Source: a virus
DNA length: 41,134 nt
Virus record (IMG/VR): IMGVR_UViG_3300009285_005078
Span: 1 to 41,134 of that record
Strand: one strand, 5' to 3'
The notes under the pieces are model-generated. The model made no database searches and had not been told where the DNA came from. It saw only the letters and a program-made list of their open reading frames with translations. Of the stretch, positions 1-41,134 are shown in pieces. Positions within the stretch are counted from its first letter, which is position 1, and each line of letters starts with the position of its first letter. A program made the position numbers and the translations under genes.

Positions 1-2
1 TT

Positions 3-860
3 CCCGATCTTTTGGAACGAGGGCTTTATCAGTTTCAAAACTATTACGGTTCCATAAGATGGTCTATTTCTTCCCTCATTATTATTTTTCCAGTTTACGT
101 CTGGGCCGGTTATTATTTAAATAAAATTTATTCTCGCGAACCGGAAAAGCGCAATTTAAGGATTCGCAAGTGGCTCCTAAATTTCACGGTTTTTGCCGCC
201 GCTTTAATTATAATAGGGGATTTGGTAACCCTTATTTACAACTTTTTAGGCGGCGACCTGACAATGCGGTTTGTTCTTAAAATCGCGGCCGTTTTCTTCG
301 TTGCCGCTTCCGTTTTCTTTTATTATTTCTGGGAGTTAAGGGGTTGGGCAACCCGTTCGACAAGCTCAGGGTTAAAAATTTCCGATTCAGCGAGAAAAAT
401 TTTCATCTACGCGGTTATTGCCATCGTGGCGCTCGCGGTGATTGCCGGATTTTTTGTTGTCGGCTCGCCGCAAAGCGAACGCCTGCGTCGTTTTGACGAC
501 CAGAAAGTTTCCGACCTTCAAATTATCCAAGGACAAATAATTTATTACTGGCAAAACAAGGAAAAACTTCCCGGAAAGCTTGACGATTTGAAAGACCCAA
601 TAAGTGGATTTAATCCGGCTAAAGACCCGCAAACCGGCGCCGATTACATCTACGAAGTTAAGGGTAAATTAGAATTTTCGCTTTGCGCCGATTTTAATCT
701 GCCGAGTTTAGAAAGCGGCAAACCCTCTATTGAACTCCCGACATATCCGCCGCAATATTATCCGCGCAGCGATTCCAACTGGAATCACGGTACTGGCTAC
801 GTTTGTTTTGAAAGAAAAATAGATCCGGAACTTTACAGACCAATCCAAAAAGCAAAATAA
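3..860 (+). CDS. DUF5671-like membrane protein with pseudopilin-like C-terminal domain, 5' end cut off
   Basis: The frame is open to the left edge, so the N-terminus is missing; codons before the TTG at 12 still read as protein. Several strongly hydrophobic stretches fill the first half (SSLIIIFPVYVWAGYYL, FTVFAAALIIIGDLVTLIY, a third near FVLKIAAVFFVAASVFFYYF, and IFIYAVIAIVALAVIAGFFVV). A soluble tail follows with RRFDDQKVSDLQIIQGQI, a run of residues like the extracytoplasmic part of type II/IV pseudopilins, then YYWQNKEKLP and a conserved-looking GTGYVCFE near the end. This domain pair is typical of Patescibacteria DUF5671 proteins. The role is unknown; an inner-membrane protein with an external domain is likely. 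A short inverted repeat sits in frame between the halves. It converges with the gene at 908-1285 on a shared terminator. Confidence 0.75.
   Translation, partial: PDLLERGLYQFQNYYGSIRWSISSLIIIFPVYVWAGYYLNKIYSREPEKRNLRIRKWLLNFTVFAAALIIIGDLVTLIYNFLGGDLTMRFVLKIAAVFFVAASVFFYYFWELRGWATRSTSSGLKISDSARKIFIYAVIAIVALAVIAGFFVVGSPQSERLRRFDDQKVSDLQIIQGQIIYYWQNKEKLPGKLDDLKDPISGFNPAKDPQTGADYIYEVKGKLEFSLCADFNLPSLESGKPSIELPTYPPQYYPRSDSNWNHGTGYVCFERKIDPELYRPIQKAK
350..373. repeat. short inverted repeat inserted in frame inside the membrane-protein gene
   Basis: AACCC at 350-354 pairs with GGGTT at 369-373 around GTTCGACAAGCTCA. It encodes a hydrophilic patch (RSTSSG) between two membrane segments. From general knowledge, closely similar TTCGACAAGCTCAGGG units occur as interspersed palindromic repeats in many uncultured bacterial genomes, including CPR. 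Only one copy is visible here. Confidence 0.5.
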
Positions 861-875
861 ACTTCTAAAATGTAA

Positions 876-904
876 AACGCCCTTAAGTAGTACCTAAGGG
901 CGTT
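876..904. terminator. bidirectional intrinsic terminator
   Basis: A perfect 10-bp stem (AACGCCCTTA with TAAGGGCGTT) around a 9-nt loop, with A-rich and T-rich flanks on either side. It lies between the stop codons of two convergent genes (860 and 908) and can serve both. Confidence 0.85.
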
Positions 905-907
905 TGG

Positions 908-1285
908 TTACAAATCCGGCAGTTTTTCGCCACCCGAAAAGGAGACCTTATCAATATATAGTTTCTTTATTTCGCATTTCCCATCCGGCAATTTTTCTTG
1001 TAAGAAAATTATTGGGAAAATATTTTTGCTGACCATATCATGATAGCCAGGAAAAATGTCTTTTCTGACGCAACCGATTATTGTTTTATTTTGTCCGGAC
1101 GAATCGGAAAAGGCGGCGACCAAATAAGTAAAGCTATCAGGCAAAACCGAGTTAAAACTACTGACAACACCAATAGCGGCAGCAAACGATTCGTATGCCG
1201 CTCTGGTAAGAATGCCAACAACTTCATTGAATGATTCTATTGGTATTGCTCCGATAATGTGTTTTATCAACATTATACATATCAA
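908..1285 (-). CDS. hypothetical protein, CPR section
   Basis: An unrecognised protein of about 120 residues. The composition is ordinary for a soluble protein, with alternating hydrophobic residues in the middle (FTYLVAAFSDSSGQNKTIIGCV) and a lysine-rich end (CEIKKLYIDKVSFSGGEKLPDL). No catalytic motif, signal peptide or membrane helix is seen. The start is uncertain: the first methionine is at 1285, but the one four codons later (MLIKHII) is equally possible. A TATAAT-like sequence overlaps this area, so the promoter may be right here. The gene stops three bases from the shared hairpin terminator, which supports it being real. A 64-codon ORF on the opposite strand is regarded as a shadow. 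Confidence 0.55.
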   Translation of the reverse strand: MICIMLIKHIIGAIPIESFNEVVGILTRAAYESFAAAIGVVSSFNSVLPDSFTYLVAAFSDSSGQNKTIIGCVRKDIFPGYHDMVSKNIFPIIFLQEKLPDGKCEIKKLYIDKVSFSGGEKLPDL

Positions 1286-1387
1286 TCAAATAAATTCTTT
1301 AAAAATCTGAAAATCATGCTTGAGGATTTTTTTGTTGGTGCCGTAGACGGCGACGGCGGCGCCTTAGAAGCTGAATTCAAGCTCGCT

Positions 1388-1416
1388 TTGACAGGCCGCG
1401 TAAATTATGGTATATA
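1388..1416 (+). promoter_or_regulatory. sigma70-type promoter of typA
   Basis: TTGACA at 1388-1393, a 17-bp spacer, then TATATA at 1411-1416. This is a near-consensus housekeeping promoter about 37 bp upstream of the typA start, in the gap after the divergent gene at 908-1285. Confidence 0.75.
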
Positions 1417-1452
1417 TTTATAGTAATTGTGCTGGGAAGCCGGCATTTTTTT

Positions 1453-3249
1453 ATGAAAATCAGGAACATCGCCATTATCGCCCATGTTGACCACGGCAAA
1501 ACCGCTTTAACCGACGCTTTGATGCGCCAGACAGGCGCGGTGGAAGAAGGCGTGAGCATGGATTCAAACGCGCTGGAACTGGAGCGCGGTATTACGATTT
1601 ACTCAAAAAATGCCTCTATTTTTTATAAGGATACGAAGATAAACATCGTGGACACTCCGGGCCACGCCGATTTTGGTTCGGAGGTGGAGCGCGTCCTTCG
1701 TTCAATCGATTCTGTTGTTTTGGTGGTGGATGCCCAGGAAGGGCCGATGCCCCAGACCAAATTCGTTTTGAAAAAATCTTTAGAGCTCGGCTTAAAGCCG
1801 ATTGTGGTTATCAATAAAATAGACAAGCCGGCGGCCAGGCCCGATTGGGTCCATGAAAAAGTGCTGGAGCTTTTTATGGATTTGAGAGCGAGTGACAGCC
1901 AGCTCAATTTTTCCACGGTTTACGCCATAGCCAAAGAAGGTGTTGCCAAAAATAAGTTAACCGACGATTCAAAAAATCTTTCGCCGCTTCTTGAAACAAT
2001 ACTCAAAGAAGTTCCGGAAGCGTCTTCGCAGGAGCTAAATCAAAAGCCCTTAAGAATCCAGCCGTTTAATCTGGCCTACGATAATTTTATGGGGCGCCTC
2101 GCCATTGGTCGGATTTACGAAGGAGTTGTTAAAGCGGGTAATGTGTTCGTAAAAAACGCCACTGGCGAGGTAAGGGCGGGAAAAATAAACAAAATTTTCA
2201 CTTTTGAAGGCCTTAAGAGAAAAGAGGTCGTGGAAGCGTCGGCCGGCGACATTATAATGATTGCCGGTCTTTCGGATATTTTTATCGGCGAGACGGTTTG
2301 TGCCGATCCCAATCAGAACGCCTTGCCGGCCATCAACATCGACGAGCCGACGATATCGCTTAATTTTTTGGTCAACAATTCGCCGTTTGCCGGTTGCGAA
2401 GGCAAATTTGTCACGAGCCGCCAACTGCGGGAGAGATTGGAGCGGGAGCTCGAAGTGAACGTCGGGTTAAAAATTGATTTTTCGGCGGGGGATTATTTTA
2501 AAGTTTACGGCCGGGGCGAATTGCATATCGCGATACTTCTCGAAAACATGAGGCGCGAGGGCTATGAGCTCCAGGTGTCCAAGCCCCAGGTTATTTTTAA
2601 AGAAGATTCTTCGGGAAAGACACTAGAGCCGTTTGAAGAAGTTGTCGTAGATGTTCCGAACACCATGTCCGGCTCGGTTATTGAAAGATTATCAAAAAGA
2701 AAAGGCGCGATGGCGAGCATCGAGCCCGACCAGAATCACACGAGATTGGTTTTTGAAATTCCGACGCGGGGACTGTTGGGCTATCGCGGGGAATTCGTGA
2801 TAGAGACGAAGGGCGAAGGCATTATTTACAGCCGGGTAATCGGTTTCCGGCCGTTTGTCGGAGATATTGACCGGCAGGTTTTCGGTTCAATGGTTTCAAT
2901 GGCCGATGGTAAGGCGCTCGGCTATTCACTGTGGAATCTTCAGGAAAGGGGAACGCTTTATATCGGCGCCGGCACCAAGGTTTTTGAAGGCATGGTTATC
3001 GGCAATACCGCGAAAGGCAATGACATGGCTGTAAACCCGACCAAAGGCAAAAATCTTACTAATGTCCGCTCCAAGAGCTCCGATGAAGCGATTACATTAA
3101 CTCCGCCGTTTGAAATCACTCTTGAAAGAGGGCTCGAAATTGTCGGCGACGACGAATATCTAGAGGTGGCGCCAAAAAGCGTCCGCCTAAGAAAACAAGT
3201 TCTCAGCGAACTCAACCGCGTCCGCGTTAAACGCCAGGGCAAGGCCTAA
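1453..3249 (+). CDS. typA: ribosome-associated GTPase TypA/BipA
   Basis: A translational GTPase of the EF-G/LepA group that acts on the 50S subunit and is linked to ribosome assembly and stress growth. All G motifs are visible near the N-terminus: AHVDHGKT (P-loop), ERGITI (switch I), DTPGHADF (switch II) and NKIDKP (guanine specificity). Domain II follows, then EF-G-like domains III and V (GRGELHIAILLENMRREGYE), and the BipA-specific C-terminal domain with GLLGYRGEF, GTKVFEGMVIG and NVRSKSSDEA. At 598 residues it is full length (the family is about 600-610). The ATG at 1453 is chosen because MKIRNIAIIAHVDHGKT matches the family N-terminus; a GTG at 1429 in the same frame adds an atypical extension. 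Standard codon use, AT-rich like its neighbours, with its own promoter and terminator. Confidence 0.97.
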   Translation: MKIRNIAIIAHVDHGKTALTDALMRQTGAVEEGVSMDSNALELERGITIYSKNASIFYKDTKINIVDTPGHADFGSEVERVLRSIDSVVLVVDAQEGPMPQTKFVLKKSLELGLKPIVVINKIDKPAARPDWVHEKVLELFMDLRASDSQLNFSTVYAIAKEGVAKNKLTDDSKNLSPLLETILKEVPEASSQELNQKPLRIQPFNLAYDNFMGRLAIGRIYEGVVKAGNVFVKNATGEVRAGKINKIFTFEGLKRKEVVEASAGDIIMIAGLSDIFIGETVCADPNQNALPAINIDEPTISLNFLVNNSPFAGCEGKFVTSRQLRERLERELEVNVGLKIDFSAGDYFKVYGRGELHIAILLENMRREGYELQVSKPQVIFKEDSSGKTLEPFEEVVVDVPNTMSGSVIERLSKRKGAMASIEPDQNHTRLVFEIPTRGLLGYRGEFVIETKGEGIIYSRVIGFRPFVGDIDRQVFGSMVSMADGKALGYSLWNLQERGTLYIGAGTKVFEGMVIGNTAKGNDMAVNPTKGKNLTNVRSKSSDEAITLTPPFEITLERGLEIVGDDEYLEVAPKSVRLRKQVLSELNRVRVKRQGKA

Positions 3250-3261
3250 AAAATTTTTCAT

Positions 3262-3293
3262 AACAAAAGTCCCGCGTTCGCGGGACTTTTGTT
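3262..3293. terminator. bidirectional intrinsic terminator after typA
   Basis: A 15-bp perfect stem (AACAAAAGTCCCGCG with its complement) around a two-base TT centre, with T-rich sequence on both strands. It lies 13 bp after the typA stop. The stop codon of a convergent minus-strand reading frame (3292-3294) touches its right edge, so it can serve both directions. Confidence 0.92.
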
Positions 3294-3384
3294 ATTTAAT
3301 AAACTCTTTCAAAACCTTAAAAAATCCTGTGCCGGCTTTTTTGAAATGACCGATTTTCGGCTTGTTAAGTTTTGGCTCCGCTTC
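3292..3384 (-). pseudogene. 3' remnant of a convergent CPR gene, cut at the sequence junction
   Basis: On the minus strand an open frame of 30 codons ends with TAA at 3292-3294, right at the typA terminator. Its product is lysine-rich (it ends GTGFFKVLKEFIK) and its base composition matches the CPR section. Going upstream the frame meets TGA at 3385-3387, exactly where the sequence becomes phage-like, so the rest of the gene is missing. I read it as the true C-terminus of a chromosomal gene convergent with typA. The function cannot be told from this fragment. Confidence 0.55.
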
Positions 3385-3391
3385 TCATAAT
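3385..3391. other. junction between CPR chromosome and phage DNA
   Basis: Left of here the DNA is AT-rich, with T and A runs and cellular genes. Right of here it is uniformly GC-rich and carries only phage-type genes on the minus strand. The last phage gene ends with TGA at 3391-3393, and the remnant cellular frame is closed by a TGA at 3385-3387. No recognisable att core, tRNA end or integrase is present at the join. Confidence 0.7.
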
Positions 3392-4149
3392 CACCTCAAT
3401 CCTTCCTGCCCCTTAACCGCCGCCAGTGGCGGCGACTGCGCGTCCGTGTTGGTATACACCGGCTTTCCTGCGTCGAGCGCCGCCCACAGGGTCGTATTGT
3501 TCTCCCGCACCGCCGGGTCGAAATAGAGGGCCACGGCATCACAGTCGGCCAATTCCTTGGCCAGCGCGTCATCCCCGAGATACCCGAGAACGCGCAGGCG
3601 GTCGCCAAAGATGCCGCGCATGGCGGTAATGCTGTCCGTCAATGCGCCATCCCACGGGGAGCCTTCATGGACCGCCGTGGACAGGGCGATGGTGTAGTCT
3701 GGATGCTCCACGTCGAGCCGCGCCTTGAGCGCCGCAAACTGCTCTAGCGCGAGCTTGTGCGCCATGCCGAAGGTCAGGACGCGATACGCGCCGCGACTCG
3801 GGTTGCCCTGAATGGTCGAGGGACACCACGCTTCGATGATGTCGGGGCGAATGGGACGCAGTGCGTCAGCGAGTGCGCGGCTCGCCGCAAAGGCTCGCAC
3901 GGCGTACAAGAGCAGCGGTTCACCCAACGCGCCATGTAGAAAAATATCGAACGGTACGCGCGCGATCAGGATGTTTTCGGGCAACTCAGACGGCTTGATG
4001 GACACCAGTGGATACTGCGCCGCCAACGCCTCGGGTGACCCCAGCCGATAGCACGGCACGCCCAGCCGCGCCGCGAGCTGGTGGTTGAACTTGGCCACCC
4101 CGCACGTCATGGGGTTCATGTGGTACGACAGCACGCAATCGTTCGTCAT
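3391..4149 (-). CDS. GT-B-like glycosyltransferase, phage
   Basis: A protein of 252 residues. The start (VLSYHMNPMTCGVAKFNHQLA, with CGVAKF matching the CGIAxY opening of GT4-type enzymes) and the end (DCDAVALYFDPA..NNTTLWAALDAGKPVYTN, like the sugar-nucleotide region of GT-B C-domains) both suggest a compact GT-B glycosyltransferase. It is shorter than a usual GT-B enzyme (350-400), so it may be reduced or may not be catalytic. The start overlaps the stop of the nucleotidyltransferase-methyltransferase gene by four bases (ATGA), which implies coupled translation and a shared pathway. It is the last phage gene before the junction, and its stop is three bases from the cellular piece, so the C-terminus is probably intact. 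Acceptor and donor are unknown. Confidence 0.55.
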   Translation of the reverse strand: MTNDCVLSYHMNPMTCGVAKFNHQLAARLGVPCYRLGSPEALAAQYPLVSIKPSELPENILIARVPFDIFLHGALGEPLLLYAVRAFAASRALADALRPIRPDIIEAWCPSTIQGNPSRGAYRVLTFGMAHKLALEQFAALKARLDVEHPDYTIALSTAVHEGSPWDGALTDSITAMRGIFGDRLRVLGYLGDDALAKELADCDAVALYFDPAVRENNTTLWAALDAGKPVYTNTDAQSPPLAAVKGQEGLR

Positions 4150-5138
4150 ACCTCGAACACCAATACCCGCCCCAGCCCCTTCCAGTCCATCTTAGCCTCC
4201 AGGTCCGGGCGGCTCTTGCAGCCGTGCAGCACGAACAGCGCGCGCAGCAAATCCTTTGTGGCAAACGTGATTTCGGTCGGGTCAATCTCGCGGTGGCCGT
4301 CAGTCGTCACGTCCAGCAGATGCGCCGGGTTCGGATGAAAGCGCGTCGTGAGGTAGATGTAGCGACTAGAGTGAGCGACAAGCGAACGAATCAGTTTTTC
4401 CCATTCACTGAGTGGCACATGCTCAAAGACTTCTCGGCACACCACCAGCGGGGTCACGTGTGCGTCGTTAAACCAGTTATCGTCCAAAACGAAATAATGG
4501 TCCGTCGTGACGTGCGGCTCATAACCAAACGCCTTCAACCCCAGTTCTCGCAGCATGGTCACCAGATGGCCCAGACCGCACCCGTAGTCAAGCACGCCTG
4601 ACGGTTCAAACACGTCCTTGATGAGTTGCGCGTGCGGCCCCTCAATCCCCCGTCGAGCCTCCAGGCTGTAGTCCGTCGTCGGCACCCACGGCTGCTGCGG
4701 CGGCTGTGTCTGGATGAACCGTTCCAGCGCCGCCACGGCTCGCCCATCGGCCCGGCGCTGGTAGTCGGCTAGAAGCGCCGATGAGGACGCCATGCGCGTG
4801 TCGAGGTAGCGAATCTCGGCTTTCACTTCCCGGCACGCAGTCACCACGTCCAAGGGCAGGCGGTCCCGCCACTCCTCGCCCTTCACGAGGAAGTCCGGCT
4901 TGATCACATGGATCGCGTTCGCCAGCGGCCCAATTCGCACGCTATGCACCGCATGGAGTCCGGCAATGACCGCAGCCCGCCGCGCTTCCAGCAGGAACAC
5001 CGGATGCTTCTGTTCGACCACACTATCTGGCGCGACGTTGACGATCAGGATGCCGAGGCGGGCGGCTTCATGCAGGTAGGCGACGTGCCCGTGATGCAGC
5101 GGATCGAACGTGCCATCGGCCAACACGACTGGAGTCAT
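4146..5138 (-). CDS. bifunctional cytidylyltransferase-like / SAM-dependent methyltransferase fusion
   Basis: Two domains in 330 residues. Residues 1 to about 130 are a nucleotidyltransferase of the cytidylyltransferase superfamily: ADGTFDPLHHGH carries the HxGH active site at 15-18, with KPDFLVKGEEW at 80-90 and a RMASSSAL segment at 115-122 in the place of the family's C-terminal ST motif. It resembles RfaE C-domain, TagD and glycerol-3-phosphate cytidylyltransferases. Residues about 150-330 are a class I methyltransferase with motif I VLDYGCGLGHLV (182-193) and REVFEHVPLSEWEKLI later, as in Methyltransf_23. Known family chemistry would be activation of a sugar- or polyol-phosphate with CTP plus a methyl transfer; the substrate here is inferred only. 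It is coupled (ATGA) to the GT-like gene downstream and preceded by a conserved 29-bp element. Confidence 0.75.
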   Translation of the reverse strand: MTPVVLADGTFDPLHHGHVAYLHEAARLGILIVNVAPDSVVEQKHPVFLLEARRAAVIAGLHAVHSVRIGPLANAIHVIKPDFLVKGEEWRDRLPLDVVTACREVKAEIRYLDTRMASSSALLADYQRRADGRAVAALERFIQTQPPQQPWVPTTDYSLEARRGIEGPHAQLIKDVFEPSGVLDYGCGLGHLVTMLRELGLKAFGYEPHVTTDHYFVLDDNWFNDAHVTPLVVCREVFEHVPLSEWEKLIRSLVAHSSRYIYLTTRFHPNPAHLLDVTTDGHREIDPTEITFATKDLLRALFVLHGCKSRPDLEAKMDWKGLGRVLVFEV

Positions 5139-5153
5139 GCCTGCTCGTATATG

Positions 5154-5182
5154 CCGACGTATCCCTTCCGGCTGTCAAGCCC
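5154..5182 (-). promoter_or_regulatory. conserved 29-bp intergenic element, copy 1
   Basis: On the coding strand it opens GGGCTTGAC and ends AAGGGATACGTCGG after six variable bases. 25 of 29 positions match the copy at 10706-10734. It overlaps the stop codon of the upstream methyltransferase gene and ends 15 bp before the next start codon. TTGACA (5173-5178) is a perfect -35 hexamer and TATACG follows at 5146-5151, but the 21-bp spacing is too long for sigma70. A phage promoter or operator is inferred. Confidence 0.45.
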
Positions 5183-5858
5183 CACAACTCGCGCGAATGA
5201 CCGCGAGCCCCGTCACCGTCTTGTCGTCCCGCCACGCTCGCGCCCCGCCGATGGTGCGGTCGGCTACTCGCCAGCCGTCCGTCTCCCGGGCGTAACAGCA
5301 GACCCGCACCGTCGCCGGCTGGAGCATCTGGCCGATCCGCTCGATGTCCTCGGACCCGAACGCCCGCCACTTCCCGCCTGGATGGGCTTCCGGCCGACCA
5401 TACGGCACGCTGATCACCAGCGCCCCCTTGCAGACCCGCCGCAACTCGCTCACCGCGCGCCACACGGAGTCCGGAGCGGCCTCGGCCGAATGGCCATAGT
5501 GCCGGTTATCCATCCCGACATGTTCCAGCGTGGAGATGCACAGGACGCACGGGAAGGCCCGATCCGGAAAGGGCAGCGTGCGGAGGTCCGCCACGACGTA
5601 CTGCCGGCGGCGATGGCTGTACACCCGCTCCTGGCCGAGCGTGACGTGGACGTACGTGGAGGGCGTCCACTGGTGAAGATTGGGGATGTTCAGGGCGCAG
5701 CCAGCATCCAAGACGAGGGGGGACCAGACGGCAATCGCCAACGCGAGCGGGACTTCAAGGCACCGCTCGTTTTCAGTCGGGTTGAACTTTGGCGGCAGGG
5801 GCACACCCCACTGCACGGGACTGCCGGGGCCAACCGTAATCTCCATCGTCTTAGCCAT
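5175..5858 (-). CDS. class I SAM-dependent methyltransferase
   Basis: 227 residues with a Rossmann methyltransferase pattern: motif I LVLDAGCALNIPNL, a post-I strand, VVADLRTLPFPDRAFPCVLCISTLEHVGM (motifs II to IV, with the LPF...F...L.ISTLEH arrangement typical of Methyltransf_11), and VSELRRVCKGALVISVPYG (motif V). The glycine-rich loop is degenerate (GCALN instead of GxGxG), as in several glycan-linked methyltransferases. It ends at the conserved 29-bp element and lies next to the nucleotidyltransferase and glycosyltransferase genes, so a role in making or capping a modified sugar is a reasonable inference; a small-molecule or protein substrate is also possible. It starts with ATG inside the last codons of the small membrane-protein gene. 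Confidence 0.7.
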   Translation of the reverse strand: MAKTMEITVGPGSPVQWGVPLPPKFNPTENERCLEVPLALAIAVWSPLVLDAGCALNIPNLHQWTPSTYVHVTLGQERVYSHRRRQYVVADLRTLPFPDRAFPCVLCISTLEHVGMDNRHYGHSAEAAPDSVWRAVSELRRVCKGALVISVPYGRPEAHPGGKWRAFGSEDIERIGQMLQPATVRVCCYARETDGWRVADRTIGGARAWRDDKTVTGLAVIRASCGA

Positions 5859-6102
5859 ACCACCAGCGCGTCAGCGCCATCCCGGTCACGGTGCCCACGC
5901 CCGCCCCGAAACCATAGACCGCCCAGCCCCACGGCTTATCCTTGTGCGCCGCCGCGCCGGCATTGCTCCACCAGACGGCCGAAATGGCGAAGCCAATCCC
6001 GCCCGCCCCGATGTAATGGCCGCCGCTCACTTGCACCACGTTCGCGGCTGTCAGGGCCACAATCAGGAAGCCGCGCCAGAAGATGCGGACGTAGTCAGTC
6101 AC
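5851..6102 (-). CDS. small membrane protein, two hydrophobic segments
   Basis: 83 residues. Two hydrophobic stretches are visible: residues about 9-24 (WRGFLIVALTAANVVQV) and 30-48 (IGAGGIGFAISAVWWSNAG), then a glycine-rich, weakly hydrophobic end (WGWAVYGFGAGVGTVTGMAL). Probably an inner-membrane protein. The GTG start overlaps the stop of the DNA methyltransferase gene (GTGA), and the end overlaps the next gene by eight bases, so it sits inside a translationally coupled operon. It could be a second holin-like protein, but it is far from the endolysin and no family was recognised. Confidence 0.6.
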   Translation of the reverse strand: MTDYVRIFWRGFLIVALTAANVVQVSGGHYIGAGGIGFAISAVWWSNAGAAAHKDKPWGWAVYGFGAGVGTVTGMALTRWWYG

Positions 6103-6779
6103 AGTAGCCCAGCCTGTGCCGGTTCTGGCTTTGGCGGCTCCAGTGGGAGGACTTCCTGCGCGAGTCTCTTGGCGGCAATCTCGCAGTAGCGTTCTTCGAT
6201 CTCGATGCCAATGGCCTTCCGGCCCAGTTGCTTGGCAGCACGAAGCGTCGTTCCCGTGCCGAGAAACGGATCAACCACTGTCGCACCAGCGGGAGCCAGT
6301 AACCCAACAAGGCGAACCATCACGCCCTCTGCTGTTGTCCCTGGGTGCCCGTAGGATTCGCCGTCGTACAAATACCCTTCGTCGGGAAGCCGTATTCCGT
6401 CCCAGAGGTTCGAGACAGATTTAGCTGGCTTCCCACGAACCAACAGCAACAGAAATTGATCGGACCATCCGAACCGAATTGGACCCTGCGCGCGGCGTTG
6501 AACGACGACCGGATGCGCGTCATTTCCAAGAATGCTCGTAAATCGCGCCAGTTGAACCGTAGGCGTCACCCAACCCTGAACAGAACACGAACCAGCCACC
6601 AACATTAAAAGCTCGTTGTACTCCTCGTCGCTCATGTCGTCCCGGTGAACGCCATAATTCTTCCCGACATTGAACGGCGGGTCAGTCACTACGGTATCAG
6701 GCGACAAGGCCGGCAGGATGTCCCGGCAGTCGCCGTGATAAATCGTGATGCCCGCGTGTTCGTAATAGGGCTTAATCAA
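6099..6779 (-). CDS. beta-class site-specific DNA methyltransferase (adenine-N6 or cytosine-N4)
   Basis: 226 residues. The catalytic motif IV, TDPPF, comes first (residues 32-36), preceded by ITIYHGDCRDIL. The SAM-binding motif I, DPFLGTGTT, comes near the C-terminus (170-178), followed by GRKAIGIEIEERYCEIAAKRL. This order defines the beta class. DPPF is usual in N6-adenine and N4-cytosine enzymes and the target base cannot be settled by eye. The start is taken as TTG at 6779, because GGAGG lies 9 bases upstream and the protein then opens with the family-like PYYEHAGITIYHGD. The frame extends to 6863, but that part reads as a shadow of the upstream gene. No restriction enzyme gene is adjacent, so an orphan methyltransferase (self-protection or regulation) is likely. 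Confidence 0.88.
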   Translation of the reverse strand: MIKPYYEHAGITIYHGDCRDILPALSPDTVVTDPPFNVGKNYGVHRDDMSDEEYNELLMLVAGSCSVQGWVTPTVQLARFTSILGNDAHPVVVQRRAQGPIRFGWSDQFLLLLVRGKPAKSVSNLWDGIRLPDEGYLYDGESYGHPGTTAEGVMVRLVGLLAPAGATVVDPFLGTGTTLRAAKQLGRKAIGIEIEERYCEIAAKRLAQEVLPLEPPKPEPAQAGLL

Positions 6780-7131
6780 CCGGCTGGTCCTCCAGAATCG
6801 CCCGGAGCCGCTTGGCTGCGTCCGCAACGCGATCCTCCATGTCCAGCGGGTCCAGCGTTTCACATTCTAGAATCTGGATCACCCCCCGCAACTGCTCGCG
6901 CAGCGTGTGGCCGTACACGATGGCGTCAAGGTGTTCCTGTTCCAGGCGGGCCACCATTCCCGACTTCTCCCACAGCCGCCCCCCGTGTTCCGCCTGCCCC
7001 GTCCGATACTTGCCCTGAAGCGCCGCCGTCGTGTCCTTGACGATGCGCGCGAGATGTGCCTCTGACGCGCTTGCGCTGGCGCGTGACGGCTTGCTGATAC
7101 TCGGTGTAGAACGCCCTGATTTCTGCATCAC
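6772..7131 (-). CDS. small phage protein, MazG-like appearance
   Basis: Up to 119 residues; the convincing part starts near residue 25 (AHLARIVKDTTAALQ) and includes KYRTGQAEHGGRLWEK, then LEQEHLDAIVYGHTLREQL. That pattern recurs in small phage proteins that look like all-helical MazG-type nucleotide pyrophosphohydrolases (acidic HExLD..VY helix), but I cannot name the family with certainty. The first 25 residues (Ser/Ala/Arg-rich) look like frame shadow, no start codon exists between 7128 and the convincing region, and no ribosome site precedes the GTG/ATG at 7131/7128. Either translation depends on coupling with the overlapping gene, or an indel separates the two (see findings). Its TAA overlaps the TTG start of the DNA methyltransferase. 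Confidence 0.6.
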   Translation of the reverse strand: MMQKSGRSTPSISKPSRASASASEAHLARIVKDTTAALQGKYRTGQAEHGGRLWEKSGMVARLEQEHLDAIVYGHTLREQLRGVIQILECETLDPLDMEDRVADAAKRLRAILEDQPVD

Positions 7132-7378
7132 TCATCCGTCGCAGGAGGTACGTGGTTCGGTTCCTGACGTACGGCTCTTTCCACTCGGGGAACAGCCGAT
7201 GCAGGATTTCATGAATGACGGTATCCACCGTGGCGGGTACGGGATTCACCGTAATCGTGCCGCCCTCGATGTAGCCGTCGACAAACTCGCGCTTGTCCTC
7301 GATCCAGTCCTCGCGGATATGCCCGCGCCCGAGTTCGACGCAGACACGCACCAGCAGCGGATCGTGAGACTTAGCCAT
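6926..7378 (-). CDS. putative zinc metallopeptidase-like phage protein (HExxH)
   Basis: 150 residues. VDTVIHEILHRLFPEW carries HEILH (56-60), the zinc-binding HExxH helix, after a beta-strand-rich part (GTITVNPVPATV). The layout resembles the small single-domain metallopeptidase-like proteins common in phages; the third zinc ligand is not clear. Residues up to about 105 look genuine. The last 45 (a Gly/Arg/Thr-rich tail) run antiparallel in quality to a better protein in the next frame and are probably either a non-functional tail or the product of an indel. It starts two bases after the stop of the intein-containing exonuclease gene. Confidence 0.6.
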   Translation of the reverse strand: MAKSHDPLLVRVCVELGRGHIREDWIEDKREFVDGYIEGGTITVNPVPATVDTVIHEILHRLFPEWKEPYVRNRTTYLLRRMSDAEIRAFYTEYQQAVTRQRKRVRGTSRAHRQGHDGGASGQVSDGAGGTRGAAVGEVGNGGPPGTGTP

Positions 7379-7380
7379 CG

Positions 7381-8841
7381 CTATGGCGTATAGGTCGTGT
7401 CCAGCGAGGTCGCCCCGCCCTTCCAGAGCACAAGCGGCCCCAAGTAGCCCAGCTCCAGCAACCGCCGCCGCATCTCGATATGCTGCTGCACGTCGCCCAC
7501 CACCCGCGCCCGCGTCGCCTCCAGGCCTGACGGCGTGAGCCGATTCGCGTCCCGCCAGAGCTGCTGGTTCATCTTGACCTTTTCGTGCGCCAGCCCGAGC
7601 ATGGCCCCGATGTTCTCCTGTGAGTTCGACAGCCCTTGGCGCCTGATGAAGTCGAGCTTGGTATCCTGCGTCAGCTTGTCGCCCAGCGGCGGCAGGCCGT
7701 ATTCGGTCATGGCCCCGTTAATCACGGGCAGGTCGTAGCTATTGTGGACAGCAAAACCTTCGGCGATATAGGTGTGCGTGGACGTAGAAAGACCGGCGAC
7801 CTCTCGCTGCCCGACATCCCGAAGGCCGACCACGCGGACCATTTTGATTTGCCGTAGCGCCTGCATTGACGGATAATCGACCCATCGCTTGAGAAGCCGT
7901 TGGGGCCGAACCTGTCCAAGAAACCGAAGCGCATCGTTAATGCCACCATTAACCCGAAGCGATTGCGCCCTGATCGCGCTTGATCGTCGGCCGACGACCG
8001 CCGACACAAAACCGTAGCGGTGTAGCGCGTCTACGGCGTACTGAAGGGTTGGGCCTGGATTTTGTGCGGCAGTAATCTGTAACGCTTGTCCGGCCGATCC
8101 AGATCGGCCAAGCGTCCCTTCGCCATCAAAAAACCCGGCCAGCCATCCGGCTTCTCGGGTGTCAATCGACCTCCACGGGTCAACGACCTGATAAAGCCAG
8201 ACCGGCCTCCGTGCAAATCTGTTTGGTTGAATTGCCGAAGAACCAAGCAGTTCGTCGGTTCGCCGCCAATGAAACCGCATTGCGTTTCTGTCGTTCCGCG
8301 TTCCAACCAGCCACGGATGTTCGGCGGTGGCATAAAGCGTTTGGCCAGACTCCAAGTCCACGGCATAGGTGCGCTCGCAGCGTGGTTCGTTCGACACAAC
8401 CTCTGCAAACCTGATCCGCCGCCCCCGGCGTGGCGCTCCGTGTTCGTCAAATGCTACGAGACGGTCGCCCGGCACGAGGTCGCCAGCGCAAACCCAACGT
8501 AGATCAGCCGTGAGCACGCGTGTTTCAGGCACCACGCACCGGATGAAATGCCCCGTCACCATGTCGGCATAATCGTAGGCCCAACGAAACAGCGTCAGCA
8601 TGAACACGGCGTCTGTTTCGCCCAGCAAGTGACAATGCACATCGTCGGGCGTGTCGGTCCATGCCCACGCAATCGCGGTGATTTCCTTGCTGACGTAGTC
8701 GCTGCTGATCCAGTGGAGCGGCCGGGCTTCGACGTCGAAGTCCAACACACGCATCGGGCGCGACGGAATGACGACATGGGCGGGCGCCAGTACCAGATCG
8801 CCCGGTTCAGGCGTCAATCTTGGTCGAATCAGGATGCGCAT
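7381..8841 (-). CDS. DEDD-family 3'-5' exonuclease interrupted by an intein
   Basis: Numbering here is from the alternative TTG at 8850. The extein is an RNase H-like exonuclease related to the proofreading domain of family B polymerases: Exo I LDFDVE (D39, E41); Exo II split by the intein, TGHFIR before and SYDLPVING after (D373); then DTKLDFIRR and NIGAMLGL; an Exo III candidate VVGDVQQHIEM (D453), where the usual tyrosine four residues earlier is arginine. The intein covers residues 105-370. After splicing about 220 residues remain, a normal length for a standalone exonuclease. ATG at 8841 is preferred; the frame also contains TTG at 8850 and an ATG at codon 33 just before the Exo I motif. 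No polymerase gene was seen in the window, so the role may be phage replication or repair with a host polymerase. Confidence 0.82.
   Translation of the reverse strand: MRILIRPRLTPEPGDLVLAPAHVVIPSRPMRVLDFDVEARPLHWISSDYVSKEITAIAWAWTDTPDDVHCHLLGETDAVFMLTLFRWAYDYADMVTGHFIRCVVPETRVLTADLRWVCAGDLVPGDRLVAFDEHGAPRRGRRIRFAEVVSNEPRCERTYAVDLESGQTLYATAEHPWLVGTRNDRNAMRFHWRRTDELLGSSAIQPNRFARRPVWLYQVVDPWRSIDTREAGWLAGFFDGEGTLGRSGSAGQALQITAAQNPGPTLQYAVDALHRYGFVSAVVGRRSSAIRAQSLRVNGGINDALRFLGQVRPQRLLKRWVDYPSMQALRQIKMVRVVGLRDVGQREVAGLSTSTHTYIAEGFAVHNSYDLPVINGAMTEYGLPPLGDKLTQDTKLDFIRRQGLSNSQENIGAMLGLAHEKVKMNQQLWRDANRLTPSGLEATRARVVGDVQQHIEMRRRLLELGYLGPLVLWKGGATSLDTTYTP
7741..8538 (-). mobile_element. intein with LAGLIDADG homing endonuclease domain
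   Basis: 266 residues in frame, from Cys1 to the terminal Asn. Block A is CVVPETRVLTADLRW with GDLVPGDRL after it. Block B is TLYATAEHPWLV (TAEH contains the catalytic Thr and His). One LAGLIDADG helix is clear, GWLAGFFDGEGTL. Block F is VVGLRDVGQREVAGLS, and block G is THTYIAEGFAVHN followed by Ser as the +1 nucleophile. Removing it rejoins TGHFIR to SYDLPVING, restoring a continuous Exo II motif. Only one LAGLIDADG motif is obvious, although the domain is long enough for a degenerate second one. GC content matches the phage, so it is not a very recent arrival. Confidence 0.92.
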
Positions 8842-9037
8842 CGTCCACAATCTGAAGGTCGAAGGCCGTCCCTTCGGCCAGTCCGAGCACCGAGCGGCCG
8901 GACTTCAGGGCCTCGATTTCGGGAAGCAGGACGTCCTCCTCGAAATCAATGGACTCAAACCGCTGTTTGAGGCGGAACTGCGCCCGACGCAGCGCTTTGA
9001 GTTTGCGCTCTTGCCTGCTGTCTCTGCTTAAGCTCAT
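8807..9037 (-). CDS. small hypothetical phage protein
   Basis: 76 residues: a basic helix-forming start (RQERKLKALRRAQFRLKQRF) and an acidic second half (FEEDVLLPEIEALKSG). No family recognised. It overlaps the preceding gene by 83 bases and the exonuclease by about 35. A GAGAG seven bases before the ATG is a fair ribosome site. Possibly a nucleic-acid-binding or adaptor protein, but that is a guess from charge alone. Confidence 0.45.
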   Translation of the reverse strand: MSLSRDSRQERKLKALRRAQFRLKQRFESIDFEEDVLLPEIEALKSGRSVLGLAEGTAFDLQIVDDAHPDSTKIDA

Positions 9038-9323
9038 GTCTGCGCTCTCGGATGTGTTGCCGAATGGCCTGCACGGTCGCCACGTCTGGTGCGACGCCCA
9101 TATAGCGATCGCCGCCGAGCCAGATCCGGCGCTCGTTATGCGCCAGATCCTTCTTCCGCCCCTTCTCGCTCTGACGATACCGACGTCTCACGACCCGCCC
9201 ATTGTCGCTCTGACGATACCGACGATGTGCCCGGCGACACACCACCAGTCGGCACGGCCAACACTGGCCCCGGAACTCTCGTGGCCGGACCCTACAGCGC
9301 GAGCACATGGGCTCTTCTGGCAT
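8955..9323 (-). CDS. basic zinc-finger-like protein with internal 13-residue repeat
   Basis: 122 residues. CSRCRVRPREFRGQCWPC near the start has two CxxC-type pairs and is probably a small zinc finger. Two basic repeats follow, RRYRQSDNGRVVR and RRYRQSEKGRKKD, encoded by a 39-bp direct repeat. RIWLGGDRYMGVAPD and a charged helical tail come next. The composition suggests nucleic-acid binding. It starts two codons after the stop of the gene upstream, and its last 83 bases overlap the following gene. Confidence 0.55.
   Translation of the reverse strand: MPEEPMCSRCRVRPREFRGQCWPCRLVVCRRAHRRYRQSDNGRVVRRRYRQSEKGRKKDLAHNERRIWLGGDRYMGVAPDVATVQAIRQHIRERRHELKQRQQARAQTQSAASGAVPPQTAV
9166..9224. repeat. 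direct repeat, 39-bp period
   Basis: The identical 20-mer TCGCTCTGACGATACCGACG occurs at 9166-9185 and 9205-9224. The period is divisible by three, so the duplication adds 13 residues to the encoded basic protein without breaking the frame. Confidence 0.8.
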
Positions 9324-9325
9324 CG

Positions 9326-9589
9326 TTAGCCCTTGATCAGCACGTCCACTCGGCCGCTGAACTGCCGCGTCCCGATGTGCCCCGCCAGTTCCCCGCGCAA
9401 TTCGACGTGATCGCCCACACGCACGACCGCGCCCAGGTGGATGGTGCCGTTCAGTTCGGCTGAGCCCACAAGCGCGAACCGCTCGCCGTCCTGAAGCATC
9501 TGCCCTACGCTCTGCTCGATAGCCTTCCGCGTGGCCGCGTGCAAATCGAATCCAGACGGCAGCAACGCCAGCGTGTCATCGTCAAGCAT
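9326..9589 (-). CDS. hypothetical phage protein, beta-rich C-terminus
   Basis: 87 residues. After a short helix-like N-terminus (LHAATRKAIEQSVGQMLQDGER) comes a beta pattern: FALVGSAELNGTIHLGAVVRVGDHVELRGELAGHIG. No family recognised. The start codon overlaps the stop of the DUF1353 gene (TAATG), so translation is coupled. Confidence 0.55.
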   Translation of the reverse strand: MLDDDTLALLPSGFDLHAATRKAIEQSVGQMLQDGERFALVGSAELNGTIHLGAVVRVGDHVELRGELAGHIGTRQFSGRVDVLIKG

Positions 9590-10053
9590 TACGCCTCCAC
9601 AAGTTCATGCGCCCGCATGGGCGTGTCCACAGCCACGGGCAGTCCAGCCGGACGCCACGCCACATCATGCTGGTGGAAAAAATGCCGCGCGCCCACGGCC
9701 AAGCCGGCATTCACCATCCACCGCACAAAGCGATTCGGCGGGCGCGGCGAGTCCTCCATGGCGTCCTTTATGAGTTGATTCGCGGCCTTCGCGCACGCAA
9801 ACACCGGCACCGAATCCGTGCGGAAGGCGTAGTCGTGCAACACGGCCGCGTAGTTGTACTTCCCAAAGCTCGGGAGGAACCAGCGAAAGGGCGGCGGGAT
9901 GCTGGCGTAGTCCGTCACGAATCCCGGCGGCACCACGAGAATCCACCCATCGCGCATCTGGTAGGCGAACGGCCAAACCAAGATGGCGTGGCGGCCGTTG
10001 CCGGCGTCGCGGGTGACGAGCGGCGATAGGAATGGATCGTCACTCGCTCTCAC
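9589..10053 (-). CDS. DUF1353 family phage protein
   Basis: 154 residues. The DUF1353 signature is clear: PPGFVTDYASIPPPFRWFLP followed by YNYAAVLHDYAFR. Family members occur in many tailed phages, often near lysis genes; the molecular role is unknown. The start is GTG at 10053, overlapping the TGA of the gene upstream (GTGA), with GGGAGCC a few bases before. The open frame runs further upstream to 10431, but that part is an Arg/Gly-rich shadow of the preceding gene. Confidence 0.85.
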   Translation of the reverse strand: MRASDDPFLSPLVTRDAGNGRHAILVWPFAYQMRDGWILVVPPGFVTDYASIPPPFRWFLPSFGKYNYAAVLHDYAFRTDSVPVFACAKAANQLIKDAMEDSPRPPNRFVRWMVNAGLAVGARHFFHQHDVAWRPAGLPVAVDTPMRAHELVEA

Positions 10054-10496
10054 TTCCAGGCTCCCAGGTGCCGCCCGAGTGCATCCAGTCGCACGGATAG
10101 GTTGATCACCATCGCCACCAGCGGATCGTCGTGCGGCGGGTCGGGCGTGGGCGGATCGGGCGTGGGTGGGGCAGGCGTGAGCCAGTCCTTGGCTTCGACC
10201 ACGCGGAACTCGTGACCGTCCAGGTTCAGCGTCTCGGGGTTGCTGTTCAGATAGGCGGAGGGACCGCCGGCACTCACCACAATGTCCCAGCCGTACTTCC
10301 GCCCCCCGGCTTCCACGCCCACCACGTCCTCGCGGCCCTGCGGGTGCGGAAAGTAGCCCCAATGCACGCCCGGCTCTTTGAGTCGAATCTGCTGGGCGGA
10401 CCGCCGCGTGAGTTCCCCCACTTGGGGCCACTGGGAGAGGTCAAACTTGAACTTGGCTTGCAGAGCGTGAACGATGTCGCTGTGTTCAAAATTCAT
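10050..10496 (-). CDS. hypothetical phage protein with Pro-Asp repeat linker
   Basis: 148 residues. The first 100 form a compact domain (HSDIVHALQAKFKFDLSQW, later KYGWDIVVSAGG). A proline-rich linker PPTPDPPTPDPP follows, then a C-terminal helix (LVAMVINLSVRLDALGRHL). The domain-linker-helix layout fits a virion- or lysis-associated protein, but no family is recognised. Start and stop overlap the neighbours by four bases each (ATGA, GTGA). Confidence 0.6.
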   Translation of the reverse strand: MNFEHSDIVHALQAKFKFDLSQWPQVGELTRRSAQQIRLKEPGVHWGYFPHPQGREDVVGVEAGGRKYGWDIVVSAGGPSAYLNSNPETLNLDGHEFRVVEAKDWLTPAPPTPDPPTPDPPHDDPLVAMVINLSVRLDALGRHLGAWK

Positions 10497-10693
10497 GAAC
10501 GGCCTCGATTCCTGAACAGGAGCAGTTCGGCGGCGACGAGACTACAACTGGCGGGCAGGTCGGCGGTGGACGGGGTGACCCACGGAATCAGCGACGGCGC
10601 GTCGCGGTGGGGATACCACACGACAATCAGTGTCTCGCCCGCGTCCTGCGCCGGATAGTCCGGACAATAGGCGGTGGAACAACCCGCGCCCAT
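10493..10693 (-). CDS. small hypothetical protein of the lysis region
   Basis: 66 residues with two early cysteines (MGAGCSTAYCPDYP) and a hydrophobic stretch near the end (SCSLVAAELLLF). The stop overlaps the next start (ATGA), and the conserved 29-bp element lies 12 bases before its ATG. Its place after the endolysin would suit an accessory lysis protein such as a spanin part, but there is no real signal peptide or lipobox, so this is only a possibility. Confidence 0.5.
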   Translation of the reverse strand: MGAGCSTAYCPDYPAQDAGETLIVVWYPHRDAPSLIPWVTPSTADLPASCSLVAAELLLFRNRGRS

Positions 10694-10705
10694 GAGTGCT
10701 ACCGT

Positions 10706-10734
10706 CCGACGTATCCCTTGCCGTCGTCAAGCCC
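10706..10734 (-). promoter_or_regulatory. conserved 29-bp intergenic element, copy 2
   Basis: Matches the copy at 5154-5182 at 25 of 29 positions; the 14 bases at one end and the 9 at the other are identical. Here too it overlaps the stop codon of the gene upstream (endolysin) in the same way (GGGCTTGA) and lies 12 bases before the next start codon. Promoter, operator or RNA-processing site are all possible. Confidence 0.45.
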
Positions 10735-11203
10735 GAAAGAACAAGTGCCCGCCAATCGTCGCCACCGGCTCCAGCTTTTTCGCCCAGGACGGCACGGCCC
10801 CGGCCGGCTTCATGGCCTGCGGGCTGTAGTAGTGGGTCGCCCCGTTCACGGCGTCCAACACGCGCCCGGCCAGCACGCCTTCGGCAATCCACGCGCATTC
10901 ATCCAGAACCGTCCGCGCCGGAATCGCGCCGCCGAGCGTGAGCGTGCGCGCCCACTTCATGATGAGGGCATGATTGGCCGCCCCGCCCCACGGCCACCAG
11001 CAACTAAACTGCGACCGCGCGAGACAGATACTCTTGGCGGACCGCCCACCCTTCATCATGCGGTTGTGGATGACGCACGCCACGGCGAGCCGGCCCTCAA
11101 TCCGCTCGCCGCGTGCTTCGCCCAGGAGCGTCAGCGTGAGCGCCTGATGGTCGGTCAGCGCCGCCTTGACTTCATCGTCGGTTACAGCTTGGTCTTGAGC
11201 CAT
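10727..11203 (-). CDS. endolysin, SleB-type cell wall hydrolase (Hydrolase_2)
   Basis: 158 residues. Signature of the SleB/CwlJ group: TLLGEARGERIEGRLAVACVI with the catalytic glutamate in GEARGE, then HNRMMKGGRSAKSICLARSQFSCW, and near the end GATHYYSP followed by PSWAK. These enzymes act as lytic transglycosylases on peptidoglycan. There is no signal peptide, so a holin would be needed for export. ATG at 11203 is used; it lies inside the last codons of the holin-like gene, and a TTG six bases earlier is also possible. A GC-rich Gram-negative host would fit but is not proven. Confidence 0.9.
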   Translation of the reverse strand: MAQDQAVTDDEVKAALTDHQALTLTLLGEARGERIEGRLAVACVIHNRMMKGGRSAKSICLARSQFSCWWPWGGAANHALIMKWARTLTLGGAIPARTVLDECAWIAEGVLAGRVLDAVNGATHYYSPQAMKPAGAVPSWAKKLEPVATIGGHLFFRA

Positions 11204-11430
11204 TCCCAAGCCATCGCCAGAACAATCCCGGCAGCCCCGCCGGCCCCGCCCGCGCCGATGGCCTGCCGCGTGCCGCGATCTTTCAGGACGCCAATGTCGA
11301 TTTCATTCGTGCGCGTGCGGCCGTTCAACTTGTCGAGTCGCCCGTTGACGCCGGCAATGTCCTGCCGGATGTCATCCACGGCCCGGTAGAATTCTTCGCG
11401 GGAAACATCCATCACAATTCCGATCATCAT
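11182..11430 (-). CDS. holin-like protein (XhlA/coiled-coil plus C-terminal membrane helix)
   Basis: 82 residues. A heptad-like soluble part (VSREEFYRAVDDIRQDIAGVNGRLDKLNGRT) is followed by one membrane helix (AIGAGGAGGAAGIVLAMAW) and a short basic tail (EWLKTKL). This is the layout of XhlA-type lysis proteins. It overlaps the endolysin start by 22 bases, which fits a holin-endolysin pair. Confidence 0.75.
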   Translation of the reverse strand: MMIGIVMDVSREEFYRAVDDIRQDIAGVNGRLDKLNGRTRTNEIDIGVLKDRGTRQAIGAGGAGGAAGIVLAMAWEWLKTKL

Positions 11431-11487
11431 TGCGGGGTCCAGAGAATTGACCGCCGTCCACGCTGGGCACCGTGGTATTCTGTCGCC

Positions 11488-11649
11488 ATGTCACTCGCTC
11501 GCTTCGTCGGCCGGGCCGCCTGGGCGGGGCTGCTCTGGCTGCTCAGTGCGTGGTACGCTGTCCTCGTGCTCGTCTGGTGCGGCCTGTTCATCATCGGCCT
11601 GCTGTATGTGCTGGGATCGGCTGTGGGATCGCTGGTACATCCACGCTAA
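11488..11649 (+). CDS. possible small plus-strand membrane protein
   Basis: 53 codons starting at ATG 11488 and ending TAA 11647-11649. The product is almost entirely hydrophobic (WAGLLWLLSAWYAVLVLVW, then CGLFIIGLLYVLGSAVGSLV) with a positive N-terminus (MSLARFVGR) and a basic end, as expected for one or two membrane helices. It fills the 160-bp gap between the holin-like gene and the preceding minus-strand gene, and overlaps the 3' end of the latter antisense. TTGACC at 11447 and TATTCT at 11476 lie upstream, but 23 bp apart, and there is no clear ribosome site. It would be the only plus-strand gene of the phage. Accidental hydrophobicity in GC-rich DNA is a real alternative. Confidence 0.4.
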   Translation: MSLARFVGRAAWAGLLWLLSAWYAVLVLVWCGLFIIGLLYVLGSAVGSLVHPR

Positions 11650-13453
11650 CCCCGGCATCTTTCGCCGCGTTGGTCAACTCGGTCATGACCGCCGCCACGG
11701 CGGACGGCCGCGACACGCCAACCTGAATCCCCCGCGTCAGCGCCCGCACGGCTCGGGGCGAGTGCAGCAGCTTCGACAGGCCGGCGGCTCCAATCTGCAA
11801 CGGGATCGACGTGAGCGGGTTCGTGATGAGCAGCCCGCCCTGCGCCGTCAGCGACACCACAAACCCGCTGCCAGACGGGTTCGGGTTCTCGGCCATCTTC
11901 TTTGCCAGCAGGAAGAACTGGTCGAGCGCCTTCACGTGATCGGGCGCAAACAACATGCGCTTCGTCGCCGGCCCCACGCGCTGCCAGCGCGAGAACAGCG
12001 TGCCCGGCTTGGAGAACTCCCCTTCCGCGACGGCCTCGGCCACAAAATCGTCCAGCATGGCCCGGCCGACCTTCGGCAACTCCTCGGGGGTCTGCCGCTG
12101 AATCTCCCGCAGGCGTTCAACCGACGCATCGCCCGGCTGCACGAGTTTGCGGTACGCATTGACCGGCTCGTCGCCCAGGTCTTTCAGGGCTTCCCCCGTG
12201 TCGTACTTCGCCCGTGTCGCGGCTCGCCCTCGCGCGCGCACCTGTGTCGCACGCGGGCCAGCTTCGGCCGTCGCTTTCTGGATGGCGGCTTCAAATTCTC
12301 GCACCGCTTTCGCCGCCACGCCCTGACTCAAGTTGCGCAACTCCGGCAGGACTCGCTCACGCGCCAGCGCCTTGATCGCGCTCAGGTCAGCGTCCGCCAC
12401 GGAGAGCGGCGAAAAGTCCGGGCCGTGGATGATGTTCTCGATGGCCTTCACGCCCGGCGAGGCGTCACGGATCGCGGTAGGCGACCGCCGCAGAATGTCG
12501 TCATAGATCGGCTGGAGCGCCGCCTTGACTGGGGCCATATCGACCGGCAGGCCCATCGGCTCCGTCGTGGTCACCGGCACGGCGGACCCCCCAATCCGGC
12601 CCTGCTGCGTCACGGCCACCGGCCGCTGGTGCGCCGGCATGGCCTCGATGTCGCGGAGTTCGCCGTACGACTTATCCGCGACGTTCTTCAGCCGACCCAC
12701 GCGCGAGCGCAACGAGCCTTGTGCGGAGGCCCCAGCCGTCTCCGGCGTGAACACGCCCGGTGTGCGCGTCCCGGCGTTCGCTTGTTCGGCCAGCGTCCGA
12801 AGCCGCGCCGCGAGGGCTTCCGCCTGAATCTGTGGCGTGCCATGGGACGCGATGGCCCCGCCCAGCGACCGATCCACGAGCCACTGCGCGCCCTTAGTGG
12901 CATACCCGCCGGCCGCCGTCGCCATGTCCACCGGAATGCCCTGGGCCAGTCCCGCGTCCACCGCTTCCGCCACGGCGGGGTTCGGATTCCGCACACCCGG
13001 CACGCGCAGGGTGCCCGCGCGAGAGGCCGCCACCGGAGCCGCCAGCGCCGTGCCGAGTCCAGTGGCTCCGCCCAGCCCGCTGGCTACGTCGCCGCTCCTA
13101 ATCTGTTCGGCCTGTGCGTCCAGAGCTGGCCCCAACACCGGGAGCAGGTAGTGCAGCACATGACGGGCCGCTTCGGGATTGCCCGCCTTCAGATCCTCCC
13201 ACGCCCGGACGCCCACCTGCCCCTGCGCTTCCAGCAGGCTCTTGATCGTATCCACGGGGGACATCACCGCCTCGCCCAGCCCGCGCACCGCTTCGACCGG
13301 GTTGAGGTTCTGCCACGCACTGCCGAGGAACCGTGACACCGGCCCGGACGGTTCCTCGGCCGGCTCAATGTCGGCCTGGGTAAACGTCACTTCCTCGGGC
13401 TTCGCCGCGCCCTCGATATCCTCCGGCCGGAACGTGATGGTCTGTCCGCTCAT
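11591..13453 (-). CDS. large virion-associated protein, probable internal/ejection protein
   Basis: 620 residues. The N-terminal 30 residues have two copies of a short motif (TITFRPEDIEG and EVTFTQADIEP), a feature of phage internal proteins. An amphipathic, Ala/Gly-rich segment follows (SGLGGATGLGTALAAPVAA), then a long helical region rich in Ala, Arg and Glu. A hydrophobic stretch lies near the end (GGLLITNPLTSIPLQIGAAGL). No enzyme motif is seen. Its place as the third of three long proteins between the tail genes and the lysis genes matches the internal-core proteins of short-tailed phages. It overlaps the gene upstream by four bases. Confidence 0.65.
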   Translation of the reverse strand: MSGQTITFRPEDIEGAAKPEEVTFTQADIEPAEEPSGPVSRFLGSAWQNLNPVEAVRGLGEAVMSPVDTIKSLLEAQGQVGVRAWEDLKAGNPEAARHVLHYLLPVLGPALDAQAEQIRSGDVASGLGGATGLGTALAAPVAASRAGTLRVPGVRNPNPAVAEAVDAGLAQGIPVDMATAAGGYATKGAQWLVDRSLGGAIASHGTPQIQAEALAARLRTLAEQANAGTRTPGVFTPETAGASAQGSLRSRVGRLKNVADKSYGELRDIEAMPAHQRPVAVTQQGRIGGSAVPVTTTEPMGLPVDMAPVKAALQPIYDDILRRSPTAIRDASPGVKAIENIIHGPDFSPLSVADADLSAIKALARERVLPELRNLSQGVAAKAVREFEAAIQKATAEAGPRATQVRARGRAATRAKYDTGEALKDLGDEPVNAYRKLVQPGDASVERLREIQRQTPEELPKVGRAMLDDFVAEAVAEGEFSKPGTLFSRWQRVGPATKRMLFAPDHVKALDQFFLLAKKMAENPNPSGSGFVVSLTAQGGLLITNPLTSIPLQIGAAGLSKLLHSPRAVRALTRGIQVGVSRPSAVAAVMTELTNAAKDAGVSVDVPAIPQPIPAHTAGR

Positions 13454-14931
13454 CGTACGACCGTCCCGCTGATCGTGCCGTCCGGGTTGACCTTCGTCAC
13501 GCGCACCTTCCGTCCCTTCACCGTCACAATGTCCCCGACCTTCGGACCGCCGGCAGCGGCGGGCGCGTCTATCTCACCACCCGGCGAGGATTTCAGATCG
13601 GACGCTGAAAAGATGAGATCCGGATCGATGCCAAACGCTGACGCCGTTTTCTCGATCCGTTCGCGTTCTGCCGCCATGTTGTCTGACAGCCCGTCCATAA
13701 AGGCCTGCGCCGTGTTGACAAACTGCTCCAGGTCCGCGATCGGCACGCCCGCGCCGCCGCTCGCCATGCGGGTCGCCTCGCCCTCCATCCTCGACAGCAG
13801 GGACACGCCCTCTGACGACCGCGCATATTCCGACTCTCGGACCACGCTAGTCGGATCAAGAATCTTCTGGAACGTGACAAGCACGGCCTGCGACCCGGCG
13901 TTCAAATCGCCCGCCTTGGCCCGCTCAATGCCCCTCTGCATCAGCGTGAACTGACGCTGCATTTCTCGTGCGGATGCAATCGCCTTGCGCCAATCGCCCT
14001 GGAGCGCCCGCACGTCTGCCAACGCGGCGCTTCGCTGTGGCACGGGCGCACGGGCGGCATCAGCGAGTTGATCCTTGGCTTGCCGCCTGATTTCTGCCCG
14101 CCGTGCCCGCGTCACCGGCTTCCCCGTTGCCTCTTCTTCGGCCGCGACAAGATCAGCCACTTGTCGCTCAAGGTCGGAACCCGCCCCACCGCTGGCCGGC
14201 TCCGGGTCGCGGAACAGCGTCGTCTGCCCGGTTTCATCGTCCAGCAGGAACCCGAGTTGATACGCCGCGTCCTTGTACTGGCTCTGCTTCAGCAGCCCAA
14301 TCGCCGCCTCGTCATCCTTGACCTGCCGCAGGATGCGCGTGATCGCCGGCGCCATCGGCGCGAAATCCTTGACGGCTGGCGGGGTCATGCGCGCCCGCTC
14401 CACAATCGAGCCGGGCATGTAGGCTTCGCCAAACTCCTGCGCCAACTGCTGATCCGCCGACGCGACGCGCGACTTGAACGCCTCGGGCTCGGTGATGCCC
14501 TCCAATTCCTTGAGCAGATTCGTAAGACGCGCTTCGGCTGCGTTCTTCAGCCGGAGCGACCGATCCTGTGCCTGCCCTTCCGACGCCACGCGCCGGCTTT
14601 CGGCGGACTCGTCCAGCTGCCGCTCATAGAGCCGCTGCTGGTTCTCCTCCAGCTTGCGGCGCTCGTCCATCTGCTGCGCGCGCTGCCAGCCTTCCAGAAA
14701 CGCGGCCTTCGCACCTTGGTTCCGCGCGAAGATCAGCGGGAGCAACTGCAAGAGTTGCTTCGGATCGAACGCACCCGCACCACCGCCACCGCCTGCCACG
14801 ACGCCTGCGGGGGTGCCCGCCAGGGAGGGAGGCGGGGGGAGTGCGCCGGCCATCGGAGACGACGGCAGCGGCGCGGGTGTCTCGGTGGGGTCAAACAGCC
14901 CCGCAAACGGCCGCGACGAAAAGTCAGGCAT
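13450..14931 (-). CDS. virion-associated protein with coiled coil, probable internal/ejection protein
   Basis: 493 residues. A Pro/Gly-rich, low-complexity start (about 1-55, with a polyglycine run) precedes a strongly charged coiled coil (about 75-125, WQRAQQMDERRKLEENQQR). A helical body follows, and the C-terminal 30 residues form a small beta domain (VGDIVTVKGRKVRVTKVNPDGTI) like a KOW/SH3-type strand set. Predicted as the middle protein of a three-gene internal-core set. No catalytic motif was recognised. Ends overlap both neighbours by one to four bases. Confidence 0.6.
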   Translation of the reverse strand: MPDFSSRPFAGLFDPTETPAPLPSSPMAGALPPPPSLAGTPAGVVAGGGGGAGAFDPKQLLQLLPLIFARNQGAKAAFLEGWQRAQQMDERRKLEENQQRLYERQLDESAESRRVASEGQAQDRSLRLKNAAEARLTNLLKELEGITEPEAFKSRVASADQQLAQEFGEAYMPGSIVERARMTPPAVKDFAPMAPAITRILRQVKDDEAAIGLLKQSQYKDAAYQLGFLLDDETGQTTLFRDPEPASGGAGSDLERQVADLVAAEEEATGKPVTRARRAEIRRQAKDQLADAARAPVPQRSAALADVRALQGDWRKAIASAREMQRQFTLMQRGIERAKAGDLNAGSQAVLVTFQKILDPTSVVRESEYARSSEGVSLLSRMEGEATRMASGGAGVPIADLEQFVNTAQAFMDGLSDNMAAERERIEKTASAFGIDPDLIFSASDLKSSPGGEIDAPAAAGGPKVGDIVTVKGRKVRVTKVNPDGTISGTVVR

Positions 14932-16544
14932 TAGAAGAACCCATACTGGCCGGACGTGGTCCCACCACTGGTCTGCTGGTTAGAGCCCCAGTTGTAGAGC
15001 ACCGACCCCAGCCCGCTCCAAAACGCATTGTTGGCGTTCTGGCTGTACTGCTGCTGCTGATTCCCCAGCCCTGCCAACTGCATCATCTGCGAGAAGATCG
15101 ACGGCCCGCTATACGGCGACCCCGTCAGGATCGCGTTCGCCTGCATCAACTGCTGCGACTGCAACTCGGGGAACATCGCCGCAATGGTCAAGGCTTCGCG
15201 CCGCCGCCCCTGCTCCTCATCCCGCACGCCCTGCGACAACTGCGCCGCCGACCCGCCCAGCCCGACCGCCTGATCGCGCCGCTGGTTCAGCGTGTTGATC
15301 GCATACACGTCGAACCCGCGCTGCTGCGCGTTGACCAACTGATCGAACTGGCGGTCCACTTCCAGGTGCGCCTGCACCAGCGTGCCGCTGCCCTTGCCGT
15401 GGCCCAGCGCCGCGAGCCGGCGGTCAATCTCGTCATGCGCCGCCTGCCGGTCCCGCTGGAGCTGATCCGTCGCGGACGTGCGCAGCGTGGACTCTTCGGT
15501 ATCGGTAAACGCCGGCCCCTGGAGTTGCTTGATCCGCTCCTCCAGCATCTTGAAGAACTGATCACGATACGGATCGTCCACCGGCTGGAAGAGTTCATCG
15601 AGCCGGTAGCGGCCGAGCTTTTCGAGCAGCTGCAGGCTGGGGTCGCTCCAGATGTCCCCGCCCAACACCCCGCCGGTCGTGAATGGCACGCCTGACACGC
15701 CCGGTGCGCCAGACGCGCCCGATCCACCAGCGCCGCCATACAGATCCCAGTGGTCGTTCCACTTGGCGCTCTGAAGTCCGTAGTCAATGATGATGTCGTA
15801 CTTGGACCCGTCTGGCAGGACGATCTTGTCCTCGCCCTCGATCCGCACGCCAAAGCGGCTCCACAGCTCGTCCTTGTAGGCGCTCAACCCCTTGGTCGGG
15901 TCGAGCGAGCCGAGATACGCCATGATGTTCTGCTGCGTCGGCGGCAGCGGGGTCGTGGGCGTCGGCGGAGAGGTCGGCTGGGCCCCGCCGGCCGCGTATT
16001 GCTGCGCTTCGGACGAGCGGCGAATCTGATCAATCGCCCAGTTGACGTTGACGTCCTGGTAGTGCTGTCCCCCGCTCAACTGCGAGAGCACTTCCTGTTC
16101 GGACGGGGTACGGCCGGTGTACTGCTGGTACGCCTGGACGATCCGGTCGTTGGCAGACTTCTTTTTGGCGTCCGTGCCATACCAGCCCGTGACCGCCTGC
16201 GGCTGGGGCGTCGGCTGCGGCGCGACGGGCGACGGGGTCGGTCCCGGCTGAAACGGCGGCCGTCCCGTCGTCGGATCGGTGCCGGGCGGATTCCAGAGCT
16301 GGCCGCCGCTGTAATAAACGCCAGGTAGCGGACCAGACGCCACCGTGCCGGATGGTGTCGTGTAGGTTCCACCAGACCCCGGCGGCGGCAGCGGGATGCC
16401 GTTCTCTTCATAGGTGCCGGGCGAATTCCCCGGTCCCGGCTGAAACGTCGGCGCGCCCGTAAACGTCGGCGTAGCTGGCGGCTGATACGGCTGCTGCTCC
16501 GGCTCCGGATCTTCTCGCCCGCGAAGAAAGTCAATCGTGGCCAT
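14931..16544 (-). CDS. virion-associated protein with proline-rich N-terminus
   Basis: 537 residues. The first 120 are mostly Pro, Gly, Thr and Gln and probably disordered. A short helical domain then appears (NDRIVQAYQQYTGRTPSEQEVLSQL), recalling phage proteins with a small EF-hand-like or peptidoglycan-interacting helix pair, followed by a domain with SAYKDELWSRFGVRIEGEDKIVLPDG. The rest is helical and Gln-rich, ending in Gly/Asn/Gln-rich sequence. The role is structural by position. No enzyme motif found. Confidence 0.6.
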   Translation of the reverse strand: MATIDFLRGREDPEPEQQPYQPPATPTFTGAPTFQPGPGNSPGTYEENGIPLPPPGSGGTYTTPSGTVASGPLPGVYYSGGQLWNPPGTDPTTGRPPFQPGPTPSPVAPQPTPQPQAVTGWYGTDAKKKSANDRIVQAYQQYTGRTPSEQEVLSQLSGGQHYQDVNVNWAIDQIRRSSEAQQYAAGGAQPTSPPTPTTPLPPTQQNIMAYLGSLDPTKGLSAYKDELWSRFGVRIEGEDKIVLPDGSKYDIIIDYGLQSAKWNDHWDLYGGAGGSGASGAPGVSGVPFTTGGVLGGDIWSDPSLQLLEKLGRYRLDELFQPVDDPYRDQFFKMLEERIKQLQGPAFTDTEESTLRTSATDQLQRDRQAAHDEIDRRLAALGHGKGSGTLVQAHLEVDRQFDQLVNAQQRGFDVYAINTLNQRRDQAVGLGGSAAQLSQGVRDEEQGRRREALTIAAMFPELQSQQLMQANAILTGSPYSGPSIFSQMMQLAGLGNQQQQYSQNANNAFWSGLGSVLYNWGSNQQTSGGTTSGQYGFF

Positions 16545-16550
16545 GATGCG

Positions 16551-17084
16551 TTACCGCGCGGGACGCCAGGGGTTCATCCCCTTCTCGCTCCCGAAGAAGT
16601 CATCAACAATGTCGCCGTAGCCGCCCCCGCCGCCCCAGCGATGGCCGATCCCCGTCGTCGGGTCATACGGCTGGTAGAGCGTCGGGTCGTAGCCTGGCGT
16701 GAACGCGCCCAGACTCCGGTCCATGCCACCACCCGGCTGGGTATACGGCTCGCCCGATCCCAACGCTGGGTTGGTGGCACCGGTCGGCACCACCCCGCCC
16801 GATCCGCCACTGGCCGGCATTCCTGCGGGCTTCGGCGTGGCGAACGATCCGGCGGTCTGATAGCGGATCGGCAGCATGCCCATCGCCATCTTGAGGACCG
16901 ATTCGCGGAGCGGGTCCATCTGGCCCATGTAACCCGACTGCTGCTGAATCATCTTCAGCATCTCTTGCTGCAAGGCTCGCTGCTCGGCCGTGGTCGTGGG
17001 GCTGTCGTTCCCGCCCCCGCCGCCAAACAGCCCGCCCAGCAGCGGCCCCAACAGCATCGTCAGATCGTCCCATCCAAACGCCAT
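16551..17084 (-). CDS. glycine-rich virion-associated protein
   Basis: 177 residues. It starts with a hydrophobic, glycine-rich segment (LTMLLGPLLGGLFGGGGG), then a helix (EQRALQQEMLKMIQQQSGYM), then Gly/Pro-rich sequence with GYDPTLYQPYDP. This pattern (short amphipathic N-terminus plus disordered tail) is common among small proteins next to ejection proteins in podoviruses. No family recognised. Confidence 0.5.
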   Translation of the reverse strand: MAFGWDDLTMLLGPLLGGLFGGGGGNDSPTTTAEQRALQQEMLKMIQQQSGYMGQMDPLRESVLKMAMGMLPIRYQTAGSFATPKPAGMPASGGSGGVVPTGATNPALGSGEPYTQPGGGMDRSLGAFTPGYDPTLYQPYDPTTGIGHRWGGGGGYGDIVDDFFGSEKGMNPWRPAR

Positions 17085-17102
17085 GACTGGTTCCTTCCGT
17101 CG

Positions 17103-17936
17103 TTACGCTGCTGTGCCCTGTTCCCGCAGTTGCGCCGCTCTCAGTCGGCCTTGCGCTTCCGCCAGCGCCGCCGTCGCATACGCCAACCGCGCTTTCGGGG
17201 TGTCCTCGACCCACAGGGGCACGGCCAGCTTGTACTCCAGCGGGGTGTCCTGTGGCCCGAGCAGCCACGCCGTAATCCGCTCGCGCTCCGTCGCCGCCCG
17301 ATGCACTTCGCGCCCGATGGCGTTCGACCCGAAATCCGGCCGCCGCTCGAACCCGTATACCCACTTGCTCTTGTGCAGCGGGCAATCCTCTGGCAGCGTG
17401 ATCGTGACGTGGTGCGCTTCCGCAATCCCGATCAGCCATTCAAAATTCGGCCGCTGCTCGATGTACTCCCGCTCCGTCGCCAGATGGATGCCCCAGATGC
17501 CAATCTCGTCGCCGGCCCCAAACCCGAAGCCGCCTTCCTCGACGGGCAGGAGCGCCTGCGCCAACATCCACGCGGGCGAGCTCGCCATGTAGCGGCCGAA
17601 CCGCTTTTCGATGGCCTCGCGCGGAAACGTGATCGATGTGGGCCACTCGCGTCGCGCCTGCCACACGTACGCCGGAATCTTCAGCCGCTCGAAGAACTGC
17701 GGGTGGTCGTGTGGGCGCGGGTAAATCTTCCCCGCCGGCAACTCCCAGCCCTTGACCACCTTCTGCCCGTCCGGCACCAGCACCCACTCGTCTGGATTGT
17801 GCAAGTCGCACCAGTAGTCGGCTCGCGGAATGCCCAGCCGATAGGCGTCATTCAGCGAGTAGATTTTCCAGGTGGGGTCGCCATAGGGTGCATCCCGCCA
17901 CGTTTCCGCCGTGCCCACAATCGCCAGTCGCTTCAT
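17103..17936 (-). CDS. Rossmann-like phage protein of unknown function
   Basis: 277 residues. It opens KRLAIVGTAETWRDAPYGDPTW..YSLNDAY, a pattern of a first beta strand, a glycine-containing turn and an SLND motif that recurs in phage proteins of unknown function. AGDEIGIWGIHLATEREY lies in the middle, and a charged helix ends the protein. It may bind a nucleotide or a nucleotide-sugar, but no catalytic residue can be assigned. It lies between the tailspike gene and the virion proteins, in the same operon. Confidence 0.55.
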   Translation of the reverse strand: MKRLAIVGTAETWRDAPYGDPTWKIYSLNDAYRLGIPRADYWCDLHNPDEWVLVPDGQKVVKGWELPAGKIYPRPHDHPQFFERLKIPAYVWQARREWPTSITFPREAIEKRFGRYMASSPAWMLAQALLPVEEGGFGFGAGDEIGIWGIHLATEREYIEQRPNFEWLIGIAEAHHVTITLPEDCPLHKSKWVYGFERRPDFGSNAIGREVHRAATERERITAWLLGPQDTPLEYKLAVPLWVEDTPKARLAYATAALAEAQGRLRAAQLREQGTAA

Positions 17937-17952
17937 CGTCTCCCGTCCTCCC

Positions 17953-20106
17953 CTAGTGATACAGATTGCCCGTGGTCGAATTGGACGAACCCGCGTTGCT
18001 GATCGCGTAGTCGATCAGGTTGTTCGTGACGAGGCAGTCGTGAGCCGACGATCCGAGGGCGACGTCTGCCCCGCTGGCCACCCACGCCTGAAACCGATTC
18101 CCGACCACCATGTTTTGGCTGCTGTTGATGTAGATCCCCGATCGCCCGCCCGTGCCACCCGCCCGAAACAGGTTATGGCTGATGTCACACAACGAGGCGT
18201 CGGCATCGATGATGACCCCCGTACACGACGAATTCAGAATGTGCAGGACAGACCCTTTCATCACCGTCCCCGGACGCCTCAGCCACACGAGTGTCCCATT
18301 GCCCGTAAACGTGTCGAAGTACATGTTGGAAATCGTGTGATAGCCGCCAGCATCCGCGCCGGACGAAATATCCTCGTGAATTCCGAACGTTTCCGGGGTC
18401 ACGATGCCCACGTCATGAATGTTCGCGGCAAAACTCTTGTAGCCCAGGCTGATCGCCGTTTCTGAAATGGCAATCGTGCCGCTCCGGATTTCGCAGCCCT
18501 CGCAGCCGTGATGCACGCCCGATCCGGCCGTATGCTCTAACACGTATTGTGACGAGGCCCGAACCAGATTGACGCCCTTGCTGGAGCAGAGAATGTAAAA
18601 GTCCGACACACGCGCATCCATGCAGGATTCCAGCCGAATGGCATCTCCCGGCGTGGCCGACCATGCGCCGTAGGAGTTCGACCAGTTGCGAATCACGATC
18701 TTGTCGAGATACGCCATCCGGGCATCCACGAGCCGGATATCGTTTTGCCACGCCGGGCCGACCGATGCCGCCTGGTTGTCATACGTCATCGTGACATCGT
18801 GAATGACGATGTTCCGATCGAGGGTGCCTGGAGCCGTCGAGTTGAACGATCCCGACCCCCACAGCGTAATCCCGTCATAGGAGCAGGACGACGCATTGCT
18901 ATACAGGAAGTGCAGCCCATCCAAGCGGCACTGGCGAATCCGATGCGTGTTCACGCCGCTGAGCGTGCTGGTCAAGGCTTCCACGTTGGCGGTGTATTTC
19001 AGCTTTGTCACCGCCGATCCACGGCCGAGAATCGAAAACGTCGTCACGCTCGATGGAATCTTGATCCGCTCGGTCTGCGTGTAGGTGCTCGCGTCGAGCA
19101 GCAAACACGTCCCGTTGGCCATCGAGGAGACGGCCGCTGAGAGTGTATTGGTTCCAGCCGGGACAAACACCGTCCGGCCAAACACCGCCCCGCTACTCAC
19201 GGCCAGCGTGCCGCTACTCACCGTCAGGCCATTGGTCACCTTGGCAGAGCCGGTGACGGTCACGCCCGTGGTGCCCTGCTGCGTGATGATGGCGTCGCCT
19301 ACATCGCTTGATCCAGTGAACCGGCAGATGGTGCCCGACGTGCCGCTCACCGACGCCCCGCCCGTCTCGACCGTGATCCCGTTCCACTTCAGCGTCCCGC
19401 CATCGTTGTACAGCGTGTAGGTCGACACCGCCGCTACACCATCCGGAATATGAATACCGGACGTGCTGGCCAGCGTCACCCCGCGGATGGCGACATTGCC
19501 GTTGTCATACATGATGACGTTGTTGGCGTCATCGGCAATGTTATTGAACGTATGGCCATAGGTGGGATGGCCACCAGTAAAATAGCCATTCGCGCCCAAC
19601 ACAATTTTTCTCGTAAACGTGCTGTTGCTGCTCTGCAACCCACCCGTAAACACAGCCGCGCCGGCATGGCTCGACCCGCCCGTAACGTGCAGGGACGCCA
19701 GAGACGACGCCCCCGCCGTGACGGTCCCGAGCGTGGACCCGCCCGACACCGACAAGCTCGTATGCGTCGAGGCTCCGGCCTGCATCGTGCCCACCGTCGA
19801 ACCGCCCGCCACCGACAAATTTGCCGCCGTCGAGTTCCCCTGGTTCACCGCGCCCAGCGTGCTATTGCCGCTCACCGTCAAGCGCGTCACCGCAATGGCC
19901 GTACTGAGCGCCACGGTTGGCGTCCACGGCGCACCCGGTGTGCCCGACACGGCGATATTCGCGCCACTTGACACGCTATCGACGTAATCCGTCCCGATGG
20001 TGCCGGTACCAACCGTGCCCCACGTCCCGTCTCGACGCAGCACGCTATTGCTGCTGGTCGAGCCAGACACGCCGTACCAGTCGTTCATCCAGCCCAGGTT
20101 GCCCAT
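17953..20106 (-). CDS. tailspike / receptor-binding protein with beta-helix
   Basis: 717 residues. The N-terminal 35 have a short conserved-looking attachment segment (GNLGWMNDWYGV). Residues about 76-156 hold four imperfect repeats of about 21 residues (pattern L-x-V-x-G-G-S-T-x-G). Residues about 300-700 look like a right-handed parallel beta-helix: short strands with many Asn, Ser, Gly and Asp turns (RDNIVIHDVT-type rungs, NMYFDTFTGNG, NSSCTGVIIDADASL, YINSSQNMVVGNRF). Such spikes bind, and sometimes cleave, surface polysaccharide. No catalytic pair can be assigned by eye. It is the largest fibre gene and follows two smaller fibre-like genes. Confidence 0.8.
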   Translation of the reverse strand: MGNLGWMNDWYGVSGSTSSNSVLRRDGTWGTVGTGTIGTDYVDSVSSGANIAVSGTPGAPWTPTVALSTAIAVTRLTVSGNSTLGAVNQGNSTAANLSVAGGSTVGTMQAGASTHTSLSVSGGSTLGTVTAGASSLASLHVTGGSSHAGAAVFTGGLQSSNSTFTRKIVLGANGYFTGGHPTYGHTFNNIADDANNVIMYDNGNVAIRGVTLASTSGIHIPDGVAAVSTYTLYNDGGTLKWNGITVETGGASVSGTSGTICRFTGSSDVGDAIITQQGTTGVTVTGSAKVTNGLTVSSGTLAVSSGAVFGRTVFVPAGTNTLSAAVSSMANGTCLLLDASTYTQTERIKIPSSVTTFSILGRGSAVTKLKYTANVEALTSTLSGVNTHRIRQCRLDGLHFLYSNASSCSYDGITLWGSGSFNSTAPGTLDRNIVIHDVTMTYDNQAASVGPAWQNDIRLVDARMAYLDKIVIRNWSNSYGAWSATPGDAIRLESCMDARVSDFYILCSSKGVNLVRASSQYVLEHTAGSGVHHGCEGCEIRSGTIAISETAISLGYKSFAANIHDVGIVTPETFGIHEDISSGADAGGYHTISNMYFDTFTGNGTLVWLRRPGTVMKGSVLHILNSSCTGVIIDADASLCDISHNLFRAGGTGGRSGIYINSSQNMVVGNRFQAWVASGADVALGSSAHDCLVTNNLIDYAISNAGSSNSTTGNLYH
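19639..19881. repeat. tandem fibre repeats, about 63 bp each
   Basis: Four imperfect units encode variants of SVSGGSTLGTVTAGAS. Related units occur in the neighbouring fibre gene near 20990-21075 (NLSVTGGSTMSS, FSAGASTLAAV). Confidence 0.6.
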
Positions 20107-20471
20107 TAGCCTTCAATCAACACGTACCCGGTCGTGTCCACTTCGGGACTCTTGAGATAGACCCGCTGCGAATCCGCCACCCGTGAGACTTCCAATCGCA
20201 CCACTCGCGCGCCTTCCACATCCAACGGCAGGACCGGAATCAGCATGTACGGCGTGATGCCCAACCCGTGCGCAATCGTGAACTCCGTGCCTCCGGTACT
20301 CGGCGTCGTGAACGTGTGATAGTGCCCGCGAAAGTTCTCCGCGCGTTCCTGGTTACTGACATGCCCAAACGACAATTCGCGCAGGATGTGATCGGCCGCG
20401 AGGCCCACGGCCCGCTTGGTCGCCGCGTCCAACGGCCCCAGGAGCGACTTGACGTAGCCCGGACTCGCCAT
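20106..20471 (-). CDS. tail fibre-associated protein
   Basis: 121 residues. A helical start (SLLGPLDAATKRAVGLAADHIL) is followed by GHYHTFTTPSTGGTEFTIAHGLGITP, the type of beta-sandwich domain found at the end of many phage tail proteins (a T-x-F-x-I-x-H-x-L-G-x-x-P strand-turn). It lies between two fibre genes and its TAATG stop overlaps the tailspike start, so a role in fibre assembly or tip formation is inferred. Confidence 0.55.
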   Translation of the reverse strand: MASPGYVKSLLGPLDAATKRAVGLAADHILRELSFGHVSNQERAENFRGHYHTFTTPSTGGTEFTIAHGLGITPYMLIPVLPLDVEGARVVRLEVSRVADSQRVYLKSPEVDTTGYVLIEG

Positions 20472-21221
20472 CTAGAACAGCCTCACCACCGCCAGTTGCG
20501 GCTGGAACAGCCGATCCGACGTGCTGCCAATGGACATGGTGCTGCCCGAATCCTGATACATCTGGAGCGTCACGTAATTGGCCGCGTCGAGATTGGCGAC
20601 CGCCGTGATGTTGACGCCCGCCCCGATGATGGAATTCCCCACCAGCGGCGGATTCGTCAGGTCGTCCGTGTCATCCTTCAACAGCCGAATCGAGCAGATG
20701 CCGCTCGATTGCAAGCCGAACCGCACACTGGCCGAGAGGAGATAGACGCCACTCGATCCCGTGGGCACCGTGACCCGTGACGTGTTCGCGGCGGTGCTGT
20801 GCAGCGCTCCCACGTCCAGATCCTCCGTGTCGAACACAATCCCTGTCCACCCTTCACTGGCCAAATCCTGGACGACCACCGACCGAACCACGCAATGCGG
20901 TTGCGCAGAGACACGCAACAGACCGCCGATGGTGGCGTTGCTCGTCACGGTCACCGCCGCCAGCGTGGACGCGCCCGCCGAGAACTGGCTGGACACGGCC
21001 AGCGTTCCCAGCGTGAGGCTGCTCATGGTCGAGCCGCCGGTCACGCTCAGATTGGCCACGGTCGAGTTGGACGAATTGAGCGGGGCGGTGCCATTGAGAT
21101 AGCCGCCTTCAATCGCGGTAATCTCAGCGCGGACATCATTGATGTGCGCGGCCTGCGGATAGTCCGTGCCGTCAATCAGGTCCGCGCCGTAGTTCTTGAC
21201 GCTGGTCGGAAAACTCGCCAT
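20472..21221 (-). CDS. tail fibre protein
   Basis: 249 residues. The N-terminal 35 include a phage fibre attachment segment (PTSVKNYGADLIDGTDYPQAAHINDVRAEI is typical; shown here in part: DGTDYPQAAHINDV). Short repeats rich in Ser, Thr and Val follow. The last 130 residues look like a C1q/TNF-type jelly roll: GWTGIVFDTEDLDVGAL, then VPTGSSGVYLLSASVRF, which is the typical G-x-Y-x-x-x-x-x-V-x-F pattern. Probably a receptor-binding or fibre-tip trimer. Confidence 0.7.
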   Translation of the reverse strand: MASFPTSVKNYGADLIDGTDYPQAAHINDVRAEITAIEGGYLNGTAPLNSSNSTVANLSVTGGSTMSSLTLGTLAVSSQFSAGASTLAAVTVTSNATIGGLLRVSAQPHCVVRSVVVQDLASEGWTGIVFDTEDLDVGALHSTAANTSRVTVPTGSSGVYLLSASVRFGLQSSGICSIRLLKDDTDDLTNPPLVGNSIIGAGVNITAVANLDAANYVTLQMYQDSGSTMSIGSTSDRLFQPQLAVVRLF

Positions 21222-23129
21222 CTACATGCCTCTCGGCTTCGTCTCGGGCACGAACCCGTGCGCGTACGTAAAGTGCTTATAGGCGTCCTGACCGACGTAG
21301 GTCAGCGTTTCTTTCGCCGCATAGCCATCAGCGGTCACCGGCTGCTTCAGGGTCACGAGCGACCGATCCTTCCCCCCCAGGGTGCGAGACGAATCGCCGT
21401 AGGTGTAACTGGAATCCCCGTAGAATCGCAGCCCGCCGCCAATGTCCACGGTCTGCGCGCCCTGCGACAACCCGTCCACGGTCAGTTCGGAGGTCAGCAC
21501 GCCCGCCGACTGCCGAAACTCCAGATACGTGTCAATCCACCGCGCTTGATGCCGGCCCGTGATCAGCGTCGGCCCCTCGTACACCGCCGTCAGGTTCGAC
21601 CCGTTCGCGGCCGTGCCCACGGATTCCTCGAACAGCAGCCCGCGCGAGGAGTCCCACGAGAACAGCCGCCCCTGATTGCCGGCGGTCGCTTCGTTGCCAT
21701 TCCACGGCACGTAGCCGCCAATCGTGCGCGGCGTCGAGGTCCACGCCGGCTCCTCCGTCAGGCGCGTCCGGTTCAGGTCAAGAATCCACTCGCCGGCCGA
21801 GGCGGTCGGATACACGCGCGGCACCGAGACGCGGATCTCCTTCCGCAGGTCGTGATAGACCACGGCAATCTTGGCCACGTCCGCGTTAGCCGTGTTGCTG
21901 ATCAGGTCACGCCACGCGGGGTCAATGTCATGCGTGAGGAGCCGATCCGTGGCCCCGTCGAACACATGCACGCCCTGATAGTTCGCGTGGATGATGCCGT
22001 TCTCAATCGCCACAACAGCCCGCGGCCCGAGCGCCCCCGCCTCGCCCAGAGACGGCTTGACTTCAAAGTCGAGCGAGGTCTGGCCGATGATGAGAAACGG
22101 CTTCGTGCCGCCGAACACGACGAGCGTATCCCCCTGCGGCGCCAGCGCCTTGATTTCATCCCCGCGCTCAAACGGGATGTCCACGTAGTAGAGCGTCGGG
22201 AATGACTGCGGCTGAAACAACTCGGAGAAGTGCAGCCGGTTCTTGACGGTCGGATGCCGCGCCCACCAGCGGTTCTTCCACACCACGCCAAAGGCGAACG
22301 CGAGCGGAACGTCATGGTTCGTCGGCGCTTCGGCGTTCGCGGTCCAGTTTGTCGAGTTGATCACGACCGTCGAGTCCGCTCCGGTAGACTGCGCCACCGA
22401 CCCGGCCCGTCGCCGCACGCTATCGGTCGCCGTCTTGTTCCGGGCGTAGACGTAGATCGTGTCCACCTGCGGATCAGTGGAATTCGAGCAGACGATGGAC
22501 AGCCCATTCCCAGACGACGCCATCGTGTAGGTCGAGACGGCCGTGGACTCGTTACTGGTGTGGCCCAGTTCATCATCCACGTAGCCGTAGCTGACCTCGT
22601 ACTCGTTCGATGACAAGAAGTTGCCCGTCGACGCCGAGGACACCGTGGCCGCCGAACTCGGGCCGTCAATCCCCATCAGGGTCCAACTCGACCCCGCGCC
22701 CGCGTTGCCCGACTTGCGCGGCCGGTTGGCCCCGTCCATGACCGCCACCAGATCGCGGTCGTGCGGGAAGTAGAGTTGGGCCGCCGTGCTGAGCGTGGAA
22801 TAGGTCGCCGCCGTACTCCACACGCCCCCATCCGTGACCTTGTAGACGCCCCCGCCCGCACCCGCGAGTGTGAACACGTTGGATGACAGATACACGCGCT
22901 GCGCGCCCTGAATCGGCGCGACGGAGAGCGTGGCGCTGGAGTGCTGCACGTAGCCGTAATCGACCTTGAGCGCCCCGGCTTCCGCGAGGGAGAAGTTCCG
23001 GATCGTGCGGGCGCGATTCGACGGCAAGAGTGACGGCGTACGGCGCAGATCGACCCCGCCCGTCAGATCGTCCACCGGCACAATCTGATAGGCTTTCGAC
23101 GCGCGAGCCGTCTGCGTTTTCTGCGCCAT
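21222..23129 (-). CDS. tail hub / stabiliser-like structural protein
   Basis: 635 residues. The start has the motif DLTGGVDLRRTPSLLPSNRARTIRN-type (shown in part: GGVDLRRTPSLL, NFSLAEAGALKVDYGY), which marks large beta-rich proteins at the lower collar or nozzle of short-tailed phages. The body is beta-rich with repeated strand-turn patterns (NVFTLAGAGGGVYKVTD, GDTLVVFGGTKPFLIIGQ), suggesting a beta-propeller. In podoviruses such proteins close the portal channel and anchor fibres, which agrees with the fibre genes directly downstream. Confidence 0.65.
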   Translation of the reverse strand: MAQKTQTARASKAYQIVPVDDLTGGVDLRRTPSLLPSNRARTIRNFSLAEAGALKVDYGYVQHSSATLSVAPIQGAQRVYLSSNVFTLAGAGGGVYKVTDGGVWSTAATYSTLSTAAQLYFPHDRDLVAVMDGANRPRKSGNAGAGSSWTLMGIDGPSSAATVSSASTGNFLSSNEYEVSYGYVDDELGHTSNESTAVSTYTMASSGNGLSIVCSNSTDPQVDTIYVYARNKTATDSVRRRAGSVAQSTGADSTVVINSTNWTANAEAPTNHDVPLAFAFGVVWKNRWWARHPTVKNRLHFSELFQPQSFPTLYYVDIPFERGDEIKALAPQGDTLVVFGGTKPFLIIGQTSLDFEVKPSLGEAGALGPRAVVAIENGIIHANYQGVHVFDGATDRLLTHDIDPAWRDLISNTANADVAKIAVVYHDLRKEIRVSVPRVYPTASAGEWILDLNRTRLTEEPAWTSTPRTIGGYVPWNGNEATAGNQGRLFSWDSSRGLLFEESVGTAANGSNLTAVYEGPTLITGRHQARWIDTYLEFRQSAGVLTSELTVDGLSQGAQTVDIGGGLRFYGDSSYTYGDSSRTLGGKDRSLVTLKQPVTADGYAAKETLTYVGQDAYKHFTYAHGFVPETKPRGM

Positions 23130-23816
23130 TTAGATCATCGGGCCGCCACGTCCGCCGCCAAAAATCTGCTCCAAGAGCGCCGCCGCGTTCTGGTCCGGCC
23201 GGGCCTGGAGCGGGTTCGACGCGGGCGGAGCAGCGCCCAGCGGCGGGGTAAATCCCCCTCCGCCCGGACGCGGAAAGTCGTTCCACGGCCCGCGCGGATA
23301 GACGGAATCGCTCGGCGGGGGCGGGGCCGGAGCCTGCGGCATACGCGGCGCACCGGGCGAGCCGCCATACTGCTCCTGCCGTGTGCCGGGACTTGAGGGC
23401 ATTGACGCGGGCGGGGCCGGTGACGGCGACGGCGGCGGGGCTATGCCTGGGGCAACCGCTCCCCCCTGCCCCGCGCCCGGAATTACCCGGGGCGCAGGCG
23501 TAGACGCCGACCGTGCTTGGACCGCCTGTCCCAGCGCATTCGGGGCCGCGCCCGGCACCGACGCGCCCAGGTTCGGGTTCTGCCCGCGCCCGAGAATCTG
23601 CGCGAGGATGGACTCGATGACGCTATTCATCCCCCCGCCCCCGCCGGGTGCGCCCATCAACTCCTGCGGGATAGGCGACCGCGCGCCGGCAAACTGCGGC
23701 AGGCGCAAGCTCAGTACTTCAATCGCCTGCTGCAACGGTGAGCCGACCTGCTTCTGTCGCTGCTCTCGCCCCGTGGGCACAAACGTCACCCCGAGTCCGC
23801 CATCATCCATCGCCAT
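23130..23816 (-). CDS. Pro/Gly-rich structural protein
   Basis: About 228 residues. A short ordered start (GLGVTFVPTGREQRQKQV, SPLQQAIEVLSLRLPQF) and a helix (MNSVIESILAQILG) are followed by about 130 residues made mostly of Pro, Gly, Ala and Ser, and a short helical end (NAAALLEQIFGGG). Probably disordered over most of its length. ATG at 23816 is preferred because GAAGGA lies eight bases upstream; an in-frame ATG at 23825 lacks this. No family recognised. Confidence 0.5.
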   Translation of the reverse strand: MAMDDGGLGVTFVPTGREQRQKQVGSPLQQAIEVLSLRLPQFAGARSPIPQELMGAPGGGGGMNSVIESILAQILGRGQNPNLGASVPGAAPNALGQAVQARSASTPAPRVIPGAGQGGAVAPGIAPPPSPSPAPPASMPSSPGTRQEQYGGSPGAPRMPQAPAPPPPSDSVYPRGPWNDFPRPGGGGFTPPLGAAPPASNPLQARPDQNAAALLEQIFGGGRGGPMI

Positions 23817-24045
23817 GTGGAACATCCTTCAGCTTCAGCGGCCCACCCGGGGCCAGATTGATTTTCGTCGCCGTCACGGTCGGGTCGAACGTCGCACACG
23901 GGCCGCAACAGGTGCCCGTAAACCTCGGCGGGCGGACCTTGACACTGACGACGCGCCGGTCGTGACAGGACGGGCACTCCGGGGTCATGGTGTAGTCGTC
24001 CGGAGCCGTCACCGTATGGCCGCAGGCAAAGTCAATGCGCATCAT
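23803..24045 (-). CDS. zinc-ribbon mini-protein in the head-tail region
   Basis: 80 residues. Cysteines are paired: FACGHTV (C..H), PECPSCHDRR (CxxC) and GTCCGPCATF (CxxC-like). One or two zinc sites are likely. The end overlaps the next gene. Function unknown. Confidence 0.5.
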   Translation of the reverse strand: MMRIDFACGHTVTAPDDYTMTPECPSCHDRRVVSVKVRPPRFTGTCCGPCATFDPTVTATKINLAPGGPLKLKDVPHGDG

Positions 24046-24422
24046 CGAATCCTGTCTGGAAATAGTTGCTTCAAGTACAGGCTTTCGAGAGCGTTTGACA
24101 GCGTCTCATCGCTCCCAGCGGGTTTCGTATGTGCCCATTCATGGACAAGTAGGCCCTCAAGTTCTCTCGGATTTGTCACGCTAGGATTGATTTCAATCTC
24201 ATTGCCAGCGACCCGTTGACCTAGCAATTTTGCCGATTCCAAGGCTGGATTGGCCCTGATTGAAGACAGGCTTTCAATTCCAGGCACAAACCGACGAACT
24301 CGGTTATAGGCTTCCACCATCTCAGGCGTCATTTCGCTTTCGTCTGGTCCACGTGTGAGCGCAGACGCAAGAATCGATATGGCTCTTTGTACCTCACTGA
24401 GATCGGGTGGTGTCCCATTCAT
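24042..24422 (-). CDS. putative metallopeptidase-like protein, lower-GC insert
   Basis: 126 residues. LEGLLVHEWAHTKP contains a HEWAH zinc-binding helix (HExxH) after a beta strand (NEIEINPSVTN). The upstream half is helical. The gene is visibly richer in A and T than its neighbours, and its codon use differs, so it looks like a later acquisition (a moron) between the adaptor and tail genes. It overlaps the gene downstream by four bases and starts next to the adaptor stop, so it has been fitted into the operon. A role in host interaction is only a guess. Confidence 0.6.
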   Translation of the reverse strand: MNGTPPDLSEVQRAISILASALTRGPDESEMTPEMVEAYNRVRRFVPGIESLSSIRANPALESAKLLGQRVAGNEIEINPSVTNPRELEGLLVHEWAHTKPAGSDETLSNALESLYLKQLFPDRIR

Positions 24423-25205
24423 CTACCAGTCCACCTTCGGATCACGGAACGGCGTCCCGTACCGCTCCCGCCGATAGCTCCGGTCATACGTCACCTGTGA
24501 CCCGCCCTTCGGCCGCTGCCGCCGCAAGTAGTCTGCGACGTACCCCGCAAACATCCCCGCCTGACGCTCGCTGGCCTCGACGTCCCCGCGTAGCAACTCC
24601 AACCGCGAGGCCGCGAAATGCACGAGCGCCTGATGCCATGGCCTGAGATGCGCCTGACTGGACAGCGGCACATGGCTATCGCTCGTCATCGAGGACGGCC
24701 ACGCCACGTAATTCACCACCGCGCTCCACGTCTCCGAGGACGTGGCGGTCGAGAACGACGGCGGCGGCGTCAGCCCGAGCAAGAGCGACGGGCCATCTTC
24801 GCGGAGGTAGTAACTTTGTGGCGTAGACGCGGACGCCGTGCGCCAGCCGGGCGTGTAACGGTCGAGATACGGAACGTCCCGCCTCGGCAGCTCATCCCGG
24901 CTGTAGTACGTGATCGACCCGTTACTGTCCGAGTAGCGCACTTCGACCGGGTGCGGCGCAAGCCACAACAGGTCGGTAATCTGCGACGACAGGTCTAGTT
25001 CCGTCGCGCCCGAGGAATTCGAGACGACGGCCGTAGACAGGGCGAGCGTGGACTGCTTCGTCAGGCACTCGGTCTGCTTGACGAATTCCCGCTCACCCTC
25101 GTTGATTTCATGCTGACGCCGAGCCGTGGTGAACAGTTGACTGCGGTCGGCCGAGTTGAGCTGCACGTCCAGCGCATTGCCGTACAACTCGCTGAACTGG
25201 GCCAT
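24423..25205 (-). CDS. head-tail adaptor / connector-like protein
   Basis: 260 residues. Features expected of a podovirus head-completion protein: a helical N-terminus (FTTARRQHEINEGEREFVKQTE), a beta domain with VEVRYSDSNGSITYYSRDELP, then WSAVVNYVAWPSSM..DSHVPL and a C-terminal helical part (ALVHFAASRLELLRGDVEASERQ) ending in a charged tail (DRSYRRERYGTPF). The helix containing HFAASRLELLRGD is similar to the one in gp4/gp10-type adaptors. Position after the capsid genes agrees. Confidence 0.65.
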   Translation of the reverse strand: MAQFSELYGNALDVQLNSADRSQLFTTARRQHEINEGEREFVKQTECLTKQSTLALSTAVVSNSSGATELDLSSQITDLLWLAPHPVEVRYSDSNGSITYYSRDELPRRDVPYLDRYTPGWRTASASTPQSYYLREDGPSLLLGLTPPPSFSTATSSETWSAVVNYVAWPSSMTSDSHVPLSSQAHLRPWHQALVHFAASRLELLRGDVEASERQAGMFAGYVADYLRRQRPKGGSQVTYDRSYRRERYGTPFRDPKVDW

Positions 25206-25206
25206 G

Positions 25207-25581
25207 CTAGTTCCCGACCAGTGTGATCGTGACGTGCGTTCCGGTCGAACCGGACGCGCCGGTTGACCCGAGGTCCGTCACATACGGCCGCACCGCCATG
25301 AACGGCCCGTCAAACTGCAGCACTCGAACCGTGGCAGAGGTCAAGGCAAACGTGGACGGCGATGCGGTGGACGCAGGATAGGTCAGCGAGACATACCGTG
25401 AAACGGTCGATCCCTCCGTGGACCGTGCCGTCTGGATCTGAAAGTTGCACGTGGAACGGCTCGATCCAAGCGTTTCGGCATACCACGTGTATTTACGGGC
25501 GAGGCCGTGTGTCTGGTAGCCCTCGCCCGCACCCGTGGACGTAAAGGTCCACGTCTTGAGACAGGCGACCGTTTCACTCAT
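25207..25581 (-). CDS. hypothetical structural protein
   Basis: 124 residues, beta-rich and Ser/Thr-rich (KTWTFTSTGAGEGYQTHGLA, VRVLQFDGPFMAVRPYVTDLGS). It looks like a small beta-sandwich virion protein. GGAGG six to eight bases before the ATG is a strong ribosome site. No family recognised. Confidence 0.5.
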   Translation of the reverse strand: MSETVACLKTWTFTSTGAGEGYQTHGLARKYTWYAETLGSSRSTCNFQIQTARSTEGSTVSRYVSLTYPASTASPSTFALTSATVRVLQFDGPFMAVRPYVTDLGSTGASGSTGTHVTITLVGN

Positions 25582-25591
25582 GTCGCCTCCC

Positions 25592-26170
25592 TTACGTCAG
25601 GTCGAGCCAGGTAATCGTGACCACCCCCGAGAGAGTGGCCGTTGCGGTTGAACCGGGATTCGCCAACACCAGCGTCAGCCGCGAGGCCGCCGCCGTGCTC
25701 ATGCGATGGCCGCCATCGATCACGGTGTCCTGCGCTGCCCAGTCAATCCGGTACGTCACCAGATCACCCGGCTGCACATCGGCCGTGGTGGACGCGACAG
25801 TCAACTCAACCAACGCTCCACTGGAAATCGCCGCCTGCTCGAACGCCAGCGTGGACTTGAACACGCCCCGAACGGCCTGGGCGGATGCCGCCGACGAGTT
25901 CGTGACTACCGTCGATCCGAGCGTGATCGGGCCGGGCAGAACCAACCCACCCGAGGAGCCGGACCCGATCCGCACAATCCCGCCCGTGCCCTTCGCCTTG
26001 ATGTCCAGATTGACCACGGTGGAATCGCCCACCGCTTCAATCCCGACGTAGTTGGTTGTGCCCGAGGAGTTGCCGTAGATCCGCACCGCATTCTCGTTGG
26101 CCGCTCTGGCACCCGCCAGCACGTCCGACTCGAAATGCGTGGTCTTGTTGGAAGAATCGCGATACTTCAT
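25592..26170 (-). CDS. fibre-like structural protein
   Basis: 192 residues. The first 80 resemble phage fibre shafts with short Gly/Ser/Asn strand-turns (ENAVRIYGNSSGTTNYVGIEA, DIKAKGTGGIVRIGSGSSGG). The rest is a beta domain with VDITYRID-type strands (LVTYRIDWAAQDTVIDGGHR, LTLVLANPGSTATATLSG). It may decorate the head or support the tail. Translation start has GGAG five bases upstream. Confidence 0.5.
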   Translation of the reverse strand: MKYRDSSNKTTHFESDVLAGARAANENAVRIYGNSSGTTNYVGIEAVGDSTVVNLDIKAKGTGGIVRIGSGSSGGLVLPGPITLGSTVVTNSSAASAQAVRGVFKSTLAFEQAAISSGALVELTVASTTADVQPGDLVTYRIDWAAQDTVIDGGHRMSTAAASRLTLVLANPGSTATATLSGVVTITWLDLT

Positions 26171-26220
26171 GGTGTCTCCAAGCTGAAGCCGGCACGCGCA
26201 CGCGCTTGGAAGCGCAGGGC

Positions 26221-26260
26221 GTTGACCGCCACCCCACGCGCGCCAGCCCGGTCGGTCAAC
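26221..26260. promoter_or_regulatory. inverted repeat in the gap after the major capsid gene
   Basis: GTTGACCG at 26221-26228 and CGGTCAAC at 26253-26260 form a perfect 8-bp inverted repeat with 24 bp between. It lies in a 137-bp non-coding gap. Each arm holds a TTGAC facing inward, so a protein-binding site or promoter is as likely as an RNA hairpin. No T-run follows, so it is not a typical terminator. Confidence 0.45.
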
Positions 26261-26307
26261 ACGGACGGCCCCGACTCATGCGGCCGAGGCCATCCGTGGC
26301 ACGTCCG

Positions 26308-27228
26308 TTACGAACCCGCTGAGCCGTAGAGGTTCTGCCACGTGGTGCAGCCCCACGACTGGCGGAACCGCAGCTTGTAGAGCCGATTGCCCGTGCGGGC
26401 GTCCGGCTCCGGCTGCTTCACGCTGATCGGCACCCGCTGGTAGCTGGTCAATCCGTGCATGGACTTGTCTCCGGACGCCACGATCCAGGCGTCCGAATCC
26501 GACAACAGCGGATTCACGATGACGGTCCACGACCGGAGCCCCTTGATGGGGTTCTTGTCGTTGTCCGCTACGCCCGGCAGACCCTCGCTCTTGAGCAGCC
26601 TGAAGGCCGTTGTCTCCAGCGCGGGCGGCACAATCAGGTTGAACGTCTGGACGGGCATCACGAGCTGCCCGCTGTCCAGCTTCGTCCCGGTCTGGATGTC
26701 CACGATGGCCTGCATCAGCGACGTGGCCGACAGGTCATCGTCCGAGGCGTGCCGGTTGGACGCCTCGCCTCCGCGCTTGAGCGGATGCGAGGTCGAGAAG
26801 ATCGCGTCACCGTCCGCCGAGTACTCCGTGGTGAACCCGTTGTTCAGCACGGTCGCGGCGTAGGTTTCCTGCGTGTAGCGAGCCGCGAAGGTCAGCCACT
26901 TCGCGTTCTGCTTCAGCAGATCGTACGCGTCATCCTCCAGCGCCGTTTCCGTGACCTCGTACATGCGGCCGAATTCCACATGCGTGAAGTCCTTCGTGTA
27001 GCCCTGCTGGAACTGGTCGGTGGTATACACCGCCCCTTCCGCCTTCTCAGGGATGGACGTGAACCCGACGCCCGTCACCAGCCGCTCGAACTTCTTGGTG
27101 CTCGGCTTGACGTTGAAGTATCGGGTGTAGATGACCGGCAACTGCTTCAGTTGCTCGCCCAGCAGCATCATGACCGTCTTGTCGACGTTGTCATACAGGG
27201 CTGGGAACGTGCCTCTCACTTGTGGCAT
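26308..27228 (-). CDS. major capsid protein, HK97-like fold, Mu gpT-like
   Basis: 306 residues. The pattern fits the Mu-like major head subunit group: VRGTFPALYDNVDKTVMMLL at the start, SIPEKAEGAVYTTDQF..GYTKDFTHVEFGRMYEVTETAL, RYTQETYAATVLNNGFTTEYSADG, a SLMQAIVDIQTG helix, LVMPVQTFNLIVPPAL, and a C-terminal WTVIVNPLLSDSDAW then KLRFRQSWG. There is no N-terminal scaffold region; a separate scaffold-like gene lies upstream. A strong GGAG ribosome site sits seven bases before ATG, as expected for the most abundant protein. Confidence 0.88.
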   Translation of the reverse strand: MPQVRGTFPALYDNVDKTVMMLLGEQLKQLPVIYTRYFNVKPSTKKFERLVTGVGFTSIPEKAEGAVYTTDQFQQGYTKDFTHVEFGRMYEVTETALEDDAYDLLKQNAKWLTFAARYTQETYAATVLNNGFTTEYSADGDAIFSTSHPLKRGGEASNRHASDDDLSATSLMQAIVDIQTGTKLDSGQLVMPVQTFNLIVPPALETTAFRLLKSEGLPGVADNDKNPIKGLRSWTVIVNPLLSDSDAWIVASGDKSMHGLTSYQRVPISVKQPEPDARTGNRLYKLRFRQSWGCTTWQNLYGSAGS

Positions 27229-27239
27229 GACTCAGCTCC

Positions 27240-27761
27240 TTAGTTGTTGGGGAACGACTGGTTACAGGTGGACGCGACGTAGAACGAGCAGAACCCGTTC
27301 GTATCGCCTTGGGTCGAGCCCTCGACAAAGCCCGTCACGACGGCCATCGTCGCCGTGGACACAATGGCGAGGTCGATATAGGCAATGCCCAGGGTGGAAT
27401 CCCGGCGGATCGCGTAGATGCCGCCGAGCTGCGTGCTGTTGAGCGTGCCCTTGCACACTCCGATGAACTGCGTCTGCGGGCTCGCCGGCCAATAGGACAC
27501 GGTCTTCGTGCCGACGGTGGCACTCGCTTCGGCGGCTTCCGCCGCGAAGCCAAGACACTCAGTCTGGTTAGCCGTGATGCCGGTATCGTGCAGGACCGCT
27601 CGGTGGGCGTTCGTGGTGGTGCCGCGCTTGATGCAGTCACCAATTCCGAACAGCGCCGTTGAAGCGGTCGAACCCTGCTGGATACTTGCCGTGAGGGGCG
27701 ACCCGCCTGCGCAGATGTACGGGCGGACATACGATCCGCTCGAAAACGATCCATCTGCCAT
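27240..27761 (-). CDS. probable capsid decoration / cement protein
   Basis: 173 residues, mostly beta-strand-like with small residues and several cysteines (YICAGGSPLTASIQQGST, IGDCIKRGTTTNAHRAV, FIGVCKGTLNSTQLGGIYAI). It is directly upstream of the major capsid gene in the same unit, which is the usual place of a decoration protein. ATG at 27761 has GGAG ten bases before it; the frame begins nine bases earlier with GTG. Confidence 0.6.
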   Translation of the reverse strand: MADGSFSSGSYVRPYICAGGSPLTASIQQGSTASTALFGIGDCIKRGTTTNAHRAVLHDTGITANQTECLGFAAEAAEASATVGTKTVSYWPASPQTQFIGVCKGTLNSTQLGGIYAIRRDSTLGIAYIDLAIVSTATMAVVTGFVEGSTQGDTNGFCSFYVASTCNQSFPNN

Positions 27762-27983
27762 GTGAACCACACTCCTGCTAAGCGCGTCTTGCGCCCAGCG
27801 GTGGAACGGTGAATGTGGTCGGAAACGCTACAGAGGCCGAACCCTTCCGACGATGCGGGTCCGTCTCGATGCAGTCCGTTATTAACGGCCCGGACTGAAG
27901 GCGGGACGACAGCCTCACGACACGCCCGGCTGGGGGCGACTCACTCACGCGCTACACACGGCAACCGAGAGCGAGCGCAGCGG

Positions 27984-28032
27984 TTGACGCGGGACGACTT
28001 GCCTACATTCAGTATGGCACGCGAGTCAAGCC
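27984..28032. promoter_or_regulatory. promoter-like region upstream of the capsid genes
   Basis: This lies in a 260-bp non-coding gap (27771-28031), the longest in the phage section. On the minus strand AGGCTTGACT (TTGAC at 28025-28029) directly follows the stop of the upstream gene, and CATACTGAA follows at 28008-28016. On the plus strand GGTTGACGCG (27982-27991) is an imperfect mirror image. CATACTGAA also occurs at 34724-34732 before the terminase. A promoter for the abundant capsid proteins is expected here; the precise hexamers are uncertain. The rest of the gap holds a hairpin (27873-27896) without a T-run. Confidence 0.45.
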
Positions 28033-28634
28033 TAATCCGCCGGCCCGCGCCAGACGTTCGTCTCCCCGCCGGCCTGCTCCACGTAATCCCCGGCCTGCGG
28101 CCCAAACTGCGCCGCCGTCGCTTCGGCCGCCGCTGCTGCGCGAGACTTCGCACTCCCCAGCCGCTTCGTGTTTGCTGCCGCCTTGGCCATCTGGATGGCC
28201 TGATAGTCCGCCTTGGGCATCATGTAGAGCATTTCTTGCCCGCGTGGACCCCGCGTGATCCAGCCCTCTGGCGAACGGTCGTAGCCTGAAATGGCGTCCA
28301 GGCTGGCCACGTCGCTGACGTGGACCTTCATCCAGCCCTTCTGCTGCTCGGCCACGAAGAATCGATCGTCGGAGATGCCCCGGTTGAACCAGCGCACCCG
28401 CATGGACTGGTCTTTCAGCGGGATGGCCTGCGAGGGCGAGGCGAACAGGTTGCCACCCTTGAGCCGGCGCTGCACCACTTCGACCTGCTTGCGCCGACGC
28501 TCGGCTTTCGGCTCAGGAGCATCGAATCCGGGGCTGTCCTGGGCCGCCTGCGGGCCGGCTTCCAGGGGCACGTCCGGCGTCTCCACCTTGCGCGGGCGGC
28601 CACGCTTCTTTGTCACGGTCTGCTCGTCGCTCAT
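28032..28634 (-). CDS. phage head-region protein with AT-hook-like N-terminus
   Basis: 200 residues. KKRGRPRK near the start resembles an AT-hook. A region of Pro/Glu/Lys follows, then a domain with RVRWFNRGISDDRFFVAEQQKGW and SPEGWITRGPRGQEMLYMMPKADY. The C-terminal part is alanine-rich and helical. Similar proteins occur next to scaffold genes in many tailed phages, function unknown. Coupled to the scaffold-like gene by a four-base overlap. Confidence 0.55.
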   Translation of the reverse strand: MSDEQTVTKKRGRPRKVETPDVPLEAGPQAAQDSPGFDAPEPKAERRRKQVEVVQRRLKGGNLFASPSQAIPLKDQSMRVRWFNRGISDDRFFVAEQQKGWMKVHVSDVASLDAISGYDRSPEGWITRGPRGQEMLYMMPKADYQAIQMAKAAANTKRLGSAKSRAAAAAEATAAQFGPQAGDYVEQAGGETNVWRGPAD

Positions 28635-29653
28635 CGGTTCCCTTCCGTATCATCGGCCAAGACGGTCCACGGCTGGTCACGCTGGCCATACTGCTTCTCG
28701 GCCTGTTCATGCGTCAGGCCCAGTTCCTTCGCCGCTCTCGCGGCAATCCCCGTCAACCGCACGCCCGGCTGGCGTCCCTGCGTCACTGGTTCGGTCACCA
28801 CGACGGGCGGAGGTTTCGCTGGCTCGGGCGTCACCGCTGCAAGGGCTTGCTGCACTTGGGCCGGCGCTTGCTTACCGAACAGGAGCGGCCATCCCAGCGC
28901 CGCCGCTGCGGCCACCGCGGCCACTTCCTGATTGGCGGTCAACTCGGGCGTGAGATGGTTCCACAACTGGTTGAACAGCGTGGTATCGACCGGCGTGCCC
29001 TGCTTCTGGAGATGCGCGGCCAGCGCCGCCCGGTTGGCGTGCGACTTCGACTGCGCCGTCTCGGTCCTCAGCGGGCGCACCATCTGCTCGGCCTGCTCGC
29101 GGGCCAGCTCTTCCTGCTCGCTCAGATGCTCCAGGCCGCGATCCACGTCGAGCGTACCGTCCGGCTTGTAGAGGTCGAACCGCTTCGCAATGCGCTCGGC
29201 GCGCGTGCGCCTAGCTGCGTCCGCCTGTTTCTGGCGCTGCTCAACTTGCGGATCGACCGCTGGGGCCGCCGGCTGGCGCGGCTGGGCGGCCATCTGCTGC
29301 GCGTAGGTCTGCCACTGCTGGACCGCCGCTTCCAACTCGGCCGCTCGCGCCGCCTTCGTCTCGAGGTCGGCGACCTTGGCACTGATGCTCTCGCGCTCAG
29401 CCCTCAGCGTCCGCGCTTTCTCGCGCAGCTTCGCCACTTCATGCAGCGGGACCATGCGCTCGTTCGTCAGCCGATCGGGCACCGCCTTGAGGTCGAGATC
29501 GTCCTCGTCAGTCTCCGGCTCCGGAGTCGCTTCAGGTGCGGCGGCAATTGGCTGTTCGGCCGGCACGGGTGTTGGCGGCTCGGGCTCCGGCTCTGGCGTC
29601 GGCGCGTCTACGGTCTGATCTTCCAGGGCCACATACGGGCCTTCGTCACTCAT
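28631..29653 (-). CDS. capsid scaffold-like protein
   Basis: 340 residues. A Pro/Glu/Asp-rich acidic start (about 15-55), a long charged coiled coil (about 70-115, KLREKARTLRAERESISAK), Gln/Ala-rich stretches and a Pro-rich end. This composition, and the position between portal and capsid genes, are typical of internal scaffold proteins that guide head assembly and leave or are cut away later. No protease gene was recognised nearby. Confidence 0.7.
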   Translation of the reverse strand: MSDEGPYVALEDQTVDAPTPEPEPEPPTPVPAEQPIAAAPEATPEPETDEDDLDLKAVPDRLTNERMVPLHEVAKLREKARTLRAERESISAKVADLETKAARAAELEAAVQQWQTYAQQMAAQPRQPAAPAVDPQVEQRQKQADAARRTRAERIAKRFDLYKPDGTLDVDRGLEHLSEQEELAREQAEQMVRPLRTETAQSKSHANRAALAAHLQKQGTPVDTTLFNQLWNHLTPELTANQEVAAVAAAAALGWPLLFGKQAPAQVQQALAAVTPEPAKPPPVVVTEPVTQGRQPGVRLTGIAARAAKELGLTHEQAEKQYGQRDQPWTVLADDTEGNR

Positions 29654-29946
29654 TCATCCTCCACAATGCCCAAAATCTCATCCTGCGTGAGCACGAGATA
29701 CGTCACCCCGTCATACGTTGCTTCGCTGCCCTGATTTGGCGCGAAACAGACGCGATCCCCCACCTTCAGATCGCTCCGCATGGCCCCGCCGCACTCCTCA
29801 CAACGTGGCCCCGGCCCAAGAAACGCCACCGTGCCGCTCATGGGCACATGATCGTCGCTGCTGACGAGCACCAACCCGGATTCGGTCACCTCGTCAGGCT
29901 CATCCGGCAGCACCAACACGCGGTCACCGATGGGTGTCAGGCTCAC
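29650..29946 (-). CDS. phage GroES-like co-chaperonin with a CxxC insertion
   Basis: 98 residues. The GroES (Cpn10) pattern is clear: TPIGDRVLVLPDEP at the start, a mobile-loop region (EVTESGLVLVSSDDHVP), then MSGTVAFLGPG, LKVGDRVCFAPNQGSEATYDGVTYLVL and the C-terminal DEILGIVED. An insertion between two strands carries RCEECGG (C49, C52), a possible metal or redox site that ordinary GroES lacks. Phage GroES homologues, such as T4 gp31, act with the host GroEL to fold the capsid protein; the place between portal and scaffold genes fits that role. No GroEL is encoded. Overlaps both neighbours by four bases. Confidence 0.9.
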   Translation of the reverse strand: MSLTPIGDRVLVLPDEPDEVTESGLVLVSSDDHVPMSGTVAFLGPGPRCEECGGAMRSDLKVGDRVCFAPNQGSEATYDGVTYLVLTQDEILGIVEDE

Positions 29947-30266
29947 GGCACCCTCCGATACCGCGCAAACTCGTCTTTCGCGGGATCGCCCTTGAGTAGC
30001 AACAACCGCTGCCCCGGATAGCTCAGCACGCGCTCGCTCCCCTTCTGTTTCGCCATCACAATTTGCACGTTCCGGCTAGCGTTGGCAGTATCCAGAACGC
30101 CGTCACCCTGCGCCACTGCCCGCTCGATGTCCCGCCGGAAGGCCTCCGCGCCCGTCCACTGCTGCTCTGCCAGCGCCACCAGCCGTCGCCAGCCCGCCGA
30201 GCCAAGCAGCGCCTCCCAGTCGTCCCGTTCCTGTCGCTGATCGTCGTTCAATCTACCCTCCCCCAA
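29943..30266 (-). CDS. small hypothetical phage protein
   Basis: 107 residues. Helical, charged N-terminus (RQERDDWEALLGSAGWRRLVALAEQQW), then ASRNVQIVMAKQKGSERVL and a basic end. It resembles the small unnamed proteins that follow portal genes in many phages. Overlaps the portal stop by 14 bases and the co-chaperonin start by four. Confidence 0.55.
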   Translation of the reverse strand: MGEGRLNDDQRQERDDWEALLGSAGWRRLVALAEQQWTGAEAFRRDIERAVAQGDGVLDTANASRNVQIVMAKQKGSERVLSYPGQRLLLLKGDPAKDEFARYRRVP

Positions 30267-32328
30267 GATTCGCCATCACGGCTTCCGCAATCCCCGCGGC
30301 CAATGGTGACGCTTGCCCACCTTGGGCCGGAGCCTGCCCGCCCTGTGCCGGCGGCATCCCTCCAGCCGGCGGAGCCATCCCCGGTTGCCCCGGCGGCAGC
30401 GCCCCCTGCGGCGGCATCCCCGGCACCATCCCCGGCTGCATCGTCGCCTGCTGCATTGCACTCCCCAAAATCGCCTGCCGGTCGGGGAACCGATACACCC
30501 GGAGCGCCTGCTCCACCATCGCCGCCGCCGCCTGCGGCGTACTGAGCATCATCTGAATCGCTGGGTTGACTTGGCTGATCTGCGCCAACCCCTGCAAAAA
30601 CTGGTTGAAGTCGCTTCGCATCACGTTCAGGTCCGCCGACTCGACGCTGCCTCGCGGCTTGCCCCGGAAGTTTCCGCGCAGCAGATCCGCCGTGAACGTG
30701 CCCTCGAATGTCACGTCTGAATCGTTCAGCCGACGCTCAAGGCCGACCATGACATCCTTCGGCGCGGGTTGGCCCTTCTCCTCCTCCAACTCGCGGATGT
30801 ACATCGCGTGCCGCACTTGGAACAGATCCTCCAGCGGCTCGCGCAGGTTCATCAGGATTTCCTCGACGCGGATTTCGCTGTAGCCGGCGACCATCCGGAC
30901 CTCGCCCAGCGTCCGATCCTGCTGGGGGGTCTGGCCCATGCTGGCATCGTTCAGCCCCAGCGTGCGCTCCGCCGCTTCAATCGACTCCCCGAGCAGGAAG
31001 TGCATCGATTGCGGCACGTCCGGCATCTGGAACATTTCGACTTCGTTCATGTTGTCGAGGTCGATCACTGCGCGAGGCCCAAACGGCGTTTCTTCGGGGT
31101 GCCACGTCGAACCCGCCAGCCGCTTGATCGGTGCGCCCGCCACCAGTTCCGCCCGATCCGCGAACATGTTGCGGCGAACGGTGTGTTCCTCGATGATCGT
31201 CCCGATTTTGTCGAGAATGACGCTGTAGCCGTCGAGTTCCGTCTCCGCCCGCGTCAACGGCACTAACAGCACGAACCGCTGCTGGTCCAACGTGTCCCGC
31301 TTCAACCGCAACATCCGGCGGTAGAGCGTCGAAATCGTGGCGATATACCACTCCTGCACACCGTCATCATCCAGATCGCGCAGGAAGGTCACGTCCCACA
31401 GCTCTTTTTCGCTGGTATCCGGCGTCTGCTGCGGCGCAATCGTCTGCTCACGCCCGCCGATGGGATTCGAGCCGTCCGCATCACTCGTCTTGCCGAGGCC
31501 AGCAACAGCCTCCTTGTCGTAATCCCCGAACTTCACACGCTCGTCAAGTTCGGGTATTCGCTTCATGAAGCGTTTCGCCCAGCCCCACAAGTCCTCACGC
31601 TGCGTGGCATGGCCTGGAAGGGCCAGAAAGTCCCGATTACTCAGCACGCGCACCTGCGGGCCGGTCCGCACCCGATCCCATGACTCGACAATGACTTCCG
31701 CCATCGGCTCCGGCGGCTCGCCCTCCGCTTCCTCGACTTCCACGAACCCGCCCACGTCATCCCTGAGCAGCTTCGGCTTCTGTTCCTCGTCGTACTGAAT
31801 CAGCGGCTCGCCTGTCATCGGATCAGGGACCGTCTCCACCTTGACCCGCATGGTCTTGCGCACCTTGCGCAGCTGCGAGCCTTCGTACACCTCCAAGGCC
31901 GAGCGGCCTTCAATCAGCGCGGTCCGAATGGCCCGAGCAAACCGCATTTGCAGCCGTTCCTGCTCCGCCTTCCACTGGTGGAACTCCTCCACAATGGGCG
32001 CGCGGCCCGCTGACTTGCCGACTCCTTCTACCGTCCAGATCGGCTCGGTGAAGATGGTCTTGACCGCGCGACTGGTCAGGGCGTCCACATACTGCGTGCC
32101 GAGGTAGCTGGTCAGGTCGGCCCCGTCCACATACGGCTCTTTGCGCACCGGCCGCGTGCGCCCCTGCTCGTAGATGGTGTAGGCGTAGGTCAGGCGGGCG
32201 TTGCGGTCGCCGCGAGCCTCGATCGCGCCGGTAATCTCATCGCAGAGGAAGTTCGTCAGGTCAGCTTTGTCCTCGGGCGACAACTTCACGTCGAACGGGG
32301 TCGGGCCTTTCGGCTGTTTCGATGCCAT
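30253..32328 (-). CDS. portal protein
   Basis: 691 residues, in the range of podovirus portals. N-terminal part with YAYTIYEQGRTRPVRKEPYVDGADLTSYLGTQYVDALTSR-type features (the VDGADLTSYLG turn is characteristic). A wing region follows, then SWDRVRTGPQVRVLSNRDFLALPGHA, and the long helical stem (GESIEAAERTLGLNDASMGQTP). The last 90 residues are Pro/Gly/Gln-rich and probably disordered. The portal forms the twelve-fold ring through which DNA enters and leaves the head. Its place right after the terminase genes supports the call. Confidence 0.9.
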   Translation of the reverse strand: MASKQPKGPTPFDVKLSPEDKADLTNFLCDEITGAIEARGDRNARLTYAYTIYEQGRTRPVRKEPYVDGADLTSYLGTQYVDALTSRAVKTIFTEPIWTVEGVGKSAGRAPIVEEFHQWKAEQERLQMRFARAIRTALIEGRSALEVYEGSQLRKVRKTMRVKVETVPDPMTGEPLIQYDEEQKPKLLRDDVGGFVEVEEAEGEPPEPMAEVIVESWDRVRTGPQVRVLSNRDFLALPGHATQREDLWGWAKRFMKRIPELDERVKFGDYDKEAVAGLGKTSDADGSNPIGGREQTIAPQQTPDTSEKELWDVTFLRDLDDDGVQEWYIATISTLYRRMLRLKRDTLDQQRFVLLVPLTRAETELDGYSVILDKIGTIIEEHTVRRNMFADRAELVAGAPIKRLAGSTWHPEETPFGPRAVIDLDNMNEVEMFQMPDVPQSMHFLLGESIEAAERTLGLNDASMGQTPQQDRTLGEVRMVAGYSEIRVEEILMNLREPLEDLFQVRHAMYIRELEEEKGQPAPKDVMVGLERRLNDSDVTFEGTFTADLLRGNFRGKPRGSVESADLNVMRSDFNQFLQGLAQISQVNPAIQMMLSTPQAAAAMVEQALRVYRFPDRQAILGSAMQQATMQPGMVPGMPPQGALPPGQPGMAPPAGGMPPAQGGQAPAQGGQASPLAAGIAEAVMANLGGG

Positions 32329-32355
32329 CTCGTCAGAACCGTCTTTCTCTCCCTG

Positions 32356-32568
32356 TTACTTGCCCTTCTTCGGCTTGCGCGGCGGCTTGCGGTTGTCACT
32401 CAGCGCCGGGAATGTGCCGCTCGTCTGCACCCGTCGAAAACTCGATGCCATTGGTCGAATTCCCCCCTCAAACCCCGCTCGGCGTCGAAACGGCGTGCCG
32501 CTGGCGTCATAGAGAATCGCCTTGGCCATCCAATCCACGGTTGGACGTTCCGGGTTGCCCTCGTCCAT
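32356..32568 (-). CDS. small basic hypothetical protein
   Basis: 70 residues. DWMAKAILYDASGTPFRRRAGFEGG suggests a small folded part; the C-terminal tail is very basic (RKPPRKPKKGK). Unrecognised. Overlaps the end of the zinc-ribbon gene upstream by 62 bases and stops 28 bases before the portal start. Confidence 0.5.
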   Translation of the reverse strand: MDEGNPERPTVDWMAKAILYDASGTPFRRRAGFEGGIRPMASSFRRVQTSGTFPALSDNRKPPRKPKKGK

Positions 32569-32758
32569 CGTCGCTCCCCCTCTGCTCTCTCAGCACCAAT
32601 ACGCGCGTAACCGCACAGGCACACTCCGGACACCGGTAGTGCTGCCCCGCCTGATCCATCTGCCGATGGCACCGATCGCAAAACAGCGACACCAGCACAT
32701 CATCGGCCGTCACTTCCCCTTCCCGCCCTTGCCGCCCTTCCGTCCGCCGCCCTTGCAT
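32507..32758 (-). CDS. zinc-ribbon mini-protein between terminase and portal
   Basis: 83 residues from ATG 32758. FCDRCHRQMDQAGQHYRCPECACAV holds two CxxC pairs in zinc-ribbon spacing. A GGAGG at the terminase 3' end, nine bases before this ATG, supports the start; the frame extends further up but only as shadow. Function unknown; a role in packaging or transcription is possible. Confidence 0.6.
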   Translation of the reverse strand: MQGRRTEGRQGREGEVTADDVLVSLFCDRCHRQMDQAGQHYRCPECACAVTRVLVLREQRGSDDGRGQPGTSNRGLDGQGDSL

Positions 32759-32765
32759 GGCATCC

Positions 32766-34268
32766 CTACCTCCAAGCCGCTTGTCGGCTCCCGCGCTTCC
32801 GGTCGAACTCATCCGTATCCCGCTGCGCCATCCTGAGCGCCCGTACTTCCTGCTGCGTCTGCGCTCGCGTCATCGCGCGCAACTGCTCAGCCGTATGTGC
32901 CACACCCAGCATCGCCAGCATCCGGGCGGGCGCGAACGCCAGCGCCAAATACTCCACGCAGTTCTGGCTGTGGTCGTAGAAGCCGTCTTTCTTTGGCCGG
33001 CGTGTGTTGGGCGACAGCGTGGACGCGATGGACTTGTCGTCCCAGACATACCCCGCTTCAAAGCCGTCCACGAGAATGGGCCGCTGCTCTTCCGTGCCGT
33101 CATCCTTCACCAGCACAAAGCGCGGATGGATTTCGAACGCTGGCCCGCTGGCCGTGAGCAGCTTCATGTAGCCGCCCGTGCGCTGGATGGCGAGGTTCCG
33201 CTGCTCAACCGTGTTGGCGTCCGGCCGATGCAGCAGGCTGACTTGGAACTCCGTGCGCAGCACGTCGAACACGCTCTTGGACGTGCCCTGGTTGTTCCGC
33301 TGCGCGCCGGCCGGGTCACCCGTGCTGCGAAACTCGGTTGAAGGGTGGAACCACTTCGCCCGATACTCCAGCACCTTCGGCACGAACTGGTAGACGAGCA
33401 TGTTCTCGCCCTGCACGCCGCCTAGAATCGAGAACCCGCCGAGCGGTGGAAACTGGCACCAGACCACGCAGGGATGGCCATGCCCGAAGTCCCACGCTTC
33501 GTAGACTTCCAGCGATGGGTTGGGCTCAAGGTTAGGGTTAACATGCACACGGCGGAGAAACTGGCCTTTGTAGACCGGATCGCCTTTGACGCCCAGCCCT
33601 CGCAGGCCAAGCACGAACGTCCGATGCTGCGCCGTGCCCTCGGGATACGCCTTCTCCAGAGAGTGAACGTACACATCGCCAAGGTTGTGGCGATTGTCGT
33701 AGACGCTCGTGTGCAGGTAGTACTTGTCAGGGTCGGGATTGGCCTCGGGAAACTCGCGGCCCAGCCAATGCTGATGGTCGGGAGGATTCGGCGTCAGGAG
33801 AACCTGATGCGGATACCCGGGCTGTGAGAGCCGCGCCGGCACGTAGGCGCGATACACGTCCTCGGGCACTTCCTCGGCCTGGTCAATCCCAAGCACCGCC
33901 AACGTCAGCCCAGCCAGTTTGCTGTACCGCCCCGTGTCCTCACTCGCCTTGAGCGCCCGCAGGTAGCAGCGTGAGCCGTTGGAGAACTCATCGAACTCTT
34001 CGTCACCATGCCACGTGGACTTGATGCCGAACAGTGCGCAGATTTCCCGCCATCTCGGCCGGAGCTGCGCGTCGAGCCCGTCCTGCGTCCACCGCGTGAG
34101 GCTGGCGTAGATGCCGGGGTAATCTTGGCAGTACTTCAGCACCTTGCGGCAGAGCGCCGTACTCTTCTGGCTCCGAAACGCGCCCTCAAAGTCCACATAC
34201 GGCTGCGTGGCCCGCAGGAACAGCGTAGCGGGCTTGCTCCAGCGCAGGTGGACCTCGGCGTCGCTCAT
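32766..34268 (-). CDS. terL: terminase large subunit
   Basis: 500 residues with both halves of a packaging motor. ATPase: Walker A-like GAFRSQKST (29-37, the classic GxGKS is altered), Walker B LAVLGIDQAEEV (123-134) with the acidic pair. Nuclease (RNase H-like): AWDFGHGHP (D260), STGDPAGAQ (D318) and YDHSQNCVEYL (D432) carry the metal-binding acids. The C-terminal 60 residues are Arg/Gln-rich. It cuts and pumps phage DNA into the prohead with the small subunit. The start overlaps the small-subunit stop (ATGA). Confidence 0.92.
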   Translation of the reverse strand: MSDAEVHLRWSKPATLFLRATQPYVDFEGAFRSQKSTALCRKVLKYCQDYPGIYASLTRWTQDGLDAQLRPRWREICALFGIKSTWHGDEEFDEFSNGSRCYLRALKASEDTGRYSKLAGLTLAVLGIDQAEEVPEDVYRAYVPARLSQPGYPHQVLLTPNPPDHQHWLGREFPEANPDPDKYYLHTSVYDNRHNLGDVYVHSLEKAYPEGTAQHRTFVLGLRGLGVKGDPVYKGQFLRRVHVNPNLEPNPSLEVYEAWDFGHGHPCVVWCQFPPLGGFSILGGVQGENMLVYQFVPKVLEYRAKWFHPSTEFRSTGDPAGAQRNNQGTSKSVFDVLRTEFQVSLLHRPDANTVEQRNLAIQRTGGYMKLLTASGPAFEIHPRFVLVKDDGTEEQRPILVDGFEAGYVWDDKSIASTLSPNTRRPKKDGFYDHSQNCVEYLALAFAPARMLAMLGVAHTAEQLRAMTRAQTQQEVRALRMAQRDTDEFDRKRGSRQAAWR

Positions 34269-34699
34269 GTGCTGGCCTGCGCCGGGTTGTCCGTCCAGAA
34301 GTGCTCGTGGATGTGCGTCGTCTGCCCCGAGACCTTCAGATCCACCGATTCGCTCGGCTTGCCGATTGCCCTACTTAGGAGGCTATCAGCAGCCAGATGC
34401 AGCGGGCGCTCAGTCACGATGCACTGGAACCGATCGGGGTCAAGTTCGCCGTTTAGGAAGGCCAGAATCCGATCGGGGTCTTCCACAATCGTGAACTTCC
34501 CCCCGCGCACGGGCCGCTCAAACAGCAAGGACATGCCGAGTGCCAATTGCATCTCAGCGTCAACAATCCGATCGGCCTGTCTCATGAGCCGTTGCTGAAC
34601 AGCCGCAGCCACTCGCCGCTGCTCAAGCGTCTTGTCATTCAAACGCCCAAGCGGACGCCCCCCCTTGCGACCGTTAGCCCGAGAGGCGTTTCCGGCCAT
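34265..34699 (-). CDS. terminase small subunit-like protein
   Basis: 144 residues. The N-terminus (RANGRKGGRPLGRLN) is a basic phage packaging-protein start. A helical region follows (TLEQRRVAAAVQQRLMRQADRIVDAEMQLALGMS), then GGKFTIVEDPDRILAFLNGEL and SVDLKVSGQTTHIHEHFW, a C-terminal beta hairpin. Position directly before terL and the four-base overlap support the assignment; sequence alone gives moderate confidence. Confidence 0.65.
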   Translation of the reverse strand: MAGNASRANGRKGGRPLGRLNDKTLEQRRVAAAVQQRLMRQADRIVDAEMQLALGMSLLFERPVRGGKFTIVEDPDRILAFLNGELDPDRFQCIVTERPLHLAADSLLSRAIGKPSESVDLKVSGQTTHIHEHFWTDNPAQAST

Positions 34700-34723
34700 A
34701 AAAACCTAACCAACCTAGCCAGC

Positions 34724-34732
34724 TTCAGTATG
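34724..34732 (-). promoter_or_regulatory. CATACTGAA motif before the terminase genes
   Basis: The same nine bases occur in the other long head-region gap at 28008-28016. Here it lies in the 50-bp gap after the NrdR-like gene, 24 bp before the small terminase start. AAGAC lies about ten bases upstream of it in this copy, TTGAC in the other. Part of a promoter is inferred. Confidence 0.35.
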
Positions 34733-34749
34733 CGGCGAGGTCTTGAGAG

Positions 34750-34998
34750 CTACCTACCAGATGGTGTGTCTGCTGGCGGGGAAGGAAGATTTTTTTGCCG
34801 TGTCTTGACCTTGGACGGGTCCAGGCAGGATTCGTAGGTGTTGAACCGGCAGCCGCAGGCTGAGCACGCCCGCCGGCGGCGGTGGACGCCATCCCCCCGG
34901 GGGCGGCTATCCACCACCACGCTCTGCTCGGAGCCGCACCGGGGGCAGTCGTGTGGACCGGCGACGTAGGCCGGCACCCAGCCGCCGCTGCTCGTCAT
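34750..34998 (-). CDS. standalone NrdR-type zinc ribbon protein
   Basis: 82 residues. [39 protein letters not shown] is nearly the zinc-ribbon part of NrdR (C18, C21, C45, C48 plus the VDSR and RRRR..C..C..RF.TYE features). NrdR proper continues with an ATP-cone domain of about 100 residues and represses ribonucleotide reductase genes; here the cone is absent and only a charged tail follows. So it could bind the same DNA boxes without nucleotide control, or have another role. No reductase gene is in the window. Its start overlaps the stop of the gene upstream (ATGA). Confidence 0.75.
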
Positions 34999-35309
34999 TC
35001 GCCCGTGAGCCTCGCTTCTTCTTCCGCCGTAAGCGTTTGCGGCAACTTGACGTATCCAATTGGCTCGCCAGCCGCATCAACCCGCATTTCACGCCAAAAC
35101 ACCACATCGCCGAGGCCGTAGTAACGCCCAAAGAAATCATCCCTTCGGTCCCACCTGGGCGCACAAGATTTGCAATATCGAACCGTCTGGCGATTCACGA
35201 TGCGATCCTCGCCACCAACCCAACCCAGGATGTGATGGCACTGATTGCATTCAAACGTTTCCGGCATGGGCTTCTCCAGCTTCTCCAGCTTGCGAAACCA
35301 TCCCATCAC
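34995..35309 (-). CDS. zinc-binding hypothetical protein
   Basis: 104 residues. [22 protein letters not shown] holds two CxxC pairs in zinc-ribbon spacing. [23 protein letters not shown] follows, then an acidic helix ([11 protein letters not shown]). Unrecognised. In frame overlap of four bases with both neighbours. Confidence 0.55.
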
Positions 35310-36259
35310 AGCACCCCCCTGAGCCTCGCCTCATCGTCCACCTTGACCACGTAGAACGGCACATTCCCCGCTCGCGCAAGCCGTTGACTGACCTCTAGAT
35401 GCACCGGCAGCGTCCCTTCCCAGGTCGAGTAGTAGCCCACGCTGGGAATGCCCATCAAGAGCGCCATCTGCTGCATCCCGCCATACGTGCCGACAAATTG
35501 CTTCGCTCGGCCGAGAATGGCCCCTTGCACCGCAAAGCTCTCCTCCAGCGTAATCGCGTCCCGCACCCGAATCAGGTTCGGATGGTCCGGCAGCGCGAAG
35601 CCGTAGTGATCATCGGCAATCTCCGGCGGCTCCAAGGCCACAACTGGCCCGCGCCCGCACAGCCGGCGCATGGTGGCCCGAACCCAGTGCAGGACTTGCC
35701 CCGTATGCGGCAAGGTGGCCCGCGAGTAGAACCGCACGGCCGTGAAGTGCTCGGGCAGCGTCACGTCTGCCGGCAGCGGTGGGGCGGCCAGCCGCGTAAA
35801 GCGCAGATGGTCAAACAGTTCCCTTGGCGCGGCTTTCTCGTGCCACGCCTCGTTGAACGCCGCAAACATCAGGCCGGGATGCAAGACCTCAACCTTCAGC
35901 CGCAGGTCATACTCCGCGCCCTGAATCAGCTCGCGATCGAAGGCGGTTAACTCGCGCTGTTTGAGGCTTTGGTTGATCGACCAGTCCAGCGTGTTCGCGG
36001 TACGAAGTTCCTGCAAGGTGCGGAGTTTGTAGAGTTCCACGCCCATCGGGACTTTGTAGAAAATGCCGGCCCCGCCTCGACTGGCCACAATCAGCCGCTC
36101 AGGCGCGACGTGGTACTGCTCGCGCACCCAGCGCACGAAGGGCACCCAGTACAGCAACTCAAAGCCGAGTTCCTGCCGGAACGGCCCAATAAGAATCTTC
36201 CGCGCCGTCTGCGCGCAGATGGCTTCAATCTGCTGCTGCCATGTCGCCGTGTCACTCAT
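35306..36259 (-). CDS. glycosyltransferase-like protein
   Basis: 317 residues from ATG 36259 (GGAG nine bases before). LIGPFRQELGFELLYWVPFVRWV at the start, then RLIVASRGGAGIFYK, and in the C-domain NLIRVRDAITLEESFAVQGAILGRAKQFVGTYGGMQQMALLMGIPSVGYYS, a pattern (AKQFVGTYGG..QMALLMG.PS) of GT-B-like enzymes such as the fucosyl/polysaccharide-pyruvyl groups, where the surveyed site binds the nucleotide sugar. Donor and acceptor unknown. Together with the 3.4-5.9 kb genes it gives the phage at least two glycan-type proteins. An upstream extension to 36463 is a shadow of another gene. Confidence 0.65.
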   Translation of the reverse strand: MSDTATWQQQIEAICAQTARKILIGPFRQELGFELLYWVPFVRWVREQYHVAPERLIVASRGGAGIFYKVPMGVELYKLRTLQELRTANTLDWSINQSLKQRELTAFDRELIQGAEYDLRLKVEVLHPGLMFAAFNEAWHEKAAPRELFDHLRFTRLAAPPLPADVTLPEHFTAVRFYSRATLPHTGQVLHWVRATMRRLCGRGPVVALEPPEIADDHYGFALPDHPNLIRVRDAITLEESFAVQGAILGRAKQFVGTYGGMQQMALLMGIPSVGYYSTWEGTLPVHLEVSQRLARAGNVPFYVVKVDDEARLRGVL

Positions 36260-36285
36260 GCCTACTGTCTCCGTAATGGCCAAGA

Positions 36286-36528
36286 CTAGTCTAGACTGTT
36301 TAATTGCCCACAAATAGGACATACCACGCGAGTCGAGCCGCGCCGTTCTAGCAGAGCCCCGCTCGGATACCGTTGCGTATAATAGGCCGCAAACACATAC
36401 CCGCGAGTTCCGCAACACCAACTCATCCACGCCCGCCGACGGTACTGAAACCGCCAATGGCATCGTTCGTCATGGTAATTTCTATGCAAAAGCCGTTCGG
36501 CTTGGTCGATAGAAAGCGCTTTACTCAT
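36286..36528 (-). CDS. small zinc-finger-like protein, lower GC
   Basis: 80 residues. Aromatic and Arg-rich middle (CHWRFQYRRRAWMSWCCGTRGYVFAAYY), ending STRVVCPICGQLNSLD with a CxxC. Strong ribosome site GGAGG six bases before ATG. A and T are more frequent than in the surrounding phage genes, suggesting separate origin. Function unknown. Confidence 0.6.
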   Translation of the reverse strand: MSKALSIDQAERLLHRNYHDERCHWRFQYRRRAWMSWCCGTRGYVFAAYYTQRYPSGALLERRGSTRVVCPICGQLNSLD

Positions 36529-36850
36529 GACACGCCTCGCCTCCCTGCTGTCTCCGCACCCGCGTAATCGTTTTGCTCGAACACCGCACCCGCTTGATAA
36601 TCCAACGTGTCGGTCGCCCGTGCTTCAGATGCTTCAGAATCGCTCGCCGTTCACGATCGCTCACCCGCTTCGGCTTGCAACCCCAGAACGAGAGTTGCCC
36701 ATGCGGGAGCATGCTGAGCCCGTCCCCTTGCGGCACCCCCTCGCGCTCCTCAATCGCGGGGAGCAGGCTGGACGGGCCGGCGTACCGGCTCAGCCCTGGA
36801 GCCTCCCCGTGGGCTTCCTGCTCGCCGCTCCAGACTGTCAGCATTAGCAT
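36521..36850 (-). CDS. helix-turn-helix protein, possible phage regulator
   Basis: Up to 109 residues. The C-terminal half carries SDRERRAILKHLKHGRP..WIIKRVRCSSKTITRVRRQ, a resolvase/transposase-like helix-turn-helix in which the second helix (SSKTITRVRR) would contact DNA. The first 45 residues look disordered; later starts (such as the Met before LPHGQLSFWG) cannot be excluded. A GGGA eight bases before the ATG at 36850 supports the long form. Being among the first genes of the early block, it is the best candidate in the window for a transcription regulator. Confidence 0.6.
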   Translation of the reverse strand: MLMLTVWSGEQEAHGEAPGLSRYAGPSSLLPAIEEREGVPQGDGLSMLPHGQLSFWGCKPKRVSDRERRAILKHLKHGRPTRWIIKRVRCSSKTITRVRRQQGGEACHE

Positions 36851-36871
36851 CGCATGTGTCCCTTTCTCGCG

Positions 36872-37087
36872 TCACGCACCAGAAATCGGCTGCATTTTGG
36901 GGATGTTGTCCGCGATCCATCGCGCATAGCAGCGCAAGCAGTAGTTCCCCGAATGCCGGTTAATCGACACGATCAGTCCGTCGTGCCGTTCGGTTTCATA
37001 GCCACAGACGGGACACCGCCAAAACGGTTTCTTCGCAACGAGCAAAGAGCCGCTGGCGTCTACCGCGGTTTTAAATTCATCCGTCAT
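36872..37087 (-). CDS. zinc-ribbon mini-protein
   Basis: 71 residues from ATG 37087. RCPVCGYETERHDGLIVSINRHSGNYCLRCYARW holds two CxxC pairs plus histidines, a treble-clef or ribbon-type arrangement. The open frame continues upstream to 37408, but that part is a Ser/Arg-rich shadow of the DUF1064 gene. Function unknown. Confidence 0.65.
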   Translation of the reverse strand: MTDEFKTAVDASGSLLVAKKPFWRCPVCGYETERHDGLIVSINRHSGNYCLRCYARWIADNIPKMQPISGA

Positions 37088-37112
37088 CGCTTCACCCCGT
37101 CCCTTGCTCGCG

Positions 37113-37439
37113 TCACGTCTCCCGAATCTCGATCCCGTACTGCGCCGCGACGTGCTTGCGCTTCCACCGGTAGAGTGGCGTGCGGTAGCCCTTGCTGTCC
37201 TCGACGATGTAGCTCCATCCCGTCTGCGGCGGCTTTGCGGGCTCTTGGTAGGTGAAGTCCGGCCGGTACTCCCCGAGCCTAATGCCGTTGACGAGCAACG
37301 GATAGACCCCTTGCCGCGCCAACGCCCGAATCTCGCCGGCCGCTTCCAGTAGCCGCAACTCTCGCCACCGCGCGGCCTCCCGCTGGCTGTCGAACCACTG
37401 ACCATCAACGAAACAGCGTTTGGCGTGGTACTTGTTCAT
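37113..37439 (-). CDS. DUF1064 family phage protein
   Basis: 108 residues from ATG 37439. The full family pattern is present: NKYHAKRCFVDGQWFDSQREA, RELRLLEAAGEIRALARQ, Y-R-P-D-F-T-Y and IVEDSKGYRTPLYRWKRKHV. The D..ED.KG..T..Y..K arrangement is that of PD-(D/E)xK nucleases, so a nuclease role (Holliday-junction or replication-linked, as suggested for the family) is likely. Stop and start of the previous gene overlap (TGAGATG). Confidence 0.88.
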   Translation of the reverse strand: MNKYHAKRCFVDGQWFDSQREAARWRELRLLEAAGEIRALARQGVYPLLVNGIRLGEYRPDFTYQEPAKPPQTGWSYIVEDSKGYRTPLYRWKRKHVAAQYGIEIRET

Positions 37440-37440
37440 C

Positions 37441-37740
37441 TCACCCGGCTCCAGTAGCCGCCAAGCCAAGAGCAATTTGCCTAACGCATGATGGAGCGTG
37501 GAAAGGTTGCTCCCAATTACACCATGGGCAATATCGAATACTGGGTCGTGTCCCACCGCGTGTCGTGTTGCCGTCTTGTAAGACCCATTCAACCGCACGC
37601 AGGGCCGACTTAAGGGCGGCCATGCTTTGCGGGTTCTGCTCCACTTCCTGCACGAGACGGTCCAGCGCATTCGCTGCATGCCCCGTTCGACCACACATGG
37701 TTCGCAGTATCCACACCGCACGCGTCAGATCGTCAGTCAT
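37441..37740 (-). CDS. hypothetical protein with zinc-finger-like end
   Basis: 99 residues. Helical N-terminal two thirds (ALDRLVQEVEQNPQSMAALKSALRAVEWVL) and a C-terminal CPWCNWEQPFHAPSC (CxxC..H..C) zinc-knuckle-like group, a common ending of phage proteins that begin with a helical domain. The first residues (MTDDLTRAV) resemble the start of the gene at 39621-39953 (MSDDLTAAV). Confidence 0.55.
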   Translation of the reverse strand: MTDDLTRAVWILRTMCGRTGHAANALDRLVQEVEQNPQSMAALKSALRAVEWVLQDGNTTRGGTRPSIRYCPWCNWEQPFHAPSCVRQIALGLAATGAG

Positions 37741-38006
37741 GTGCCTTCCTCTGAATATCTCACGTGGTCTTTCGCGTCTTTCAGGCGCTCGAATGTGCCA
37801 CGCGGCGAATCAGTGCCTCCGTATCGATGAAACCTCAGGTTCCAATAGCGACGCTGGTGTTGTATGGGCCCCATCCAGCACTTCTCGATGATCCAGGCTC
37901 CAGTATCACCCGCGAGCAGAAAGTAGTAACCGTCCCCGATTGGAAGGCGCCTCCACCGCTCCCTCTTGTGCAACGCGGTTAATTCCTTGTCCGTTAATGG
38001 TTTCAT
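37737..38006 (-). CDS. small hypothetical early protein
   Basis: 89 residues. Basic N-terminus (ELTALHKRERWRRLP), then alternating hydrophobic positions (YYFLLAGDTGAWIIEKCW) and a charged end (RLKDAKDHVRYSEEGT). The sequence is less GC-rich than neighbouring genes. Overlaps both neighbours by four bases. Not recognised. Confidence 0.55.
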   Translation of the reverse strand: MKPLTDKELTALHKRERWRRLPIGDGYYFLLAGDTGAWIIEKCWMGPIQHQRRYWNLRFHRYGGTDSPRGTFERLKDAKDHVRYSEEGT

Positions 38007-38287
38007 TCGATGGCCTTCACAATGCGGCGAAGCGTCTCGGCCTCGGCCTTGTTTATCACGGCCTCGATAGCCTCGGCGCAGGCTTCAGCCTCACCTGCGA
38101 GCGACTCATATCGATCGCGTGCGTCCCACAACATTCGCTCGCTCATGCGGGCAGAAGAGTCCTCGTGTTTCTTCGCTCTCTTTCTGCACACTTCAGCGCA
38201 CCGCTTATAGGCTTCCTTCTCAGTAACCGCAACAGCGTTTCCGAATTTGACTATCAGGTCCGTTGATTCCTCGTTTGTTAGCGGCAT
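38003..38287 (-). CDS. phage protein of the CAxxCR...CAEAI family, paralogue A
   Basis: 94 residues from ATG 38287. Central YKRCAEVCRKRAKKHEDSS and later GEAEACAEAIEAVI. Small phage proteins with a conserved C-A-x-x-C-R helix and a second C-A-x-A-I helix are very common and of unknown function. The TGA of the tiny gene upstream overlaps this ATG (TGATG), and GAGG lies eight bases before it. The frame also opens earlier (38350), which reads as a shadow. Confidence 0.65.
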   Translation of the reverse strand: MPLTNEESTDLIVKFGNAVAVTEKEAYKRCAEVCRKRAKKHEDSSARMSERMLWDARDRYESLAGEAEACAEAIEAVINKAEAETLRRIVKAIE

Positions 38288-38385
38288 CAGCGCCACTTCC
38301 TCTGTAACCACCACAGCTTGAGTCCACGAATCGCCCAAGAGGGCGGCCACAGATGTGTTTTACCGCACGCACAGAACAGCCTCAT
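38287..38385 (-). CDS. very short gene, 32 residues
   Basis: The sequence AGGAGAGGTGAATC directly precedes ATG at 38385, one of the best ribosome sites in the phage. The product begins MRLFCACGKTHLWPP and is Trp- and Arg-rich. Its TGA overlaps the next start as TGATG, typical of coupled translation. The CxC and H could bind metal. Too short for family recognition. Confidence 0.6.
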   Translation of the reverse strand: MRLFCACGKTHLWPPSWAIRGLKLWWLQRKWR

Positions 38386-38436
38386 GATTCACCTCTCCTG
38401 TTTCCATTACCTCACACGCTCCCAATACCCGCACGC

Positions 38437-39177
38437 TCACCCGTAAATCCGCTTCAAGTCCGCTGCCCGCTTCGCCAGCACCGGATCGACGGCTGGCGGG
38501 CCGTTCGCCCGTGGCCGGCCCTGGTTCTGCTCCCGCGTCAGCCAGTTCACCAGAAACCTCGGCATCCCCTTCGCCGTTTTCCGCTTCGTCGGATTCGCCC
38601 GCGCCCACGCCAGCGCATTCCGACACGTTGCCAACACGTCAAGGCCCGGATAGAGCGGCCCCCATTCGTCAAGCTGGGATTGCGTCAACGACCATTCGTG
38701 GCAGTCCTTCGACCCGACCACCGGGAACGCCAACACCGCCGGCTCCGATGGCGGCTGAGCCGCCTCGGGGCTAACGCTCTTGATCTTTTGTAGAGACGGA
38801 GACGGAGACGGAGAACGCGTGTTGTTATTGGCTGTGTTATGCCCGGCGTTACGCTGTTCGTTACGCTCTCGGTAACGTGCTTGGCGGTCGGCCCGAACGA
38901 TGGATTGCGCTAACACCCTATCGAGCGTGCCGTTATGCCAACCGTCCGGCCGGAGTTCGAAGCGTGCGAGGACCGGCCCACGGACGCGGGACCACGCCAG
39001 CGCATCTCCGCAGGCTTTCGCCAGAATCCGCTCGTCGTTCGGCAGCGCCCCGCCGCGTAAATGCGCTTCGTCCAAGAGGTTGCGATACGCGCCCTGTTCT
39101 TCCAGCGTCATGTCCGTGTAGGCCGTCGATTTCCGCCAGCGATCGATCCACCACCACAGGGCATTCAGTCGGGCCAT
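38437..39177 (-). CDS. DUF1376-like replication-type phage protein
   Basis: 246 residues from ATG 39177. The N-terminal 90 residues match the DUF1376 pattern: LWWWIDRWRKSTAYTDMTLEEQGAYRNLLDEAHLRGG-type (key parts: W..D......T..M...E.GAYRNLLD, then LPNDERILAKACG). A low-complexity linker (PSPSPS from a GGAGAC hexamer repeat near 38791-38818) leads to a C-terminal domain with CRNALAWARANPTKRKTAKGMPRFLVNWL, as in phage replication-initiation proteins where it joins a helicase-loader. A longer ORF start at 39363 is a shadow. No helicase or primase gene was found in the window. Confidence 0.75.
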   Translation of the reverse strand: MARLNALWWWIDRWRKSTAYTDMTLEEQGAYRNLLDEAHLRGGALPNDERILAKACGDALAWSRVRGPVLARFELRPDGWHNGTLDRVLAQSIVRADRQARYRERNEQRNAGHNTANNNTRSPSPSPSLQKIKSVSPEAAQPPSEPAVLAFPVVGSKDCHEWSLTQSQLDEWGPLYPGLDVLATCRNALAWARANPTKRKTAKGMPRFLVNWLTREQNQGRPRANGPPAVDPVLAKRAADLKRIYG

Positions 39178-39182
39178 CCGGG

Positions 39183-39617
39183 TTACTCCACCCTCGTCAG
39201 CCGATAGGCACTGGTCCGCCGCCGGCCCTCGGGCGTCTCCACCGTGCCCTGCTTGTTCGCCAACATGTAGCCTTGCGGCTCCAGCGCCCGCCTGACCTCG
39301 GCGACCCTGGTCCGCCAGCCGCCCGTCCCGGCCAAGTGTGCCAAGGTCTGCATCGTCACCCACTGGCCGAGATGGGCCAGGAAGTACCGCGCCACGCCTT
39401 GCGCCAACGGGCAGAGGCTAGCGAGGCTCGGCTCGTCGCCGTCCCAGAGTCGCCCGAGCGGATGCCGCTGTCGGTACGCCGCCACTCGGCACGACGGCCG
39501 GCAGTAGTCTTGATCCTTCCGGGTCGGCGCGAAGGACTGGCCACACCCTAGACAGGCCCGAGTAACGGCTTGGTAACGCCTTCCAATCGAGTTCTCGGCT
39601 GGCGAAGGGTCTAGCAT
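39183..39617 (-). CDS. zinc-finger plus winged-helix protein
   Basis: 144 residues. CLGCGQSFAPTRKDQDYCRPSCRVAAYRQRH (two CxxC pairs, the CRxSCRVAAYRQR end typical of small DNA-binding zinc fingers in phages), then a winged-helix-like part (FLAHLGQWVTMQTLAHLAG..WRTRVAEVRRALEPQGY). A DNA-binding role in replication or early transcription is likely. It lies directly before the DUF1376 gene, with five bases between. Confidence 0.7.
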   Translation of the reverse strand: MLDPSPAENSIGRRYQAVTRACLGCGQSFAPTRKDQDYCRPSCRVAAYRQRHPLGRLWDGDEPSLASLCPLAQGVARYFLAHLGQWVTMQTLAHLAGTGGWRTRVAEVRRALEPQGYMLANKQGTVETPEGRRRTSAYRLTRVE

Positions 39618-39620
39618 GGG

Positions 39621-39953
39621 TCAAGCCTTGAGAAGCGCCTGGACGGCGCCGAGAGCCAGTGTTGCCTGTCGCCTTAGTTCAGCTTCGTAACCGCCATCGG
39701 CATCCGCCAGCGCCCGCGCCAGCGTGCGGGCGAGGGCTTCGGTCGGGCGCGTTACCTCCAGCGCACAGGCCGTGACGGTCTTGGTGACATCCCGCAATTG
39801 GACGTGCAGCCGCGCGATCTCCTGCTGCGCCTGCTCCAGCGCGGCACAGACGGCCAAGATGGACTCCGCATCTGCGACACAGGCCAGCGTGTGTGCAGCG
39901 TTCTGAGCAATCTTTCTCGCTCGCGCCACCGCCGCCGTCAGGTCGTCACTCAT
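39621..39953 (-). CDS. helical coiled-coil protein
   Basis: 110 residues, alanine-rich and helical throughout, with a heptad-like middle (ALEQAQQEIARLHVQLRDVTKTV). No enzyme motif. Its stop reads GGCTTGACCC, resembling the ends of genes at 5175, 10727 and the start of the gap at 28032. Unrecognised. Confidence 0.55.
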   Translation of the reverse strand: MSDDLTAAVARARKIAQNAAHTLACVADAESILAVCAALEQAQQEIARLHVQLRDVTKTVTACALEVTRPTEALARTLARALADADGGYEAELRRQATLALGAVQALLKA

Positions 39954-40123
39954 GACTCACCCGCCCGGTGCTCCTCGTCGCGTTCGGCCTCGCGCTCTCG
40001 CCGCCTAGCTTCGGCCCACGCCCGGTAATAGCCGTCCTTGCCGTGGTCGATGTCGCCGTAGCACATCGAGCAGATACGCTGTCCTTCCGGCACTGAGACC
40101 CCACAACATGTGCAGTTCGCCAT
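39950..40123 (-). CDS. zinc-ribbon mini-protein
   Basis: 57 residues from ATG 40123. CTCCGVSVPEGQRICSMC gives a CxxC pair and a second CxxC in ribbon spacing, followed by a charged helix (EARRREREAERDEEHRAGES). An upstream extension in the same frame is shadow of the neighbouring gene. Function unknown. Confidence 0.6.
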   Translation of the reverse strand: MANCTCCGVSVPEGQRICSMCYGDIDHGKDGYYRAWAEARRREREAERDEEHRAGES

Positions 40124-40127
40124 TGGC

Positions 40128-40370
40128 TCACCCCTCCGCTCGCTCGATGGCCTCGGCGCAGGCGTCGCACCCATCGTTGAACGCTGCCCGAGTGGAATAG
40201 GCATCGCCGTTGTCAGGCAACTTCAGGCCTCGGCACGTCTGCGCGCACCGCTTGCGCTCGGCCTTAACCGCTTCCCCGTACAGGGCGTCATACATATTCG
40301 ACGGCTTGGGACTCATCGCCATCACGCGCCGCCTTTCTTGGTCAGGGCGAGGGCGGCTGGGCTCGCTCAC
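40128..40370 (-). CDS. phage protein of the CAxxCR...CAEAI family, paralogue B
   Basis: 80 residues. AERKRCAQTCRGLKLPDNGDAY and NDGCDACAEAIERAEG repeat the two signature helices of the gene at 38003-38287. GTG start overlaps the stop of the very short gene upstream (GTGA). A methionine further in (MAMSPKPSNMYDALY) could be an alternative start. Confidence 0.6.
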   Translation of the reverse strand: MSEPSRPRPDQERRRVMAMSPKPSNMYDALYGEAVKAERKRCAQTCRGLKLPDNGDAYSTRAAFNDGCDACAEAIERAEG

Positions 40371-40513
40371 GGCCGCCTCCCGGAAATGCTCATCACGTCG
40401 TCATGCAGTCGCCACGCCAGTAATCGCCGAACGAACGTCAGCAGCGATTCCGGCCGTTGGCTTGATAGAACAAATCGACCCGCCGCATCCCGAGCCGTCC
40501 AGATGCGCCTCAT
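40367..40513 (-). CDS. short gene, 48 residues
   Basis: ATG at 40513 overlaps the upstream stop (ATGA) and its own TGA overlaps the downstream GTG start (GTGA), a strong coupling signature on both sides. The product is basic with a Trp/Leu-rich helix (SLLTFVRRLLAWRLHDDV). It is below the usual ORF size cut-off. Function unknown. Confidence 0.65.
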   Translation of the reverse strand: MRRIWTARDAAGRFVLSSQRPESLLTFVRRLLAWRLHDDVMSISGRRP

Positions 40514-40704
40514 GGCGTCGGCTCCTCTCCCGTCATGTGCAATACGCGCTTGCGCTCATCGAGAGCACAAATCGAGCACCAATGGTGCTTCCGTAACGGC
40601 CGGGTCCGGCTCGTCATCCATTCGTCATGACCGCACACGAGGTGCAGGCACCAGCGCATCCGATTCAGCGGTGACCGATCTACGCGCATCACGTTACGCA
40701 GCAT
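40510..40704 (-). CDS. small zinc-binding protein
   Basis: 64 residues. RWCLHLVCGHDEWM..KHHWCSICALDERKR contains C..H..C.H and CxxC, enough for one zinc site. Its ATG overlaps the upstream TAA. Function unknown. Confidence 0.55.
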   Translation of the reverse strand: MLRNVMRVDRSPLNRMRWCLHLVCGHDEWMTSRTRPLRKHHWCSICALDERKRVLHMTGEEPTP

Positions 40705-40970
40705 TAGTCGCCTTCAGCATCCCTCCGCAGTAGCAGCAAAACCGCATCCCGTTCTCGGCGGGCGTGCCCTCGTTGATCATGAACTTGTGCCCGCAGGCCG
40801 TGTCGTACGCACGTGTCCTCGTCCTCGACCCAGCAGCAGTGCTGTATTTTCTGGCCCTCGCGCAGCCCCGCCCGCAGGCAGGACTCGGCTAGTTTTTGGG
40901 CCCAGCTTGCGAGATACATCTTCTGCGCAGCAACCTGCCACTCCGCTTCTTCTCGCACCCAGTCAGCCAT
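40694..40970 (-). pseudogene. zinc-ribbon protein gene with a frame jump
   Basis: The N-terminal part (from ATG 40970) reads MADWVREEAEW..REGQKIQHCCWVEDEDT. The signature that should follow, DTACGHKFMINEGTP..GMRFCCYCGG, is present but in another frame, ending TAA at 40694. The first frame instead continues as an Arg-rich shadow to 40704. Phage proteins with W-x-E-D-E-D..T.C....F....G.P......FC..CG are common, so the two halves belong together. A one- or two-base indel near 40800-40825 explains it; natural frameshifting is less likely. As drawn the gene is broken. Confidence 0.6.
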
Positions 40971-41134
40971 CACGTCCTCCGCTGGTAGACGATAGCGGCC
41001 GCGTCCGCCCGTGGGCCGCGTCATGGCAGGGCACGCACACTAGGACGCACTGCTCAAGGTCGGTCGGATCAGCTCCAAGGCTTCGCCTCCCCAGCTCATG
41101 CACATGGCCCATCAGGAGCGCATTCGGTGCGTCC
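40963..41134 (-). CDS. HNH-like protein, N-terminus beyond the window end
   Basis: A frame open to the right edge, ending TGA 40963. The visible part has GHVHELGRRSLGADPTDLEQC and CVPCHDAAHGRT, reminiscent of the end of an HNH finger (H...C..CH). It overlaps the start of the zinc-ribbon gene. Phage HNH endonucleases often act with terminase at the genome end, but only 56 residues are seen here. Confidence 0.5.
   Translation of the reverse strand, partial: DAPNALLMGHVHELGRRSLGADPTDLEQCVLVCVPCHDAAHGRTRPLSSTSGGRDG

Follow-up and report, generated by a model that had tools for sequence, protein, structure and literature searches.

A phage gene cassette with a nucleotidyltransferase-methyltransferase fusion, probably part of a nonulosonic acid glycan operon

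Genes of the cassette

The DNA analysed in this study, called the window below, corresponds to a virus record of IMG/VR with a length of 41,134 bases, and it carries tailed phage genes (terminase, portal, GroES-like and major capsid). The features relevant to the cassette are:

3250..3440, no strand: most likely a join of low-GC bacterial DNA (TypA and its terminator) with a high-GC phage genome, based on the GC step, homology loss and NeuB absence
3391..4149, minus strand: predicted GT-B-fold protein of 252 aa (GT), based on model confidence (pLDDT 89.7), fold matches and conservation
4146..5138, minus strand: nucleotidyltransferase-methyltransferase (NT-MT) fusion of 330 aa, based on PF01467 and PF13489, fold matches and conservation
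5175..5858, minus strand: separate methyltransferase (Methyltransf_11, PF08241, E 2.9e-6, above the cut-off)
5851..6102, minus strand: small protein of 83 aa, of unknown function (phrog_6764)
6099..6863, minus strand: N4/N6 DNA methylase (PF01555, 7.4e-21; phrog_67)
35306..36463, minus strand: member of an unannotated family, c3 (alignment profile match 4.8e-125)

Residues 1-130 of the fusion form an HxGH nucleotidyltransferase of the HldC/TagD/Fom1-CyTase type and residues 149-330 a class I SAM methyltransferase. Both Pfam matches, CTP_transf_like (PF01467) on residues 6-97 (E 2.5e-10, 41.1 bits vs a cut-off of 21) and Methyltransf_23 (PF13489) on residues 176-265 (E 3.7e-10, 40.2 bits vs 27), were above their cut-offs and the motifs are present (HHGH at residue 15, SSS at 118 and DYGCG, motif I, at 184), confirming the fusion of an HxGH domain to a class I methyltransferase that had been proposed in the initial annotation. 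The other active-site residues of the HxGH domain are kept as well: D38 and R54 are invariant among 12 aligned sequences, K44, S118 and S119 occur in at least 90 % of them, and the HxGH and SS[ST] motifs are conserved. In a structure model of the fusion, built from an alignment of 12 relatives (mean pLDDT 84.3), residues 1-118 are predicted to match the Fom1 cytidylyltransferase domain (5x3d; VIA Z 16.8, 118 residues, rmsd 2.0), TagD (VIA Z 15.6-15.7) and HldC (5xf2; VIA Z 15.5). Thus the NT domain shares its fold, the HxGH motif, the conserved D/K/R positions and SS[ST] with HldC or HldE domain II, TagD and the Fom1 CyTase, but differs from these in being fused to a methyltransferase and in scoring under every specific NCBIfam equivalog cut-off. 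The best NCBIfam model was TIGR02199 (rfaE_dom_II, heptose-1-phosphate adenylyltransferase domain) with 2.4e-14 and 53.4 bits, compared to an equivalog cut-off of 181.5 bits. The modelled MT domain (residues 149-330) resembles small-molecule methyltransferases with Z of about 14 (5hij: Z 14.2, 176 residues, rmsd 3.2).

The fold matches allow another substrate class to be considered, namely a CDP-activated, methylated amino-alcohol or polyol decoration similar to phosphocholine or glycerol phosphate. The NT folds like TagD, ECT, CCT and Fom1, with a profile match to ECT of 6e-20, and the MT folds like phosphoethanolamine and glycine-sarcosine N-methyltransferases. It is improbable, in our view, that this is what the cassette makes, and equally improbable that the NT would act as TagD or a phosphoethanolamine/phosphocholine cytidylyltransferase and the MT as a phosphoethanolamine N-methyltransferase. 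Fold similarity does not fix the substrate, and the best NCBIfam model, though below its cut-off, is that of a heptose-1-phosphate enzyme. Furthermore, in two phages (L078 and L084) a DegT aminotransferase stands at the place of the MT, and such a replacement by a sugar aminotransferase, like the GT-B partner, suits a sugar better.

The start of the GT gene lies within the ATGA that contains the stop of the fusion gene, so the proposed coupling to a GT-B-like protein was confirmed, the overlap being real and the GT-B fold being that of a model with a pLDDT of 89.7. The protein had no Pfam, PHROG or PDB sequence match. The model, based on 25 sequences, predicts a two-domain GT-B fold with Rossmann-like domains. 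Its top Foldseek match was SenB (8e-8), and against HMW1C it gave VIA Z values of 11.5-11.9, mostly over residues 118-246; for the C-terminal domain the VIA Z to HMW1C was 11.5 over 122 residues with an rmsd of 2.9. Whole-chain alignments had an rmsd of 15-19, since the domain orientation probably differs. The two-domain fold and the nucleotide-binding C-terminal domain are common to GT and the GT4-type GT-B enzymes SenB, PimA and BshA, but GT lacks Pfam and PDB sequence matches, is shorter (only about 240-340 aa among its members, found conserved across some two dozen viral contigs and 14 loci in bacteria) and does not keep the GT4 EX7E motif, the second Glu of which is Ala in all 25 sequences. 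With the correspondence placed by eye, an invariant A224 occupies the expected position of the second Glu, and position 216 is also Ala in many members.

A second methyltransferase gene next to the fusion had also been pointed out. It is present, 36 bp upstream, but it was not found to be a constant partner: clear homologues occur in three of 17 other records (G018, G031 and G036) and in none of these adjoins the fusion. Judged by these sequence comparisons, it is an inconstant partner of the cassette. The 83-aa protein is encoded between this gene and that of the DNA methylase, which appears to be an ordinary phage gene and would be at most a putative member of the cassette.

The end of the phage sequence

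Bases 1-3250 of the window contain bacterial genes on the plus strand, coding for a DUF5671 protein and TypA (Pfam), with a GC content of 0.39-0.50; the TypA segment may be Patescibacteria-like. From approximately base 3400 on the sequence is that of a phage, with genes on the minus strand and a GC content of 0.53-0.72. The GC content steps from about 0.65 down to 0.33-0.38 across positions 3400-3250, and DNA homology of the GT gene to the related contigs L064 and L072 stops at 3430-3440. The difference in third-position GC between the two sides (0.44-0.56 vs 0.65-0.89), together with the homology break, favours a chimera over a prophage. The record most likely results from a chimeric joining near 3391-3440 by which the end of the GT gene was cut off as well, although there may be a true prophage boundary at this position instead.

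The C-terminal W..L motif that all nine further phage GTs in the first alignment possess is absent from the window GT. The missing motif, the end of homology at 3430-3440 and the GC drop together indicate that the 3' end of the gene has probably been lost, and the protein is probably missing its last ~15 residues through the join. The same missing motif would be expected if the cassette were decayed or non-functional cargo at a prophage edge. This is very improbable, as the NT and MT active-site motifs are intact, the cassette is intact in relatives and the break falls where the composition changes and homology is lost, as is typical of a join.

NeuB (nonulosonic acid synthase), which follows GT in most related phages, was not found anywhere in the record, with search controls that worked, and neither cupin nor NeuA was found in it. 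The window is without NeuB because the record runs into the low-GC bacterial DNA with TypA. On the simplest interpretation, the chimeric join has cost the record NeuB, cupin and NeuA together with the remainder of the phage genome. The phage part of the record is 37.7 kb, compared to 46-49 kb for the longest relatives.

A conserved operon in phages and bacterial glycan clusters

When the fusion or GT was used as a single-protein query, IMG/VR scans gave no matches; relatives were obtained with degenerate patterns for KMDWKxxGR and CGVAKFN followed by alignment scans. The GT gene was found in 24 other viral contigs, a count that may include near-copies and one contig (L087) that starts inside GT, and nearly all of these have it beside NT and MT or their substitutes. 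NeuB then follows in 22 of the 24, the two contigs without it being short (4.3 and 6.8 kb), and after NeuB there is almost always a cupin gene and CTP_transf_3 (NeuA/PseF-like CMP-nonulosonate synthetase). The Pfam matches in relatives were NeuB PF03102 with 7.9e-67 and CTP_transf_3 with 1.8e-22, and NCBIfam gave NeuB_NnaB with 1.6e-67 and PseF with 9.4e-31, scores that stay below the equivalog cut-offs of NeuB, PseI and PseF. Some phages have NT and MT as a fusion, and in most the two are encoded by separate, often overlapping genes.

When the search was started from the fusion alignment, the GT gene was adjacent in 20 of 21 loci, so the linkage is not a search artefact and homologues of the fusion are indeed linked to a transferase. 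The conservation of GT with its NT and MT neighbours is far beyond chance. The window genes correspond to the first part of a conserved phage operon, whose complete order in relatives is NT - MT (as one gene or two) - GT - NeuB - cupin - NeuA, with c3 either close by or directly upstream of the terminase gene. The initial annotation had suggested that the genes make and transfer an activated, methylated group. The occurrence of NT, MT and GT-B together agrees with this, but the longer operon with NeuB, cupin and NeuA was unforeseen.

A tblastn search of 50,697 phage records gave three weak matches to NT only and none to GT, so no catalogued phage was found to carry the cassette. The closest terminase relative (L002/G001) is without the fusion, GT, NeuB and c3. 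No description of comparable phage-borne NeuB operons was found in a limited search of open-access literature.

The GT gene also occurs in 14 chromosomal loci, from ten Acidobacteriota MAGs, three Rokuibacteriota and one Deltaproteobacteria-labelled MAG. In the Acidobacteriota and Deltaproteobacteria-labelled loci GT is preceded by NT-MT or MT and followed by NeuB, and the ten Acidobacteriota loci have NeuA in addition. In Acidobacteria NT and MT are fused and the phage gene order is kept, with other genes replacing cupin, while the three Rokubacteria have the order DegT aminotransferase - NT - GT. In L092, the one bacterial locus for which a detailed annotation was made, the surrounding genes encode glycosyltransferases and include a sugar O-methyltransferase-like gene, SDR, aldehyde dehydrogenase and transketolase, and in the rokubacterial locus L100 GT9, GT4 and an ABC exporter are found downstream of GT. 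Thus the bacterial homologues stand among GT2, GT4, sugar O-methyltransferase-like, GT9 and ABC exporter genes, and no phage proteins were seen among the scanned genes of these clusters. In the GT tree all bacterial sequences fall on one side of a branch (support 99/97), and the sequence of one phage (L065) is adjacent on a long branch.

The longer operon with NeuB, cupin and NeuA and the sharing of the cassette with bacterial glycan clusters point to glycan (nonulosonic acid) chemistry and not to phage DNA. Phage DNA had been named among the possible targets, and a DNA methylase gene does lie about 1 kb upstream of the fusion. A system for hypermodification of phage DNA or nucleotides is nevertheless scarcely credible, as the homologues accompany NeuB and NeuA and are found in glycan clusters of bacteria, and as the cassette has no linked nucleotide-metabolism partner.

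In the window c3 is encoded just upstream of the terminase gene (32766-34268). All seven other cassette-bearing records that were searched have it, and the five cassette-free records lack it; as three of these five are short fragments, the absence depends mainly on G001 and G005. Bacterial c3 genes are found in the same clusters as the cassette, and in L092 a GT2 domain shares the reading frame of c3. The family had no PDB sequence match. We infer that c3 is a probable glycan enzyme. That it is a distant copy of GT was considered and rejected (hhalign probability 3.8).

In most relatives the operon is inside the head module, between the portal/GroES-like genes and the major capsid gene. An integrase-like gene adjoins it in L072 (PF00589), L102 and L115 (the latter two by similarity to the L072 gene), and an HTH_3 repressor-type gene is beside it in L063. 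In G013, G015 and G028 the operon is outside the head module and c3 is directly upstream of the terminase gene; the layout of the window is similar, with c3 upstream of terminase and the cassette at the far end past the late genes. Integrase (PF00589) was not found in ten of 13 cassette-bearing relatives, by a search that misses at least the integrase-like gene of G015.

Because the operon is among head genes in most relatives, virion glycosylation would fit equally well, and the main alternative is that the operon's products attach a methylated glycan bearing nonulosonic acid to the capsid or tail of the phage itself. The position of the whole operon in the head module and that of c3 beside the terminase gene, even where the rest of the operon is elsewhere, are in favour of this. 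On the other hand, three relatives have the operon by an integrase-like gene, away from head genes, and the homologues in bacteria, those of c3 among them, belong to cellular glycan clusters in which no phage proteins were seen among the genes scanned. We regard this alternative as possible, if rather unlikely, with perhaps half the weight of the host surface. More doubtful still is a largely self-contained phage system building a new methylated nonulosonic-acid glycan on the virion, alongside the host or in its place.

Proposed function and comparison with known systems

We propose that the cassette belongs to a phage-borne module for the synthesis and transfer of a nonulosonic acid glycan, most likely on the host surface, and estimate the probability of this at about 55 %. 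The glycan reading is based on domain identities, folds, operon order, co-occurrence and an ancestry common with bacterial glycan clusters, and the substrates, acceptor and benefit are all deduced from gene content. The HldC/TagD-like NT domain would convert a phosphorylated small sugar or polyol to a nucleotide-activated form, and the MT domain would methylate the activated compound or the glycan, a DegT-type aminotransferase filling this step in some relatives. That some relatives have an aminating enzyme where others have a methylating one is the strongest hint that a sugar is modified at the middle step. NeuB would form a nonulosonic acid from phosphoenolpyruvate and a hexose-type sugar supplied by the host, and the NeuA/PseF-like enzyme would activate it with CTP. 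GT, and probably c3 too, would then pass the products to an acceptor glycan, of which the likeliest is a host-cell surface glycan, LPS core-like or capsule-like. The altered surface glycan could modify the receptor used by the phage or keep other phages out. We favour the host surface as target since the homologues in bacteria lie in clusters for cellular glycans and since some of the operons are at the place of conversion genes in Shigella phages (PMC3851460).

Counting against the proposal are the lack of NeuB, cupin and NeuA in the record itself and of hexose-precursor enzymes in the phage cassettes, the position among head genes in most relatives, the integrase result given above and the Ala in the EX7E motif of GT.

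Phage genes acting on a surface nonulosonic acid, as proposed for the cassette, are known from Acinetobacter prophages. EpaA/EpaB act on the nonulosonic acid of a host surface polysaccharide (PMC12053666), and prophage O-acetyltransferases are reported to modify nonulosonic acid (PMC6586298). The Acinetobacter prophages modify an acid made by the host, whereas the cassette phages carry the synthase, the CMP-activating enzyme and NT-MT-GT. The gtr cassettes of Shigella and Salmonella phages, short operons by int-attP, also alter a surface glycan (PMC3851460), and in L072, L102 and L115 the operon likewise adjoins an integrase-like gene. The gtr cassettes have GtrA/GtrB, while the cassette described here has a GT-B protein and sugar biosynthesis genes; no Pfam match to the GtrA flippase or the GtrB bactoprenol glucosyltransferase was obtained in the window cassette or the scanned operon genes of L068/L069. 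Compared to nonulosonic acid biosynthesis by NeuB-NeuA or PseI-PseF, the relatives have NeuB and NeuA/PseF-like enzymes directly downstream, but with cupin between the two, and no hexose-precursor enzymes (NeuC- or Pse/Leg-type early steps) were seen in the phage cassettes.

Since phage modification of surface glycans, including nonulosonic acids, is known (PMC12053666, PMC3851460), the description of the cassette as an undescribed modification system was too strong. What is new is the gene set, which was not found described, together with the GT-B protein and c3, each of which represents an unannotated family. If our interpretation is correct, about two dozen uncultured phages carry late enzymes of a nonulosonic acid glycan, going beyond a single decorating enzyme, and lysogenic conversion or virion glycosylation is extended to phages whose glycan genes have relatives in Acidobacteria and Rokubacteria, two groups for which few viruses are known. 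The cassette defines the two families and provides a clear gene set for expression.

The sister phages L082 and L083 provide a comparison of the cassette with its surroundings. Most of their head-gene DNA is 88-100 % identical (portal 90-100 %), with one terminase stretch at 75 %, whereas values of 69-76 % were obtained for the MT part, about 72 % for the N-terminal half of GT and 62-79 % for the NeuA region. The contrast indicates that the cassette diversifies faster than the surrounding head genes. The N-terminal domain of GT-B enzymes usually binds the acceptor, and the divergence, including that of the N-terminal half of GT, fits a glycan under pressure to vary. It is a speculative and doubtful extension, one that places the glycan on the virion, that the NT-MT fusion, the GT-B protein without the GT4 signature and c3 would vary both sides of recognition together. 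One later stretch of the two sister genomes is 45-55 % identical.

NeuB and c3 in cassette-bearing relatives

In some phage relatives (11611-12537 in phage locus L069, among others) the nonulosonic acid synthase NeuB is about 308 aa long and matches only positions 1-280 of the 329 in the NeuB model. Because the match stops at 280, these proteins may be without the C-terminal domain. Longer NeuB proteins of 352-356 aa are found in loci L068 and L092. In the latter, an Acidobacteria glycan cluster, a single open reading frame (4541-6811) encodes a GT2 domain at its N-terminal end followed by a member of the accompanying, unannotated c3 family.

Rearrangement and divergence among relatives

Two loci, L110 and L114 (contigs IMGVR_UViG_3300010403_000518 and 3300018084_000267), have a rearranged cassette, in which the methyltransferase and the GT-B-fold protein are encoded on the same strand, while the nucleotidyltransferase gene is inverted and placed after the latter. 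No NeuB was seen in either. The sister phages L082 and L083 have nearly identical head genes but only 45-55 % identity at 14100-15600, after the capsid region.

Other genes and the start of the window

7381-8850, minus strand: exonuclease-like protein, phrog_403 match at 368-435
9589-10431, minus strand: DUF1353 protein, also matching phrog_1158 (7.1e-17), a PHROG family named tail assembly chaperone
29659-30042, minus strand: GroES-like gene, adjoining the portal gene and common to relatives

An apparent intein, marked by CVVPETRVLT at the start, VHN/S at the end and LAGLIDADG_3, splits the exonuclease-like protein. The GroES-like protein is 32 % identical to the GroES of L069.

At 1-3440, low-GC bacterial DUF5671 and TypA genes abut high-GC phage DNA. 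The record is probably a chimera of bacterial and phage DNA in this stretch. Near the homology break lies a perfect 7-bp inverted repeat, CGCCGCC AGT GGCGGCG.

Follow-up and report, generated by a model that had tools for sequence, protein, structure and literature searches.

Locus and reading frame

The sample was one metagenome-derived contig (IMG/VR record IMGVR_UViG_3300009285_005078), examined by sequence analysis alone; the window is the whole stretch of 41,134 nt. An exonuclease-intein precursor is encoded on the minus strand at 7381-8850. The frame is open throughout, and its translation carries the splicing residues that the first-pass annotation had named. A TTG start at 8850 would give 489 aa and an ATG start at 8841 would give 486 aa, the latter being likelier because this start is common to the homologues (MRI...). 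In the ATG reading, the 486-aa precursor (7381-8841, minus strand) consists of a 220-aa DEDD exonuclease and a 266-aa intein. The N-extein (8539..8841, minus strand) has 101 aa counted from the ATG and ends in TGHFIR, with homologues aligning through. The intein (7741..8538, minus strand) runs for 266 aa from Cys1 to Asn266, and corresponds to residues 105-370 in the TTG reading and 102-367 in the ATG reading. The C-extein (7381..7740, minus strand; 119 aa and the stop) begins with Ser+1 in the sequence SYDLPVING. Joined at 101/102, the exteins give a protein of 220 aa.

The left 3.2 kb of the contig holds bacterial genes, namely those for a DUF5671 protein and for a typA/bipA GTPase that looks complete (12-3249, plus strand). 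These are bacterial chromosome genes that adjoin the phage genes, and the contig therefore probably spans the edge of a provirus, judged by the neighbouring genes. The most conserved neighbour of the exonuclease is a 76-aa gene that overlaps its start (8807..9037, minus strand). It is found in most relatives at 42-82% identity, always beside the exonuclease as a conserved operon partner, and its family matches are limited to a weak one to JetA (E 0.0039); its product is a possible partner of the exonuclease. Of the window genes that were scanned, none was recognised as a polymerase, and a primosomal-type protein (DUF1376) lies at 38437-39363 of the window. At 4146-5138 (minus strand) a cytidylyltransferase-like domain is fused to a methyltransferase domain, and one relative, L004, has this fusion too. 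Window DNA 1-24000 gave no match to INPHARED. In the search for the phage host, alignment found a 43% homologue on one MAG contig of Anaeromyxobacter and a stricter query found none, which is too little to name the host.

A DEDD exonuclease interrupted within motif II

The exonuclease motifs were located on the minus strand by comparison with the homologues. Motif I reads DFDVE (8728..8742), with the D-x-E invariant. The N-terminal half of motif II, placed by the homologue alignment, is TGHFIR (8539..8556), and the C-terminal half is SYD (7732..7740), which contains the invariant catalytic Asp. Motif III reads RVVGD (7492..7506), with its Asp invariant as well, so that the DEDD catalytic acids are all present. 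The general form of motif III is RxxGD. Its lack of the usual Tyr or His had been noted in the first-pass annotation, correctly, and is family-wide, since Arg occupies D-4 in 42 of 43 distinct sequences. Neither the typical DEDDy arrangement (Tyr at D-4) nor the typical DEDDh arrangement (His at D-5) fits this motif.

Removal of the insert from the translation joins TGHFIR to SYDLPVING, as had been described, and profile comparison supports the join. The unjoined extein matched phrog_403 (DNA polymerase exonuclease subunit) only at E=0.0026, while the joined extein matched it at E=6.9e-9, in an alignment that spans residues 53-166 and so crosses the join. The predicted structure of the closest homologue (pLDDT 78) matches PolB exonuclease domains with a best E of 7.8e-7, and the insertion within Exo II is borne out in a protein of PolB-type exonuclease fold. 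Against the INPHARED phages, the joined extein gave nothing at E<=1e-3, with weak matches to DnaQ-like and crAss-like exonucleases at E>=0.1.

Splicing domain of the insert

The class 1 splicing residues are all in place: Cys1, the TxxH of block B in the form TAEH, and a block G composed of the penultimate His and the Asn (HN) followed by Ser+1. An alignment of 28 inteins has invariant columns at C1, L9, G24, V47, H74, G135, D138, G139, E140, G141, Q159, G261 and N266; the splicing residues C1, H74, G261 and N266 are thus invariant or intact. A class 3 intein was also considered and is out, as Cys1 is present and block F has no Cys (the last 60 residues are free of Cys).

Curated family models matched both ends just under their cut-offs, TIGR01445 (intein_Nterm) at the N-terminal end with E 0.00032 and TIGR01443 (intein_Cterm) at the C-terminal end with E 0.084. 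We attribute the position of the TIGRFAM and Pfam matches under the curated cut-offs to the divergence of the family. A model for an intein-containing radical SAM protein matches the intein along its whole length (E 2.1e-10). End-to-end alignments were obtained with inteins from 148 phage records (best E 1e-33) and from the viral contig loci L011-L041. Its AlphaFold model has a mean pLDDT of 90.7 and the Hint fold, and the best Foldseek matches of this model are the TliVMA, PI-SceI, GyrA, DnaE and DnaB inteins and mini-inteins (best E 4.4e-9). The phage records, the Foldseek matches and the gap-free homologues described below put well beyond chance the identification as an intein, which was one part of the earlier description "full-length intein"; the other part is taken up with the endonuclease below.

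Intein-free relatives and codon usage

Homologues of the exonuclease were found on 47 other IMG/VR contigs, at 36-66% identity. A test set beforehand was the search for intein-free homologues across the join, and such homologues were found and aligned without a gap: none of the 47 is interrupted at the present site, and no gap falls within ten residues of the join. Homologues with the same insert lacking the splicing residues, the other outcome of interest, were not among them. The sole other interrupted homologue found, L015 (1778-3100), has an intact related intein at a different conserved site, KVNMN/TTLW.

Of about 48 relatives, 46 do without any intein, at the present site or elsewhere, which counts against the possibility that the intein is a switch holding the exonuclease off until a redox, temperature or similar cue. 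Conditional splicing is known for other inteins (PMC5790916, PMC6195587), and an insertion inside the active site would suit such a role. The sequence has no sign of a sensor, and we regard a regulatory switch as improbable.

The residue at the +1 position was then compared across the 44 distinct homologues that are uninterrupted here. It is G in 24, R in 7, K in 7, M in 4, A in 1 and N in 1; Ser, Thr or Cys occurs in none of the 44, and Ser is found in the interrupted copy only. The L015 intein follows the same pattern, with Thr at +1 where its relatives have Gln. Codon usage also sets the intein apart. Its GC3 is 0.579, and every one of 524 windows of the same size from the phage's remaining genes has a higher value (mean 0.811, SD 0.037, minimum 0.737); from this foreign codon usage the intein looks recently acquired. 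Together, the +1 pattern and the GC3 value suggest joint arrival of the intein and the Ser+1 codon, or else a donor lineage in which Ser was present beforehand. No empty-site relative exceeds 66% identity, which is too distant to document recent homing.

The shift of codon usage at the borders, in a single metagenome-derived contig, could also be read as a degenerate or assembly-made fusion in which the exonuclease is a pseudogene. Such an artefact would hardly place its borders exactly at Cys1 and at the Asn266/Ser+1 junction, keep the frame open throughout and leave intact both the DEDD tetrad and every splicing residue, and we give this explanation almost no weight compared with a functional intein. 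The family-wide lack of a +1 nucleophile in the uninterrupted relatives opens a long-standing question to test, namely how inteins enter sites with a +1 residue that would not allow splicing; candidate routes are co-conversion of the flanking DNA and descent from a donor lineage that has since been lost.

A one-unit LAGLIDADG endonuclease

The usual intein endonuclease consists of two LAGLIDADG units. Here a single LAGLIDADG domain (7879..8163, minus strand; about intein residues 126-220) lies between the splicing blocks, matched by Pfam LAGLIDADG_3 with E 0.00089, below the curated cut-off. Its motif WLAGFFDGEG (8116..8145, minus strand) spans intein residues 132-141, in which G135, D138, G139, E140 and G141 are invariant in the 28 inteins. 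The AlphaFold model has one alpha-beta-beta-alpha-beta-beta-alpha unit and one LAGLIDADG motif. In order, the unit comprises a helix (128-140), two strands (141-146 and 152-159), a second helix (163-174), two further strands (178-183 and 192-197) and a last helix (199-209). An endonuclease with two motifs about 100 residues apart is out, given the one motif and the one unit in the model. The word "full-length" in the earlier description accordingly says too much, as one unit is half the usual complement. The family profile matches I-MsoI (E 1.1e-10, to a fused construct) and I-CreI chains, and by pattern exactly one LAGLIDADG motif is present in all 85 related inteins examined (237-282 aa).

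Homodimeric LAGLIDADG enzymes are described as needing two units (PMC3943268). With one unit in the model, the intein endonuclease would therefore probably act as a homodimer. Conservation of the acidic E140 and of Q159 makes catalysis plausible. At the empty site, 5 of the 11 pairs of positions are palindromic, which is the score most often obtained at random sites of the genome, and this background level does not favour a homodimeric cutter.

The lack of a palindrome bears on an alternative in which the intein splices and its endonuclease is dead or matches no target, so that the intein is a fixed passenger, kept since its loss must be exact. The closest empty-site partner, only 66% identical, is in line with this alternative, as is the fact that inteins usually decay after fixation. 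On the other side, G135, D138, G139, E140, G141 and Q159 are invariant across the 28 inteins including the present one, and the low GC3 favours recent arrival. We consider a passenger rather unlikely, though it is the alternative to which we give most weight, and prefer an intein with a working endonuclease.

Proposed mechanism

From what was directly established, namely the sequence anatomy, the empty-site homologues, the fold prediction, the conserved residues and the foreign codon usage, it is very likely that this tailed-phage locus encodes a standalone 3'-5' exonuclease of the DEDD type with a self-splicing and homing class 1 intein in motif II; the splicing, the inactivity of the precursor, the dimerisation, the cutting and the homing are what we infer. 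The Hint domain would fold in the precursor and Cys1 would make a thioester, after which Ser+1 would take over the N-extein and Asn266 would cyclise, aided by His265. Splicing would join TGHFIR to SYDLPVIN and complete the active site. Before splicing, the precursor should have no activity, because the intein keeps the N-terminal half of motif II apart from the catalytic Asp104. The single LAGLIDADG unit may dimerise and, close to the TGHFIR/SYD junction, cut copies of the gene that lack the intein; the intein could then spread through gene conversion in mixed infections.

Related inteins in other exonucleases and polymerases

The first-pass annotation had regarded a standalone DEDD exonuclease as a less usual host than polymerases, helicases or terminases. 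As a correction, exonuclease motifs are no isolated target: the Exo II or Exo III motif of several other viral proteins also holds a related intein. L018 and L022 have them in Exo II of RNase_H_2-type exonucleases, L023 in Exo II of a family B polymerase, and L019 in Exo II (WEWN/CQYDF) of a host that reads, by inspection, as a UDG-exonuclease-PolA fusion. These four inteins are about 30-40% identical to the present one and occupy the same catalytic motif. In L018, L019 and L023 the insertion separates positions D-4 and D-3 relative to the motif II Asp, one residue further out than the present intein, which lies between D-3 and D-2. In Exo III, the YCxQD motif is split between Tyr and Cys by related inteins in L103 (PolA) and L105 (PolB-like by motifs). 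Among the matches listed from INPHARED searches with the inteins of L018, L023 and L105, the hosts were only terminases, portal proteins and a small number that were unnamed or radical SAM-like.

The intein tree groups L013, L016, L018, L019, L022 and L023 with support (96/93) and places the present intein outside this clade, with no firm position of its own. The tree gives no support to a single clade of Exo II inteins; constraining all of them to one group gave p-AU 0.159, and a single origin is not rejected. Independent invasions of Exo II are likely, short of proof. A wider proposal, to which we would give somewhat less than an even chance, is that compact one-unit LAGLIDADG inteins of a single lineage in environmental viruses, with the endonuclease a homodimer within the intein, have entered 3'-5' exonucleases at their catalytic motifs time and again: Exo II of standalone exonucleases, PolA and PolB at neighbouring distinct positions, and Exo III of PolA and PolB. 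Such motifs would then be a regular target, overlooked so far in the catalogues based on cultured phages.

Two further groups of related inteins were observed. L106, L123 and L136 have inteins in apparent uracil-DNA glycosylase genes by motif (near GEAPGxxE and HPA). L028-L041 and L144-L153 form a supported intein clade with apparently mostly terminase-like hosts, and these inteins mostly end in SN, KN or AN, without the penultimate His.

Comparison with known systems

No inteins in Exo II or Exo III were found in the open-access literature that was searched. In a survey of mycobacteriophage inteins, the hosts include terminases, a RecB-like exonuclease of the PD-(D/E)XK type and a nucleotidyltransferase, and no DEDD exonuclease is among those listed (PMC5050341). 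The present case is a new insertion site and host protein for a known kind of mobile element. The intein catalogue gains both, with a natural set of intein-free relatives, and proofreading-type exonuclease motifs are seen to be invaded beside P-loops and polymerase motifs. With its single compact unit, the endonuclease might also serve as a small reagent.

As to the host protein, the DEDD residues, motif spacing and fold are as in phrog_403 and the PolB exonuclease domain; the present protein differs in having Arg, not Tyr, at D-4 of motif III and in the absence of a polymerase domain. As to the intein, that of DirtMonster gp242 (a terminase-like protein of a cluster C1 mycobacteriophage; 269 aa) is 35% identical end to end, and the cluster C1 terminase-like inteins have the same one-unit LAGLIDADG layout. 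Their host is a terminase-like protein and not an exonuclease, and their site and tree clade differ. Pham3880-g of ScottMcG gp245, at the C1 terminase-like intein site, spliced when tested, with the precursor visible (PMC5050341), and by cluster and gene name this is probably the same site as that of the DirtMonster intein. As to the endonuclease, I-CreI and I-MsoI have one LAGLIDADG motif and one alpha-beta-beta-alpha-beta-beta-alpha unit, as here; they are intron-encoded free proteins, whereas the present endonuclease is nested in a Hint splicing domain.
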